From Kondoa malvinella (taxonomy: Eukaryota; Basidiomycota; Agaricostilbomycetes; Agaricostilbales; Kondoaceae), in assembly GCA_039545315.1 (NCBI GenBank), contig BCIM01000002.1, positions 1,898,331 through 1,962,330 on the forward strand: a DNA stretch of 64,000 nucleotides. Direction: 5' to 3'. The notes under the pieces were generated by a model, which was given only the letters and a program-made list of their open reading frames with translations, had not been told where the DNA came from and made no database searches. A program made the translations under genes and the position numbers. Position 1 is the first letter of the stretch. Each line of letters begins with the position of its first letter. Below are positions 1 through 64,000 of the stretch, piece by piece.

Positions 1-349
1 GCTACATTGGCCAGAAACAAGGCAACCATGTCATTATGAATTGCTTCGGCGGGCCGCATCAGAGCTTTGTAGCAAGCGGCAGCGAAGGTCAGAAGAAGTG
101 CGCTTGCTGTCGTTCGCCTGCTGATACTCGTTCGTAGACTCGAACGTCTATGTCTGGCGGAAAGAGACCGGCGCCTTAGTGGAAACACTGCTTGGTCACA
201 CAAGAGGCAGTGTGAATGCAGTAGCTTGGTGTCCATCAAATACAGAACTGTTCGCGAGTGCCGGGGACGATCACACTGTTAGAATATGGCGCCCAGCAGC
301 TGAATGTACGGAGCCTCTGCGGGAATTTGGCAGCTCACGTTCGAGTTGA
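1..349 (+). CDS. GID7: GID complex WD40 subunit, Gid7/WDR26 family (3' end only)
   Basis: Exons <1..87 and 138..349, with a 50-base intron. The translated end reads as the last two WD40 blades of a Gid7/WDR26 protein: a NCFGG..SF strand, then SGSEDSNVYVWR, a VNAVAWCP segment, and an ASAGDDHTVRIW repeat before a short tail and TGA. This GGxxxxFxxSGSE...VYIW arrangement is typical of WDR26/Gid7, the scaffold that forms the ring-shaped GID/CTLH ubiquitin ligase, which in yeast targets gluconeogenic enzymes. The upstream part, including the LisH/CTLH region, lies outside the window, so length and start cannot be judged. Its stop lies 30 bases from the stop of the convergent PPR gene. Confidence 0.85.
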
Positions 350-379
350 AAGAGCTAGTACATACAGGCATCCAATGTA

Positions 380-3300
380 TTATTGTATTACAAGACTACT
401 CGTCCGCTTTTCGTGAGCTCTTCGAGTGATCGACAGATCCCTATTGTTACATGCTTCGATTGCCCTTGGATACTTGTTCCGCAACTCGTCAACCGATCCT
501 ATACGTCCAGACTTGCTATTGATTGCGTCCGCCAACATGTCGAGTGTCTGCCGATAGACTGCAAAGGAATCAGGATCTTCCACCTTGAACAGAGAATTGG
601 AGTTTGTGCGATATTCCGCCACCTCGTGTAGAAGTTCTTCGCCTGTCTTGTCTTCCGCTTCCTCTGGAGCTTGGTCTCCCAGAAGTGGATCAAACAACTC
701 CCGGAGTCTACGCTTGCCGACGATTGGATCGGAAGGCTTTGAGGAATGGCTTTCTTCCGGTATCAGCACCGTTTCTACTATCCAGAGAGCGTGTTGAAGC
801 TGCTGCGCCCTGATAGTCGCTTGGCAAAGGTGATTCCAGTTGGCCGTGTCAAAACCAAAGCCACTGTCCTGCACTTGCACCCATCGGTCCACGATCTCGT
901 CGTGTCTGTCTACGCCGGCCAGAGCTTGGATGACAATTGATAGAGGCATGCAAAGCTGTCCGCCTCTGACTTGTATTGGTTCTGACGTCGAATCGCCTAT
1001 TGCTGCGGTGGAGAAGTCCTGACATGCACGCTCAAAGGTGGCATCCCAAATCTGCAATACCGCTTCAATGTTGCCTTCGCGCCTGTACGCATCCAACAGA
1101 GAGCTATACGCAATGATCGTTGGCTGCTCTCCTTGCTTGCCAATCCGCTCGAATATTCGCAAGGCGTTCGCAGCCTTCCGTGTCTTGGCATAGTGATGGA
1201 TGACCGGACCGAGCAAAGTGCTGTAAGCTTCTCGCTGATCTGCTGGCTTGTCGTGCCCCGGAGACAGTCTAGGTGCAGACCTCTTCGAGTATTGGGTGAT
1301 CACTTCTTCTGCCTCGTCCATGTTCGCGCCATCTTCGTCGTTCAGATAGGCATTGACGAGATTGGCCGCAAAGACAGACGTGTCTGCAAGATTTCGGCGC
1401 TGCATCTCACTGAGATATAGACCAGCTGCTTCTTTCTCTCCGTTGTCCAGGAAGGTCTTGATCATGATTGCAAAATGATGCGCGTTCAGTTGAACAAGAG
1501 ACTTGCTCTTATCGGCTTGGGCGAATATCGATTCTGCGGTTGCGATATGACCCCCTGAGGCTGCAGCTTGCAGTAAAGCAGAGATAGTCACTTGATCTGG
1601 CTGCATCTTCAGATCAGGAAGAGTTGAGACGATATCCAGTAGACGCTTGAAGGGCGCTCCAGACAGCATGAGGCACTTGAGAGCGACATTATATGCAGCG
1701 ATATCGGGCTTGAGTCGCGAACCGGGAGATTGACGCAATTGCTCAAAGATGTCCATCGCTTTGCTGTATTGATTGATGTTGACATAAACGGTCATCATAG
1801 TCGTCCACATGAACAGATCTACGTGGACACGCGCTGTTTGAGCTTTTGCAAAGAATTGCACCGCGCCATTCCAGTCGCCGCGTTTGACATATACTGAGAG
1901 CATTTGTGTCCAAATCTTTGGGTTATGTGGGACGATCTTGAGCTTGATCTGGGGCTGCTTGTTCATGTCCTCCCATAACTCCTCTGCTTTGCGCACGTCT
2001 GCCCGCTTGACCAATCCAGCCATAACTGCCAAATACCATCCGATCTGCCTGTCTGGAGGATATTCGCGCTGGAGGAGAACAAGCGCATCTTCAACCTGAT
2101 CGCGTTGAACTGATTCGCGGATAGCATCTAAAATGTTGCTGGAGCGAACCCTCTTTGAGTGTTCAACATCATTGGAGACCATGGTGTAAGCAGCAAGAGC
2201 AAGCTTTGGCCAGTGAGCGCCATAGTCTCTGAGTGCGGGTAGTGCATTGGCGCTGAATTTCAGAACTTGCCATGCTTCGCGATACTGGCCAACTTTGATG
2301 CGATTGTCTGCAAATGCTGTGGCTTCATTGGCGGGAATCCTTGATGGCGAAGGCAGTGGACTATCATCTTCTAAGCCTGTCGAAATAGCTAATGTCGCTG
2401 CGCGCGAATAACAATGACGCTGGCGAGCTGGTCGTTTGAGCGAGGGAACTTGAGCGCTGTCGAGAAGGGTATTGATGCAAGTTTGTGATTCGACGGGTAT
2501 TGTCTGGCCAAGCGTGTGACCTAACATGCGATATGGGAATACAGATGATGGTGTCTGACGATCGATGAGACTGTTCCAGACAAGAGAGAAGCCTTCTTTC
2601 TGAGCGGTGCTGAGATGGAGGTATTCGTACTTGGCATCGTGTCGAATAACGAATTGCCGCAGGTAATCTTCTGGGGAGCAAGAGAAGCTGGCTTCTTGAA
2701 AGATCATCAACGAGTCTTCTTTTGAACATCGGAGAAAGAACAGTCGTGTCATTTCTTGTACTCGTTCGACATATGGCCGACGTGATTTCCACTGGTTTCC
2801 GGAGAATCGAATGGAGCTTTGAAGCAAGAGGCGTTGTAGAGTTTGGATTTCAGCTTCAGTCTGATTGAGTGGTCGCCTCGTCGGGTCTTGCAACGATAGG
2901 AGAAATGTGCAAGCATCTTGTACGCGACTGCTGATCGATGGATCGCTGCAGCAGAGTGGGCGTGTCTTTGCCAACAGGGTCTGTAAGAATCGCGTTCGAC
3001 TGGCTGGAGAGCGATCGCTGTTTTTATAGATGACATGCTGATCTTCGAAGACGTCTAGATTATGTACTTGCGCTGCCAGAGGGGTCTGTGTCGCATCGAA
3101 GGGGATACCGACAGGCGTAGACGACAAGGCATCAGAAAAGTCGGCACACTCTGGAAAGGGTTGCCTAATGACTGCTTGCTGCGAAGTATTTGTAGCTACC
3201 GAGAAAGATGCCGTCTGATTGATGTGGTCATTGGGACGAGTACCGATGCTCTTGGGGTGTCTATCGAAAGGCAATCTTCCAGACAGATAGCTGAACGATT

Positions 3301-3709
3301 GATGCGTTTGGCCGCTCGAACATGCCTTGAGGGCATTCCAGCTCTTGCTGCACTCGACTTTGAAGTCTTTATAGGAAGGTCGAAAGTACGATGGCCGTAT
3401 AGATTCGTGATAGGCGTAGCGAGTGTAGACTGGCAGTGGAAAGACAGAGGGAGGTAAGAGAAAGTCGAGAAAGATGCCATCTCGTGACACTGAAGCTGGA
3501 GTTGCACAATAGGTGGAGGCTGACGCTCTGAAGGAATTCGAGGTTGAAGATTTGCCAAAGTTGAGCAACAGGTCACGGATGGAATGACTCCGCTGTTGGC
3601 CAGTGCGCATGTGCTTGCCTGTACATGCTGATGAGCTGCCATTGCTGCTGCAGTCAATAGGCGAGCTTACCGTGCCGTCCTCGAGTTCATGCGTCCGATA
3701 GATCGACAA
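380..3709 (-). CDS. pentatricopeptide repeat (PPR) protein, probably mitochondrial
   Basis: One uninterrupted reading frame of up to 1109 codons. From about residue 540 to 900 it is made of helical pairs spaced about 35 residues apart, with typical PPR wording such as WTQMLSVYVKRGDWNGAVQ, DLFMWTTMMTVYVNINQYSK and KPDIAAYNVALKCLM. PPR proteins bind organellar RNA and act in its maturation or translation. The first ATG gives an acidic start; the next in-frame Met (residue 34, near base 3610) is followed by a Ser/Arg-rich, acid-poor stretch that looks more like a mitochondrial presequence, so that start may be used. Which RNA it binds cannot be told. It lacks introns, unusual beside its neighbours. 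Its 3' end converges closely on the GID7 gene. Confidence 0.8.
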   Translation of the reverse strand: MSIYRTHELEDGTVSSPIDCSSNGSSSACTGKHMRTGQQRSHSIRDLLLNFGKSSTSNSFRASASTYCATPASVSRDGIFLDFLLPPSVFPLPVYTRYAYHESIRPSYFRPSYKDFKVECSKSWNALKACSSGQTHQSFSYLSGRLPFDRHPKSIGTRPNDHINQTASFSVATNTSQQAVIRQPFPECADFSDALSSTPVGIPFDATQTPLAAQVHNLDVFEDQHVIYKNSDRSPASRTRFLQTLLAKTRPLCCSDPSISSRVQDACTFLLSLQDPTRRPLNQTEAEIQTLQRLLLQSSIRFSGNQWKSRRPYVERVQEMTRLFFLRCSKEDSLMIFQEASFSCSPEDYLRQFVIRHDAKYEYLHLSTAQKEGFSLVWNSLIDRQTPSSVFPYRMLGHTLGQTIPVESQTCINTLLDSAQVPSLKRPARQRHCYSRAATLAISTGLEDDSPLPSPSRIPANEATAFADNRIKVGQYREAWQVLKFSANALPALRDYGAHWPKLALAAYTMVSNDVEHSKRVRSSNILDAIRESVQRDQVEDALVLLQREYPPDRQIGWYLAVMAGLVKRADVRKAEELWEDMNKQPQIKLKIVPHNPKIWTQMLSVYVKRGDWNGAVQFFAKAQTARVHVDLFMWTTMMTVYVNINQYSKAMDIFEQLRQSPGSRLKPDIAAYNVALKCLMLSGAPFKRLLDIVSTLPDLKMQPDQVTISALLQAAASGGHIATAESIFAQADKSKSLVQLNAHHFAIMIKTFLDNGEKEAAGLYLSEMQRRNLADTSVFAANLVNAYLNDEDGANMDEAEEVITQYSKRSAPRLSPGHDKPADQREAYSTLLGPVIHHYAKTRKAANALRIFERIGKQGEQPTIIAYSSLLDAYRREGNIEAVLQIWDATFERACQDFSTAAIGDSTSEPIQVRGGQLCMPLSIVIQALAGVDRHDEIVDRWVQVQDSGFGFDTANWNHLCQATIRAQQLQHALWIVETVLIPEESHSSKPSDPIVGKRRLRELFDPLLGDQAPEEAEDKTGEELLHEVAEYRTNSNSLFKVEDPDSFAVYRQTLDMLADAINSKSGRIGSVDELRNKYPRAIEACNNRDLSITRRAHEKRTSSLVIQ

Positions 3710-3956
3710 CGATTTTGGCCCCTTTGTTCTCTTGCAGCTAGCCTGAACACAGGTTATGTGAGCTTCCTAGCCATTGGAAGGACCTGCATCAGCTTACGAT
3801 ACAGAATGCTTTTCACTTCGATCGCCGCTGCAGCTCAAGACTTGGACACAAGATTCTTGACGAAGTGATGTCAAGGTCTCGGATAGGTTGCGACATAAAT
3901 CCATTTCTATCAACAGCCCTTGTACAAACATTCCAAATCTAAACACTTGTAGCTCT

Positions 3957-5030
3957 TCATTCAATCTTCTCTTCCGAACTTCCAGTTTTCTGTTTGCCCC
4001 TCGCTGGACCTTTCGATCTCACTGGCATGCGCACACCTTGTCGCGCCAAAGCTATACCAAGGAGTGTAGGTTCTGTAAAAGGGTTGATCAGTAATTGATA
4101 TAGTGGTCGATAATATTCTTCCCCATACCTTCCATACCGGTACTGATTGGGACAGCGAGACATTAGATGACAATTCCACGCCAACTAGTGCTGAAGAGGC
4201 TTACAATCTTTTGGCGCTGGTGACGGTGAACTGCGAAGTTTGGGCAGTAGCGAGTACAGGCGATACAGGCGAGATCAAGCCAGCCAGATCGCTTAGAGTA
4301 ACGCGTAGTGTGTAATTGCCTTCTGTCCGTACACTGAAGATCAACGACAAGAATCAGCAATGCCCTAGCCTCATTGCAAAGAGAACTCACGAAAGGTCAG
4401 GAAAGACGAAAAAGACGCCCTCTTGATTCTTGTCATCAACGACTTTGTAGCCCGAAGCATGAAGAGAGCCGATCAGGTTCTGCGTTGTATCCGATACTAG
4501 GCAATGCTGCTGCTGAGCAGGTGAAGCATGCGATGTGGCTTCTGGGCTGGAAGCTGATGAAGAACTGCTGCTTTGTTCTAGCCCACTTTGATCTGATCTG
4601 GTCAGAGAGCGACATGTTCAGCCGGACCGATAGAACAAGATGGTAGAGCTTACTGTGGTGACGTTGAGCCAGGTTCACCTCGATGCAGCTCCGCTGACAT
4701 GATGAAATACGAGATGTCCACGTGTCTGTCATATGGTTGGATGAGCACCGTGGTGTTATGAACAAGAGAAACCCACTGAGGAGAGATGGACTGGCCCGAA
4801 GCTCCATCTCTTGCTGATACTCGGACTACCAGCGGAGGAGTAAGAGGTCTTCGACTGATAGATGGGCATCAGCATGTTGCTCTATAGCAGGACTTGAGAG
4901 TTCGGACACACTCTTTATTGCTTAGCCCACATAATCGACCGCGTTGGATCTGCTGTACTATTTCTAGTTCGTACTGAATGGTCGGAAGGCTCTCTTGAGT
5001 TGCGACCAGACTTTGCGTGACTGTGGACAT
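3957..5030 (-). CDS. velvet-domain transcriptional regulator (VelB/VosA type)
   Basis: Six exons: 4912-5030, 4654-4854, 4391-4597, 4205-4333, 4129-4142 (14 bases) and 3957-4072, giving 261 residues. The joined protein contains the velvet domain almost end to end: YELEIVQQIQRGRLCG followed by NKDRRPLTPPLVVRV, then QNLIGSLHASGYKV, EGVFFVFPDLSVRTEGNYTL, SAKRFTGMEEPT and the basic ARQGVRMPVRSKG tail. Velvet proteins bind DNA with an NF-kB-like fold, form hetero-dimers, and couple light and development to secondary metabolism. A Ser/Gln-rich insert of about 30 residues sits between the two halves of the domain, as in VelB, although VelB inserts are longer; this favours VelB over VosA but does not prove it. 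The gene is divergent from the NAPE-PLD gene. Confidence 0.9.
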
Positions 5031-5529
5031 GAGGAGATTTGCAACTGGTCGACAGGATCAGCGAGCTGCGAGGCATGCTGACATTCTTGGCTTTTGCTGG
5101 CGCCGAAGCGTGCTTGACGTCCTCCACGAAGGGTGCCGATACAACGGAAGCCAGCGAAGTTACTCCATCCACTGCTTCGGTACTCTTGGCAGGCGAGCGG
5201 CTTCCACCTTTGTCGATCTTTTATGCCAGGACAACGGCCGAGACATGGAGAGACACATCACGCTCCATTTCCCCCACCAGAACTTCGGGCGCCCGTTCGA
5301 TTAGACTGATTAGACTGAGTGCCTGTTCTGTTCTCGGAGGTATACTACTACTGTAGAGCGAGAGTCGACTGCAGGGACAAATTGTAGGGCGGCGTATTGC
5401 ATTGAACTCTTCAAATTGAGATGGTTGTTCCAATAAAACCACGTAACAGTAATCATTCGCGTGTTGCAAGCTGTCCACAATATTCTGGCAAGGCAGCCAA
5501 AGCTCCGTCAAGCTTGCCAATTGTCTACC
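5031..5529. other. divergent intergenic region, velvet gene / NAPE-PLD gene
   Basis: About 500 bases between two divergent start codons. A reading frame on each strand crosses it but neither resembles a protein. It probably holds both promoters; no specific site was recognised. Confidence 0.5.
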
Positions 5530-7114
5530 ATGGCTCTGACGTTTGAGCTACATCGTTCGACAAGCGAGAGGACGCATCATTGGTTCGACGGCACCTTTTG
5601 TAACCCTTGGCCAAGTTTCTACAACGGAGACCCAAAGCAAGACAGGACGCGCAACGGCAAGATCGTGTATGACATATTCAAAGAGTCAAAGAAAGAGCCA
5701 ATGCCTTCAGCGGACAAGTTGGTTCAAGTCATCAAGCCTGACTGGCAAGCAGGGCCAAAAGACTCTCTCAAAGCGACTTGGCTTGGTCATGCTTCATTCT
5801 TGGTCGAATTCCCTTCGCAAACACAAGGCAGAGGCTTCCGCATTTTGTTTGACCCGTTTGTGATGAGCACATTCGGCAGAAGCTGAACTCACGAGCGGCA
5901 ACACAGGCAGCTGTCTCATCGGTGCTCTCCTTTTAGCTTCGTAGGATCCTCATATTGCAGCGGCTGATGTATGGCTAAGTCGCAGCCAGATGGGTCCGGC
6001 ACGTTTCACAACAGCGTAGGTCCAGACAAAGACTTTCAGCTGCTTCTGACAGCCTGGACACAGTCCATGCAAAGCAGAAGAGCTTCCAGAGGTCGATGTA
6101 GTCTGTTTATCGCATAATCATTAGTTTGTCGTGTCTTATCTAAACAGTCTCGAACTGACTTATCGTAACAGTGACCATCTGTGAGTATATCTAGGCCGTA
6201 TCACCGATCTGACAATGCTCTCAGTGACCTGCCAACCTTACGTGCCATTATCGCTTCGTAAGTCTGCAAGCTCTTCTGTAGAACTATTGGTTTGCTCATG
6301 TGCGCATGCCAGACAACCAAAAGATCACCCAGTCCAGTTCTTCGTCCCGCTCAAGGTCGGGGAGCTCCTCCAAACACTAACGCCGCACGTCACCGAAGTA
6401 GACTGGTGGGACGAAGTATCTATAAAGTCGTCTTCCGGCAACTTTACCATCGCTGCTACACCAGCACAGCACGCCACGGGAAGGGGCGTATTTGACCACC
6501 AGGCAACAGCTTGGGTTTCATACGTGGTCAAGTCAGATACGAAAAAATACTTCTTCACAGGCGACACTGGTTATCGGACGGTGATGAAGGCTGACATCGG
6601 TAGAGAGAAGGAACTGCCTACTTGTCCGGCTTTCAAGGAGATAGGTGCAAAATATGGACCGTTTGACTTGGCTTGCGTACCTATTGGGTCAGTCTAACGC
6701 TTCAATGGCAATCTCCGGTCGCTAATTGTGCCATAGAGCTTACAAGCCCTATCATGTCTTCAGCCCAAGTGAAATCGATCAGTCATTCTCGAGTAACCTT
6801 TGCTAATCATGCGCAGTGCACGTAAGCCCTGAAGATGCGGTCGAGATTCACAAAGACATCAAATCGAAGAAGAGCATCTCTATGCATGTAAGCTTGTATA
6901 AGTTCTGCTTGAAAAGCAAGTGCTGATCTGAAGCAGTATGGGACATGGGTCTTGACGTGCGTATCTTCACTGGTCAGTGATACTTGGCTAATTCTGTTCT
7001 AGGGACGAAGCGGTTGATGAACCGCCCAAGCGACTCGCGGAAGCACTCAAGACGGAAGGGATACCAGCTGACGAATTTGTCTCCATTCGTATAGGCGAGA
7101 CATTGGCAGTATAA
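5530..7114 (+). CDS. NAPE-PLD family metallo-beta-lactamase phospholipase (FMP30-like)
   Basis: Ten exons: 5530-5859, 5945-6015, 6064-6123, 6172-6180 (9 bases), 6225-6257, 6313-6687, 6737-6768, 6817-6887, 6937-6956 and 7003-7114; 370 residues. The protein has TWLGHASFLVEFP, RILFDPF, the zinc-binding SHNHYDHLDLPTL motif made by joining three exons, ATPAQHATGRG, the FFTGDTGYR metal strand and SMHYGTWVLT. These are the landmarks of N-acylphosphatidylethanolamine-hydrolysing phospholipase D, which releases N-acylethanolamines from membrane lipid; the yeast member FMP30 is mitochondrial. The HxHxDH zinc ligands are intact. The boundary of exon 2 is the least certain join. The ATG at 5530 was chosen because the frame upstream has no other ATG. 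Confidence 0.88.
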
Positions 7115-7173
7115 GGAGTGCAGGCTATTGTGAATACCTTGTACAATTCATGCCAGTTGTTGTTTGGCACAGA

Positions 7174-8462
7174 ATGACGACTCGAAGCCGTACACTGCTT
7201 TTCTTGTCCTATAGGGATTCCGTCTCGAGACCTTCGACGAGCAGCTCAGTGTACAGCAGTCCACGAAGCAAGGCCAAGGGTAAAGGCAAAGAAAGAGGTC
7301 CAGAGGAAATCTCGCTGTTGGAACGAGGAGAAGCGCATGATGCAGAGGCAGAAGAGGCAGATGATGGCCTGCAAGCTCTTCCACCTCAATGGTGAGTTGT
7401 TCAGTGCACTCATGTAGCTTTGACATGAGCTTATTGCCATTCGCAAGGGTTGACTTGTCAGATAGAGTTGACGACATATTGGAGCGTGTTCAGCCCAAGA
7501 GTAGGTTTTGTATACCTAGCGAGCACTGTAGAAAGCTGACTTGGCGCGAAATAGTTGCACATTTGGACAAGCTTCATGCCAAACATGTCTTGCCTGGATT
7601 CAAAGACCGCTCAGCAGAAGAGCGCGACATCAATCGTGCTACGACAGACATCACAAAGGTGCATATCTTGTTATGCTAGCTGATTGAGGCTCATCTACGT
7701 GCGCAGGACTTTCGCGCATGTCATCAACTCATTCAGCAGATTGCACAAATGGCCAAGAACATGCAGAACGCTTCAGCTACTTCAAGAGAGCTGCTTATGA
7801 CCCAGAACGTGCAAACAGCGCTGGCCACTAGGCTACAGGATCTTAGCAGCGTGTTTCGCAAGAAGCAGAGCAACTATCTAAAGCGTATGTTCTGTCAATA
7901 CGTCAATCTTCAACGCTCAGCTCTAGATATAATAGAGCTACAAGGGCATGATTTAAGGTCACAAGATATACTGGCCGCTTCTGGATCAAGTCCAATGAAG
8001 GACTCTTTTGCTGCTCTTGAAGATGACATGAAATTAGTGAGGGCTTTGTTTGACCCGCAATGCCTCATCTAAGCCGCTACGTAGTCAAGCAATGAGCTGC
8101 AGGCGCAATCACTGGCTCTGGCTGAACCATCTACATCAAGAGCAGTCGAACAAAGAGTGCACGAGATTACCGGAATTGCGCAATCCATCTCTGAGCTCGC
8201 CGAACTCTTCAAAGACCTGTCCTCGCTCGTCATAGATCAAGGCACTCTACTAGATCGCGTCGACTACAATATTGAACAGATGGCAACAGACATCAAGGGC
8301 GCAGTCGAAGAACTTCAAACAGCTACCAAATACCAACAAAGGTCCGGCAAGAAGCGCATCATGTTTTTGCTCATCCTTCTCATTATTGGCGCCCTGCTCA
8401 TACTCATATACAAACCACGAAGGTCCACGCCGACAATGACACAGGCGAAGCGGTCGCGATAA
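7174..8462 (+). CDS. TLG2: t-SNARE, syntaxin-16 / TLG2 family
   Basis: Six exons: 7174-7391, 7448-7500, 7555-7658, 7707-7884, 7936-8036 and 8085-8462; 343 residues. The N-terminus TTRSRTLLFLSYRDS matches the conserved TLG2/syntaxin-16 start (the short peptide that Sec1/Munc18 protein Vps45 binds in the family). An Habc-type helical region follows, then a SNARE motif near residues 240-300 (EITGIAQSISELAELFKDLS, with the central Gln supplied by VIDQGTLLDRVDYNIEQ) and a C-terminal hydrophobic anchor (IMFLLILLIIGALLILIY) with a short luminal basic tail. It should act in fusion at the trans-Golgi/endosome. An ATG 24 bases upstream is in frame, but the second ATG gives the canonical start. Confidence 0.92.
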
Positions 8463-8794
8463 CATCTGATGCCCTCGCGTTTGCAGCATGCGAGGTCAAC
8501 GGAATAGAGAAGCGAATTCTCAATGCAAGAGAATGCCTGCTTTATAGAGGTGTATTATTGAGCGTGTCACCACAATGCTACTGAAGGTCCGTCCAGTGAT
8601 CAGCCGCCAGGATGTGACTAATAGAGCCTGTCAGCTTGATCTCAGTCATCGAAGCTTTGGCATTGCGACGGGAGTAAGGCAGTAGACATGGGTATACAGG
8701 CACATATTACTTGTAACGCTTGCTGAACTAGCTAATTCAATGTGTCGTCAAGAGCATGGCTAGCGACCGTATCAAACATGCATTTCGCGATAGT
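8463..8794. other. convergent intergenic region, TLG2 / MET14
   Basis: About 330 bases between two stop codons facing each other. I see no gene here; it should carry both 3' ends. Confidence 0.5.
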
Positions 8795-9639
8795 TTACAC
8801 AATGTTACGTTCTTGCAGATAGTCAACAAGAGTCTTGACAGAGTCGTCTACCGACTTTTCGTTGGTGTTGAGGTGAACTTCAGGCTTGGATGGAGCTTCG
8901 TAAGGTGCTGAGATACCAGTGAAGTCTGATTCAAGCTACTCGTCAGCTGCGGCAGAGATGACAGAACACAATGGCTACCTTTGATCTCGCCTGCTCTGGC
9001 TTTTTTGTACAAGCCCTTAGGGTCACGCTTCTCGGCTTCTTCAAGTGTGGTGTCTACATAGACCTATAGAGCATGACTTAGGTCCAATCTAAGGTAGAGT
9101 GCGCTGTAAGCGTACCTCAATGAACGCAAGGCCTGCATCCTCGTGCACTTTTCGTGCAGTCTCTCTGTCGACCTTGTACGGAGAGATAAAGGCAGTAATA
9201 GCAACAGTGCAGCTCGAAGCAAAGAGCTTGGAGACCTGAAGATGTGCTCAGTCAGCTCAAGGAACTCTCGCCTAGACTTTGACTGTACCTCGCCAATTCG
9301 ACGAATGTTTTCGTTTCTGTCCTTTTCGCTGAAGCCAAGATCCTTGTTCAGACCGAAGCGGACATTGTCACCATCCAGACGGAAGGCACGCTTTCCCAAT
9401 TGTAACAAAGCTGCCTCGAGAGCGACACCAATTGTAGATTTGCCAGAGCCTGTCCATGTCGACGTTAGCTGACCATGGCATGGCTGTATGTTACGATACT
9501 CACCTGACAATCCAGTCAACCACACGGTGGCTCCCTTCTGCCCAGTAAGCTTGTTTCGCATCTCTTCAGTCACCGACGACTCGCTACGCAAATCTTTCAG
9601 CTCCCCCTCTGCGCGAGTCAGCGTAAAGCCTACTGCCAT
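8795..9639 (-). CDS. MET14: adenylylsulfate (APS) kinase
   Basis: Five exons: 9504-9639, 9289-9449, 9116-9235, 8979-9063 and 8795-8925; 210 residues, normal length for the family. The enzyme phosphorylates APS with ATP to give PAPS in sulfate assimilation. The P-loop GLSGSGKST is split by intron 1 and restored by splicing. [41 protein letters not shown] and [20 protein letters not shown] follow in the usual order. It ends in YLQERNIV. The region upstream holds a perfect TCACGTGA box at 9741-9748, the kind of site through which Cbf1/Met4 drive sulfur genes in ascomycete yeasts; in-species regulation is inference. Confidence 0.95.
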
Positions 9640-10204
9640 GTGATGTTTGTTCCTTTGGATAGTTGAGCTGCCATTGTTGCTTGTTTGGTGCGAAAAGAGA
9701 TTTTCGCTCGCTCTTGCGCAATCCCGAATGGACGGACAAGTCACGTGACGACATGAACGTGCTGGCGCTCCAACGCGTTTCAAACAGAAGCATGATCTGC
9801 TGTCCGGCTCTGTCTATCAAACGTGCAGGACTGGCCCGCACCATACTTTCAATTCTCATCGCCTTTCTGGTCTCGTGCTTCTTGTGTTCCAGAAGCTCTT
9901 GCATTCACTTACATGCGTATATTCGACTACAGATATCACGACTGCGTGCTCTATATCTGTTATATCTATGCATGCATCTTTGCAGTCAGCAGTCGATGAT
10001 CACGGCATTCTGTCATGTTCGCCTAGCAATCTACCCGCGACTTGCTAGGCTATATCGCAATCCCTTGGCCAGTAGACTATCTTGACATCTTATCGTATAG
10101 ATAGCTGTGAGCCAAGCATCAGCTGCAGCCAAGCATCTGCAGTAGTTGACTACATAAAGCTATCTTGCTGTCGGAGCATCTTGACCTATCCTTGACTATC
10201 TAAA
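9640..10204. other. divergent promoter region, MET14 / membrane protein gene
   Basis: About 565 bases between divergent starts. It contains the TCACGTGA box and, nearer the membrane-protein gene, a direct repeat of GCCAAGCATC at 10111-10120 and 10128-10137. No gene is visible; the open frame crossing it has no protein-like character. Confidence 0.45.
9741..9748. promoter_or_regulatory. TCACGTGA E-box upstream of MET14
   Basis: A palindromic octamer 102-109 bases upstream of the MET14 start codon. In Saccharomyces the same octamer binds Cbf1 and recruits Met4/Met28 to sulfur genes, including MET14. Function here is inferred from position and sequence only. Confidence 0.55.
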
Positions 10205-11086
10205 ATGGCTTCATCTACACGCTCGAACAGTGCTATCACTCTATGCGGTAAGTAATGAGCTGGCTACTCAAGACTATGGCTGATATTTTGTAGATGGACC
10301 ATCACCTCGACAAGCAACATTTGCGGCAAAGGCTGGCTCAACTATCTACATTCCAGCTAGTACCTCGCGACGATCAGTGGACTCCAACCTCCTATCTCCT
10401 TCTTATTCTCCTGGCTATTCTTCACCTTATCTGGAAAAGGGCAGACTCGACCAACCCGATCCGCATCAGAACGCTGCTCGTCGATGGTGCAAAAGGCACA
10501 GGAATGCGCTGGTCATCCTGTTCTACATCTTTTATGTGGTTCTCCTTCTCGCGCCGGCCATCTTCACTCCGAGTATGTTCATCGTCGGAAGTAAAGCTGC
10601 CAAGAGCTGATTCGATTGTCAGCTCTGATCTACTTGCTCATCGTGGACAACGCAAAGAAAGGCAAAAGCAATCCCTTCTTGACGGATGGTATGTGCGGAC
10701 TACCAAACCAAAGACTTCGCTTATGATTCGCTGTAGGTATTCTCGTTGTGCTCACGACAACCTGTTGTGTGAGAGTCTCTGCTTCCTGCAAGTTTCACTG
10801 GCTGACGGTGCTTCAGGTCGTCAATACCTGCATCACGCTGCTCATGAAAAGCTTTGACTTGTTTGAGGCGTAGGTCATTTCCCCTCTTTTAGGCAGGCAC
10901 TCAAGGCTGACGTGTCTATAGCTCATACGTCCAGAACCTGCTCACGTATGTATTCATTCGCTATGCTTGATCATTGACTGATCCTTGGGCGGCAGCGGGA
11001 TTGGATGCGTTGCGACATTGTGTGCTATTCGGTCAAGCGTCCAGCTTCCCCTTCTTCAGCTACAGATACAACAAGTACCACAATAG
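10205..11086 (+). CDS. small multi-spanning membrane protein, unknown
   Basis: Six exons: 10205-10247, 10294-10572, 10623-10688, 10737-10869, 10922-10945 and 10996-11086; 211 residues. I do not recognise the family. The first about 95 residues are hydrophilic and Ser/Pro-rich (LLSPSYSPGYSSPYLEKG). The rest has four or five hydrophobic stretches, the clearest being NALVILFYIFYVVLLLAPAI, then LIYLLIV, GILVVLTTTCCV, VVNTCITLLM and GIGCVATLCAI. The tail is a Gln/Leu-rich hydrophilic segment. All joins keep frame and have normal short introns, which supports a real gene. It is divergent from MET14. Location is presumably a cellular membrane; function unknown. Confidence 0.65.
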
Positions 11087-11672
11087 GCGATGGTAGTGTA
11101 CGTTGGAGTAGAGAAACGGACTTTAGTAGAAGCAGTGCTGTAGTACTTCATTCGTAATTGCAACTCATCTCACTACATCGTGCCACCTCTTGTCGGAATT
11201 TCTTGCTGTGCAGCTTCATTTCTCGTTGCTCTCATGAGTCTCATCTCCATTGTCCTGCCGCTGTATGATGGTCTCTCTCCGGTCACAACCTGTCAGGACT
11301 GGGCTAGAAAGCGAGTTTCGTTCATTCAGAGCTCTCCCTCTATATCAGTCTTGCAAGTATCTGTTGTTCTTTTGTCTCTGATGCCGTCAGGTTGTCCAGT
11401 ACTGTTTGTTTTCTTCTACTTTCAGCTGCCTCATGATCAAGCATCATCTACGCATTGCATTCACAGCCAGTCTGCTTTATTGTTATGTTTGCCAATCCTA
11501 TGCTATAAAGCGCCTGCTCTGCTGTTCAATCTCTTCTCCATTCTGTTCTATAGACTTGACCTTGTTTTCACGACCACACACTCTTTTGAAACCCACGCTC
11601 TTTTACATTCTTTTTTACGATCAATACCGAGCAATACCAAGGCATCTATACTCATACCAACTATACAATAAG
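11087..11672. other. intergenic, pyrimidine-rich leader of CPL1-like gene
   Basis: About 585 bases without a convincing gene. The half next to the ATG at 11673 is strongly T/C-rich, as is common just upstream of fungal starts. A frame open through it translates to hydrophobic low-complexity sequence and was not called. Confidence 0.4.
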
Positions 11673-12889
11673 ATGAACTCGCTTGCTACTCTCACCGTCA
11701 CCTCGTCAGCACCTTTTGTCTTTGGCTGCCAGCCAGGCCTCTTCCCACAGACCAACGTGTAAGTTTTGTGATCATTTTCCGCTCTATCAGGCTGAGTACC
11801 GTCGCAGTGACGGTGCTTGCTTCTGCGGGAAAGAAAACGGACCTTTTATGTGCCCAAGCTATCGTGAAGGAACAGCCCTCTGCATCGCTACACCTGGTAA
11901 AGCCATGTCCTGCGGCAGTAAGTACTCATATCACGCACAACCCATCCTCACTGATCACTTCGATAGCCGAACTGTTCAAGGATAACAAAGCCGAGGAAAT
12001 CTGCCCTTTCACGGCTCAGCTTCTCTTGCTGGAAGGGACCAGCTACTGCCAGGACATATCTACAGTTGTCAATTGCGGTGTAAGCCTGTCTGCTATCGTC
12101 CTGCTTGTTCGATCTCAATCTTTACCTTCTTGCAGAAAAAAGGTGATGCTTGTCAAGCACCTCAAAACGGCTATGCCACCTGCCAACCAGTCCGCGACGA
12201 TTTCGAGTGTCGTCCTCACTGCCTGACTGGTCGCGTCCTCAACGTCGAACAAGACGTTTGCGTCTACCCTACCAAAGTACAAGCTCGACAGCTGCCACCT
12301 GGACCCAGTGTTTCAGCTCGTGCCCGCGCCCGCGCAAGACGTGATATGGAGGAGCAAGAGCAGAGCGTATCAAATGCGTTTGAGCGACTTCTAGCTATCA
12401 GAGCCGCGGTAAGCCAATGATGTTGGTCTCTTGCTGGCAAGTCTGACATGCTGGTCTATAGCCATCTGCTTCCTCGCGCGCTCGAGCAAAGCGTTTGACC
12501 GAAGCCTCTATCTCACTTGACCTTGAATCGCAACTCTGCCCTGCTGGAGAAGCCGCTTGCGCAACAGGAGACAACGCGACTGGGGATGGTATTCTGTCTG
12601 GTCACTACCAGTGCTTGAACTTGAAGGAAGACATGAACAACGTAAGTGGTTGTCCCTCGTAAGCTGGGCAAGACTGATTGTCCAACAGTGCGGTTTATGT
12701 GGCTTCCAGTGTGACAAGCAAAACGGTGTTGCGACAAGTGGATGCACCCAAGGTCTTTGCACTGCCTTTTCATGCAAGACTGGCTACCGTCTCAACGAGG
12801 ATCTCCTAGCTGGTAAGCTCATTCCACATTGACAAGTACTCAATTGCTCATCTGCTGCAGGTGTCTCGACTTGTATTTCCATTCCATAG
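11673..12889 (+). CDS. CPL1-like cysteine-rich protein, probably secreted
   Basis: Seven exons: 11673-11758, 11808-11917, 11967-12079, 12136-12408, 12462-12641, 12689-12812 and 12861-12889; 304 residues. The C-terminal part, from about residue 205, matches the CPL1-like domain: CPAGEAACATGD, then YQCLNLKEDMNNCGLCGFQC, GCTQGLC and FSCKTGYRL. In Cryptococcus neoformans CPL1 is a secreted capsule/virulence-linked protein. The N-terminal half adds further Cys clusters (DGACFCGK, CPSYREGTALC, GDACQAPQNGYATCQP). The middle is Arg/Ala-rich and holds dibasic KR/RR sites that could be processed. The apparent first exon gives only a weak signal peptide, so a further 5' exon is possible. Confidence 0.75.
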
Positions 12890-13011
12890 TGTTTAGATGT
12901 TCATGTCTTTGTGTCAATAGCCTGTCTTTAGCTGTGGGATTGTACAACGTCGCGTTTCATGCATCGTCACAGATCGGTCTATTGCACGCGCATGCTTATT
13001 ACTCGCATCAT

Positions 13012-15739
13012 CTAATCTATATCCATGCCTGACTTGGGGGCTTCTTCTGCTGGTACAGACTTGCCATTCTGCTCTGCCTGAGGCATCTCCTCCTCGGTTG
13101 TGCCGTTGGCCTCCGGCTGAGGTGCTTCTTCCTTCTTTGGCGCTTCCTGCTTGGATGCATCTGGAGTAGGTGTAGCAGTCTTAGGTGGTGGCGGCGGCCT
13201 TTTGTTGAAGATAGGTGTAGAGAAGAGGGATACTTCTTCACGCCTTTTGAGAGCTTCTGCGCTGGTGAAGCATGGCTCTTGAGATTTTGGTCGCTCAGCT
13301 TGGCGGGCAGTCTGGTCGTTCAACCATTTCTCGACGGTTGCAACCTTCTCGATGACGCTTTGCTTGTCGGCCTGGGGACAAATGTTAGTTCATTACAAGG
13401 AAACTCAGCAACATCATAGCTCACCTCGCTCAAGTGGGCGTATCTCTCCTCGCTCCCGGTAGCCTTGCTGTAATACTTCGATAGAGTCTCCCGAAGACGT
13501 TTGACGGCTGCTGGTCGGTCTTCATTCTCCTTGTATCGAAAGGCAGCTGGACCGCCGACAGCCTTCAATTTGTCGAGCTTTTCTACGTAAGCTGATTTTG
13601 TTGCATCCTCGCCCTGAACAATAAAATCAGCAGGTGAGAGAGAGCAATTGCAAGCGGCACACCTCTTCAGAGTATAGCCAGTCCTCAGCCTCGCCAAGCA
13701 TGCCCTTTAGCTTCTCCTTCTCTTCGGGTAGCATGTACGAAGCATAAGCGCCGTCAATCTTGTCCCTGGCGTCGTAAATGTATTCCTCTAGAGCGTTCTT
13801 GCGGTCCTGCAAAACGAGACTCCTTTAGAGCATGCACGCTGAAAGTACGACTGTTCTCACCTCAGTCTCGGCAACTAGACGGTCAGTCGAGTGCATGTTG
13901 CCCTCCTTCTCCCTGAGCTCCTCCAACAACGACTTCTCCAAAGCAGAAGAGCCAGCAATGAAGTTCAATTCTCTCTTGTTGGTCTTCTTTGCCTTCTTCG
14001 CAGGTGCCGGTTGACCTTCAACAGCTTCACCAGCCTCTTCAGCAGGTGCTTCTTCTTCTTCCTCTACTGGCTCGTACAAAGTAGCGCCATCGAAAGCAAA
14101 GATACCATGAGGGTTGACTCTGCATTTGACCTTGACTGTTGCTGCTTCTCCGTTTGGTAAAGGGTTGACGCCTTTGATCATAACGCGGGAAACCCATGGG
14201 TTGATGCCTCCAGGAAGAGCATTAGGGTCAGCATAGCGAGCTTCGAGCTCGAAAGCATCTTTGCGCTGAAGAGTGAGCATCTTGGTTGATGGGATGCCAT
14301 TGTTCTTCTCGAACAGGCGAAGCTGGGTGTCCTCGTCTTCTGGAACCTTGTCCCATACAATGTCGATGGGGTATTGCTGAATGTCGGTGAAGGAAAATTC
14401 ACGGACACGGAAGATAGGTGAAAGGGTAGCGCAAGCAAGGGTAGCACCACGAGCGACAGCTTCATCTTGGTTGGTGGTGACGGAAGGTGGTTTGCCAAAG
14501 AATTCGGAAATGCGGTTCTTGAGTGCTGGAACACGAGTAGTACCACCAATCAATTCAACAGCGTCAATGTCCTCCTTTTCGAGACCGGAATCTTTGAGTG
14601 CCTTTTCAAGCGGGGTCATGGCGCGCTCGAGGAAAGGAGCGACCAGCTCTTCGAGCTTCTCACGAGTAAGGGAAGATGATGCGTCAATGTCTTCCATAAT
14701 GCTTTCGACGTTGATAGGCGCAGATATGTTGGCAGAAAGAACTTTCTTGAGCTTCTCGACAGCGGTTTGGAGTCTGAAGATGGCTTTCGGGTTGGACATG
14801 ACATCAATCTTGTACTTGCCCTTGAACTCTTCTGCAAAGTACTGGGTAAGGGCGTAGTCGAGATCCCGACCACCAAAGTGTCTGTCGTAAGCTGCAGCCT
14901 TAATGACGAGCTGAGCTTTTGAGTAGGCGGCGATGGTGACAGAGTAGTCAGAGTGACCAATATCGACGAAAGCGACATATCTCGGCTTCTCAGTCGCTTC
15001 TGGAAGGTCGGTCTTGGTGATACCGTAACCGAGAGCAGTCGCGGTGCCGTCGTTGATGAGACGAAGAGCATTGAGGCCAGCAATTTCTGCTGCGTCCAGC
15101 ACAGCCTGTCTCTGAATGTTGGTGTACCAGCCTGGCACAGCGATCACGACATCGTTGACGGCTGCTTTGGATTCGATTTTCGCAATGTCGCGAAGTTTGC
15201 CCAAGTACATGGAGTAAAGCTGAGTCGCAGTGAATGTTTGCTGTTCGCCGAGGTAGTTGACCTGTACTCCCCAAAAATGGCTCAGACACATGCTGTCACG
15301 AGGATTGTTGCAGACGCACCTCGACACCGACTGTGCCTTTGACATCCACCAATTTTGCGTTGATGAACTTCTTTTCGTACTCTTGCACATCAGGGTCATT
15401 GAGTGTCCGGCCTATGAGTCTTTTGAGAGATCCAATAGTGTTGCGATAATTTGAAGTTTCCTGGGTTTTCGCTGATTCACCCATTGCACGGTTGCGAGAG
15501 CCGAAAGAGACCAGAGATCTGTAGACAGAGATCAGCTTGACGGGGCCCATATCAAAAGGACACGCACGGTGTTGCTCTGTTTGAAGTTTCATTGGTGATA
15601 ATGTCGATACCTCTGTTGCGCGCCAATCCAATCTTGGATTGCAAGTTGCCAACGTCAAGACCAATAACAGAAGCTGCAGGGTGGAGAGAGAAAGACTTAG
15701 ACGTTATTCTCGCTCAAAGACTCGAGCCAACTCACTCAT
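13012..15739 (-). CDS. SSE1: Hsp110-type chaperone / Hsp70 nucleotide exchange factor
   Basis: Seven exons: 15736-15739 (4 bases, ATGA), 15568-15673, 15320-15518, 13861-15261, 13663-13806, 13425-13613 and 13012-13371; 800 residues. The start reads MTSVIGLDVGNLQSKIGLAR, the Hsp110 form of the Hsp70 phosphate-1 loop. The NBD continues with VVIAVPGWYTNIQRQAVLDA, LRLINDGTATALGYG, FVDIGHSDYSV and LIGGTTRVPALKN; the bulky substitutions against DnaK are typical of Sse/Hsp110. An acidic E-rich loop and Lys run (EEEEEAPAEEAGE, KKAKKTNKR) lie in the substrate domain, and the end is Pro/Glu-rich, finishing in GMDID. It serves as exchange factor and holdase for cytosolic Hsp70. A heat-shock-like element lies 146 bases upstream. 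Confidence 0.95.
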
Positions 15740-17084
15740 GATGCAAAGGTCTACTTGACGGGCAGAAGTCAGCGCGCGCCAGCTGTGCGAAACTGCTCAG
15801 ACATACCTGGTGTATGTATCTAAGGATGTCTGGGTAGTATGGCGACAGACGAATCAACGTCTCTTGGTAAAAAGCTTTAAATTTTTCTGGAGCCTTCTCG
15901 TCACTTTCACTTCCGCCACGTCAGAAACGCGGCAGCAATACAATTGGGATTGAGCATGCTTAGCATCACACAGCTTGCCCTTTACGGAGCCATTGTCATC
16001 TCACATTTTCACTCGGGGCTTTGTTCGCTCCGTTCATCCGTCGAATATTTCAAGAGGTGTGGCTTGGATTGCATTGGTGGAGCTGCGCGCAATTGCGTGA
16101 ACAGGTTATAAAGGAGACAGCTGAAGAGCACGAATACAGCAATACAGCGAGGGGACAATGATGGACAACAGCAAACGTTGCAAATCGGAACCGACAGATC
16201 TCCGTAGATGGAACGGCACACGAAAAAAAAAGAACTGCAAACGGAACAGTGGAGACCAAGTCAGAGCGAGGCAGATTGGTCGCTCATATGTGAATCTGCC
16301 TTGAGAGTGCTCTGGAGTCTTGAGATGTGTACGTACTAGACCAGGCAGAATTGCACAAGCATAAGGGCCGCATACAAAACGGGACGAGAACAGAAGTACG
16401 ATCACAAGTGACATTGGAAGGAAGGAAGCAGAGAGCGACAATGGAAACGCATGGACCGAGAAATGAATTGAATAGTGATGATCATCGAATGAGATGGACT
16501 GCACGCTGAAGAAAGGGTATATGGGCTTGTGGGTACCCTCACGAGTGCCCTGCAGGTCTTGAGGCAACTTGAGCTTTCGTGCGGAGCTCGAGTAACAGGC
16601 GGGCGACCGTATCCAATGAAAGAAAGACGACATCAGACTGCCATGTTGTTAGATCTCCAAGAAGATACCCGCGGCTACCAGGGCGGTCCAGAGCACCGTG
16701 ACAGCTCGACTTCGAAATCGTGAGAGATGCAGGATGAATTTGCAACACCGAACCACGGTAGAGACAGCAGTTGATAGAGCAAGGACTGACAACATTTGCG
16801 TCAAAAGACGATCAGGAGACGAGCGCGTGTGGCTTTGCAGCAGATGCCCTGTCACCTGTGCCAAGGTCGTTTGAAGCAACCATAGCAAAATCGGAAAATT
16901 TGGGCACAATACATCTTGTCAAACACAGAGCATCATCTCCTGGCTTCTCTGCATGACATCAACGCAGTCTTGTGTCTGGGACCCGTCTGTCTAGCCATGC
17001 CGATGTTTCCGCGAGATATCCCCGCACTCTAATAGTTGAGCCAACCTTGCTTTCTGTCTACTGCTATATACAGCACAGAACGCC
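15740..17084. other. long divergent intergenic region, SSE1 / P450
   Basis: About 1.35 kb, the largest gap in the window. Beyond the heat-shock-like element I see no supported gene. A 175-codon minus-strand frame at 16106-16633 is Ser/Phe/Leu-rich low complexity. An 86-codon minus-strand frame at 16649-16909 ends in a hydrophobic segment but has no family match I could see. Long untranslated leaders or a non-coding RNA are possible. Confidence 0.4.
15885..15897 (-). promoter_or_regulatory. candidate heat-shock element (TTC-GAG-TTC)
   Basis: The sequence TTCTGGAGCCTTC has three 5-base modules of the nTTCnnGAAnnTTC type with one mismatch in the middle unit (GAG for GAA). It lies 146-158 bases upstream of the Hsp110 start codon. 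Hsf1 regulation of Hsp110 genes is well known; binding here is inference. Confidence 0.4.
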
Positions 17085-19131
17085 ATGTCTTCATTCACAC
17101 TCGATCGAGAACATGTCGGATCTCTGCTGTCCTATCAGAAACTTTTGCTGGTTCTGACTCTTCCCGCTCTTCTGTCATGGGCGGTCCTGCTCTTCAAGTA
17201 CAGACAACTCTCGCGCTTTCCCCCTGCCAACGCGCTTTCTGCTACAAGTCCCTTTTGGCTACTTTGGCAGGCGAGGAAAGCCCGACGATCAGCAGCTGTT
17301 ATGGACTTGCACCAGAAGACAGGCTCAGACTTTGTTCGGCTTACTCAGCGCCATGTGTCTATCGCTAGACGCGAAGCCGTTGCTCCTATATATGGTCACT
17401 CGAGCGGCCTGATGAAGAGTGGATTCTATGATGCATTTGAGGCGTACGTTCGCCTGTCTACTGCTTCCTCTCGTTTACTAACCCGTCGGATAGCGTCAAT
17501 CCTGCTCTCTTCCCTACACGCAATAGGTCTATTCATGCTAGGAAGCGCAAGATGTTTAACCCAGCCTTCTCGAACAAAAGTCAGTTTCGCTTTAAGTCCA
17601 TTCGTTGTCAAAGGCTCATTGGGGATGATCTTAACAGGTCTCCTCGAGTTCGAAGAATTCATGAACAGCGATATAGGCAATCTTTCTATCGCCTTCACCA
17701 AGATCAGCAAATCTAGGTGGGCCTTCTTCAGTCTGGTAGCTTCTCGCGGAGCTGATAGGCTATGCCAGCAACCCAGAACTCAACTTTGTCGACTGGTCTA
17801 ACTTCTTGGCATTTGATGTGATTGGCAACCTGGCTTTTGGTGCCAACTTTGGCTTTGTCAACAGTGGTCGAGATGATCTTGGCTTGATTCACATTCTCGT
17901 ATGAGACCTTCCTTTGCATTACAGCAGTCTCTCATCTGTTCATAGGACACCCGAGGCGAATACAACTCGGCTCTAGGCGTCATACCATGGATCAAGCCAT
18001 ATATCAAACGATCTCCTTTAATGCTTGACGGGTTTTGGTCAGTCTGTCGGACGAAAGGCGTTGCATCAGCTGACAACCATAACTAGGCGTCAAGGCTTGA
18101 GCTCGCTTGCTACGCTTGAGGTATACGGCAGAGCCCGACTGGCCGAAAGACAAGCTTCGAAAACAGCCTCAGATAGGCGTGATCTGTTTTGGTATCTTTT
18201 GAACAGCAAAGATGGTACGCTGGCAGTATCTATTGCTGAAAATCTAGTCTGACCGAACCTCAGAGGATGGCAAGCCTATTTCGCAGCAAGAGCTGGTTGC
18301 AGAGGCCATTTCATTCAGTCTGTTTGCTCAGTATCGGTTCTCTGAAATCATGCTGACGCAATGAACAGTCGTCGGTGGCTCTGACACGAGTGAGTCTCCT
18401 TTGACCGCCTTTTATGTAGCTAAGGTCTATCGCAGCTTCGACGACCATGACCCATTTCGTCCACGAACTCGTCAAGAACCCAAAAGCCGCTGCAAAATTG
18501 TATGCCGAAATTGACAGCTTCTTTGATTCGGAAGAACGCTCTTCGCCAGACTTTGTCGCTGGCTGGGAAGTCGTATCGAAGATGCCTTATCTAGAGGCTT
18601 TCCTGAATGAAACTATGCGGGTCTGTCCGACCAGCGCTGTAGGTCTAGAGCGGATCGTGCCAGCTGGTGGTAAGGTGTTTGCGGGCGAGCACTTTGAGGA
18701 AGGCGTGAGTCACATTGCTCATCACATTGCGCTCTAACGCTGACCCTATTCTGGCTTCAGACCATCGTCTCGGTTCCGACCAATGTTTTGCATCTTGATC
18801 CTTGCTTCGGCGACAATGTCGAGGCCTTCAACCCGGACCGTTGGATCAATGTCTCGCCTGACCAAAAACAAGACATGCTGGCTTGCTTCCAGCCTTTCTC
18901 GACTGGGCCTCGCGCCTGTATTGGCAGAAAGTGAGATGCTCTCTCTAATGTTCCTGCGACTCGTACTTATCGGCCGGTAGTGTTGCCTGGATGGAAATGA
19001 AGAAGGCTTTGGTCACAGTGATGAGCAAGTTTACCGTCGAGAAAGGTCCCTCTTATGGCACGCCGGAGTATCGCGAAGGGTTCTTTGTCAAGCTGGTCTC
19101 GCTGCCGCTTGTGTTGAAGGCTCGTATCTGA
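17085..19131 (+). CDS. cytochrome P450 monooxygenase
   Basis: Eleven exons: 17085-17443, 17494-17579, 17638-17716, 17769-17898, 17946-18037, 18087-18214, 18264-18317, 18369-18389, 18436-18704, 18761-18930 and 18981-19131; 512 residues. An N-terminal membrane anchor (LLVLTLPALLSWAVLLF) places it on the ER. P450 landmarks are all present: KRKMFNPAFS (C-helix region), the I-helix oxygen pocket VGGSDTTSTT, ExxR in FLNETMRVCP, FNPDRW, and the heme loop FSTGPRACIGRN with the Cys ligand. It is convergent with, and 240 bases from, the gentisate dioxygenase gene, so it may prepare an aromatic substrate for that pathway. The CYP family cannot be fixed by eye. Confidence 0.92.
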
Positions 19132-19371
19132 AGTATATAGCTCCAATGTAATGATCTAACTGTGCATACCATCACTGGTTCCAATCAGCTTATGACTTAC
19201 CTTTAGCTCTGATCAAGGCTTTTTGGTAACATGGGATTGTTTTGAGCAAGAGGATCAGTTGGCTCCTTTAGCCTGGAGAAGCAGCGCAATCGAGACGAGT
19301 CTCGTGCCAAGCAAGCAAGAAAAGACAACAAATATAGGTACATTACAGCAGTAAAAGCTCCCGTGGATCCT

Positions 19372-20601
19372 TCACGGCATAGCATACCAGTCATCCTTTG
19401 CAGTGCGGTAAAAGCCCAAGGCCGAAAGCATTGGGTAGTCATCGAAGCGATACAGATAGACGTCGTCTTCTCCGTTGGCAAAGTGAGTGTATGGCTTCCA
19501 GGCCGGAATACAGAAAGCTGAGCGGATCATCAGTGCTGGCAGAACCGCTTGAGGCGTGACCTACTATCGCCCTGCTTCCAATCGAGTGTTACATCGCCAA
19601 CCTGAGAGCGACCAGTGCCCGAGACAATGTGATAGACCATGCTAAGAGTCTCTTGGCGTTCTTGTCTATTGCGAATCATCAGACACTGGACTGAATCAGA
19701 CAAGAACACGAACGATTGCTTGCCAGCGTTGATACGCTCGGCTTGCGCACCGATGACCTTGGAGACTTCGCCATTTGGTCCAGCGTTAGGCGTAGTAGGT
19801 TTGGCAGTGTAGCGTGAGACGGCCCAATCATCCTTGATGGCATCGAGTTTGGCCTGCGTTTCACGCCAAGGGAAAAGAATGTCTGAAGTCTCCTGAGGTT
19901 CAGCTGGATAGCGAGGCTTATCGTAGTGCTGGACGAAATGACAAGGGAAATGTTGCCATTGAGGAAGGTCGAGACCGTCAAGCCAAATCATTGGACCGTC
20001 GCCGTCAGATCCATGGTCATCTGGCAAGGGAATAAGCTTTGCTTCAATGCGAAGGATTGGCAGTACGATAGTTCCAGGTTGGCGTCAGAATGACGTCTCC
20101 TCTTTGCATGTTGATGCGTTTTCCATGCACAGCGGTCCAACCCTTCTGGCCTTCGACAATGAACCGCATGGCATAAGCGCTATGACGATGGGCAGGCGCT
20201 GTCTCTCCAGGCATGACTACAGCAGCTTTCAGCTATCCAAGGACTTTACGTGTAGCAGGCTCTCTTACCCAATTGCAAACCAGCATACAGAGTATCGGTA
20301 GTCATGGGAGCCTCCGCAGCAGGGTTGATGAGCATGAGAACTCTTCGCTCTGCTTGCTTTTCAGTGACTTCATGTCCAGCCCGAATGAGCAATGGCCTGA
20401 TCTTGTCGTATTGCCAAACATCTATGATCAACATGAGTCCAGCTTGGTAATTCAAGGTTGTGACATACGAGGAACTGTCTTGGGACTAGGTACGGGAGGA
20501 TTCAGCTTTGCCATCTTGGTCCATAACGCCTCGACATTGAGCTGAGGCATTTGCTCCAAAAGATCATTGGAAAGACCAGAGTTTCCGTTCACAGCAGTCA
20601 T
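19372..20601 (-). CDS. gentisate 1,2-dioxygenase family (bicupin ring-cleavage dioxygenase)
   Basis: Five exons: 20469-20601, 20269-20421, 20067-20216, 19565-20020 and 19372-19517; 345 residues, as in the family. The first cupin shows AERRVLMLINP, LYAGLQLVMPGETAPAHRHS (iron-binding His pair), AMRFIVEG and GDVILTPTWNYHDHG. SDGDGPMIWLDGLDLPQW follows. The second cupin ends DTFCIPAWKPYTHFAN and LGFYR. The enzyme inserts O2 into gentisate between the carboxylated and adjacent hydroxylated carbons to give maleylpyruvate. Related members use salicylate or 1-hydroxy-2-naphthoate, so substrate is not certain from sequence, but the monooxygenase, FAH-family hydrolase and transporter nearby favour gentisate. 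It is divergent from the Zn2Cys6 gene. Confidence 0.88.
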
Positions 20602-21105
20602 ATTGTAGGTATACAGACCGAATGCAAGAAAGACTGCAAGTAAGCCTTTCGTGAAGGCCTGGGGCAGTCCCGACGGTGCCCCGATACGGACGTGAGCGGA
20701 TGAAGAGAGCCCGCGGCAATTGCGGATAGCGTATAGATCTTCATATTTATCGCTCAGGACCAAGTACTTCAGCCAAAAGACGGCCAGAGCAGATCTCGAG
20801 AATGTGATGGCAATGATTGCATTCAGCTATACTGAATAGTGAAATGTTGATCTTTGACAATGCGTTCGCAAGCAGCAAACGAATATACAGAATCGCTTGA
20901 GACCAGTGCCACGCTGTGTAGCGCACAGCGGACAGTGGCTTCCACTTGCGTTAACGCCAGGATGTTATGTTTTTCCCGAGCGGGAATACAGCTATAACGC
21001 AGGTTGCTGTCTTGCTGTTGACAAGAGCCGCCGTACAAACAAGTCCGCTCCTTGTGATGTGACCGCGCGGATAAGCAGAAGACGCTGTACAACTTCAAGG
21101 ACATC
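20602..21105. promoter_or_regulatory. divergent promoter, gentisate dioxygenase / Zn2Cys6 regulator
   Basis: About 500 bases between two divergent starts. It contains CCGACGGTGCC at 20680-20690, directly followed by the inverted-triplet CCGATACGG at 20691-20699, and CCCGAGCGGG at 20975-20984. Paired CCG/CGG triplets are what Zn2Cys6 proteins usually contact. The first motif differs at two positions from the repeated CCGAGGATGCC in the hydrolase/monooxygenase promoter. Binding is inference. Confidence 0.4.
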
Positions 21106-23518
21106 ATGTCTGATATTCAGCTCGGAGCAAGCGAGCAAGGCAACAACAACAATAATGGAGCTCCGCCTGCAAAGCGTAGGCGGACTGGACTGGCTTGTAC
21201 TATCTGTCGACAACGAAAGACGTCAGTAAGTTTTGGCAGCTTCACTGCATGTAGGCTTACATGCTTTGAAGGAAATGTGACGGCGCGCAGCCGCAATGCT
21301 CCTCTTGTCAATATCTCGATCTTGATTGCTCATACGGAGGGTCAACGCAAGGTAGCAAGCTCCAGAGCGTGATTGTCAAGCACGAGTGAGTTGTGCTGCT
21401 CTGGCCAGATGCTGTTCAACTGAATATCGTCAATCAGGGACTATGTCGATCTCCAGAGACGCCTTGCCATAGTCGAGAAGAAGCTCTCTCATTTACCTGA
21501 GCCGGCTCTTAGCCAGAGCTCGTCTGCGGCACAAGCGCATACCTTGTCAGTCAGCCCTACAAACAGCACTCAGGCCGTTTCCAGTATGGACGCTATGGGC
21601 AACCTGCTTAGAGTGGCATCGCACGATTGTCCACTACCGGAATCCTCTCCAGCCGCACTGTCGAATTCGATCTTGAATGCGCTACATGTTACGACCGGCA
21701 GCGACGGGCTAGTGGTGTCAAATACACCTACTTCCTTGCACCACGCGCGGTCAATAGCGAATACATTCGACGCCCTGACAGCTGCTCTACCTTCTCTTGA
21801 CCAAGGAGTGGCCATGTTGGACAAATTTCGATCAATGACCTGGGCGCTCTATCCTTTTGTGCATGTGCAGACTGTTGTCGGGCATTACCAGCGAATCATG
21901 GCTATCCCAGAGCCGAGGCAGACAAGCGGACTCGACATCAGCTGGCTAGGACTCATCTATGGCATATTTGCCTTAGTCTGTGGTGTGCAGTCGAGATTTG
22001 AAGAAGCCTCTGCCTTTTACGACCAGACTCTTCGTATATTGAATGTGGGGACTTTCGCGGAGAGGGACCATCTGCTTCAAGGTAAATAATTTCTTTTTTG
22101 CTGTCAGCTCAAGATTCGGAGTGATGTCCATAACAGTTCAAACCCTCCTTATTGCTGGGTTGTACACGCAAGGCCGGGCAACTAGTGAAGACGCATGGCA
22201 TCTCGTTGGTCGAGCGTCGAGAATCGCGATTGCCTTGCGCTATCATACCGGTCGACCGATCTTGCGTAACAATCACGAAAATGCGCAGCTGGCCGGTCGA
22301 ACCTGGATCGCTCTGTCTGTCATAGATAGCTTCATGTGTATGACATTGGGAAGGCCAGTATCAATACCACAACTAGCTGAACCGCCCATTCCGCCGGTGG
22401 CCTTTCCAGATGAATCGCAAAGTGACTTCGATTGCTTGCTTGCCAACAGGTGAGCTATTTTCGACATGGCATTGAGGAAGTCGTATCTAAGCCTCTTCAC
22501 AGCGGGCTGAGCCAAATCCTCCAACAGATCCTACAAGCCTTTTGGTCCGGAACAGCAGAATTTCGGCATGGTGCTCTGGCGGAAGACTTGGCTAGATGGT
22601 CTGAACAGCTACCTGCATCACTTCACGTGCCTTCAGACCCAGCTCTGGCCTCACAGATTGCACTCACCATTCGACTCAAACACCTCGCTGTTCGAATGCA
22701 GCTTTACAGACCTATCCTCTGTCGCTCAATCAATGACAAAGACCAACCTGCCGAACCAAGATTCCTCTTTGCTGACATCAATTCCAGCTTAGAAGAAAAC
22801 ACCATTCAAGGATTGGCATCTTGTAGTGTCGATGCCCTCGCGACTGTGCATATATTGCTCGGCACATGCACGGATACCCTTTGGCGCAAGACAGGCGCTT
22901 CCTGGTACAATTCATACGAGTTTCGAAGGACTACCATTCATGGATCATACAGGTTCCGGCTATTTTACGCTTTCAACGCCCTGAACGTCTTGGCTGGCTC
23001 GCTAGTGTGCAAGCAGCTAGATAGCGAAGCAATCGCTTTTCTACCAGGTGTTCCTTCGAGAGCAGATCGATTAGCAGCATGCCAAAGTTGTTTGACGGTT
23101 CTATATCACCTCACTCAGCATTCCGAAAACGCCGTCGGATGTTACGATATTGCTGCTAAACTGGTCAAGAGCATACAAGATGCTGACATCGGTACGTTAT
23201 GATTTATGCGCATCAGTTGCGCTTGTTCATTGGGTTTGCAGGAAGTAATCAGACAATGTCTTCTTCGCTGCTCGACGCTTTAGGCTGTTCCCAAGAATTG
23301 GACATCTGTGAGCCTCATGATGTGTTCTCGCTGATCTTGCCTGACATCTGGTAGCATCTTTCCTCAATTTGGATGGCGTATCAGATGTTCAACAATGGCA
23401 GCATGCTAGTTGTGAGTATCTTGTCGCCGGTCACTGCCGAAATGCTGATCTGCTCATAGTCGACATGCCTGACGCCCTCTGGGGATTAGCTACTGGAATT
23501 CAGAGCCAGTACAATTAA
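21106..23518 (+). CDS. Zn2Cys6 transcription factor with fungal-specific TF domain
   Basis: Eight exons: 21106-21221, 21272-21385, 21438-22081, 22137-22449, 22503-23191, 23242-23307, 23355-23411 and 23460-23518; 685 residues. After a short Asn-rich start and a basic KRRR patch, the zinc cluster CTICRQRKTKCDGAQPQCSS is completed by splicing, followed by CQYLDLDCSYG and a heptad-like linker (VDLQRRLAIVEKKLSHL) that may dimerise. The middle-homology domain is visible as AWHLVGRASRIAIALRYHTG and WIALSVIDSFMCMTLGRP. Its place in the middle of the aromatic catabolism genes, divergent from the dioxygenase, suggests it is the pathway activator; the inducer is unknown. The first acceptor is AAG rather than the common CAG/TAG. 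Confidence 0.9.
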
Positions 23519-23822
23519 ATGATTATATTTGTGAGTAGCCGGCCGCTAACAGGCTCAAACTGATTCAAACTGATAATTGTACACAGATTTGTCCAATCTG
23601 ACACTTGTCTACTTTTATCTGTGGATATTGCATACGGTTCCGTACACCAGCAACACTGCGTCACATCGCGTCACAACTCTATTGCCTTCGCGGTATCGTC
23701 GGCGTAGCTCGGTTGCGTCGGTTCCAAAACGTGGCTGCCTAATTTCGCGGAATTCTCGGTTCTCACAGGAGCCCCAGTTTCGTGTTGCCCTTTCAGTGCA
23801 CTCCAACTTGCCTTCAACTGTC
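23519..23822. other. intergenic, Zn2Cys6 regulator / MFS transporter
   Basis: About 300 bases upstream of the transporter start. It is rich in CGG triplets (for example CGGTATCGTCGGCG near 23690) that could be regulator sites, but no element matching the CGAGGATRCC repeat was found. Confidence 0.35.
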
Positions 23823-26166
23823 ATGGACGCATTGCAGTCCGAAGATCTCAAATCCAGCGGTGAGCACTTGGAGAAAGCACCGGTTGTCCCAACTTTGGCC
23901 CTGTCTACCGAGGAAAAGGCTCTTGAAAAGCGATTGATATGGAAGCTCGATCTGCTGCTGGTTCCCATCTGCTTCCTCTTGTGAGTGAGCATCGACAAGC
24001 ATGCAGCCACCGCCTGATAACACATCGTAGGTATATCTTCTGCTTCATTGATCGTACAAATATTGGCGTAAGTCTCTTGATCATCGGGTACAACACCCGT
24101 ATACTAACACTCGCGTTTAGAACGCCAGAATAGCTGGCCTTGAGAGGGATTTACAGCTTCAGGGCACGCAATACAACGTAGCCCTGACTGTGCGTTCGAG
24201 AGAAACTCACTAAAGGCGTTTTTACTAAATCTTGAGGCGTCTGTAGATCTTTTACATGTGAGCACTCTTCCGCGTCTCATGTATTCCAGAGGTTGACCTT
24301 GACTTGACAGCTTCTATATCCTCGTCGAGATTCCAAGTCAAATTGCTTTCAAGGTCGTCGGGGCTCGAATATGGATCACTGCGCTTGTTTTCGGTCAGCA
24401 TTATACCTGTCTAAGCAAGCCATTTCGAATGGCTCATGCCTACGCTGCCCATTACCTACAGGTTTCGGACTGGTCACTATGTGCACCGCTTTCATTACCA
24501 ACTACGGCGGTCTCATCGGAATCAGAATTCTGTTGGGGATCACGGAGGGCGGTAAGCAAGCAATCGCGCTTTCCTTGTTATATACCCTGAAATGGAAATC
24601 AGGGGTTATGCCAGCACTCTCATATCTCCTCACTCGCTACTATACGCGTGCAGAGCTGATGCTCAGAGTGTATGTTCCGCCTCTACTACAATTTGAGCTT
24701 TGCTGATTGCATCGCATCTACAGTGCAATCTTCGTCCAGGCAGCGACTCTCGCAGGGGCCATAGGTGGGTCAAACAGGCTATGTGGTGTCGCAGTCTAAT
24801 TGCTAGCATACAGGTGGCTTGCTTGCCTCTGGTTTTCTCGCGATAGGCGAAGTCACCAGCCAAATATATGGTTGGCGGAACATCGTTGGTCATTCAGTAA
24901 TGTCCAGATTTCCGAGTATCATTCTATCTGCAGTTTTTCTTTGAGGGAATTATGTCCATGGCTGTCGCCGTCGTTGGCTGGTTCATCATCGCAGATGAGC
25001 CGAGCAAGAATCGATGGCTGACTCCGGAAGAAGCATCTTTGGCTGAGCGCCGAGTACAGATGGAGCATTTAGGATCCTCGCAAGCATTGGTCGAGGCCTT
25101 CTCTTGGAAGCATGTCACTTCAGGGTCAGTCTCGTGCCTGCTTTTTTGCCCGCAATGTACTTATTGCGTGGCAGACTCGGCAACATTTTTGTCGTCACCA
25201 TGGGTATCATCTTCTCTCTTATCAACATCTCCGTGCAAGGGCTGTCCCTTTTTACTCCTGTGAGTAAGAGTCGACACGCGAAATCTTTGTGCTGATCTTT
25301 CATTGCAGACTGTCGTGCGAACGCTCTATCCTGGCCTTCCAGTAGTTCAACAGCAGCTAAGAACCAGCCCTCCCTATTTTGTTGGATTCTTCTTTGGCAT
25401 TGCCGAATCGTGGCTTATCACGCGATATGATCGTCGTTCCATTATTATGCTGCCTTGCTTGGCGCTCGCTATCATCGGATTTGCTAGTCAGTAGAGCAAC
25501 ATACCTTGTATTCGGGCTGTGTCTCACTCTTCTGACACTATGCAGTATTTTCGGCTACCGAACCTACCGCTACAGGTCCGCGCTTCGCTTCGCTGTTCTT
25601 AGGTATGTTTCCCATCCCGAGATCTGCTCTGTGCTAAAATGATGACTTTAGGCATATCTGGCGCGTTCCCGAGTAAGTTTGCATCTCTTGATTAGCTGCT
25701 TCGGTTTGCTCATACCAGTGCTTTCAGTTGGTCCTTTGGTGCTCGCCTGGTCCGGTAACAACACCCATCCCGACATGGCTAGAGGTATCGCCATGGCCAG
25801 CTGCGTCTGCATTGGTACTGTTGGAGCTGTAAGCAGACGCGCTGTTCTGTGCTTCTCTTGCTGATCAAGCTCGCAGGTGGTGGCGACCTGGTCTTTCCTT
25901 CCGTCTTTTGCTCCTACTTACCACAATGCTGCGTACATCAAGTAAGTGACTGCTCAGCTTACATGTCGGTGAGACACAGCTAATTTCAATGTAGCATCGG
26001 TTCAACGACCGGTGCTTTCCTGCTCATCGGGTTTGCTTGGTGGTACTGCAAGCGAGAGAATCGACTCCGCGACGAAGGCAAGCGCGATCATCGTCTTGTC
26101 GGCTTGAACCACGAACAGGCAATGGCTCTGGGTCACAGACACCCTCAATATCGCTACCGCTACTAA
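23823..26166 (+). CDS. MFS transporter, Dal5/TNA1-type anion:cation symporter family
   Basis: A multi-exon gene (about a dozen exons) joining to roughly 480 residues. A hydrophilic start (MDALQSEDLKSSGEHLEKAP) precedes KRLIWKLDLLLVPICFLL and the family hallmark YIFCFIDRTNIGNARIAGLE. Later pieces include RILLGITEGGVMPALSYLLT, a SQIYGWRNIFFFEGIMS loop, PSKNRWLTPEE between the two six-helix halves, and a C-terminal IGSTTGAFLLIGFAWWYCKR. Proteins of this type move organic anions such as allantoate, nicotinate and hydroxybenzoates with protons across the plasma membrane. Its cluster position points to a hydroxybenzoate or related acid. Exact exon borders were not all fixed. Confidence 0.85.
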
Positions 26167-26372
26167 AGGGGAATTTGTCTATCGACTGGTACATGGAAGA
26201 AAGGGCGCGACTGTGATGTACAGATATTCTTGGCCTATAGTGAAACGAGAGACTCGATTTGTTTGTACCTGTTTGGACCTTGCCTTGTCGAATGGGGCCG
26301 AGACTGAACAGTATACTCCGTGCAAAAGAGATATGACAAGTGGTATAGTACAAGGTGTGTCCGAATTGGCTT

Positions 26373-27788
26373 TCATTCATGAGCAAAAGTATTCTCCAAG
26401 ACCCCGATATTACTGATTTCAATTTCTACCTTGTCGCCAGGTTTAAGCCACTGCGGTTCGGGCTTCATTCCAAAGCCAACTCCGCCTAAGAATCGTTAGC
26501 ACGGCCGTCGATCTCGAGTATCAGTAGCGCTTACCTGGGGTACCAGTCATGATGACAGTTCCACTACCGCAGAAATTCAGTTTAGATGGAGAAAGGAAGA
26601 GTATTTGGCTCACGCTTCGAGAGTAGTTCCGGTACTGAGGAAAGAAACAAGCATGTCGGTAGGAAAACACAAGTCTCCGACAGAAGTATCTTGTCTGAGA
26701 TCTCCATTGACTTTAGTCGTCAATTGTAGGGCTTTCGGATCAGGTATGATCTAATCAACATCAGCTAACTTGATCAAGAGGACTGGAGCAGAAAAATACC
26801 TTGGTGCTGACGATAGCTGGGCCAATAGGTGCATAGCCGCTATCCAGAGCATTAGATGCGACGATCAACCCAGTCCGAGCATACTCACTCGAATCCCTTT
26901 GAGAAGGACCATTGTGGGACCACTCCCGCACTGTAGGTCATGAGTGGATACCTCGCGTAGCATACGATGAAAATTCACTAGCTTGGATCACGTTGCCAAA
27001 GCCTCGAGCTGACATCGTTACCGCTATATGTCATTATTAGCTTCGATCGCCGCTACAGCTACACAGGACTCACCATGTGTATCCAGCTACATAAGACATG
27101 GCATCTTCTCGTGAGATATTCTTGCCTGTCTTGCCGATCACGACGCAGAATTCCTAACGCCGCCGAAGTGAGATTATGATGAACGAGATGAATCAGCACT
27201 CACGCCTTCATAGTCAGTTTGAGGTGGATCTTGACAGATCTTGGGAATCTCGACTTGATGCTCTGGTCCAGCCAGACAGGTAGTGCTCTTCAGAAAGACT
27301 ATAACAACAGTCAGCCGTGCGTGATGGAATTACCATTCTTGGGCTCACTAGAAGGGTACGGGGGTAGCTTGCGTCCCTGCAGAAAGGATTAGCCCGAGCA
27401 CTGGCACATATAGCCGTGCCGACTGACAGCTTCGATGACTGGTGAAGGCAAGCGTCAACTCGCTTCGTTTCCAAGCTTTAGAGTAAGGCTCACTATGCTT
27501 CTTGTAGTTCAGACCAATGCATTTGATAGCAGGTACATCAGATCTCTGCAGAGGTGCTAGAAGTTTTGTGACAGTTTTGACTTCGTCTATCGACAGTCAT
27601 GCACAACTCCTCAGCGTTCATACCCTGTGCCTAAGGAATTCACTCTTACCTGTGACTACGGCATCCTGCTCGTCGAACACGGAATGCTTGAATTTGATGA
27701 CTTTGGCTTGCTTTAAAGTTGCATCAACAGCGTCGCCATATTGTTCGACGCCTTGCTCGTCTACGAATCTGATCAGTCTGGTCCACAT
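26373..27788 (-). CDS. FAH-family hydrolase, candidate fumarylpyruvate/maleylpyruvate hydrolase
   Basis: A multi-exon gene of about 300 codons. It begins MWTRLIRFVDEQGVEQYGDA and carries the fumarylacetoacetase C-terminal domain: CIGLNYKKH, RKLPPYP, FLKSTTCLAGP, DYEGEFCVVIGKTGKNIS, SYVAGYTVANDVSARGFG, the metal-site region GFDSYAPIGPAIVST, MLVSFLSTGTTLEAG and IMTGTPGGVGFGM. The acidic metal ligand in DYEGEF is present. Family enzymes split C-C bonds in acylpyruvates. In a gentisate route the step yields pyruvate plus fumarate or malate. One exon around 27400-27490 could not be placed with confidence. It converges with the transporter and shares a 143-base promoter with the monooxygenase gene. 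Confidence 0.85.
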
Positions 27789-27848
27789 CTTGTTGGTTTA
27801 ATACTTGCATCGCTCGCGAGCTGGCTTTCATTGCCCAGTCACTTGTTC

Positions 27849-27889
27849 CGAGGATACCGCGAGGATGCCGCTGGGTTTCCGAGGATGCC
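27849..27889. promoter_or_regulatory. three direct repeats of CGAGGATRCC in a shared promoter
   Basis: Copies at 27849-27858 (CGAGGATACC), 27860-27869 and 27880-27889 (both CGAGGATGCC), all in one orientation, with starts 11 and 20 bases apart, close to one and two helix turns. They lie in the 143-base gap between the divergent starts of the FAH-family hydrolase and the FAD monooxygenase. A likely operator for the cluster regulator; binding is inference. Confidence 0.5.
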
Positions 27890-27931
27890 TAGGCACTTGA
27901 CGCTTGCTGCTCTGCCTGACATCCCAACAAT

Positions 27932-29668
27932 ATGCCTCTATCTATTGTTGTAGTCGGTGCTGGACTTGGCGGTTTAGCGACTGCTATCACATGTCGACTT
28001 GCAGGTCATGACGGTAAGTTTGGTCGACAAGGTTTCCAAACGTAGCTCAAGACTGCTATAGTCACGGTACTGGAGCAGGCTCCTGCTTTGTCAGAGGTCG
28101 GAGCTGGTATCCAGGTGAGTCTCGTTGCAGGTTCTCAGAACGAGGCTGAAGGCTCTCTCTAGCTCATGCCCAATGTGTGTCTACCTCTTCTTGTGAGATC
28201 ATATACTAATTGAGTCTATAGATCACCAGGCTGCTCATCCGCTGGGGCATGGGAGATAGCTTGAAGCGCTTGGCCGTCTTTCCAAGAACGATTGACTTTC
28301 GCAGGTGGCAGAATGGACAAGTCGTTGGCCGTACAGCACTAGCTCCTGAACTTGAACGCGACTATGGTGCTCCTTATATGGTCTGCCATCGAGCTCACTT
28401 GCTCGAAGTTCTCAAAGACCGAGCGGATGAGCTCGGTGCACATGTGAGCTTCCATTGACAAGCCTGTCTCCCGAGGCTAAGAAACCTGTCAGATTCATCT
28501 CGGCCAAACTGTAACATCCTTGGAAGTCGCTCCTCTCCGCATTATTACATCGTCTGGTCGGATCGATACTCCAGATCTAGTCATCGGCGCAGATGGAATC
28601 AAATCAGCTACCAAAAAGCTCTTGTACGGCGAAAAGGATACTGGACCCAAGCAGACGCGCTTCTGTGCTTACCGAGCCACTGTTCCAGCTGAAGCTGTTT
28701 GTCCTTCATGCCTTGTCGCTACCGATAGCTGAAATTCCAGCAGATGATGGCAGACCCAGACCTAGCAAAGATCATAGACGACCCAGTCATCAACCTTTGG
28801 ATAGGCAAAGATCGACACGTCATGTCCTACCCCATCTCAGGCGGAAAGACTTTCAATATGGTACTTTCTCACCCTGCGCCGAAAGAAAAAGTTTGGGCTA
28901 CGGACGCAGCAACAGTCTTGCAGGAGATGCAGGATAATTATCAGGGTTGGGATCCTGTTCTAGTCAAGGTCATCAAGTTGGTAAAGAGCACGATGAGGTG
29001 GCCGCTCATGACATCGGACAAATTGGATACTTGGATCAATCCGGAGCGAAATTTTGCCTTGTTGGGAGATTCTTGTCATGCTATGGTCAGCCTATATCAT
29101 AGTACTCACGCTGATGCTGATCGCTTTTTCAGCTACCTTATATGTCATCAGGAGCGGGAATGGCGATAGAAGACGCAGCTGCTTTGGGCGTCGTTCTGGA
29201 ACCTCTGGCAAAGTCTAGCTCGACCAAATACAACCTTGCATCTGCGTTGGATCTGTACGAGAAGGCAAGAAAGGAGCGTGCATATGCTGTCGCGTATCGA
29301 AGCGAATTGAATGGACGGATATGGCATTGTGAGTCAGATGACCTGCGTTTTCGCCTGGCTGATCCTTCAAGCAGATCCTGACGGTGAGGCGCAACAAGCT
29401 AGAGATGAGGGTATGCGAGCATCTACTACTGGTGAACATTATCTGCGAAGGTTCGTTAAACCTATTCTTCCCGATGGGCTCTGATGGACAGTGACCGTAC
29501 AGCACGAACCAATGGTCAGACCCAGCGACACAACTATGGCTGTTTGGTCATGACGCTGAAAGTGCTACTCGAAAGCTGCTTCCGACTGCTAAAGTCAATG
29601 GCAGTCAGAATGGTCATCATGATGATGCGTCAGACATTGAGGAGATGAAGCAGGCTGGACTATTGTAA
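27932..29668 (+). CDS. FAD-dependent monooxygenase, salicylate / 3-hydroxybenzoate hydroxylase type
   Basis: A multi-exon gene of about 440 codons. It has the three group-A flavoprotein hydroxylase signatures: the dinucleotide fold VVVGAGLGGLATAITCRLAG with VLEQAPALSEVGAGIQ, the DG motif DLVIGADGIKSATKKLL, and the GD motif FALLGDSCHAMLPYMSSGAG. LLIRWGMGDSL, FRRWQNGQVVG and HRAHLLEVLKDRADELGAH also fit salicylate-hydroxylase-like enzymes. It would use NAD(P)H and O2 to hydroxylate a monohydroxybenzoate. With a gentisate dioxygenase in the cluster, 3-hydroxybenzoate 6-hydroxylation (or salicylate 5-hydroxylation) to gentisate is the most sensible reaction, but the substrate is inferred. The Asp/His-rich tail NGHHDDASDIEEMK is unusual. 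The start is the first ATG after the repeat-bearing promoter. Confidence 0.88.
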
Positions 29669-29768
29669 AGGGTTTCTGACGTCTTTGTGAATGCTCGTGG
29701 TACCGTGCGCGTGATCTGCCGCTTTGTTGCTCTCTCGCCACTGTTTCTGGCATTGGCCGGCATTTCGA

Positions 29769-31430
29769 ATGGTTGTCTCGTCACCAGCTTTCACCAAGAT
29801 GCTAAGCTCGTTGAGGCTGCAGCGTGATGCCAGCAGGTCTATCAGGCAATATTCGCACTGGAGTGGCTCGCATCGTTGGAATGACGGCCTCAATTTGAAA
29901 GGCAAAGCGGCCGCATCAAACATCAAGTCGTCAAAGTCCAAAGACAATTCTGGTGCAAGCACAGAAATCAACAACAAGGCAGAAGAGAGTGCAGAAACGC
30001 CGCAAGCTTCAACTTCAGCAATTACTTTGAATTCGTCCAACAAAGGCGAAGCGATCAATGCGAAAGGCAGCAACAGCGACCAGGCCTCGTCGTCGTCCTC
30101 TTCATCTCTGGCTGTGGATCAGAACAAGGAGCAGCGGCAGAAGCAACAGAAGAAACCTCATTTGCCAGCTGTTCCAGTTCTGCATGCACCTCCGACCCTT
30201 ATCGCCACGGATTCCCTCTTTGCTCAGCACCGGCCTTTGTTGGAAGTGCGCATACCAAAGAACAAGCGTCGAACTGCGACTGCTCATTCCCAGCAAGCAC
30301 CGCCAGAACAGCGGAATCCGTTTCTTGACGAACTCACCGGCCAATCAAATGATCCAGTCGAGAACCTTCAGCTTGGCCCGGTAGACACTCAGAACACTGC
30401 AGCAGCGAAATACCTCGCTACTCGTACCGCTTTCTCCCCTCCTTTGGCTCCTGAACCACCTGCGTCCGAACCTTCGACTAAAGACAAGGATCTCGCTTAC
30501 CTCTCTCCTTTCAGCAAACAAGCCGCCTTCAAGTCGAAATATCCTCAGTCACCGTCCTTCCTCGCTGGTCAATTCAGCTCTTTTCTGAAACGCGTCAATA
30601 GCAAGCTGAACACGGAAGAACAGCAAGCTTTGGACGCTTTCTTCCGGTCGAACGAACCGGTCGAGGATGCAGTCAAGCGACACAACGATAGTCGGTATGC
30701 CTCTACTAAGCACATCGAGGATGAAGGTTTCGCTGCGGCTATTGAAGCTGCCAAACACTTTATTTCCCTTTTACCGTCTATGGAAGTCCAAGGCGGCAAA
30801 GCTTATAGGCTCAACAAGTCGAATGATGGAGAATGGGTTGCAGAAGAGATGGATTCGTTTGCACCAGGCGAAATGCAATTAGGAGGTGAAGGATCAGCCG
30901 TTGCCTATGTTGAACAATTGCCAGAGGGTACTCCGCTGGTTGAAGAGGATGGAGTAGAGATTATCGACCTAACCAAGGCTGGCAATGGATCAGATCATCT
31001 CAATTCGATACTCGGCATGTTGCAAAAAGCGTTTGTTAAGCCTGGACAAGACAAGTCTTCGCAATTGAGCACGGAACAAATCATTTCAGACAACAAGTTG
31101 GCTTCGATACTGTTGGAAGATGGAGGTGTGCGAAAGCCGTCGGGCAATCGATTCCCTCTTGGACCGAGGAATTTGGCCAGAAGAGGTGTAAGATCGATAC
31201 CTGGGATGCACATAAACTTGGATAGTGTTAAGCGGAAGCGAAAGACAAAGGTCAGTTAGCTTTCTTCCTCTTCCTGTACTAGGAGCTGATGTTGTACCCG
31301 CCTAGATGAGCAAGCACAAGTCAGTCACTATCAGTTTGTCCTGTTTGGACTCGAGGCTTACCAGTGGTCTGACAGGTACAAGAAGCGTAGGAAGGCTCAA
31401 AAAGCAATCAGGCGTAGACAAGGAAAGTAA
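29769..31430 (+). CDS. COX24: mitochondrial small ribosomal subunit protein mS38 (COX24/AURKAIP1 family)
   Basis: Exons 29769-31250, 31306-31319 (14 bases) and 31376-31430; 516 residues. Recognition rests on the conserved C-terminus: SVKRKRKTKMSKHK joined to YKKRRKAQKAIRRRQGK across two introns, the hallmark of mS38, which binds at the decoding side of the mitoribosome and is needed for COX1 synthesis in yeast. The N-terminus has an Arg/Ser-rich presequence (LSSLRLQRDASRSIRQYSHW). A later in-frame ATG at 29799 is equally good for that. The long middle is a low-complexity Ser/Ala/Asn/Gln linker plus a globular segment. At over 500 residues it is much longer than yeast COX24 (about 110). Confidence 0.85.
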
Positions 31431-31918
31431 AACTCTTTCGATTTGTCAGGTGGGTTTCATGCTTCGAAGTTCATGTTTCATGGCTGATGTCTTTCATAGA
31501 ATTGATAGCGTCGAAAGCGCCTATGAATTGTACTATATTACTGCATCGCATGTGTTGAGCTCGTATTTTGTCTAGAAGTCTGGCTTTGCGCTTCGTTTAC
31601 TTTCACTTACATTCGATCAAGTCTCAATTCCATAGACGGTATGCTGCAAGTGATTGATTGAGTGCTGACAACCTCCTTGCATCAGTAGATCCTCTGATCA
31701 GCCTCTCGAAAGACTCGACGGCGTCAGTTGCTATATATAGCTATAGTCTCGCTCTCGCATTTTGCTGAGAGTACAGCGCTCGCTTAGTGTAGTTAGTGCA
31801 GGATAAGCCTTGTATAGGAGCGCGAAGGAGCTTGCCTGTCTTCTTTGGCTATTCTCGACGTCTCACAATTTATTAGGTGATCGCTTGTTATCACTCGAGC
31901 ACCATCTCGCACAACAGC
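31431..31918. other. intergenic, mS38 / pyruvate decarboxylase
   Basis: About 490 bases with no gene that I can support. It probably holds the PDC promoter; it includes the TA-rich segment TATATATAGCTATAG-like sequence near 31730. Confidence 0.4.
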
Positions 31919-34472
31919 ATGGCCAGCGATTTGAGCATTGGACGATACCTGTTAGTCACCTGAGTGCTCCCTAAGCTTGGCTGATCGTGTCCGACTTCTG
32001 CAGACTTGAAAGAATTGCTAATCTCGGTAGTCAGCTTGTCTTGTTGGTACACCAGCTACAATCCGCTCATTTGTATTTTCATCTAGTTACCGCAATCTTT
32101 GGTGTTCCAGGAGACTTTAACCTCGCTTGTACGTCTCTAGCTGCAAACATAGCAGATGACCGAATGACGAAGTTGCAAAACAGTCCTGGACTTGATTGAA
32201 GAGCACCCAAAGCTTGAATGGATCGGTTGCTGGTGAGTTCATCCATGTGCACAAGCGAGCGAAAGCTGACCGAGGCGTCTTAGTAATGAGCTGAATGCTG
32301 CCTATGCGGCGTGAGCACTCTAGCTGATCTCAAAAGTTGAGCCTAATGTTCTGTGAACAGGGACGGCTATGCTCGAGTGCACGACACGCCTGGAGTCATG
32401 CTTTCGACCTTCGGCGTAGGCGAGCTCAGTGCAGTGTAAGCCTTTCTTTGGTAGCTGCTATACAGGCCTCGGTTGACATGTTGTAGCAATGGCATTGCTG
32501 GTTCATTCAGCGAGAGGATCCCTGTCATTCACCTAGTTGGAGTCCCATCAACTCAGTTACAAGCGCATAAAGCTCTGTTGCACCACACGCTCGGCGATGG
32601 TCGCTTCGATGCTTTCACAGCCATGGCCTCTCATGTCACCGCAGCTCAAGCTTTCCTTATTTCCGAGTCTTCCAATGGGAACGGCAGAAGTGCTACAGAA
32701 GAGATTGACCGCGTGCTGAAAGTCTGCGTTAAACAAGCTCGTCCTGTACGTCCTTTGGTCACGAGTTGTAGCTCTTGTGAATGTAGTGTCAGGTGTATAT
32801 CACACTCCCTACCGACCTTGTTTTCGCAAACACCAAAGGGGATGCCTTATCCACACCTTTGACTCGCGAATCTGTCCAAGAGGAGGTCAAGAAGGAGTCT
32901 GGGAATGCCAAGGTAGAAGGATTTCCTTTCTTTCCTGCGACTATACTGATTCTCGCCTGTTTGTAAGCTCGTCGACTTCGTGGTTGATCAGATCACCGAA
33001 CTGTACAAGAAAGCAGAAAAGCCAGTCATCCTGGTATGTCGTATTGTCTTCAAGATGGACCCTCCGACTTAGGCCTCCACAGATAGATGCATGTGCTGTG
33101 CGATACGGCGTTCAGGATCTGGCCCAAGAGCTCATTGAGGAAACCAACCTCCCCTTTTTTACGTCACCCATGGGAAAAAGTGCTATTGACGAAGAGCACC
33201 CAAACTTCAGCGGATGCTACATTGGCTCTGTTTCGGTCGACTCTGTCAAGGACCTTTTCGAAAGTGCCGACTTCGTCCTCAACATTGGCTCGCTAAAATC
33301 CGACTTCAACACTGGTTCTTTCGTGAGTACCGCTCCGATGCCAAAAATTTCAGCAATAAACCTTCGTTTAGAGCTACAAGATCAAGGAGGAGCATTCTAT
33401 CGAGCTCCATTCTGACCACACAAAAGTCCAATGTGAGCGTCTTCAGATCGGCTCGCTAACTTTCTAATATTGCGCAGATGCACAATATCCGGACCTCAGC
33501 TTCCATCTCCTACTTCCTCGATTGATCAAAGCTCTATCAAGCAGTCAGCCTAAAGGCAGACTAATACCTCTCAAAGGTGCCGGTCTGATTGCTGCACCTG
33601 CATCGATCAAGGGCGATGTGATTACTCAAAAGGACTTTTGGCCGACTGTCGCTACCGGATTGAAAAAAGGCGATGTGACAATTGCGGAAACCGGAACTTC
33701 TTCGTTTGGTATACTCGATGTACAGCTTCCACCTGGTACTACACATTGTAGTCAGGTCTTATGGGTATGCTCCTTATATTGAGCTAGCTGTGATCTGCTA
33801 AATCCTTTCAGGGCTCTATTGGATGGGCTACTGGCTGTGTGCTAGGTGCGAGCTACGCTGCGAAAGAGCTCAATCGTCGATGTATCCTCTTCACTGGTTG
33901 GTTTGATTTTTTCCATTTTCGATGTGACCCTGATAAAATCTGGCACAGGCGAGGGATCGGCACAAGAAACGATCCAAGACATCTCTACTGTTATCCGCTT
34001 AGGCCTGACGCCGATCCTCTTTGTGCTTAATAACAAAGTGAGTCGCTCTAGCAGCACCGCGCTCTATACTTATTCTCTTGCTCTTTCCCAGGGATACACA
34101 ATTGAACGCTTCATACACGGTCAGCCTAAGCAAGTTTTGATCTACACGAGCTGATAGTTCTTGCACGAGCAGGCAAAGAAGCAGCCTACAACGATGTTCC
34201 AAGTTGGCAATGGCAGCAATTGCTCTCAACGCTCGGCGCGAAAGAAGGACAAAGCAAGAGCTATTCCATCAGGACGCCCACTGAATTGCAAGAATTGCTC
34301 GCAAATGAAGAGTTCCAATCTGCGAAAGTGCTCCAGTTGGTCGAAGTCCATATGGATGCGCAAGATGCTCCTCGAGCTCTGCAATTGCAGGCTGCTTTAG
34401 TGCGTGTTCTTCTGGAGCCCATGTGATGTCTGCTCATGACTTGTATAGAGCGCCAAAGCGAATGACGGATAG
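31919..34472 (+). CDS. PDC1: pyruvate decarboxylase (thiamine diphosphate enzyme)
   Basis: A gene with about a dozen short introns joining to roughly 600 residues. The reading begins [11 protein letters not shown], then the PDC N-terminal domain [10 protein letters not shown] and [16 protein letters not shown] (catalytic Glu), [42 protein letters not shown] in the middle domain, [28 protein letters not shown], and the ThDP/Mg motif [14 protein letters not shown]...[13 protein letters not shown]. The motif has Glu where GDGS is the commonest form; a Glu there also occurs in fungal PDCs. It decarboxylates pyruvate to acetaldehyde in the cytosol. The C-terminus is SAKANDG. It lies just beyond the pyruvate-yielding aromatic cluster, perhaps by chance. 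Confidence 0.9.
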
Positions 34473-34588
34473 ACAGAACGTCACTTGTACAAGTACCAGG
34501 ACACTCATGAAATGAACTAGATAGCACGACTCGCTGTACATAATGTCCTGAGCTGGTATATATACACATCCGTCCAACCTTTGCCTGC

Positions 34589-35130
34589 TTAGAAGAGCAT
34601 ATCCAAACAGCCTGTTACAGGTTTGAGCAGAGCAAACTACCGAATTGATCGGAGACTTACAGCATGCGGCCAAACCAGCAAAGATACCTGCGAAATACCA
34701 CATGAGTGATCCGAACAGAAACAAAACAACTGCAGCAAGATACCGGCGCAGCATCCACCACTCGATGACGACTTTTGCTGCGGCTGAACGATGTACTGCG
34801 GTTGTTGTTGGTATCCACCGCCATACTGTTGACCCTGCTGCATCATCGGAGGCTGTTGTGGCCAAATAGGCTGTCCATCAGGTGTGTAGCCAATCGGTTC
34901 TTGAAACAATAGAACATCAGCTTGTCCAACCCTTTTTAACAAGTGAGATCTAAGACGCAACGAGGTTGACCGTATTGCTGTGGAGGACCACCGTATTGAC
35001 CTTGAGGAGGGCCGTACGCTTGATGAGGCTGCTGAGGACCTCCATACTATTTGGAACATAATCAGAACTCTCGTTTGGCTTGCATTTGAGCTCGTATTCG
35101 CACCTGTTGTTGGCCTTTATAGTCGTTCAT
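34589..35130 (-). CDS. CYSTM-family small tail-anchored protein
   Basis: Five exons: 35104-35130, 34971-35046, 34744-34899, 34661-34687 and 34589-34611; 102 residues. A Gln/Gly/Pro/Tyr-rich head (QQPHQAYGPPQGQYGG, GYTPDGQPIWPQQPP) leads to a cysteine-rich hydrophobic end, SSSSGGCCAGIFAGLAACCC, closing in LDMLF. This layout defines the cysteine-rich transmembrane (CYSTM) module found across eukaryotes, including yeast stress proteins. CYSTM proteins sit in the plasma membrane and are often linked to stress or metal tolerance. The head length and the final LDMLF agree well with fungal members. It is convergent with PDC, 116 bases away. Confidence 0.8.
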
Positions 35131-35488
35131 GATGTGTTTTGTGTATATATGCTGGGTAGAAATAGGTCAAGTCGTGGTGTAGAGCCAAGAGAAAGAGAGA
35201 GGCGTGTTCACTTCTTGATATCGACGTCGAGGCGGTGTTGCGAGTAAAGCGGCGATACGACACGAGGTAGAGCAGATTTGTGAGACGTGCTAGGCCGCAA
35301 AGGGAGATTAGTATCGCAGAGGGCAATGGAAGCTTTGAGCCAAATGCATCTCGGGTCCCAAATCATTTTACGATATCCGCTGTGCTCTGCGTTGCATTAT
35401 GGAAGCTTGCACGATCATCTAGCCCTCAGCTGGCATGCCTAATTGCTTTCACTTGTTGCTCTTGACCGTTATCGATTCGAGCGACAAC
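35131..35488. other. divergent intergenic region, CYSTM / RPA34.5-like
   Basis: About 360 bases between divergent starts, presumed promoters. No recognised element or gene. Confidence 0.4.
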
Positions 35489-36341
35489 ATGTCCGCGAGC
35501 GCCAAATCCAGCAGCTCATCCAGCAGCAAATCATCATCAGGAGGATCATCCTCAGGCTCAGCCAGCGAATCAGAGAGCGATTCCACGTCCGTTTCCCTCT
35601 CAATTCCCTTAATCAAGCCATAAAAACTGAAATTTGTAACGTGCAGAGCATGGAAAGCTCCTGCTGGTTATACTGCACGCTTGAATACTATGGATGAAAA
35701 GTTTGATTGGCAGTCTGTGCTTGAAGACGACAATCTAGAATTATGGGCTATTCGGTGTCCTGCTAATGTTCGTTCGAATTCATCTCACAGCTGGTTAAGC
35801 CAGCTGAGATAAACGCGGCGTACAGGTCAAACCAAAGCATCTGGAAAAGATTACTGGGTTAGAAGCAGAAGGCAGCAAGGGGAAATTAACAGCGAGGAAA
35901 GCAGAGTACGAGGTGATTTCGCGCAAGAGGAAAAAGTCGTTAGGCGCCAGTCATGCAGAAGAGGGTGCGGAAGAGATGGATCAGCTGCGGGTGATGCTAC
36001 CTAGGAAAGAAAAGAACGGGTCTTTGTGGTGCTTGGGTCGGTTATCTCTCCTTCTTGTTTGAAATTCGTGCTGACAAAGGAATGCAGACAAGAAGCCCAT
36101 TGCTCGTAACATCATCATTCGGCAAACGTTTGAACCATCAGCAGAAGTAGAAGCTGACAGCGACCCAATGTCAGAAGATGAGCGACCTGCAGCCAAACGT
36201 CGGCAACCAAAAGCCTTTACTTACAGTCTTCTCGATCGGCCAGCAGCTGTGCAACCTTCTGTACCTGCTTCTTCTCTACCTGAAACACCAAAGCCTCAAG
36301 GGAAGACACCCAAAAGGTCGAAAAAGAAGGAGAAGGCATAG
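35489..36341 (+). CDS. RPA34: RNA polymerase I subunit RPA34.5-like protein
   Basis: Exons 35489-35586, 35647-35767, 35826-36036 and 36088-36341; 227 residues. It starts with a long Ser run (SSSSSSSKSSSGGSSSGSAS), then WKAPAGY, FDWQSVLEDDNLELWAIRCP and ANVKPKHLEKITGLEAEGSK, which is the form of the A34.5 domain that pairs with A49 on Pol I. The C-terminus is very basic (QGKTPKRSKKKEKA), as in yeast Rpa34 and human CAST. The nuclear/nucleolar role is in rDNA transcription. Similarity is short, so this is a family-level call. The third donor site (GTCGGT) is weak. Its stop is 43 bases from that of the convergent helicase gene. Confidence 0.65.
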
Positions 36342-36384
36342 ATCTTTCCACATTTTGTACACTCATACCCGCAATACAATACTA

Positions 36385-39300
36385 CTACCAGCACGATGCC
36401 AACGCAGCTTCGTGCCTAATTTGAGCATCCTCAGGCGACTGTTCATCTATCCCCGTGCTGCCTTGCGATAAAGCAGCCTGTAAATTCCGCGCAAACAAAT
36501 CTCTGTCCCATGTTAGTTGAGGATCGACATCTCCTTGTAACCAATGAGCGAGTTGAGCCCAATCAGTCCATCGTTGTTGATCAGTTCGACGATATTGCGC
36601 GAATTCGTCTAGTACTTCAATGAAATGGGCATAATCCGCTAAAGGTGGGTAAGAGGCCCTTCTAGCGCAAGAAAGACAGCAAGGAAAGGTAGAGTCGTCG
36701 AATTGGCCTATGACGTCTTGTGTGTTTGTAGCGAAGTGTTTGAGGAATTCGTCGTGCTCACTCGTGGTGGAAGGAGAAGCTGTTGGGCAAGAAGTGAATC
36801 CGGGTAGATAACTGATGTAGAGGTCCAAGTTACGTGTCTTGCATCGATTGCATTGTTTGGATGGGCTGGTAGGACTGGCATAAAAGCTAGAACACATGAG
36901 CGAGATTCAACTGGTCATTAGTGGAACTCACTTGTGCTGGCCGGTATTCAGCAGCTGAGTGTAGTAGAATTGAGGATTGAGAATCAGGGTGTTCTTTGCT
37001 CTTGTAGCAGCGACATAGAGCAGATTAAACTCTTCGTTGAGTTGCGGTTTGATAGCTGTCCGTTCTTCAAATACATTGAAGTAGTCTGGCGCTAGAATTA
37101 CCTGATACAGATGTGAGAGACATAGCAGGGCGAGAGTCCAGACCGACCTCTTGTGCGTATTCGAGCCCTTTGAGTTGGTGCGTTACTCCCAGTATGAGAT
37201 CTGCTTCTTTCTCTGTATGCACGATGCACTCTTTCACGCTTTGCAGCTGAGAAACAAAGTTAGGCAGCTTGAGGACAGCTTCGAGGTCGACCAGGGCTTT
37301 CAAGGTCGGATGCGTGTCATTTCCCATCTCTTCAACTTCCGCTTGTAGGTCACTCCAACTAGCAAATGGCTGCAATAGAAAATACTTTCGATAACGGGTG
37401 ACATCTCGTGCTAGCAAGCTTGCGTCTTGATAGACAAATAGCGGATCAGGAGGGCTTTTGTTCTTTTGAGGACTTTGGCCCGGCTGATCTGATGTGTCTT
37501 TTTTAACCTTGAGGTATATCCGCCGACGAGGATTTCGTAAGCCCCACTGCATAAGAGATCGTAACACGTCTGTACGTACGTCAGTGTATATTTTTCAGGA
37601 TTGGTAAGAAAGGCTGACCAGCATTGGAGCGATGAATGATGATCGCGCCTTTTGGCGGCTCCTGCGAAGATAGGAGCGGCTTATGCACACTTCCGGACCA
37701 CCCTGTGCCCTTGATACGTAGCTTTTCGCCTTTCATAGACAGGATTGTATTGGCCGTAGAGGCGATTTCGGGTCCTGCGGGAAAATCTCAACAAGTTACC
37801 ACCCTCATCACCAGAACGCTCACCGAAGCGAAAGGAAGAAGATAGACTCAGTACTTGATCGACTTCACTCTTCAGCCAAGAGCCCTACAAGCTTGCATGA
37901 GCATACGGCTTTCAAGTCAAATGGCTGGTACCATACAAGAGCACTTCGAAAGCCGTAGATCCGCTGATGATCGTCTCCGATAAGGACTATTCTCTAGGAT
38001 TTGAATCAGTATATTGTTAGCTCAAGACAGAGCATTATCGCGCACTGCCGTCTCTCGAAGCCGAAGAACCAGATCCAGTTCCGCATTGCTGACATCTTGC
38101 GCTTCATCAAAGACCAACAGGTCGATTCTAGGGTCTTTCGATCCTGGGAAAGGAACCTTCTGTTTTCTCAATTGAGCCACTTTGATGTGCGCAGTGAAGG
38201 GAAACTGCATGCAATGTCCATCAGCTCGTCCCAGCGAGAGGAATCGCTACACGCACAGGTGTGTCTGAATCATCCATATCTATGATCTTGTCCCAAAGCT
38301 GCTTCGCCAATCTGATCAGCTCTGCAGCTGGAAGGGCCGGCCGCTCTTTTGCCTGCCAGGCTGATTTAGTTGCTCAGCAACCCCTCTATGTGATGCGCTA
38401 TAGCTCACTAGCATGATCTGAGCATTTTCATCAGTGGGATTGTGGTAAGAAGCGAAAGCAAGACTCACATAATTGGAAATCATCATCAGCACTACCCATG
38501 TACTTAGTGAGCGTTTTCAACACTCTATTGCCCATCGCTTGCTTGGAAACGTTGCCTCTCCTCTTTCCAGCTTCTTTCGGCTGTTCGATGGGATATAAAC
38601 CGCTTTGCAGGTCTAACAAGCGGGCGACTTTGGCCGGAGTGAGCTCTTCGCCATTATTGAATTTGGCTTCGGCTTGCGCATTCCCGTCGACTTCCATTTG
38701 CTTGCATAACGCATTCATCGTTTTCATTCTCACATCCTCCCAACCGCAATTTGGCCACATCATGCTCGCGCAAGCCGCTTCCGCCACAGCAGCATTAAAT
38801 ACCAAATAAACCTTTCTACAGTCAAACTGCTTGCTGTTTTTCTTGAACAGGGCGCGAACAGAAGTAGTCTTGCCTGTCCCTGCCAGCGCTTGAACGATTG
38901 TCATACCAGGAGTCAAAGGGAGATTCGCAACTGCAGCCTGTTCGATTGTAGGGGGATAGACTTCGGGCCAGCTTTCTACTCTTCCTCATTTGCGCGAAGT
39001 AGGCTTGGTAGCGGCCATATAGGTCTGCAAGAATTTGCGGAGGGTTCGAGCATTAGGCGGGAGTAAGCGTAAAGTAGGATGGAGGTTGATTTGTTCTAAT
39101 GAACGCAAGTCGAGGACTATGAGAGCGATAGAGAGGATTGATCTTGAGCCTAGGATAGATAATGTGCTGCCGGCTTGAGCAAGTCGAACAATATCGGTAA
39201 GGCGTTCGTAGCTTGGAGCAGATATCACAACGTCGTGTAGCAGCCGCATCTGTGCGTTCAGCTCCAAGGTAGCTTCGACAGGCAATAGATGCGCCAGTCT

Positions 39301-39698
39301 TTCGTCGGCAGTCCCTTTACGAGACTTAGCGTCTTCGCATATTGATAGCAAACCAGCTCACAGCTTGGGTCTGTCTTGCTGTCGGATGTATTGTATGCCA
39401 CCCCATAGCAGGATTTGAGTGCCGCCAGCCAGCCGCAAAGCAGTATTTCGCCCTGCACGCCCATGACAACGGACTGAACAGGCAGATGAACCAATGCTCG
39501 AACTTCCTGGTGCAGTCCGACATAGCCTCTGTGGAGTTCTTCTCTCTTTGCATCCAGGTCCGACCGCTCTTCAAAGGACAGATAGGTACAGCAGCTCTGT
39601 CTCGTTACGGCTTGGAGATCCTCTCGAGCTTGTCTTAGCTCTTCTTGCAATGCAGGCCAGTCTGTTGATATGCGCGAGGTCACATCTGGGTATACCAT
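36385..39698 (-). CDS. superfamily 1 UvrD/REP-type DNA helicase, FBH1-like
   Basis: A multi-exon gene of about 950 codons. Helicase motifs in order: TIVQALAGTGKTTSVRALFK (Walker A, motif I), VYLVFNAAVAEAA (Ia), LLVFDEAQDVSNAELDLVL (motif II, DEAQD), an IGDDHQRIYGFR-like motif III, HRSNADVLRSLM (IV), THQLKGLEYAQEV (V) and EEFNLLYVAATRAKNTLIL (VI). Motifs V and VI are closest to Fbh1, the anti-recombinase that removes Rad51. I see no F-box in the N-terminal 250 residues, which are helical and unlike Fbh1. Downstream of motif VI there is a CxxC...CxxC set (QCNRCKTRNLD, FPCCLSCARR) that could bind zinc. ATG 39698 was preferred over an upstream in-frame ATG. Confidence 0.8.
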
Positions 39699-40645
39699 TA
39701 CTACTAACTGAACTGAACTGATTATGCTGGGTATATAGTCATAGCTGGCGGTTGGCGGTTGATCAGCAAAAAACAACAATGATGCATGCGACAAATGAAT
39801 TCGTGCTTCTCCGCCTTGCGCACCTATTTAGCATTGCAGTAAGCATCTGCTGCGATCCTGTAAATGAAGTGTTCAGAAAATACTCGCCCGGGCTGCAACA
39901 TGGCCAGATAAAACAGAGGAGCCGCGTTTGTGCACCTGGCAGTGTACCGCTGCCAGACGTATCGACATCAGGGCGCCCAGATAGACCATCGAGTCTCTGG
40001 GGAAGAATTTCAGGCAGGTCTCGGTTGGTATCAGCCAGAGACGTGAAACAAGGACGACTTATAGCTCAAACGATAACCGCCAAGGGATAGCTTAATGTGG
40101 TAGTCAAAGTGGGATCAGAGAGTTCGAAATCTAGCATGTCGTGGGCAAATAGTGCAGATACGAGCTCGAGCACGGCTTGAGTGGATCTCGAAAACGAAGA
40201 AAGAGCGAGGAAGGCATGCTCCACCGTTCGCCAGGACACCAAGAGCATCCTCGCGCGCTATTGTTCGTCAAGACCGGATTCGCAAGAGGGTGTAACCTGA
40301 ACCTCAGTACCACAGCGTGCCCTTGCGTTGACAGCATGCGAATTGATGCGAACAAGCATTCATTCTCCTGTTGCTGGTCTTGATAGCCAGACGCAAAGTA
40401 ACAAGATAGGAGAGAACACAGTAGGCAACTGTGTGATAACCTTCCAGGCCAAGTTCCAGGCGAGTAAACACAGGTCATTTGTGAAAAGGCAAGGTAAAAA
40501 GCAGAACCGAGGGAGAACAGTACAGACAGCTCGTCAGCAAGGCGCAAAATTCATGACAGAAGACAAAATATTATAGCGAAGGTGGCCGAAGCGGGAAGAC
40601 ATCTCCTTTACCTTTTGCGCCGAACCACGACACAACACTATAGAA
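39699..40645. other. divergent intergenic region, helicase / HAPSTR1-like
   Basis: About 950 bases with no supported gene. A 138-codon minus-strand frame at 40131-40547 is Ser/Cys/Leu-rich and shows no splice continuation or family resemblance. Both flanking promoters should be here. Confidence 0.4.
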
Positions 40646-41447
40646 ATGGATTTGTCACGCCTAAGGAACGCTTTGAACGATCCAAAACGCAAAGGCGACG
40701 TTGATTTACAAGCATCTTTTCGTTCTTCCGCTCTTCATTTGACTCAGTCCGTCTCCTATTGTGGTAGTCTGTTCACTTGCTGACACTGGATGGTGTATCA
40801 CAGATTTCTCAAGACTGCTCAGCTAGGTCAAGAGAAAGCTTATCAACAAGGATACGCGGATGCTTTGAGCGACGTCCTAGGGGTCATTCACGCTGGTTTG
40901 GACATGCCCACAAAGGGTATTTCGCAAGTCATCGATTGGATAGACGTGTGTATCGCTCTCTCTTCTCGTATACAACAGCGCTGACTGTGAAGGAAAGGCT
41001 CGACAAGAAGCTCTAGCAGCAGATTCATCCGAAGCTGAAATTGATGAAGACCCTACACCCGCTCCAACCACATCACAAGAAGAACCAACACCTATACCTT
41101 CTACTTCTGCTATCCCGCAACAATCACCACCTACACCTCAACCGATAACGGGACCTTTCAACTTTTCTTGTCCTTTACCTTCCACTTCATCCGTTCCTTC
41201 TTCCTCTACTTCAGCGGAACAGACGCCTATAACGAGATTAGCCAAGCACAAGATGAGGAAACATTTGAAATCTCGTGCTCAAGCGAACGGAGCAAATCAG
41301 GAGTCGAGGGAACAGCAAGCTAGTGGTTCAGGCGAGAATGGTCAGGATGCTGAGAGAACGTCGGGGAGAAAGAGGAGCATCGAAGAGGATCCTATGGCGT
41401 TGTTTGAGGAGCATGTTAGGCCGGCGAAGAGGGTTGCAAGGCGGTGA
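40646..41447 (+). CDS. HAPSTR1/TAPR1-like (C16orf72-type) conserved protein
   Basis: Exons 40646-40746, 40804-40945 and 40998-41447; 230 residues. The N-terminal third, DLQASFRSSALHLTQFLKTA followed by GQEKAYQQGYADALSDVLGV, has the F..AA..LTqLyK ... GY..AL.D.l.w pattern of human HAPSTR1 and its fungal relatives, a small nuclear stress regulator stabilised through the HUWE1 ligase. The middle is Pro/Ser/Thr-rich and disordered. The end is basic and acidic in turn (LAKHKMRKHLKS, RKRSIEEDPMALFEEHVRPA, then KRVARR), suggesting a nuclear signal. The assignment rests on a short helical block and is tentative. It is convergent with MLH3, with 160 bases between stops. Confidence 0.5.
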
Positions 41448-41607
41448 GCTAGTCGGGACTTTGAGGCGGTTAGTAAAGCGGCGGCCGGACAGTACCATGA
41501 GTCGACAGGGGTGCAGGCTCAAGCGGTTAATCAGTACCCTTTTTGTCATGTTCTTGTACATCTTGCACAATCAATGCATTCGTATTTTGCAAATGTCGTT
41601 ACGCTGT

Positions 41608-44370
41608 TCACAATTTATCCCAGTGTACCTTTCTCTCTTCTTCCTTCTGTATGGACAGAGGCAGCGCAACAAGCGATGGTCGACCGTGAGCGCATTGGAA
41701 CGGGAATTCAGTCGCACGTAATTGTTGCAGGAGTCGCGTGCTTTGTTGTGTGGTGAGGACGTCGTTGAACATGATTGCGCCTGTACTTTGTCAGAGTTGC
41801 TTTTTTAGAGGTGTTCAGAACGGACCTCGGCAGGCTTTGGAGTTGATTAGATCGAGAATGGGTCGAGGGATATCCGGTAGTAGAGCTGCCCAATGCCTAA
41901 CTTGAGTAGTTTGCGCTCGCTGGGGACGTTCTATCAATTGCACCAGGAAACGTTCTGTTTCAAATGAGCAAGATCATTGAACGCATTCATAAGCTTACTG
42001 ATCAGATCCTGGATCAACCTCGGTTCACTTCTGAAACGCTTGCCAACCACAGCAGGGACATGTGTGATCCAGACTTGACAGTAGTCCTCTTCGCACACGG
42101 CCACATCTTCTGACTCTACCCCGATACCCCATCTAGCGAACACCGCTCGTGTCTCGCCCGATGCGAGCTGAACGCCTTCCGCTCGATCCAAAAGCACAGC
42201 TTGTGGCTCTTTGAATTCCTCTATATCGACATTGCCAACTTGGACCTGGTCACAATAGCTTGAAAGGAAAGATTCGACGCGAACGCGCTCATCTGCTGCA
42301 TGTTGGTCGATGAGGACTAGACTGGTATCGCTGTCTGCGGTGATGCGGCAGAGAAGGAACTTCTCGTCTACCTGAGAGACGAGGACCGCTGCGTCCAAGT
42401 CTGGTCGAGAGATACCGCCGAGCAAGCGCTTCGTTGTTGGGTGAAAGTCATAGTGACAGGTCTGGTCGATCGAAGGGATAGCTTGTTCGTAGACGCATGT
42501 TGTGTTTGACTGATCTTGATGCTGAAAAAGGGCAGCCGTAAGCCATTCGGGTTGAGAGCTGTTGAATTGTCTTGTGGATCGAAGACGACTTCGATCGACA
42601 CCGAGAGGTGTAGAAGACTCGGGATTCGTGACTTGCTCCTTTACCTTGCGTCGAGGACGACTATGGCCTGTCCGAGGATCGAGTATGTCTTTGCGACCGG
42701 TAATAGGGTCGGTCCAGACTAGAGCATCAGCTTCTATGTCAGAGACCTGTCAGCAAAGTCGTCGTCAGCGGTAGATACGGACGGCAGCTTGTGACAAACC
42801 TCTGGATGGACAATGACCTCTGCAGAGCGAGGAAGAGCCCGGTGAGGAAGAGCACTTTCTCGTCTATCCAGTCTATCGACTCTGGATGCTTGAGCCTCTC
42901 CAGTTGGAGCTGATGGTGTACGGCTCTTGAATCCTTGAGCTTCTAAAAAGTTGCTTGCAAGGTGTTTCATCGTCGACATCAGCTTCTCTTCAGTCTGTCA
43001 AGAGGCGTCAGCCCAAGATCCCGACAACATCTTGCTTTCTACCTTTACGCTCATTGGCTGAGTGCGTGCAGCGAGACCTGGAGATCGATCGCCGGACTGG
43101 ATTTTGAAGACGAGAAGGTATACTGGATGTCGGTCATACTGCTTGCGAGCTACTTCCAGCGAATCAAGCTTCTTACGCTTGCTAGGTGAAGGTGAAGGGG
43201 ATACGTATTGGTTCCGGGTATTGGAATCTCTCTAGAGATCGCCTAAGTTTACTGCTAGTAGCAGAGCCGAACGACTTACCTGATGAGAGAAACTGCTCTT
43301 GTTGAATGCATGGTTGATAATGTGATATAGTCCATCGTCTTGCGACAGATCATTGTTGATATCTGAGCGTCTGATCAACGATTTATTTGTCTACGCTGAT
43401 CAAGCACGAACAGATGAATTGATATTGTTTGCTTTCCGATGCTGCACACGAGAAGAAACCGCCTGCATGCCCCAGGTCGAAAGAGTGTTCTACTTTCACA
43501 GTTTTCTGTTGGAAAACCTCGACATCAGCTGAGGTGCACGGACGGTATTAAGACCTCACTGCGAGTAACGATTTGCCCCAAAGCTGAGCCCATCGTTCGG
43601 GATAGACACTGCAAGCAGTCACGTTTATGGCAGACTTGTTTGTCGGATCATCCAGGTCGACCAAACGCAAGCCAGCTCCAGGATGTATTAAAGCGATCCT
43701 TTGCAGAGCCCGTTTCAGCTGATCTATCTGATTGAGAGGAGCGCTTTTTCGTCGGACGGGCCATTTGTAGAACAGATCGCGAACTTGCACAGAGGTACCA
43801 GCCGCAACTCGCTGTTGGTGAAGTTTGGCCAAGCCGAAATGCAATTGTTGGCCTCCCTATCCGAGACTGTCAGATAATTCTTGGAATATGGACTTAGACC
43901 TACGCGCAATACAATTGAGTACGTTCGAGAGCTGCTGTGGTGCCGCGAGATGATTTCCACAAGGCTCACATCCGCTATGCTTGGCAGAGCTGTGAAGCTG
44001 AATGAGCGTTCAACGGAGGCAGAGCATCAGCTGCCTACCTTCGCCTCTGAAGCCATACATGCGAGATGCTGGTCCATCAGACGAGTTAAATTTCGAAGTG
44101 ACTAAAGACGTCGTCAGCTAGATCGATCTGACGGTGCGCAAACATACGATACCGCTCTCCCAATCTTTTCAAGTCTGCTTCCTGCATGCCATCCCCGTTA
44201 TCGCTAATGCGTGCTGACCATTGGCGGGAGGACACAGCAATATCAATAGATTCAGCTCGCGCGTCTAGAGAATTGTAGACCAGCTCGACGACACAGGCTG
44301 GAAGCGAGGTGACGAAAACTGATGTTCTCAAATTCGAGATCAGCTCTTGAGAAAGCTTCTCCAGCTCCAT
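41608..44370 (-). CDS. MLH3: DNA mismatch repair protein MLH3 (MutL homologue)
   Basis: A multi-exon gene of about 700 codons. The N-terminal GHKL ATPase gives SVFVTSLPACVVELVYNSLD (ATP-binding Asn), ARISDNGDGMQEADLKRLGE and GTSVQVRDLFYKWPVRRK. The C-terminal domain gives VLIDQHAADERVRVESFLSS, which keeps the DQHA(x)2E(x)4E endonuclease motif, then INSKACRGAIMFNDVL (joined over an intron) and FPFQCAHGRPSLVALPL near the end. The CAHGRP ending and endonuclease motif identify an endonuclease-proficient MutL; the short linker and wording favour MLH3 over PMS1. With MLH1 it nicks DNA in meiotic crossover formation. Start at 44370 gives MELEKLSQELISNLRTS, the usual family start. Confidence 0.88.
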
Positions 44371-44651
44371 AGCTAGCAGTGAAACGGAGAATGACAGCCG
44401 AGCGGTTTCCAAGCCGTTGATGACATCGCGGTCAGTGTTCAAGAAATTGCCATCACATAAGCAGTGAGCACATGTTGTCGTAAACGAATTACTCTGTAAT
44501 TGCTCGTAAGTACAAGTTCCGTATATATACAACACAAGTTTGATCCTGAACAGAGGCCCGACTCTGTCAGCTCCCTGTCACGAACAAAAAGATCGCCGAA
44601 GACCCTCTGACTCTGCCATAGTCCTTCGGGTGATCTAGATAACACAGCACA

Positions 44652-47090
44652 TTATTGAACACCGAAGAATTCGGGGTAGCGCTGCGTGAGCCTGAAGAAT
44701 GCCAATCGCGCGACCTTGCCGTAGCGATACATTGGCTGGACATGCAATTAGCTAAATGTTCGCTGTCAAAAGCTAGCGACTTACAATCGTTGTAAGTGTG
44801 ACGAAACCAGTTACGCCAAGGAAGATCATGAACATGTTGAATACACCGATCTGGATCACCCCTGAAACAGTCGGATCAGCGAACCGAGCTGTTCAAGCGG
44901 GCAGCAACACTCACATCCATTGATTCTTGCGCCGAGGAAGTATGCGATCAAATTTTTGACGAAATTTATAACAGCCTTTCGAGAGAGATCTTAGCTTTGA
45001 CACGCGAACGAAGCATTTGGAGGTCTCGCACCTGTGCTTCCGATGTGTTGTGTCGATGAACGTCGATGATGTACACCACCGCAGCAGTTGACAAGAACTT
45101 CTGGCCGACGTTAATGAAACCATAGCAAATTGCACTGAATGTAAGGATGAGTTTTGCCATGAGCGTACACCAGCATAGCTTACGGTACAATCCAGTGGGT
45201 CTGGTTCCTGAAAGCAAAGGCAAAGCCCAAGTAGCCTGGCATGTTGAAGAGAGCGTAGACGCCCATGATGATTAATCTGTGCTCTGGCTCGAAAACACCT
45301 TTGTTTCTTCGCGCCATGAAGGTGGTCAAGAAGTCGGAAATAAAGCCAGCGAAGAGCGAAGCAATGATCGAGCAGATCAATGGCGAGATTGAAATGAGAC
45401 CGGTCTGCTGAGAGTTGAAGAAGTGCGGTGGACCACCAAAGACGACCGACGTGACAGCGCTGCAATAGAAGGCATCAGTAAAGCGGACGGCATCCGCAAG
45501 CCGCCGGTCACTGACGACATAAGGACCAGAAGCAATGTAGCGATACCGTACGTGAGGAAACCCCACAACACTGTCGGAACGAGGAAGAGAGGGAATGGTC
45601 GTAGGAAACAGACGAGAAGAGACTGTTGACTTTTGTAACCGCTCCATGGCTTGAGCTCTTCCTTGAAAGTCTTTGCGGGCGGGTGCAAGCTCGCTACGCC
45701 AGATTCGAGTTCATGTGGTACATGCTGAGTAGCCTTGTTAGCTGGAACTGTCTCTTCTGCTTGATGCTCTTCTTTCTCTTCGTACTGCTGAGCTTCTTTG
45801 ATTGAGTGACCTTGGTCGATCTCCAGGGCAGCAGATCGGTCGAAAACTAATATACCGTCGGCATGAGCAGTGTCCACAACTGTTACATAGAACACTGACC
45901 GGTTTCGGGCGAGAATAGAACGAACCCAATAAGGGAGATACCATAGAATGGGGCGATTATTGCAAAACAGTAACGCCAGCCACTGTCCACAACGATGAGC
46001 ATCGACTACCTCCGCCAATTACAGGTGACATACAGATTTCTGATAACGAAACCGTTGATGATGGCTGTGAACTCAAGTCAGAAAAGGCGACAGCTGGAAA
46101 GGCCAAAATGCTCACGAGCAACATTGATGCCTCCTAGCAACGACAGACCCCACACAGCAGCTCGAATACCACGCTGGTGGACAAAGTACAGGTCGGCAAT
46201 CCTATGAGCACGAGATGAGCAGCAAGTTGACAATCAGGATGATGCGACTCACGTGGCTGTAGCGATCGATTCCACTGGTGCCATAGCCAACTTTGCGAGC
46301 GTGAACATGAGCGAACCGAAGATGGTACTGAAGAGACCGCAAACTTACGCCTTGCAGAATGCGAGAGCCAGTCAGACCAGGAATATTCGGTTGTGCGAAG
46401 CTCCAAAGGTTAGAAGCAAACATGAGCACAGCCGCAAAGATGTAGCTACGACCCATTAGCCCCATATCAAGCTTAAACGGATGGTCTACTCACACAGGGC
46501 GACGACCATACTTGACTGCAACGGCAGACTGGAAGAACATGAAAACGCCAAGCGCCATCAAGAGCGCCGAGTTGGTCTTTGCGACTTCATCTACTGAAAC
46601 ACCGAGATCTTGTGCGATTCGCAAGAAACCAGGAGCTGTTAATGGAACATGAGCGCAAATCTAGCGGGCGGAACAAAGAGCGGACCAATCAAAGGACCAC
46701 ATGCGCCAATGAGACCTGTTATAGTCTATGAGTCCGTACACCAGAGTTAAGTGACGAAAGTACACACCAGTAGCAAAGCAAATGTTAAAGTAAGCAGCTT
46801 CCCTCTTCCACTTTGGCCAATTGAGCGGGTCGCGAGGTGAGTTGGAAGGTTGTGGCTGGAGCACACGACCGGCTTCATCGACTTTGAGCTTGGATGTGTC
46901 CTTGTGTCCTTCTGTTCGACCTTTGAATTCATCGAGGAGCGCGGTACCTGTTGTACTGTAAGTTGAGTTTGGTATAGGGTAAAGGAAGCGGACCAGGTAC
47001 GACGGCATCCTGTTCACAGCGTGAGTCAGGCGTATATAGCAGATGCTACGAGCTTACCCTATCAGCAGGTTCAAGTATCCAAAGACCCAT
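44652..47090 (-). CDS. MFS transporter, fungal drug:H+ antiporter-like
   Basis: A multi-exon gene of about 550 codons. It begins MGLWILEPADR, then after two introns DAVVPGTALLDEFKGRTEGH, PRDPLNWPKWKREAAYFNIC (the PxDPxNWPxWKK signature before helix 1), SAVAVKYGRRPVF (MFS motif A), a PNIPGLTGSRILQG helix and VHQRGIRAAVWG. A long hydrophilic central loop with EEKEEHQAEETVPANK carries VFDRSAALEIDQG upstream. The second half has SQQTGLISISPLICSIIASL and RLIIMGVYALFNMPGYLG. It ends RYGKVARLAFFRLTQRYPE. This group exports diverse small molecules across the plasma membrane; substrate unknown. Not all exon borders were fixed. Confidence 0.82.
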
Positions 47091-47817
47091 CTTGAAGCTA
47101 TTTGAGTGTGTAAGTAATAAAGCTGGAGAGGTTGGGGCTCTACAAGCGGTATTTCGGAACACTTCCAAACGCTTAGACGGCGGAACGGAAAATCGTATTT
47201 CGCGTACTTAGAGCCAAAAGCCAAGAGTTTGAGGAGAGCCGGTTAGTCGCGTGGTGATGCATGTCCCGCTTACCTTACAAATGTGAAGACGACACATAAA
47301 AGCGCCGTACAGGCTTGACAGCAGTAACAGCAGCTCGTTGGAATGAACGCAAGCTTCCGAGCAAGAACACGAAGATGAAGATTTAATAGCTGTCGCGGTA
47401 AACTAGCCAGCGCGAGGAAGTCGAAGAAGCAATGCCCGACAGCAGGAGATCGCTATCAGGATCAATTGTGCATTTCATGCTGCTATATGGACGCATGCAT
47501 TACAGTTCAGATCAGCAGCAAGAGTCGGGACAACACTTTTTGCGTTGGAAAGACCGAAGAGAGCGAGCGCAGCAGGTAGTTACAAAGATATCTCAAAGGA
47601 GCTAGTCTTACTGGGATAGACGACTGCAGAGTTAAAAGTCGGCGGGAGTAGTTTCACTGGCCAGTCTGGCAGTAATGTGCTCTCAGGCAAACAGCAGACG
47701 ATGCTAGAGGAGAGCCTCGATACAGAGCAGCAGGCCAATAGAAAGCAGCGGTGACGAGCAGCACATATAGTCGCTGTATCTTGAAAACATCTCCTTCTCA
47801 CTTTGACAACCAAAGAC
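47091..47817. other. divergent intergenic region, MFS transporter / mS23
   Basis: About 730 bases between divergent starts. No gene supported; an 80-codon minus-strand frame at 47580-47819 was dismissed as it overlaps the start of mS23 and has no visible homology. Confidence 0.4.
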
Positions 47818-48762
47818 ATGGCACAATACCTGCCTCAAAAGACAAGCAAGCTACTGAAAGCAGGCGCACTCAAGACACCACCAGCGTACTATCAAGCTTT
47901 ACTCTCTCATCCACCGCCTGCGTCCATAACTCGCGCCCCAGCAAGTCGCTCAGAAACTGATTTACCAGAACGATGGTCTTCAGGGCACCAAGCTCGAACG
48001 CAGCATGAAGCAAAAGTCCGACGAAAGCATAAATTGAAACCTTTGCCTATTGAATGGCGACAAGAGGATTATATACGGCAACAATTCTTGAAAGAACATC
48101 CTTGGGAAAAAGTCAGGGCGGGTAGTATTACAGAGTTGGGCGCAATAGGGCAGGGCTGGAAAGGCGAGAAGCAAGGAAAAGAGTGGACAAAGCTCAAGGA
48201 AAGGTCGAGAAACCCATCGATTGACGAGTGCGCTTCCTGTCAGCTATAAAGCAATGTGCTTTGGGCTCAGAGGAAATTGCACAGTGTGGTAGACTACACA
48301 ATTCACCTACACTCTCTACATCAAGTCCCGCTGAACGAAGCGTATTCATCAGCCGTAGCGCAATTCCGATCACTTCGCGCAACGCATCAATACGCCTTAC
48401 GAACAGCTCAACTAGAAGCACAGTCCTACGGCGCTGAATTCACTTCAGTAGGCTTTATTGGTGCAGGTTCAATAGCGGAAGAAAGACACCTCAAACGATG
48501 GGATGAAGAAGGTCAAGTCGTTACAGAGGGTAAAGGAGCGCAAAGACCTGCTATCCTTACGAATCGGTTGTTCCCTCAAGATGCTTTCACCTCTGGGTTG
48601 AGCTATTTGAGCAAAGCAAAAGGTGCACCGACAAAAGCAAAGATAGATGGGCAGGCAGAAACGATGGCGCAGAAACCTAGGGAGCAAAAGATAGATGGGC
48701 ACGAATGGTTGGATGAGCTGGCAGAGTTGGAGTCTGCGCAGCCTGAAGAAGCGCGAGTTTAG
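47818..48762 (+). CDS. RSM25: mitochondrial small ribosomal subunit protein mS23 (RSM25 family)
   Basis: Exons 47818-48227 and 48273-48762; 299 residues. The N-terminus AQYLPQKTSKLLKAGALKTP followed by PAYYQALLSHPPP matches the invariant start of Rsm25/mS23, and PIEWRQEDYIRQQFLKEHPW is the second conserved block (YIED..R..FY..HPWEL in yeast). VPLNEAYSSAVAQFRSLRA and a helix-rich middle fit the A-E-Y..A...FY.LR segment. The acceptor of the intron is CAGAG with the second AG used, since only that keeps frame. The protein joins the mitochondrial 37S subunit. The C-terminal 70 residues are charged and variable. Confidence 0.85.
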
Positions 48763-48784
48763 TAGTACAAGGTATACTTGCTCA

Positions 48785-51029
48785 TTACATGATGATCGCT
48801 GCACAAGCTACATCTGTGAGACCATTCGCCAAGCTCTGCAGAACAGTGCAAGATAGGTCTGCAGGCATGGCTTGACCTGTTGATCGATGTCGGTCATAGC
48901 TCATGATTTGCGAGGACTGGATAACTTACCGTCACCTCGAGCGAACAAGCGGACAGTCTGTTCCTCAGTCTTGACGATCGACTGCATATCTGCGGGAGCC
49001 GATCAACTTCATATGATATGTCCAATGTCTTGGAGACCGTACCTGCAACATCATCGGAAAAGACAAAACGAGCTGCTTCACCAGCTTCTGCGGAATCTTC
49101 CTCTTCGTCCCTGTACGCTGGCTGCAAGCGGGTTGTAACTTGCCATTCCACAAGAGCGCCTTTAGGTAATTCAGTCGCCCGACAAACCATTAGAGGCATC
49201 TGACGCGCAAAATCAGACTTTTGCCTTGCTGGCCGAACGAGACTTACTTCACAGATATGATGCCTCCACAACTCGTACACCATCTTCTTCTTACCAGACC
49301 AATCATCACCACATACCAACCAACAAATCCCTCCTTCTACTTTTGCTGGTTTTCGAGCATGCATCTCGCACGCTGCTTGTTGTACGCGAGTGACATGTTG
49401 TAGTGCCAGAACCGCTTCCTGCTCGAATGATTGCGGTGATGGTAGTGATAATGTAGCTGGTATGAGACCGATTTGACCGGAAATGAATAATCGATCATCA
49501 ATCTGTCACATACCATTAGCCCTGTCTAGGAGAAGAAGGTGATACTGACTAGATTAGCTTGGGAATAAGGACCTATATTTGCTGGAGCCCAATAACCCAG
49601 ACTTTGCACATGCATGACTTTTCTTGATCCGGCATGTCGGAGGTCATCCATTCGTACTAATACACCTTTGGGCAGATTGACCGCTACGCATGCTCGAGTT
49701 GGTGGTTGTGAAGCAAAAGTTTCAAGGAAAGCTTGGTTGAGCGAGCTGAAGTCGGACATGCTGGACAGGTAGACGTTGATGTGGCAGAGCGAAGAGAGCG
49801 GACCATCAGCTGGTCTACCCATCAGCTACAAAGTGGTAGGTGAAGGTGTACTTACCTAATATTTGCTTTAAGCAGGCGCGAGATTGAGTTAGAATGTCTT
49901 CGTTCAGGTCTTGCGCCTGGTAGAAAGTGGTTTTAGGCAAGCGTGAGTCATCGAGCGAGACAGCAGAGGTTGAAGGTTGCGGCAGATCATCTCGTAGAAC
50001 TGGTTGAAAGTCCTTGAAAGCTTCTTCCAAAAGTGGAGGGATAGCGACTCGATCCAGCCAATCAGCCGGTGCTGCATCTTTCTCTACCAGCTTGGCTTTC
50101 TTGATACGGAGGTAGGCGACGATAGAATATTTGTCTGCTTCTGCAGGTGATAGCAAGACTACTTCTGTTTCTACCCTGTAATTGGATTAGCTTTGCACTA
50201 TGTATGTGATGCCATCCACGTACAGATCGATACGCTTCTTGAACGAAGGACAATCGACTGTGAAAGTTTCGTATTCGCCACCCTCGCCGCACGGATGCAA
50301 ACCAAAGCGTTGTCGCTATTGCTCTTTAGCTGTCGATCTACGAGGTATAAAGAAAACATACCAATCTCTCAAGTGTAGCCATCATACCCGGCGAGGCGAC
50401 GTTCTGGCCAAGATGCTTGACATTGAGTCCTGCACCAGCGACTTTGATGATTGAGCAATTCATTCCTGCTAATCGCATTTCCTCTAGTAGATTCGTCTGA
50501 TTTCTTTGCCACAAGTACGCGAGGGAAGTCAACTTGAGGCGAGAGCATCTGATGAATGATAAGAGAGGTATAAAGAGAAAGAGGAAAGATGCACATATGT
50601 TCCACTCGAACGCGCTGATAGTTGCTCAGAATAGCACCGACAGATACGCCTTCGATATCAGTGTGATCCGCCTAATGGACAGAATAAGGCCAGAAGAACA
50701 GTGCAGATAGTCAAGTGACGGACAAGAACTTGAGAAAGAAGGGCAAAGAGATCTTCAGTCTCATCGCCATCTATTGCAGAACCATAGTCCGACTCTTGCG
50801 AGACTGCTTTCCCCTTGATAGTCTGACGATAAAGAGGCAGATTCATAGCTTCCGCTATCAAATGAACACCATCTTGTCCAACAGTTTGGTACATGTACGA
50901 ATCAATCTCCTCTTGACCATTAGGCGGACGTAAACTAGCCAATGCTACAATCTCATGACCTTGCTTGACGCAATGGCATAGATTGTACACGCTGTCTTTT
51001 CCACCACTGAGCAGACCGACAACTTTCAT
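48785..51029 (-). CDS. DPH6: diphthine-ammonia ligase
   Basis: A multi-exon gene of about 640 codons. The N-terminal ATP-pyrophosphatase domain opens MKVVGLLSGGKDSVYNLCHC, with the SGGKDS PP-loop, then ALASLRPPNGQEEIDSYMYQ (Cys-poor version of the substrate loop), EDLFALLSQVL, GVSVGAILSNYQRVRVEHMC and GEGGEYETFTVDCPSF. Two RidA-like domains follow: PLSSLCHINVYLSSMSDF...PPTRACVAVNLPKGVLVRMD and ...LPKGALVEWQVTTRL. This architecture is that of eukaryotic Dph6 (yeast YLR143W), which amidates diphthine on elongation factor 2 with ATP and ammonium in the cytosol. The end GQAMPADLSC...DVACAAIIM follows two short introns. Confidence 0.92.
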
Positions 51030-51452
51030 CCTGTTCCTGTGAAATGTACCTCGTCAACTATGGTCCGCATTCATGCCTTTTTTTGCAAAGTATTCAAGCA
51101 AAGACCTCAAACAGAGAGGCAATGAGAATATAGCAGCGCAGACTTCCGTAAAAAGTTTGCAACATCTCGGTGAACGCTTGGAGTATTAGGGCATTCATCG
51201 GATGGTAAGCTGCAGCGTAGGTAGACAGAGACAACAGAAAGGAGACTGCATGGACTTACGATAGCGCTCGACTTGTGAATTTGGTCGTGGTCTTTTGGCA
51301 ACATCCTCGGCTTGCATCATTGACAGACACGCCCCACTGTTGACAGCTGTGATCCTTACCAGACAGCGCTGTGCTGCTCCCTTGCTTCCTCTGATACTTT
51401 GAAGCCTCTTTCCGACGCGTGTTTCTATTCTCGTGTTGACACCTCTTGCACG
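51030..51452. other. divergent intergenic region, DPH6 / unknown gene
   Basis: About 420 bases between divergent starts. No gene or named motif recognised. Confidence 0.4.
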
Positions 51453-52615
51453 ATGCTTGAAGGTTTCTCAAAGTACTCTGTCACCAGGTAAGCTCTTTCC
51501 TACAAGTACAGCCGAGTCGCTAAGCTGCAGCAGCTCGTCCGACTTGTCAAAGAAGACCATCACCGTGTTGCAAGATGACCGACCGCTTTATGAGAAGGTC
51601 AGTGGTGCTCCTTCATGCTGTGTACGCAGCTTAGAGGGTTGCTGCAATCTGACAGACACGAGATCTGCAAGGCGACGAAGTAGTCGAGTCAATAGTCGTA
51701 CGTCCATCTTCACTTGAGCCTATCCAAGCTGATGCTAGAGCAGGCGATAGACACCAAACAGCTACTGTTCACTATTCACAAGCCTCTGCGGGGATGGTAC
51801 CTCCAAATCAGGTCTCGCGACTTAGCTGTCCAGCTCAAGCCGTCCAAAGAGTCTGCTCGTACGCCTGCTACCATGTCTTCCCGGTGCTCGGTATATAATA
51901 AGGAATTCACAGTACATCTCTACGCGGTGGTCGAATGTCAAGTGCAAGGAAGCGATAACAAGAAACAAAGATTGCTGCTGCAGCCTCATTTGCCGGCTCA
52001 TGCGAAAAGAGCGAGTTCTAATCGGATGTAGGCTAGTGCTCGTCTGAGGTGTACATCCTCTCAAGAGCTTGTACATGGTCTACAGGTCTCTGTCACACGT
52101 TACATCGCTATTTGGGTATGCTCCTTCTCCCCAGCATAGCGCAAAGCTGATCCAATGGCACAGAAACCGACAGAACACATGTGAGACATTTCGTCCGCTG
52201 ATCTATACAGACTGATCAGGTCTTTGTGTGCTTTACAGTCTCGCTGATAGCAATTGACGAAGGACCAGATGCCGAACTGATGCGATTCGAAGAGACTTCC
52301 GGGTGAGCAGTCTTGTCTCAGTGTTACACTTCCGCTGATGACGAGGTGCCAGACCTTTATCAACGCATACGTCAGGCAACCTCTTCCTCAATGAAGCGAA
52401 AACGCGAACGTGGTCTGTCGATCCGCTGTTGTTCATCTCGCTGGGTCTTGCGTATCTAGAATTCAGGGAAGGTGCGCTTGATCTGTCCTTCACGTGGGAC
52501 TCATACTGACGCTTTTATGCCAGATGAGAAGGTATTCTCGACGCGGTCTGTGCAGTTCCGAAATACTTATACAGAGTCACAGGCATTCAAAGCGGCTCAA
52601 GAGGACATATCGTAG
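51453..52615 (+). CDS. conserved-looking protein of unknown function
   Basis: Nine exons: 51453-51487, 51531-51597, 51656-51679, 51729-52027, 52086-52115, 52164-52180, 52239-52302, 52353-52471 and 52524-52615; 248 residues. I do not recognise a family. The start MLEGFSKYSVTSSSSDLSKK leads to TITVLQDDRPLYEKTRDLQG. A compact block, LLFTIHKPLRGWYLQIRSRD, looks like a structured core. The C-terminal part reads FSLIAIDEGPDAELMRFEET and NLFLNEAKTRTWSVDPLLFI followed by SLGLAYLEFRE. All eight introns are 38-66 bases and keep frame, which argues for a real gene in spite of the shortness of the exons. Two exons are tiny (17 and 24 bases). No signal peptide or membrane span. Confidence 0.6.
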
Positions 52616-52983
52616 CATATAGAGAAGATGGCAAGGCGCTACAGTACATCATATATCCCTTCATGTATCTTTCATATCCACTTCAAAATTTGCATCAATA
52701 CCTGTTTTCGCGCATCAATCAGTCTACGTTCTCAACAAGCATATAGCATCAGAGAGAGGAAGAAGGCTGTTCATTCATGTTTTATTTTAGTTACTCTTTG
52801 TCTGTCGACATTGTTGCAAGGCATCTTTGTGCTCGCTTAAGACAGGGATAAAGTTCTCGAATCTTTACAGTCATACGACGATAGAAAGGGCATGGAGAGG
52901 TGTGACTCACTTTGAAAGAAGAGGAGATGACGGTCAAGAGCAAGGAGCAGAAACAATTTTTTGCGAATCATGTTTGGCAAACG
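52616..52983. other. intergenic, upstream of UTP21
   Basis: About 370 bases holding the UTP21 promoter. An ATG at 52912 is in frame with UTP21 but gives an acidic, non-conserved extension, so 52984 was preferred. Confidence 0.4.
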
Positions 52984-55900
52984 ATGGCGGACGAAGGAAG
53001 CAGAGCAAAGAAGCGTGCAAGGCTAGAGAATGGTCATGATACCCACAACAAGCATACCACGCAATTGTTTGCTCCCTTCAGAGCTTTGGGCTTGATTTCC
53101 ACTGGCGTTCCATTTTCTGTCCAGCTTCAAACAGCTCGTGGAAGCTCAAAGGCTGAATTCAGTTATGTGACATGCACGGGCAAGAGTTGGGCTTTATGGT
53201 CAGGTCAAAGCATTCTGCTTCGTTTCGTTGGCAGTCCAGCTGTGGATGGTGAAGACGACATTTCTTCAGTCGAGCTCAATGGCAATCATGTTTGGGCTGC
53301 GGCTGGCGATAGCGTGTATCAATACCTGAGAGGCAAGAGAATAGCCAAGTTGTCTGCTCCTTCGACGAGCAAGAAAAGCAAGATCAGCAAAGTGCTCATC
53401 TTGGGCGACAAAGTCATGGCTTTGGATGCTGCTGGTGAGGAAATTTGGATATGGGATATCGAAAGTAAAGGTGTGTCTATAATGTTTGCGCTGGACTCAG
53501 CTGATTGTTATGCAGAGCTCTATACCACTATCACTTTTCCGCAAGGATTTACTGCGAATGGCATCATCCACCCGGCTACATACCTCAATAAAGTACTAGT
53601 CAGCTCGAAAGAAGGTGCTCTAGCGCTGTGGAACGTCCAGACGTGGTGAGTCTGTCCTATTGCCTTGCTGTGCTAGACCTAACACTTCTGAAGTACCCTC
53701 ATTCACACCTACGAGCCTGCTATACCAGGCGCTGCAGTTACTTCTCTCGCTCAATCACCAGCTGTAGACGTGGTCGCCGTCGGCTACTCTACCGGAGATG
53801 TTCAAGTAGTCGACATTCGACTAGGCGAGACGCTGATCAAAGTCAAGATGGACCTAGACAAGAAGCCTACGGCGACAGAGTACCAACAAGGCATCACTTC
53901 AATAGCTTTCCGCACCGATAACCTAGCGCATACTCTGGCAACAGCTTCTTCCGATGGTTCAGTCGCTCTTTGGGATCTTGATACTGGACCAGACGATGAT
54001 CTCGTTCCCGGTCGATTGATCCACACTATCAAACAAGCGCACACTTCACCTGTCGGATCAGTCCAGTTCCTATCCGGTCAACCAGTCATGGTCACTTCCG
54101 GTTCAGATAACGCTCTTCGTCAATGGCTATTCGAAAGTCCTACTACGCCTCCTAGAATACTGAGAGAACGATCAGGTCATCAAGCTCCTCCGACTTTCAT
54201 TCGTCATTATGGAAATGATGGGAAAGCCCTCTTGACAGCAGGAGGAGAAGGCGATCGCGCCTTACGGTATACCTCTATTGTGCGAGATTCAAGATCATTC
54301 GAATTATCCGGGAAACGATCAAACAAAACTGGCGTGGTCAGATACCCGCCTGTGAAGGATCTAGCGTTCTCGACAGCCAGAAGTAGGGATTGGGATGATC
54401 TGTTGACTGTACATGAGGGTGAAGGGACAGCTAGGTCTTGGTCTGTTGGCAACAAGCGGAAGGGTGACTTTAATTTCGCTGCGATGGATAAGAGTCAGAA
54501 GAAAAGCGGTCAAGGGCAGAATGCGCTGGATAAGAGTGTTGAAGCTGGGAATGCCACGGTTCGTCAAATCGTCCTCAGCAATATGGTTTCTAAAGGCAAA
54601 TTTCTCTCGTACAGGCAGTTTGCATTTCAGCTTGCGGCAACTTTGCTTTGGTCGGTTTCGCAAACAGTCCAAACATTGGTGTCTGGAACATGCAGTCTGG
54701 TATACGACGGAGGACATTCATTCTGCCTGGCGTCTCGCCCAGATCCAGAGACTCGCACATATCCGGTATCGCTCTCGACGCACTGAATAAGACGCTGGTG
54801 GTATCTACCTTGGCTGGCTCATTATTCGTCAGTACGAATCCATCTTTGTGCTCTCTGGGGTGCTAAGAAAGGACGTAATTGACAGTTCTTTGACTTCCAC
54901 ACTACCAAGCTGATACAGCAAGCGCACAAGCTTCCAGCTGGTGTCAATTCCTTACTACTCAATCGCGACAACAACCTTCTGGTGACGACATGCGACGATA
55001 TGGTCATCCGAATCATCGATACCGAGACAAGGCGGACGGTCAGAGAATTGAGCGCTTTCAGAGGGCGGATCTTGGACGTGGTGCGCTGAAGATGTGGTCT
55101 TGCTCAATCCGAGCTCATATCCTCTTTCCTCGCACAGGCATTCTCAGCTGATTCGAGATGGCTCATTGTCTCTTCTTCCGACTCGGTCGTGCGAACATTC
55201 GATTTGCCCACTGGTCGATTGATAGATGCTTTCCGTACACCGAGTATAGCTATCAGTCTGAGCTTCTCGCCTACTGGTGACTTCCTTGCAACAGCGCACG
55301 TAGATAGTATGGGAATCTTTTTGTGGTATATGGGAGATCTGTTCGCGAATGTTAAAGATGCTGACCTGATTTCCACATATAGGGCAAATCGTGCGCAGCT
55401 CACGGAAGTCTCGCACAAGACCTTTTCGCAAGAAGACGAGATACCAGACTTGGCATTGCCTACAATACAAGGAGAGGATGATGAAGACGAGGGTGGGTTG
55501 CTTGGCCACAATTGGGTTCATTGCTGATGCTTGCACAGCGATATCTGACTTGGAAGAAGAGGTTGTCGCTTTCGCCGTCCCATCAAAGCAAGATCAGCTT
55601 GCAGATGGACTTATATCGCTTTCGCTTGCCCCCCGGACAAAATGGCAAACTCTGCTCAACCTAGACACTATCAGGGTAGGTCGGCTGTGCACCATTGACA
55701 GCCAAGTCATTGATGCCTGACCTTCCTACAGGCCCGCAATAAACCGAAGGAGGCGCCGAAAGCACCATCGAATGCTCCTTTCTTCCTTCCTTCATTGCCT
55801 GGCACAGAGCCGCGCTTCGATTTCTCTCAGTCTGCCAATGGCGAAGAAGGCAAGAAAGACTCCCGTATTGGCTTCTCATCTCTTAGCGTAGAAAGTGAAA

Positions 55901-56309
55901 TTGTCCAAGCGCTACAAAGCGAAGCAAATTCTGGTGATTGTAAGCCATGCGAGTCTCACCTTAAACAAATGCTGATATCTCTGCAGACTCGAGTTTCTTC
56001 GAGAAGCTACTAGCACTCCCTCCAGCAAGCCTCGACCTAGAATTGCGATCTTTGACGGTCGATCATTTGGCACCTTTTATCGACGCGCTCACAGCCCGTC
56101 TGCGGTCGCACAAGGATTTCGAAGCAATACAATCCATCCTAGCTGTCTTTCTACGAGTACAAGGGGAAGCTCTCCTAGACGACACACAAGCTATAGAAGC
56201 GCTGAGGATACTTTCCGTTGAGCAAGATCGCGAGTCGGAACGGATTAGCAAGCTTGTAGGGTTCTGCTTAGGATCCCTGTCTTTCATTCGCAATGCACCC
56301 GTGGTCTGA
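52984..56309 (+). CDS. UTP21: U3 snoRNP (SSU processome) WD40 protein UTP21/WDR36
   Basis: A multi-exon gene of about 960 codons. After a basic start (ADEGSRAKKRARLENGHD) comes QLFAPFRALGLISTGVPFSV, the conserved Utp21 opening. Two seven-bladed WD40 propellers follow (for example ATASSDGSVALWDLDTG, VTSGSDNALRQWLFES, ARSWSVGNKRKGDFNF, LALVGFANSPNIGVWNM-like, VVRTFDLPTGRLIDAFRTPS). The family-specific C-terminal helical domain starts near PFFLPSLPGTEPRFDFSQSA and runs through YSSFFEKLLALPPASLDLEL to the end. Utp21 is a UTP-B component needed for 18S rRNA maturation in the nucleolus. An acidic insert (EDDEDDISDLEEEV) lies between propeller and C-terminal domain. Confidence 0.92.
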
Positions 56310-56595
56310 GACCCCTTTTGCTTTCGAATTATGCTACTTTGAATGCTTCTGCTCCTGGCGTTTGATATTTTGACTAAAATGTGACAAGAATGCCTTGCTT
56401 TTACTGCTTGACCTTTCTCCAAACATGCTACAAGAATGCTTCTCTACCGCTTGATCTCCTCTTCATGCTTCCGTCTTGACAACTTGCAAGCTTGCACTGG
56501 TGAAATCGACCTTTCGGTTGTCATTGCAGGTAAGACGGAGTCTCCAGGGCAAATTGCAAGCCGCACTCCATTGTTCCCTGTTGCAAATTGATGAG

Positions 56596-57840
56596 TCACG
56601 TTGCGTGATTCATAAGGTATACGTACAGCAACGAGAGCTCGGCCCGGATCAAAGTTTGAGCAAACGTCTGGAACATCTTTGGCGTCGGCACTTCGCAACA
56701 CCCTTGATTGGACAAGAGTCCTCTCAACTCTTCTGCATGGTAGTTGGTCGCATTGAGGTAGAGACAGCGTAAATTGGGACAATGTCGAGCAGCAGCGAAA
56801 ATGCCAAAGAATGGAGCTGCACGAAGAGAGAGGTCGGTCTGGATGCAGATTTCCGTCAATTCAGGACCGCATCGTGCTTCAGTGAGTGCTGAAGCGAGTT
56901 CTTCGAGGTAGCCGGTAGCTTGACAAAATTGACCAGTGAAGCCGAGGATGAGTCGTCCGGCATTTGGAAAAGAGTTGAGCAGCTTCAACCAAACTGCCAT
57001 GGTGACAAAGGTAGTCATTGCGAGAGCGCTGATTTTGATGGTCTTGACTGCCGGGAATCGCAGGCGCTCGCCTCTTTGGTCGGACAAACTTTGGATCAAG
57101 TCGACTGGCGAGACGAGAGCGGCTGAGAAGCAGAATTCGGTCAAGGTAGAAGTCGAGTAGGAGAGAAGGCGGTGTAGGTTGTCGATCTGCCCATGTTGCT
57201 TGACCGAAAAGACAAAGGTTGAAAGAGATGGCGAGGGAAGATGAGCCAATTCGCCTGGAGTGGGAAGAGCGACGTCTTTCAAGAGGATCTTCTCGAGCTT
57301 TGGCAAGAAGCAGAGGAATTGGTACAAGCTGTCGAAGCTAGGTGGTTTGGCATCAAGACTTTTATCGCCATTGAAGATGGTGATTTCTTTGATTGACTGG
57401 ACTGCTGGCAAGGAGCAGAGCTGACTGCCGAGGAAAGGTTGGTTGTAGCCGCCGAGCATGGCGACTTCTTGAGGTGCAGCGAGGCAGAAAGCGATGCGTT
57501 GAACTCGATGACAGTACTGCATGATGGCGAAGGGAATGCGTGCTTGCTCCATGACATTGGATAGCAAAGGACCAGAGTCGCTTTGCTCCATTTCACCCAA
57601 AACCCAAGTCACACTTTTGACTCGTTCGCCATACTTTGGGTTGTGCTTCAGAGTGAACAGTAATTCTGGCGAGCGAAGGCGAGATGCTGGAATAGCGTGA
57701 TACATGAATTGAGCTGCGAATTTGAACATTGTTGAATTGACTTTTGAAAAGCGAGAGACGTTGGCAATGTCTGATACAGTCCCAGAGCCATAGAGCTGTT
57801 CGGCGATGAGGAGAATGATTTCAGGTGACAGGGTGTCCAT
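56596..57840 (-). CDS. LRR/F-box-like protein, single exon
   Basis: One uninterrupted frame of 414 codons. The first about 45 residues, MDTLSPEIILLIAEQLYGSG, look like a degenerate F-box (LP.Eil..I...L). The rest has leucine-rich, repeat-like segments: LPKLEKILLKDVALPTPGEL, RFPAVKTIKISALAMTTFVT, FPNAGRLILGFTGQF, GPELTEICIQTDLSLRA and CPNLRCLYLNATNYHAEELR. Such proteins in basidiomycetes are numerous, often species-specific, and in the best-studied cases are SCF ubiquitin ligase substrate adaptors. No target can be named. The absence of introns sets it apart from most genes here and is common in this expanded family. Confidence 0.65.
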   Translation of the reverse strand: MDTLSPEIILLIAEQLYGSGTVSDIANVSRFSKVNSTMFKFAAQFMYHAIPASRLRSPELLFTLKHNPKYGERVKSVTWVLGEMEQSDSGPLLSNVMEQARIPFAIMQYCHRVQRIAFCLAAPQEVAMLGGYNQPFLGSQLCSLPAVQSIKEITIFNGDKSLDAKPPSFDSLYQFLCFLPKLEKILLKDVALPTPGELAHLPSPSLSTFVFSVKQHGQIDNLHRLLSYSTSTLTEFCFSAALVSPVDLIQSLSDQRGERLRFPAVKTIKISALAMTTFVTMAVWLKLLNSFPNAGRLILGFTGQFCQATGYLEELASALTEARCGPELTEICIQTDLSLRAAPFFGIFAAARHCPNLRCLYLNATNYHAEELRGLLSNQGCCEVPTPKMFQTFAQTLIRAELSLLYVYLMNHAT

Positions 57841-58341
57841 GCTTGAAGTGCGGTGATTTGACTAGGTGCGTAGGGCTGAAATTTTCAATTGAATGAGCTG
57901 GATTGCAACTAGAGGGAGCTTTCACTTGCGCTTTCACTTGCCTGGTCTTGAAGCAGATAACTTTGTTAGGAAACAAGAAGGGAAGGGAAGAGGAAGACGA
58001 GCCCCCGAGGGAGGAAGAAAAGCCCAGGGCACGCGTAGGAGCTTTGACCCTCCTTTGCAACAAAGTAGTGACTGCTGAAACATCGGAAGTCGAAACCTAA
58101 TTTGTACGCAAGGAGCAGAATACCGTCTGCAAGCATTTTGTGGGCAGCGAACTACTCTGCAGCACACACTGCGCCCAGAGGCAGGGCAAGGGATATTGAG
58201 ACATCTAAAAGGACAAGAAACTCGGGCAACGAGTCAACGAGAAGAAGATGTTGGAAGGCTGTCGGAAATAATGCCAGCGTGGACTGCAAGGAGCTGACCA
58301 GTTCATCAGAGTCGCCCCAGGACCAGTGTAAGTACCAAACA
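57841..58341. other. intergenic, upstream of LRR/F-box-like gene
   Basis: About 500 bases, purine-rich on the plus strand near 57960-58040 (GAAGGGAAGGGAAGAGGAAG-like run). No gene recognised. Confidence 0.4.
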
Positions 58342-58772
58342 TCAACGATACCGAGTCTTGAGTTGAGATAACTCCTTCAAGTGCAATAAATGCCCGAGCC
58401 GCTTCAAGTTGTTGTCAGACGACAATGTCCAGACAATGTCCAATCCTGTATCAATCTCCTTTTTCTGCCCGTGATAGTGATCGCGAAACTGCGCCAAATG
58501 CTTCAAGATGCCCGAATTACACTCGCTTGAAAGTCCGAGTGTCATGTCTTTGAGGTTGCCTGGAACGCGTTTTCCCTTGTACCTCGCAAGCTCTGGTGTC
58601 CTGTCCACGTATAATGCGTTCCTTGATACTTGGCTGTACGCCAACGCCTAAGATCACACTTCTGGCATTCTATTGATACTGGTTTTGGCTGCTCTGATTG
58701 CTGCGCCCGCTCCTGCCGGAAGCCTGAAGAACTTTTGAAAAGGGCAGCGAGCAAGGTCAAGGACTCTGCCAT
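58342..58772 (-). CDS. possible small protein, unknown
   Basis: Exons 58660-58772 and 58342-58621, joined over a 38-base intron, giving 130 residues. I do not recognise it. The start is MAESLTLLAALFKSSSGFRQ. The second exon reads NALYVDRTPELARYKGKRVP and LKDMTLGLSSECNSGILKHL, with a helical, Lys/Leu-rich end. The join keeps frame but the intron is shorter than most here and its acceptor is CAAG, so the model is tentative. Its start is 36 bases from that of the plus-strand gene at 58809, which leaves very little promoter. Confidence 0.35.
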
Positions 58773-58808
58773 TGTATTGCATTCCCCGGCCCAAATTACA
58801 ATCGTCGA

Positions 58809-60578
58809 ATGATGGATGCTTCAGCCTCCTCGATCAAGCCAAAGCAACCACGGTCTTCGCTCCTTGCCAAACTACGTCGTATCAGGCGTCAGACAGTAGA
58901 TTGTCCTATTCCACCTATGCCTTCGTTTGAGAATCGCTTTACTGCATCAACTAGTGGATTTAGCTATTCCCGAAAGTCAGTTGTGCATACTACGGGACGT
59001 TCGAATGGAGATAGCCAGATATGGGATCAGATGAGATCAAAGGGATTGGTGCTCAAGGGCCGACCTGATGATTCGCCTATGGTCAGGTTCCGCTAAGTGC
59101 AGAATATGCGGCCAGCTTATCAAGATATATAGATGTCAGCTAGCAACCATACTACGCCTCAAACACTGACCCCGGACTCTATGCCATCTCTGCTAGTAGA
59201 AACCGAATTCATCGACAACGAATCGCTCTACATGCCAACTAGCAAAGATTCACTGCTACCGTACTCTTCGCCATGCGAAGCCGACCCGAACCTACCCGGA
59301 ATCTATGGTTACTGCCCACCATCTACAATCTCTGGCTCGACAAGCACATCAAGACCTATTTCGATCGCTTCGTCAGCTAGCTTTCCCGCTTCAGCACAAT
59401 CCAACCCAAGTCTCGACAGCTTATACGGCTACGGAAGCAGCACAGTATGCACTACACCTGCTCAAACACCTCAAGATATCAGCTTTGACGGAACCTACTT
59501 TTCAACAAAGTGCGAAGAAACGCCTGTAGATGAGCTTTGGGCAGATCTGGAAACGCAACTAGGTCAAGGGCTCACGCCACGTCTTACTTCGCTTCCTCCT
59601 ACTCGACCAGCGAAATCACCAGCGCGATATTCGACTGAATCAATCCCACTTCTCGGTCGCACATCAAGGCTGGATTCGGAAGTTGAACTAGCGCAAATGT
59701 CTCTGAGGGCTAATCAGTCAATGGAGGAGGGCGAATTGGATCTGATGATCGGTCGAGCGCTTCTAAGTGAATCGATTATGAATGAAGAGGAAGTCACGGA
59801 GATGTTGGCGCAAGAGCAGACGAAGCGGAAAAACAGGCTAGCAGGTCATGGACATCCACAAAGCGGTATTCAGCTACCCACAATGAAGAGCACGGGTCGA
59901 CAGTGGAGCGACAGCTATGTGCCTGCGCTGGATATGGTCCTTGATTGGTCTTGCGATACTGGATTACCAAGCAGAACAAAGACAAGACCGGTCTCTGTTC
60001 CTGCGCTAAAGATCAAGAGTGGGCTACCTAGAAGTGCATCTGGAAGCAACCCAGCATCTCCTTCTACGCCAAAAGCAAGAGTACCTTCTACACCTCGTTC
60101 GCGGATACCATCTTCGCCTTCCAAGATTCCTAGCGCGCCTTCTTCGCCTACTAAATCATCTACTGCGAGGACACCCAGCGCACCTTCATCGCCGCGGAAG
60201 CTTGCAAGCAAGGTAGCTGTCGAATTGGCTGAAGCAGAAGCTAGTGCTTTATCCCCGCTCATAAGATCCAACCTAGGCTTTCATACGGCTCAGAGTAATT
60301 CTATACCATCATCACCAGCTGTTAGGCCTGCTTTGTCGAGATGGTCACTTGCGTCTGCTATACCAGCATCACCAGTCGAATCCAAACTACCTCGGCTTTC
60401 TTCACTGCCTGCTCCACCTGTGAATCCGACCGCTCCTTCTCCAGGGCCATCTATCGCGCCCTTCGGTTCGTCAGCTGCTTCACCCAAGTCTGCTGCTGCT
60501 AGTGGTCTGTCATCTTGGTTTGGGTTTCGAAGGGCTGCAGATTATGAAGAAAGTGCACGTGCATGTCAAGTGTTGTAG
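58809..60578 (+). CDS. Ser/Pro-rich, disordered protein with SP/TP repeats
   Basis: Exons 58809-59081 and 59133-60578, joined over a typical 51-base intron in phase 0; 572 residues. If the intron were retained, the first part would be a separate 95-residue protein, so two genes cannot be fully excluded. The N-terminus is basic (SSLLAKLRRIRRQT). A middle segment, VELAQMSLRANQSMEEGELD, is helical and may be the only folded part. From about residue 395 the protein is a dense series of SP/TP units (ASPSTPKARVPSTPRSRIPS, SPSKIPSAPSSPTKSS), typical of proline-directed kinase targets and microtubule-linked proteins. It ends with GLSSWFGFRRAADY. No family recognised. Confidence 0.6.
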
Positions 60579-60651
60579 AGTAGCGCTCAAACGTTATACT
60601 TTGTGTATTCGCTGTCAACGTGACAGAGCAATGTTTTTGATTGCTTGACCC

Positions 60652-61365
60652 ATGTCGACCACACCAGATCTCCCTTCGCCCTCTGATGTCTTTATCCAGC
60701 TGGTAGTAGCTCTCACTCAATCACCAGACGAGCCTTTACCGCCAGATCTGCTCTCTACAGCTGTAGCGCTTCGACATCGTTTCCTGTCTCTTGCTCCGTC
60801 GAATCCAGCTTACTTGCAATCTCAACCTTCTGAAACACTCACAGCTCTGCTCGAAGCTTTTTCTACGCTCTCGCCAGTCTTTAATGCTTCTTCTGCTCAA
60901 TGGAAACTAGAACCAGACGAATCAGGCTCTTCCGTTGTCGTCTATCGATCATGCCTCGTTACGTCAGAAGAAAGACCGAATGAAGGCATGCGCATAATCT
61001 TAGTGTACGAAGAAGCTGGCTGGAGGTACTTTGATCTGACGATGGAGGATGAGGATTGGTGCGATAGTTATAGCGCGGCGCATCAAGTGTTGAACAAGAG
61101 GTTGCAAATCGCTCAGGAGGGTTTAGATGACTATTGGGGTGATGGAGTGGCTGTAACGCAGGCTGAAGAGGATGATGCTGGGGATTATTGGGATGAAGAA
61201 CCGCCTCAAGTACCGCAGGTCAATGCGACGCCAGATACGACAGCGCTGAAAGCGACTCTTTCTGGTCTGCTTAAAATGTACATTGGCGATTGCTCTGGTT
61301 CGGAAGCGGCAGCCAAGAAGTTTCAATTCGTTCAAGCTGTCAGCGAGGTGGTCAATATCGACTGA
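60652..61365 (+). CDS. conserved-looking acidic protein, unknown
   Basis: One uninterrupted frame of 237 codons. I do not recognise a domain. It begins SDVFIQLVVALTQSPDEPLP after a short lead and has a compact segment WKLEPDESGSSVVVYRSCLV and MRIILVYEEAGWRYFDLTME. A strongly acidic linker (QAEEDDAGDYWDEEPPQVPQ) precedes a helical end, LKATLSGLLKMYIGDCSGSE followed by AAAKKFQFVQAVSEVVNID. Codon usage resembles neighbouring real genes and the frame is not low complexity, which supports coding status. It starts only 73 bases after the SP-rich gene on the same strand, so the two share little intergenic space. Confidence 0.6.
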   Translation: MSTTPDLPSPSDVFIQLVVALTQSPDEPLPPDLLSTAVALRHRFLSLAPSNPAYLQSQPSETLTALLEAFSTLSPVFNASSAQWKLEPDESGSSVVVYRSCLVTSEERPNEGMRIILVYEEAGWRYFDLTMEDEDWCDSYSAAHQVLNKRLQIAQEGLDDYWGDGVAVTQAEEDDAGDYWDEEPPQVPQVNATPDTTALKATLSGLLKMYIGDCSGSEAAAKKFQFVQAVSEVVNID

Positions 61366-61787
61366 ACTCATGCCTGAACAGGCTACATTGCCTCTGCGAT
61401 GCCCCCCCTGAATCTCCGACCAGAGCCAATTCTGTCTGTCAATATCATCGTCGACCTAGGCAAGCTTCGCCCCTCTTGATCGAAGGACGCGGCTGGGGAA
61501 TCTCATTTCCACCAAGTTGCCCAACTCGTACGAGTGCGTACATCATTATGTTCTGTTGACATGCTCTTATGCTTTTCAAAAGCTCCGTCGAAATGTTGCC
61601 GGACAACAGCATCATCCAACCGTTGAAAGCCTGAAGCAGGGACAGTAGGACACTTTACGAACGCATGGAAAGAGGTTGCTGGTCAGCAGTATTCTCATGG
61701 ATGCGTGGACTCGCAAAGAAGTCCGTCCGAGACATTGTGTCGTGGAATCAAGCCTTTCTACATTGCATTGCATGCCTCTCATTCGGT
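61366..61787. other. convergent intergenic region, 60652 gene / CsbD-like
   Basis: About 420 bases between two facing stop codons. No gene recognised. Confidence 0.4.
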
Positions 61788-62283
61788 TTAAACTTGCTTC
61801 TTCTCTCCTCCCTCTTCCATGCCTGCACACCCAACAGCCGATCCACTACTTTCTGCTCAGTCACAGGCTCTGCCACAATTGAAAGAGAACTCACGCAGCC
61901 TGTTCGACCTTGCCCAATGCGCTACCACCTTCAGCAGAAGGAGGATTCTTCTCTTGATAAGCCCGAAGTTCAGCAGCTCCATCCTTCATCGCGGCTGTCT
62001 CTCCCATCAGCTCGATCCTGTATTGGAGGCGACTTGTCTCACATTCTCCAGCTGCGGTCCAGTCCTCACCCGCTACGTTTCCTATAGCCTTTTCAGCCAT
62101 GCCTATTCTTTGCCTTAGACTTTGATTCAATGTAGCAGAATGAAATGCACACCTTGTGCGAGTTTAGCTATTTCGAAGTATTTAGCTTCACGTAACACGT
62201 CATTATATGTGCTCAAACGCACCATGGCCGCTAATGAGACCAGGTTCGCCTCCGGCGTTCGTGGGAGTTGGGCCGCTTGACAT
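61788..62283 (-). CDS. CsbD-like stress-response protein
   Basis: Five exons: 62223-62283, 62153-62167 (15 bases), 62043-62102, 61895-61994 and 61788-61845; 97 residues. The spliced protein reads SSGPTPTNAGGEPGLISGHA, KLAQGMAEKAIGNVAGEDW, TAAGESAMKDGAAELRAYQE, SALGKVEQAAGSAVGCAGME and EGGEKKQV. This matches the CsbD-like proteins of fungi (GLISGHA..KG...AIGN.TG...W..SGE ... GK.EE.AG..VGCEGM..EG). They are small hydrophilic proteins of unknown biochemical role, often induced by stress. Each join keeps frame. The last acceptor, AAGTAG, was chosen over a nearby CAG because only it restores the conserved end. Confidence 0.8.
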
Positions 62284-62490
62284 CTTGGAGCGTGGTAGAG
62301 TTGTGTAGAGAGATCGGATTAATGAAGGTCTCATCGTTTAATGGCAAGCAAGAACTGGAAAGGTTGTAGAGCAATCGCCACTTCCTGTTGTAGTTCCCAA
62401 TAGACATAGGCCAGCTCAGTCCAGAGGAACGGCAGCACTCGCACAAGAGTAAAAGTGACTCGAAACAATAACACCGGATAGTCAGAAATC

Positions 62491-62748
62491 ATGTCCAGCA
62501 AGGTCATGAAGAGCCAGCCTCTCTCGCTGCAGAGCATAATGCAAGACCTATCGCACTTCTCAGCGACCGAAAATGGCACAGGAGAGCCATCACAAGACGC
62601 AGAAGTACAGAAAAGCGTGGAATCATCGCTCGAATTCATTCAATTGCAAAGAAGCTTGTTGCGCGATAGCAAAGATATGGACTCTGTTGGAGAGCGAGTG
62701 GAGAAAGTCAAGGAACAGGCGAATGATCTGGCTCGAGGGTTAGCTTGA
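62491..62748 (+). CDS. small coiled-coil protein, unknown
   Basis: One frame of 85 codons. No family recognised. The first half is SSKVMKSQPLSLQSIMQDLS, a Ser/Gln-rich lead; the second half (VESSLEFIQLQRSLLRDSKD and SVGERVEKVKEQANDLARGL) is an amphipathic helix with heptad spacing, the form of small subunits of tethering or kinetochore complexes. That is only a resemblance. It starts 207 bases from, and divergent to, the CsbD-like gene. Confidence 0.5.
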   Translation: MSSKVMKSQPLSLQSIMQDLSHFSATENGTGEPSQDAEVQKSVESSLEFIQLQRSLLRDSKDMDSVGERVEKVKEQANDLARGLA

Positions 62749-63016
62749 AGCACGTTGTCGTCTATCTCCTTCGATACAACAAGGACTATCCACTCGTGTC
62801 GGGAATGTACAAACGAGCCCAAGGTCTATCATGCAAAGGCCTCGAACGATGGAAGACTGGAGAGCCCGATCAGAAGATTTGCATGAATGAAAGAGGTCCA
62901 CGCCCAAATCTTTCCGAGCGCCCATTCCACATTCGTTTACGTGTACAAAAGGCGCGCTTCAAAAACTTGGCAGCTCTCTCTTCCCGTCCCATCACTCTCA
63001 CTTCCTATCCCTCGCA

Positions 63017-63653
63017 ATGTCTACAGCCCGTCCTGCTCCACGACCAACTGCCACGGCCGCTCGACCAACACGCGCTACCACGGCGTTCGACCCTCCTACT
63101 CCTACATCCTACAAGACTTTTACGCAATCTGAAAAGGGAGCAGAAGTCTTTGCTACCACAGTCAGGAATGGTGCTACTCAGACTGTGCGCCTCACCACTA
63201 TCTTTTTTCATTGAACAAACTGACGTGATTGGGAAACAGGTCTATCGTCGTCCTAGCTCTTATAAGCAGAGCCAAACTCTAAGCAAAAGGGGCACTATCA
63301 TCCTCGCTGGTTCGTCTGCCCATCTCCCCTTCGCCTTATTTCAATCTGATCGAGTCTGTACAGTCGTCCTAGGCATCGCACTCGTCATAGGCTTGTTGGT
63401 ATTCAGCTATCACCTACACAGACGTCGTAAACTTCGGGCTACCAAAACGACGGATGGCGAAGCTGTGATGGAAACTTATGAAGTCAAGGGTTCGCCTGTA
63501 GTCAATGAAGGTCGACAAGAGGCGAATGGGTATGAGGTTGGATATGCTGCTGGTCTGCCTGTTGGGAAGGAAGAGGTTGGTGCTGTTCCAGCCGAGAATG
63601 GAGTGAATGAGAAGGAGCAAAGGGCTGGAACTGTTGAGAAAGGCACGAGCTGA
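63017..63653 (+). CDS. single-pass membrane protein, unknown
   Basis: Exons 63017-63184, 63240-63309 and 63364-63653; 175 residues. The N-terminus (STARPAPRPTATAARPTRAT) is basic and Pro/Thr-rich, with no clear signal peptide. The middle, SYKQSQTLSKRGTIILAVVL followed by GIALVIGLLVFSYHLHRRRK, is one membrane helix with a basic cytosolic-type stop-transfer flank. The tail is acidic and low complexity (EVKGSPVVNEGRQEANGYEV). The layout recalls type I or II single-pass proteins of the fungal plasma membrane or ER, but no family was recognised. All joins keep frame. Confidence 0.6.
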
Positions 63654-63847
63654 GAACTGAGAACGATCGAGTGGAGTGAAGAGGCAGATGCGGTCGACAA
63701 GCGTTTCTTTTGTGTTATCACGATGGTTTGGGTCAAATGCAATTAACGAATTTATGCAACGTCGTCTTTCATCGCTTTTCTCGCTAGTAGCAATAATCGG
63801 ACATGCAAGACCATTCACTGATACTCTGATGCTTAGCGCAGACAAAG

Positions 63848-64000
63848 TCACTCCCCGCGCACAGGTGAGATCGCCCTCGACTCTTTCTGCAACAGGCCCT
63901 TCTCCAGATCCTTATCTTTGGGTTCATTGAGAGGAACTGATTGATAACCTGGTGCGGCAACGATAGGCACACGGCGATGAGTGCCATTCTGACAGCCGCG
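63848..64000 (-). CDS. C-terminal end of a gene running off the window
   Basis: An open minus-strand frame of 50 codons from the window edge to a TGA at 63848. It reads CQNGTHRRVPIVAAPGYQSV and then PLNEPKDKDLEKGLLQKESR, ending AISPVRGE. The sequence is not low complexity and looks like the hydrophilic tail of a larger protein. The family cannot be judged from this piece, and an intron at the edge could change the frame. Confidence 0.4.
   Translation of the reverse strand, partial: RGCQNGTHRRVPIVAAPGYQSVPLNEPKDKDLEKGLLQKESRAISPVRGE

Follow-up and report, generated by a model that had tools for sequence, protein, structure and literature searches.

Six adjacent genes at positions 17085-29668 of the window, as we call the whole 64-kb stretch of DNA analysed here, probably constitute a fungal gentisate-like catabolic cluster. 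Such a cluster would convert an aromatic acid to gentisate, cleave the ring and hydrolyse the resulting acylpyruvate, with the substrates, reaction order and regulation given below as predictions. This reading draws on the gene structures, the protein families, the conserved residues and a recurrent linkage between the dioxygenase and monooxygenase genes, together with precedents from Scedosporium and from GTF1 of Candida parapsilosis. Against it we counted the fact that no equivalog cut-off was reached, the lack of a clustered isomerase gene, the absence of the GTF1 site, the behaviour of the A. terreus cluster and the Scedosporium MFS gene, which was not induced by gentisate.

Many fungi carry gentisate-like clusters, whose natural substrate is unsettled in print. 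The cluster described here, apparently from a relative of the Tremellomycetes, is compact, and since a search of the whole genome found a single gentisate dioxygenase, loss of that enzyme would be expected to give a clean phenotype. Its P450, which is separable from the genome's own CYP53, offers a clue to the entry substrate that can be put to the test.

Gene models and limits of the block

Gene models were spliced by hand and families were assigned by Pfam E-values. The six genes are intact and the models end exactly at positions 17085 and 29668, in the order given by the first-pass annotation, whose claim of six adjacent genes was borne out. The families it had named (P450, dioxygenase, Zn2Cys6, MFS, FAH and FAD monooxygenase) agree with the Pfam E-values, and its proposal that a probable basidiomycete here carries an aromatic-acid cluster of the gentisate type is supported. 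The spliced coding sequences contain no internal stops, and their 56 introns, of 44-68 nt, have GT-AG borders in 55 cases and GC-AG borders in one. The sole non-GT donor belongs to intron 3 of the P450 gene (17707..17758, forward strand, 52 nt); our first splice choice there broke the frame, which the GC donor restored, and the junction aligns gap-free to the homolog P0241. A broken frame from the first splice choice at the N-terminus of the FAH hydrolase was resolved by an 11-nt microexon (27428..27438, reverse strand), supported by the HxxE motif, part of which it supplies.

Seven of the ten flanking ORFs scanned have a Pfam match, the nearest being HSP70 on the left and a piece of a thiamine-pyrophosphate enzyme on the right, and none of these seven belongs to an aromatic-catabolism family. 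Because the matched ORFs lie outside aromatic catabolism, the six genes seem to form a delimited block; the three ORFs lacking a Pfam match include the one adjoining the cluster (29715-31259). A recent transfer of the cluster from an ascomycete to the host was considered and is unsupported. The GC content (0.479-0.515) and GC3 (0.465-0.571) of the six genes are similar to those of three control ORFs in the window (0.501-0.509 and 0.442-0.553), the dioxygenase and the monooxygenase each group with Tremellomycetes (all trees were made with FastTree alone), and the P450, under midpoint rooting, is sister to its 27 relatives rather than nested among them.

Proposed pathway and its regulation

Uptake of the aromatic acid would fall to the MFS transporter (23823..26166, forward strand; 498 aa, 17 exons; MFS_1, 3.4e-31), whose top models are of the anion:cation symporter type (TIGR00893, 150.5 bits; HpaX, 139.5 bits), the AAHS model TIGR00895 scoring 30.1 bits. 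The P450, the FAD monooxygenase or both would then hydroxylate the acid, giving gentisate (2,5-dihydroxybenzoate) or a closely related derivative. In the likeliest order, the P450 would act first, hydroxylating the ring or removing an O-methyl group to give a 3-hydroxybenzoate-type acid, to which the monooxygenase would add the para hydroxyl.

The monooxygenase is a group-A FAD aromatic monooxygenase, predicted to form gentisate (27932..29668, forward strand; 451 aa, 9 exons; FAD_binding_3, 4.3e-18). Its top curated model is 3-hydroxybenzoate 6-monooxygenase, at 219.4 bits against an equivalog cut-off of 459 bits in models made for prokaryotes. It was compared with its best 120 homologs of 2214, which were scored from the 7999 candidates sharing most words. 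The His and Tyr aligned with His213 and Tyr217 of the bacterial enzyme 4bjy are present in the window protein and in 120 of 120 homologs, and all of them have Pro at the position of Gln301; these three residues are presumed to have functional roles in 4bjy.

Ring opening to maleylpyruvate would be carried out by the bicupin protein (19372..20601, reverse strand; 345 aa, 5 exons; Cupin_2, 7.5e-23), a predicted gentisate 1,2-dioxygenase. Its predicted iron ligands are His105, His107 and His146, with Arg70, Arg113, His148 and Asp160 also conserved; we take the three-His iron site and the Arg, His and Asp residues to have their usual roles. When three metal-site His, two Arg, a further His and an Asp of salicylate 1,2-dioxygenase were mapped onto the protein, all seven positions proved invariant across 121 of 121 sequences, namely the window protein and the best 120 of 1510 database matches. 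Arg83 of that enzyme aligns with Arg70, and both Arg70 and Arg71 are kept throughout the same 121. The position of its Trp104, which we counted against the reading, holds Tyr in the window protein and in 119 of the 120 homologs, and Phe in one. Within this set of 120 the top matches are about 60% identical and several are named gentisate 1,2-dioxygenase. The top curated model is gentisate 1,2-dioxygenase TIGR02272 (254.9 bits, below its equivalog cut-off of 442.1 bits, NCBIfam models being made for bacteria and archaea), followed by 5-aminosalicylate 1,2-dioxygenase at 160.5 bits, and the PDB chain 2d40, a putative gentisate dioxygenase, matches at 3.7e-61. Grouping with non-gentisate cupins, named beforehand as one outcome that would count against the cluster, was not seen; the relatives are fungal gentisate dioxygenases, and activity on gentisate is predicted.

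Across the listed homologs of the two enzymes (the best 120 of 1510 and of 2214), 30 dioxygenase-monooxygenase pairs apparently lie on the same contig, contigs of equal size being taken as one. Examples are contigs of 108,716 bp in Naematelia and 54,787 bp in Tremellales sp. Uapishka_1. This pairing, at least, is therefore seen repeatedly in other fungi.

Acylpyruvate cleavage would follow through the FAH-family hydrolase, a predicted fumarylpyruvate/acylpyruvate hydrolase (26373..27788, reverse strand; 283 aa, 12 exons; FAA_hydrolase, 1e-61). It carries His77/Glu80 (HxxE) and Glu121/Glu123/Asp152 (E-E-D), to which we ascribe, by assumption, the roles usual in the family; its PDB relatives have mixed specificities, counted against the gentisate reading. 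Isomerisation before this step may be spontaneous, may be carried out by an unlinked glutathione transferase or may not be needed. The cluster contains no maleylpyruvate isomerase gene, and an exon-by-exon search of the genome, which could miss a weak match, gave two TIGR01262 matches, each of which scores under the cut-off and lies on a different contig from the cluster.

The Zn2Cys6 transcription factor (21106..23518, forward strand; 685 aa, 8 exons; Zn_clus, 2.6e-10, plus a Fungal_trans domain), with cysteines Cys31/34/41/48/51/58, would turn the cluster genes on. A candidate regulator site, CGAGGATRCC, is present three times (27849..27890, no strand assigned) in the 143-bp promoter common to the FAH hydrolase and FAD monooxygenase genes, and these are its only exact copies in the window; as a control, three copies of some 10-mer were also reached in 5 of 400 143-bp stretches drawn at random from the window. 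The Candida GTF1 and OTF1 sites were tried as promoter elements and rejected, none being found in the promoters; the GTF1 site GGAN7TCC has 0 copies in the six intergenic stretches and 7 in the whole window. A GFA1-type gene, which we take to mean family PF04828, is absent from the window and has seven matches elsewhere in the genome.

The P450 and the entry substrate

The cytochrome P450 (17085..19131, forward strand; 512 aa, 11 exons; p450, 7.3e-60) has heme Cys459, an ExxR motif at Glu375/Arg378 and I-helix Thr316, and lies outside the CYP53 group. Its nearest characterised family by name is the CYP53 benzoate 4-hydroxylases, which are mostly 33-40% identical to it over most of the length (among the best 120 of 196 homologs, scored from the 7998 candidates sharing most words), but it differs from them at the I-helix and at other positions. 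In a tree of 110 of these homologs, the other 10 of the 120 having been dropped as too short, it groups with 27 proteins with a support of 1.0, apart from 83 that include P0314 (CYP53A26), a named protein rather than a biochemically characterised sequence, by which we define the CYP53 group. The P450 matches the 27-protein clade at 17 of 26 diagnostic positions and the 83-protein group at 3. All 26 named members of the clade are ascomycete. Among the 27, P0241 and P0249 at least bear the source name 'Benzoate 4-monooxygenase', which we counted against the separation from CYP53. Under midpoint rooting the window P450 is sister to the 27, but this position hinges on the choice of root and on a long branch. 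The possibility that it is simply the genome's ordinary benzoate 4-hydroxylase was rejected, since the genome has a CYP53-type gene of its own at C1:2092760-2094240, whose protein is about 45% and 47% identical to Apiotrichum and Thecaphora proteins and 36% identical to the window P450.

We tentatively suggest that the P450 may belong to an uncharacterised CYP53-sister family that supplies the gentisate route with a 3-hydroxylated benzoate, either hydroxylating benzoate at the meta position or O-demethylating 3-methoxybenzoate. O-demethylation is an idea attached to CYP53-type P450s, for which our literature search found no paper. If the suggestion is correct, fungi including basidiomycetes would gain a route from benzoate or methoxybenzoate to gentisate alongside the usual one through 4-hydroxybenzoate, and the purpose of gentisate-like clusters would be explained. 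It seems unlikely that the P450 is a mere neighbour outside the pathway, as it sits inside the block, 240 bp from the dioxygenase gene, and the available text on Scedosporium describes a clustered, induced P450 (PMC8283699). A neighbour would fit the clade in one respect: it includes no named Tremellomycete protein among the best 120 of 196, yet Tremellomycetes have both the dioxygenase and the monooxygenase. By an eye count of the ten species found in the P450 clade and in both other lists, seven show the P450 on a contig of different size and three on contigs of matching size, with 12 of the 120 P450 rows, which are unnamed, left out of contig matching.

A substituted gentisate, such as one originating from a plant phenolic or a polyketide, is a possible but doubtful true substrate; the cluster would then detoxify rather than feed growth, and the P450 would trim or hydroxylate a side group. 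The lack of an isomerase gene suits this idea, and FAMeDB describes the gentisate-like type as of unclear role, names the detoxification of metabolites from gentisate derivatives as one possibility and refers to dioxygenases with distinct properties in this type (PMC13094099). Data on the A. terreus gentisate-like cluster, whose behaviour is reported in the available text as unlike that of a route for salicylate-derived gentisate, also speak against plain gentisate use (PMC7842363). On the other side, the mapped dioxygenase active-site residues are standard, and Scedosporium, by the accessible account, grows on gentisate, which induces all cluster genes except the MFS gene, lignin inducing all of them (PMC8283699). 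A distinctly unlikely reading makes the FAD monooxygenase, or the P450, a salicylate 5-hydroxylase yielding gentisate. Many of the best 120 of 2214 monooxygenase homologs are named salicylate hydroxylase, and the clustered gene goes by the name sahG in Greene et al., but the curated models place salicylate 1-monooxygenase (154 bits) below 3-hydroxybenzoate 6-monooxygenase. The available A. terreus text adds that salicylate did not raise early expression of the monooxygenase in the cluster and that a fungal salicylate 5-monooxygenase was unreported at the time (PMC7842363). We regard it as very unlikely that the monooxygenase is a decarboxylating 1-hydroxylase of the 4-hydroxybenzoate/vanillate type, which would not supply the dioxygenase. 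Its nearest solved chains, 8gsm (310 bits) and 8x38 (307 bits), are such enzymes and were counted against our reading, and the Scedosporium authors, in the text available, place the monooxygenase of their cluster close to 4-hydroxybenzoate 1-hydroxylases from the decarboxylating clade (PMC8283699). This structural ranking is weak because no MNX2 entry was recognised among solved chains; moreover, Met-Ser follows P[YFS] in 120 of 120 homologs (the best of 2214), against PYLAQ in 8gsm and PYRAQ in 8x38, and linkage of the gene to a gentisate dioxygenase recurs.

Comparison with known fungal clusters

The canonical fungal gentisate cluster has a clustered maleylpyruvate isomerase gene, whereas the cluster in the window does not. 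Its composition is that of the gentisate-like type: a dioxygenase, an FAD monooxygenase and an FAH hydrolase, with a Zn2Cys6 factor and an MFS transporter and no clustered isomerase. The gentisate-like or GC cluster of Pezizomycotina, as far as the available texts describe it, is a type lacking maleylpyruvate isomerase and shares with the window the dioxygenase, FAD monooxygenase, FAH, C6 factor and MFS genes, an isomerase gene occurring in neither (PMC7842363, PMC3914699). The A. fumigatus type has stilbene dioxygenase and aldehyde dehydrogenase genes that are not among the window's six, and a P450 is absent from the gene set listed in the text available. Isomerase-less gentisate-like clusters have already been noted in Basidiomycota (PMC13094099).

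The C. parapsilosis gentisate cluster, given in the available texts as MNX2-HBT1-GDX1-FPH1-GFA1-GTF1 (PMC8929692, PMC5566891), has the core reactions and a clustered Zn2Cys6 gene in common with the window, its activator being GTF1 (PMC8929692). The window cluster differs in having a P450 instead of a GFA1-type gene, in lacking the GTF1 site and in its ACS-like transporter, HBT1 being of the AAHS type. In Scedosporium apiospermum/aurantiacum, an ascomycete, the gentisic acid cluster described in the accessible text unites MFS, P450, dioxygenase, monooxygenase, FAH and Zn2Cys6 genes (PMC8283699), the same six components when likened by component list. The first-pass annotation had taken the P450 and the dedicated Zn2Cys6 gene as apparent distinguishing features; given the Scedosporium cluster and GTF1, as described in these partial sources, we rejected the idea of a new composition. 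The cluster is of a known fungal kind, and what remains of the claimed difference is a P450 outside the CYP53 group.

An intact six-gene cluster

Six complete genes occupy 17085-29668 and form a real, intact, gentisate-like cluster. Their structures were spliced by hand from the sequence, and in these models all six coding sequences are open. The P450 start codon lies at 17085 and the monooxygenase stop codon ends at 29668, exactly the outer limits given in the first-pass annotation, whose enzyme calls likewise hold. The introns all measure 44-68 nt and 55 of the 56 are GT-AG. The single GC-donor intron sits in the P450 gene (17085-19131, + strand), where the model is supported because the junction aligns without a gap to the homolog P0241. 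The FAH gene (26373-27788, - strand) contains an 11-nt microexon encoding part of its HxxE motif.

Ten flanking ORFs were scanned against Pfam. The nearest identified left neighbor is an HSP70-type gene, and the nearest on the right is a thiamine-pyrophosphate enzyme fragment (central domain; 32720-33415, + strand), about 3 kb from the cluster and probably unrelated to it, with MutL-type and WDR36/Utp21-type genes beyond. Three of the ten gave no Pfam match, including the 514-codon ORF that adjoins the cluster (29715-31259, + strand). A long open frame of 1128 codons with pentatricopeptide repeats also occurs at 380-3766 on the - strand, in otherwise intron-rich surroundings.

Predicted ring-cleavage, hydroxylation and accessory functions

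The proposed gentisate reading of the cluster stands. The dioxygenase (19372-20601, - strand) matches gentisate dioxygenases in the PDB (up to 3.7e-61) and keeps the conserved metal-site positions. It has two Cupin_2 stretches and scores 254.9 bits against TIGR02272, under the cut-off of 442.1. Using the salicylate 1,2-dioxygenase structure as reference, with numbering carried over by alignment, His119, His121 and His160 map to His105, His107 and His146, and Arg83, Arg127, His162 and Asp174 to Arg70, Arg113, His148 and Asp160. All seven positions are identical in 121 of 121 fungal sequences (the window protein and the best 120 of 1510 homologs). Gly106 of the reference is also retained in this set, and Trp104 is replaced by Tyr in 120 sequences and Phe in one. 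In a FastTree phylogeny of the 121 sequences the protein groups with the listed Tremellomycete proteins and one unnamed metagenomic protein (support 0.919).

The monooxygenase (27932-29668, + strand), a group-A flavoprotein, scores highest among curated models with 3-hydroxybenzoate 6-monooxygenase (219.4 bits, versus 154 for salicylate 1-monooxygenase), below the cut-offs of both. Its closest solved chains are, by name, a 4-hydroxybenzoate decarboxylase (8gsm) and a decarboxylative vanillate 1-hydroxylase (8x38), followed by an FAD protein without a name (8r2t) and bacterial chains. His and Tyr at positions 213 and 217 of 4bjy are kept in the window protein and in all 120 listed homologs (the best 120 of 2214), and Gln301 is Pro throughout. 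In the homologs the residue after this Pro is Tyr in 114, Phe in 4 and Ser in 2. Met-Ser comes next in 120 of 120, and the position after that is occupied by Gln in 105, Glu in 14 and Ser in 1. The window protein has Ser at this last position (Ser312, motif PYMSSGA; 29148-29150, + strand), where 119 of the 120 have Gln or Glu. The four best matches, two from Cutaneotrichosporon, one from Naematelia and one from a Tremellales species, are all Tremellomycetes, a placement confirmed for Naematelia, Cutaneotrichosporon and Apiotrichum; in the tree (FastTree, 121 sequences) the protein joins the listed Tremellomycete proteins and two unnamed metagenomic ones (support 0.98). Taken with the dioxygenase tree, this puts the source fungus among the Tremellomycetes or their relatives. 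The best evidence for its predicted role is recurrent linkage to gentisate dioxygenase, seen as 30 contig matches among the 120 x 120 listed homologs when equal-sized contigs are taken as the same contig.

The FAH protein carries His77/Glu80 and Glu121/Glu123/Asp152. Its PDB matches come from FAH-family proteins with mixed specificity, including the acylpyruvase FAHD1 and a putative fumarylpyruvate hydrolase, and the top match (8sky) bears a family name only. The MFS protein (23823-26166, + strand) is closest to the anion:cation symporter-type models TIGR00893 and HpaX rather than to the aromatic acid/H+ symporter model. In the Zn2Cys6 regulator (21106-23518, + strand), a regular C6 motif is accompanied by a Fungal_trans domain. 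The GTF1 site is absent from all six intergenic stretches. The 143-bp promoter common to the FAH and monooxygenase genes contains CGAGGATRCC three times, the only exact copies in the 64-kb window; we regard this triplet as a lead only, because 5 of 400 random 143-bp stretches also reached three copies of some 10-mer.

The P450 and the wider genome

For the substrate of the cluster, the CYP53-sister P450 offers the most useful lead. Of 196 homologs that passed, the best 120 were listed and 110 were long enough for a tree (FastTree), in which the P450 groups with 27 proteins, apart from 83 others (support 1.0). Twenty-six of the 27 are named, all ascomycete judging by their names, and none of these tree members placed with it is a Tremellomycete by name. 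The group of 83 holds the protein named CYP53A26 (P0314) and all eight proteins labelled basidiomycete. At 26 group-distinguishing positions the P450 agrees with the 27 at 17 and with the 83 at 3. Its I-helix sequence is EAISFIVGGSDTTS, shared with 3 of the 27, of which another 23 have ESISFIVGGSDTTS; EALTQLIAGSDTTS occurs in 70 of the 83. Source names count against a clean by-name separation: at least two clade members (P0241 and P0249) are called 'Benzoate 4-monooxygenase', and a Bisporella protein too short for the tree (P0343; 46% identity over 64% of the query) is named benzoate-para-hydroxylase. Ten species, counted by eye, occur in both the clade and the dioxygenase or monooxygenase lists. 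The P450 and one of those genes apparently share a contig, again judged by equal size, in three (Rhexocercosporidium, Aspergillus pseudonomiae and Mytilinidion), and in the other seven the contig sizes differ.

Across the 19.09-Mb assembly (20 contigs, the window being part of contig 2), the window copy is the only gentisate-type dioxygenase gene found. A separate, more CYP53-like P450 gene lies on contig 1 (C1:2092760-2094240; locus L031); its product shares about 45-47% identity with two CYP53-type proteins from basidiomycetes and is possibly a benzoate 4-hydroxylase. Intradiol ring-cleavage dioxygenases occur at two loci, C2:335395-336000 and C11:733236-733585 (entries L025, L026 and L027), and a 3-oxoadipate-type route may therefore coexist with the gentisate cluster.

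Relation to known clusters

Ascomycete gentisate catabolism clusters are described by Greene et al. (PMC3914699), and Martins et al. (PMC7842363) use the maleylpyruvate isomerase gene to divide gentisate from gentisate-like clusters, the gentisate-like cluster of A. terreus being apparently unused for the gentisate formed. The HBT transporters of C. parapsilosis are assigned to the AAHS family (PMC5566891). FAMeDB, citing Martins et al. 2019, records Basidiomycota gentisate-like clusters without the isomerase and calls their role unclear (PMC13094099). Among titles and abstract openings we found no published description of a P450 within a basidiomycete gentisate cluster. The first-pass annotation had regarded the addition of a P450 and a Zn2Cys6 regulator as an apparent difference, a claim of novelty that does not hold: the C. 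parapsilosis cluster includes its own demonstrated activator, GTF1 (PMC8929692), and a Scedosporium cluster has the same six components, all induced by lignin and all but the MFS gene by gentisate (PMC8283699). This kind of cluster is already known, and the window adds another member.
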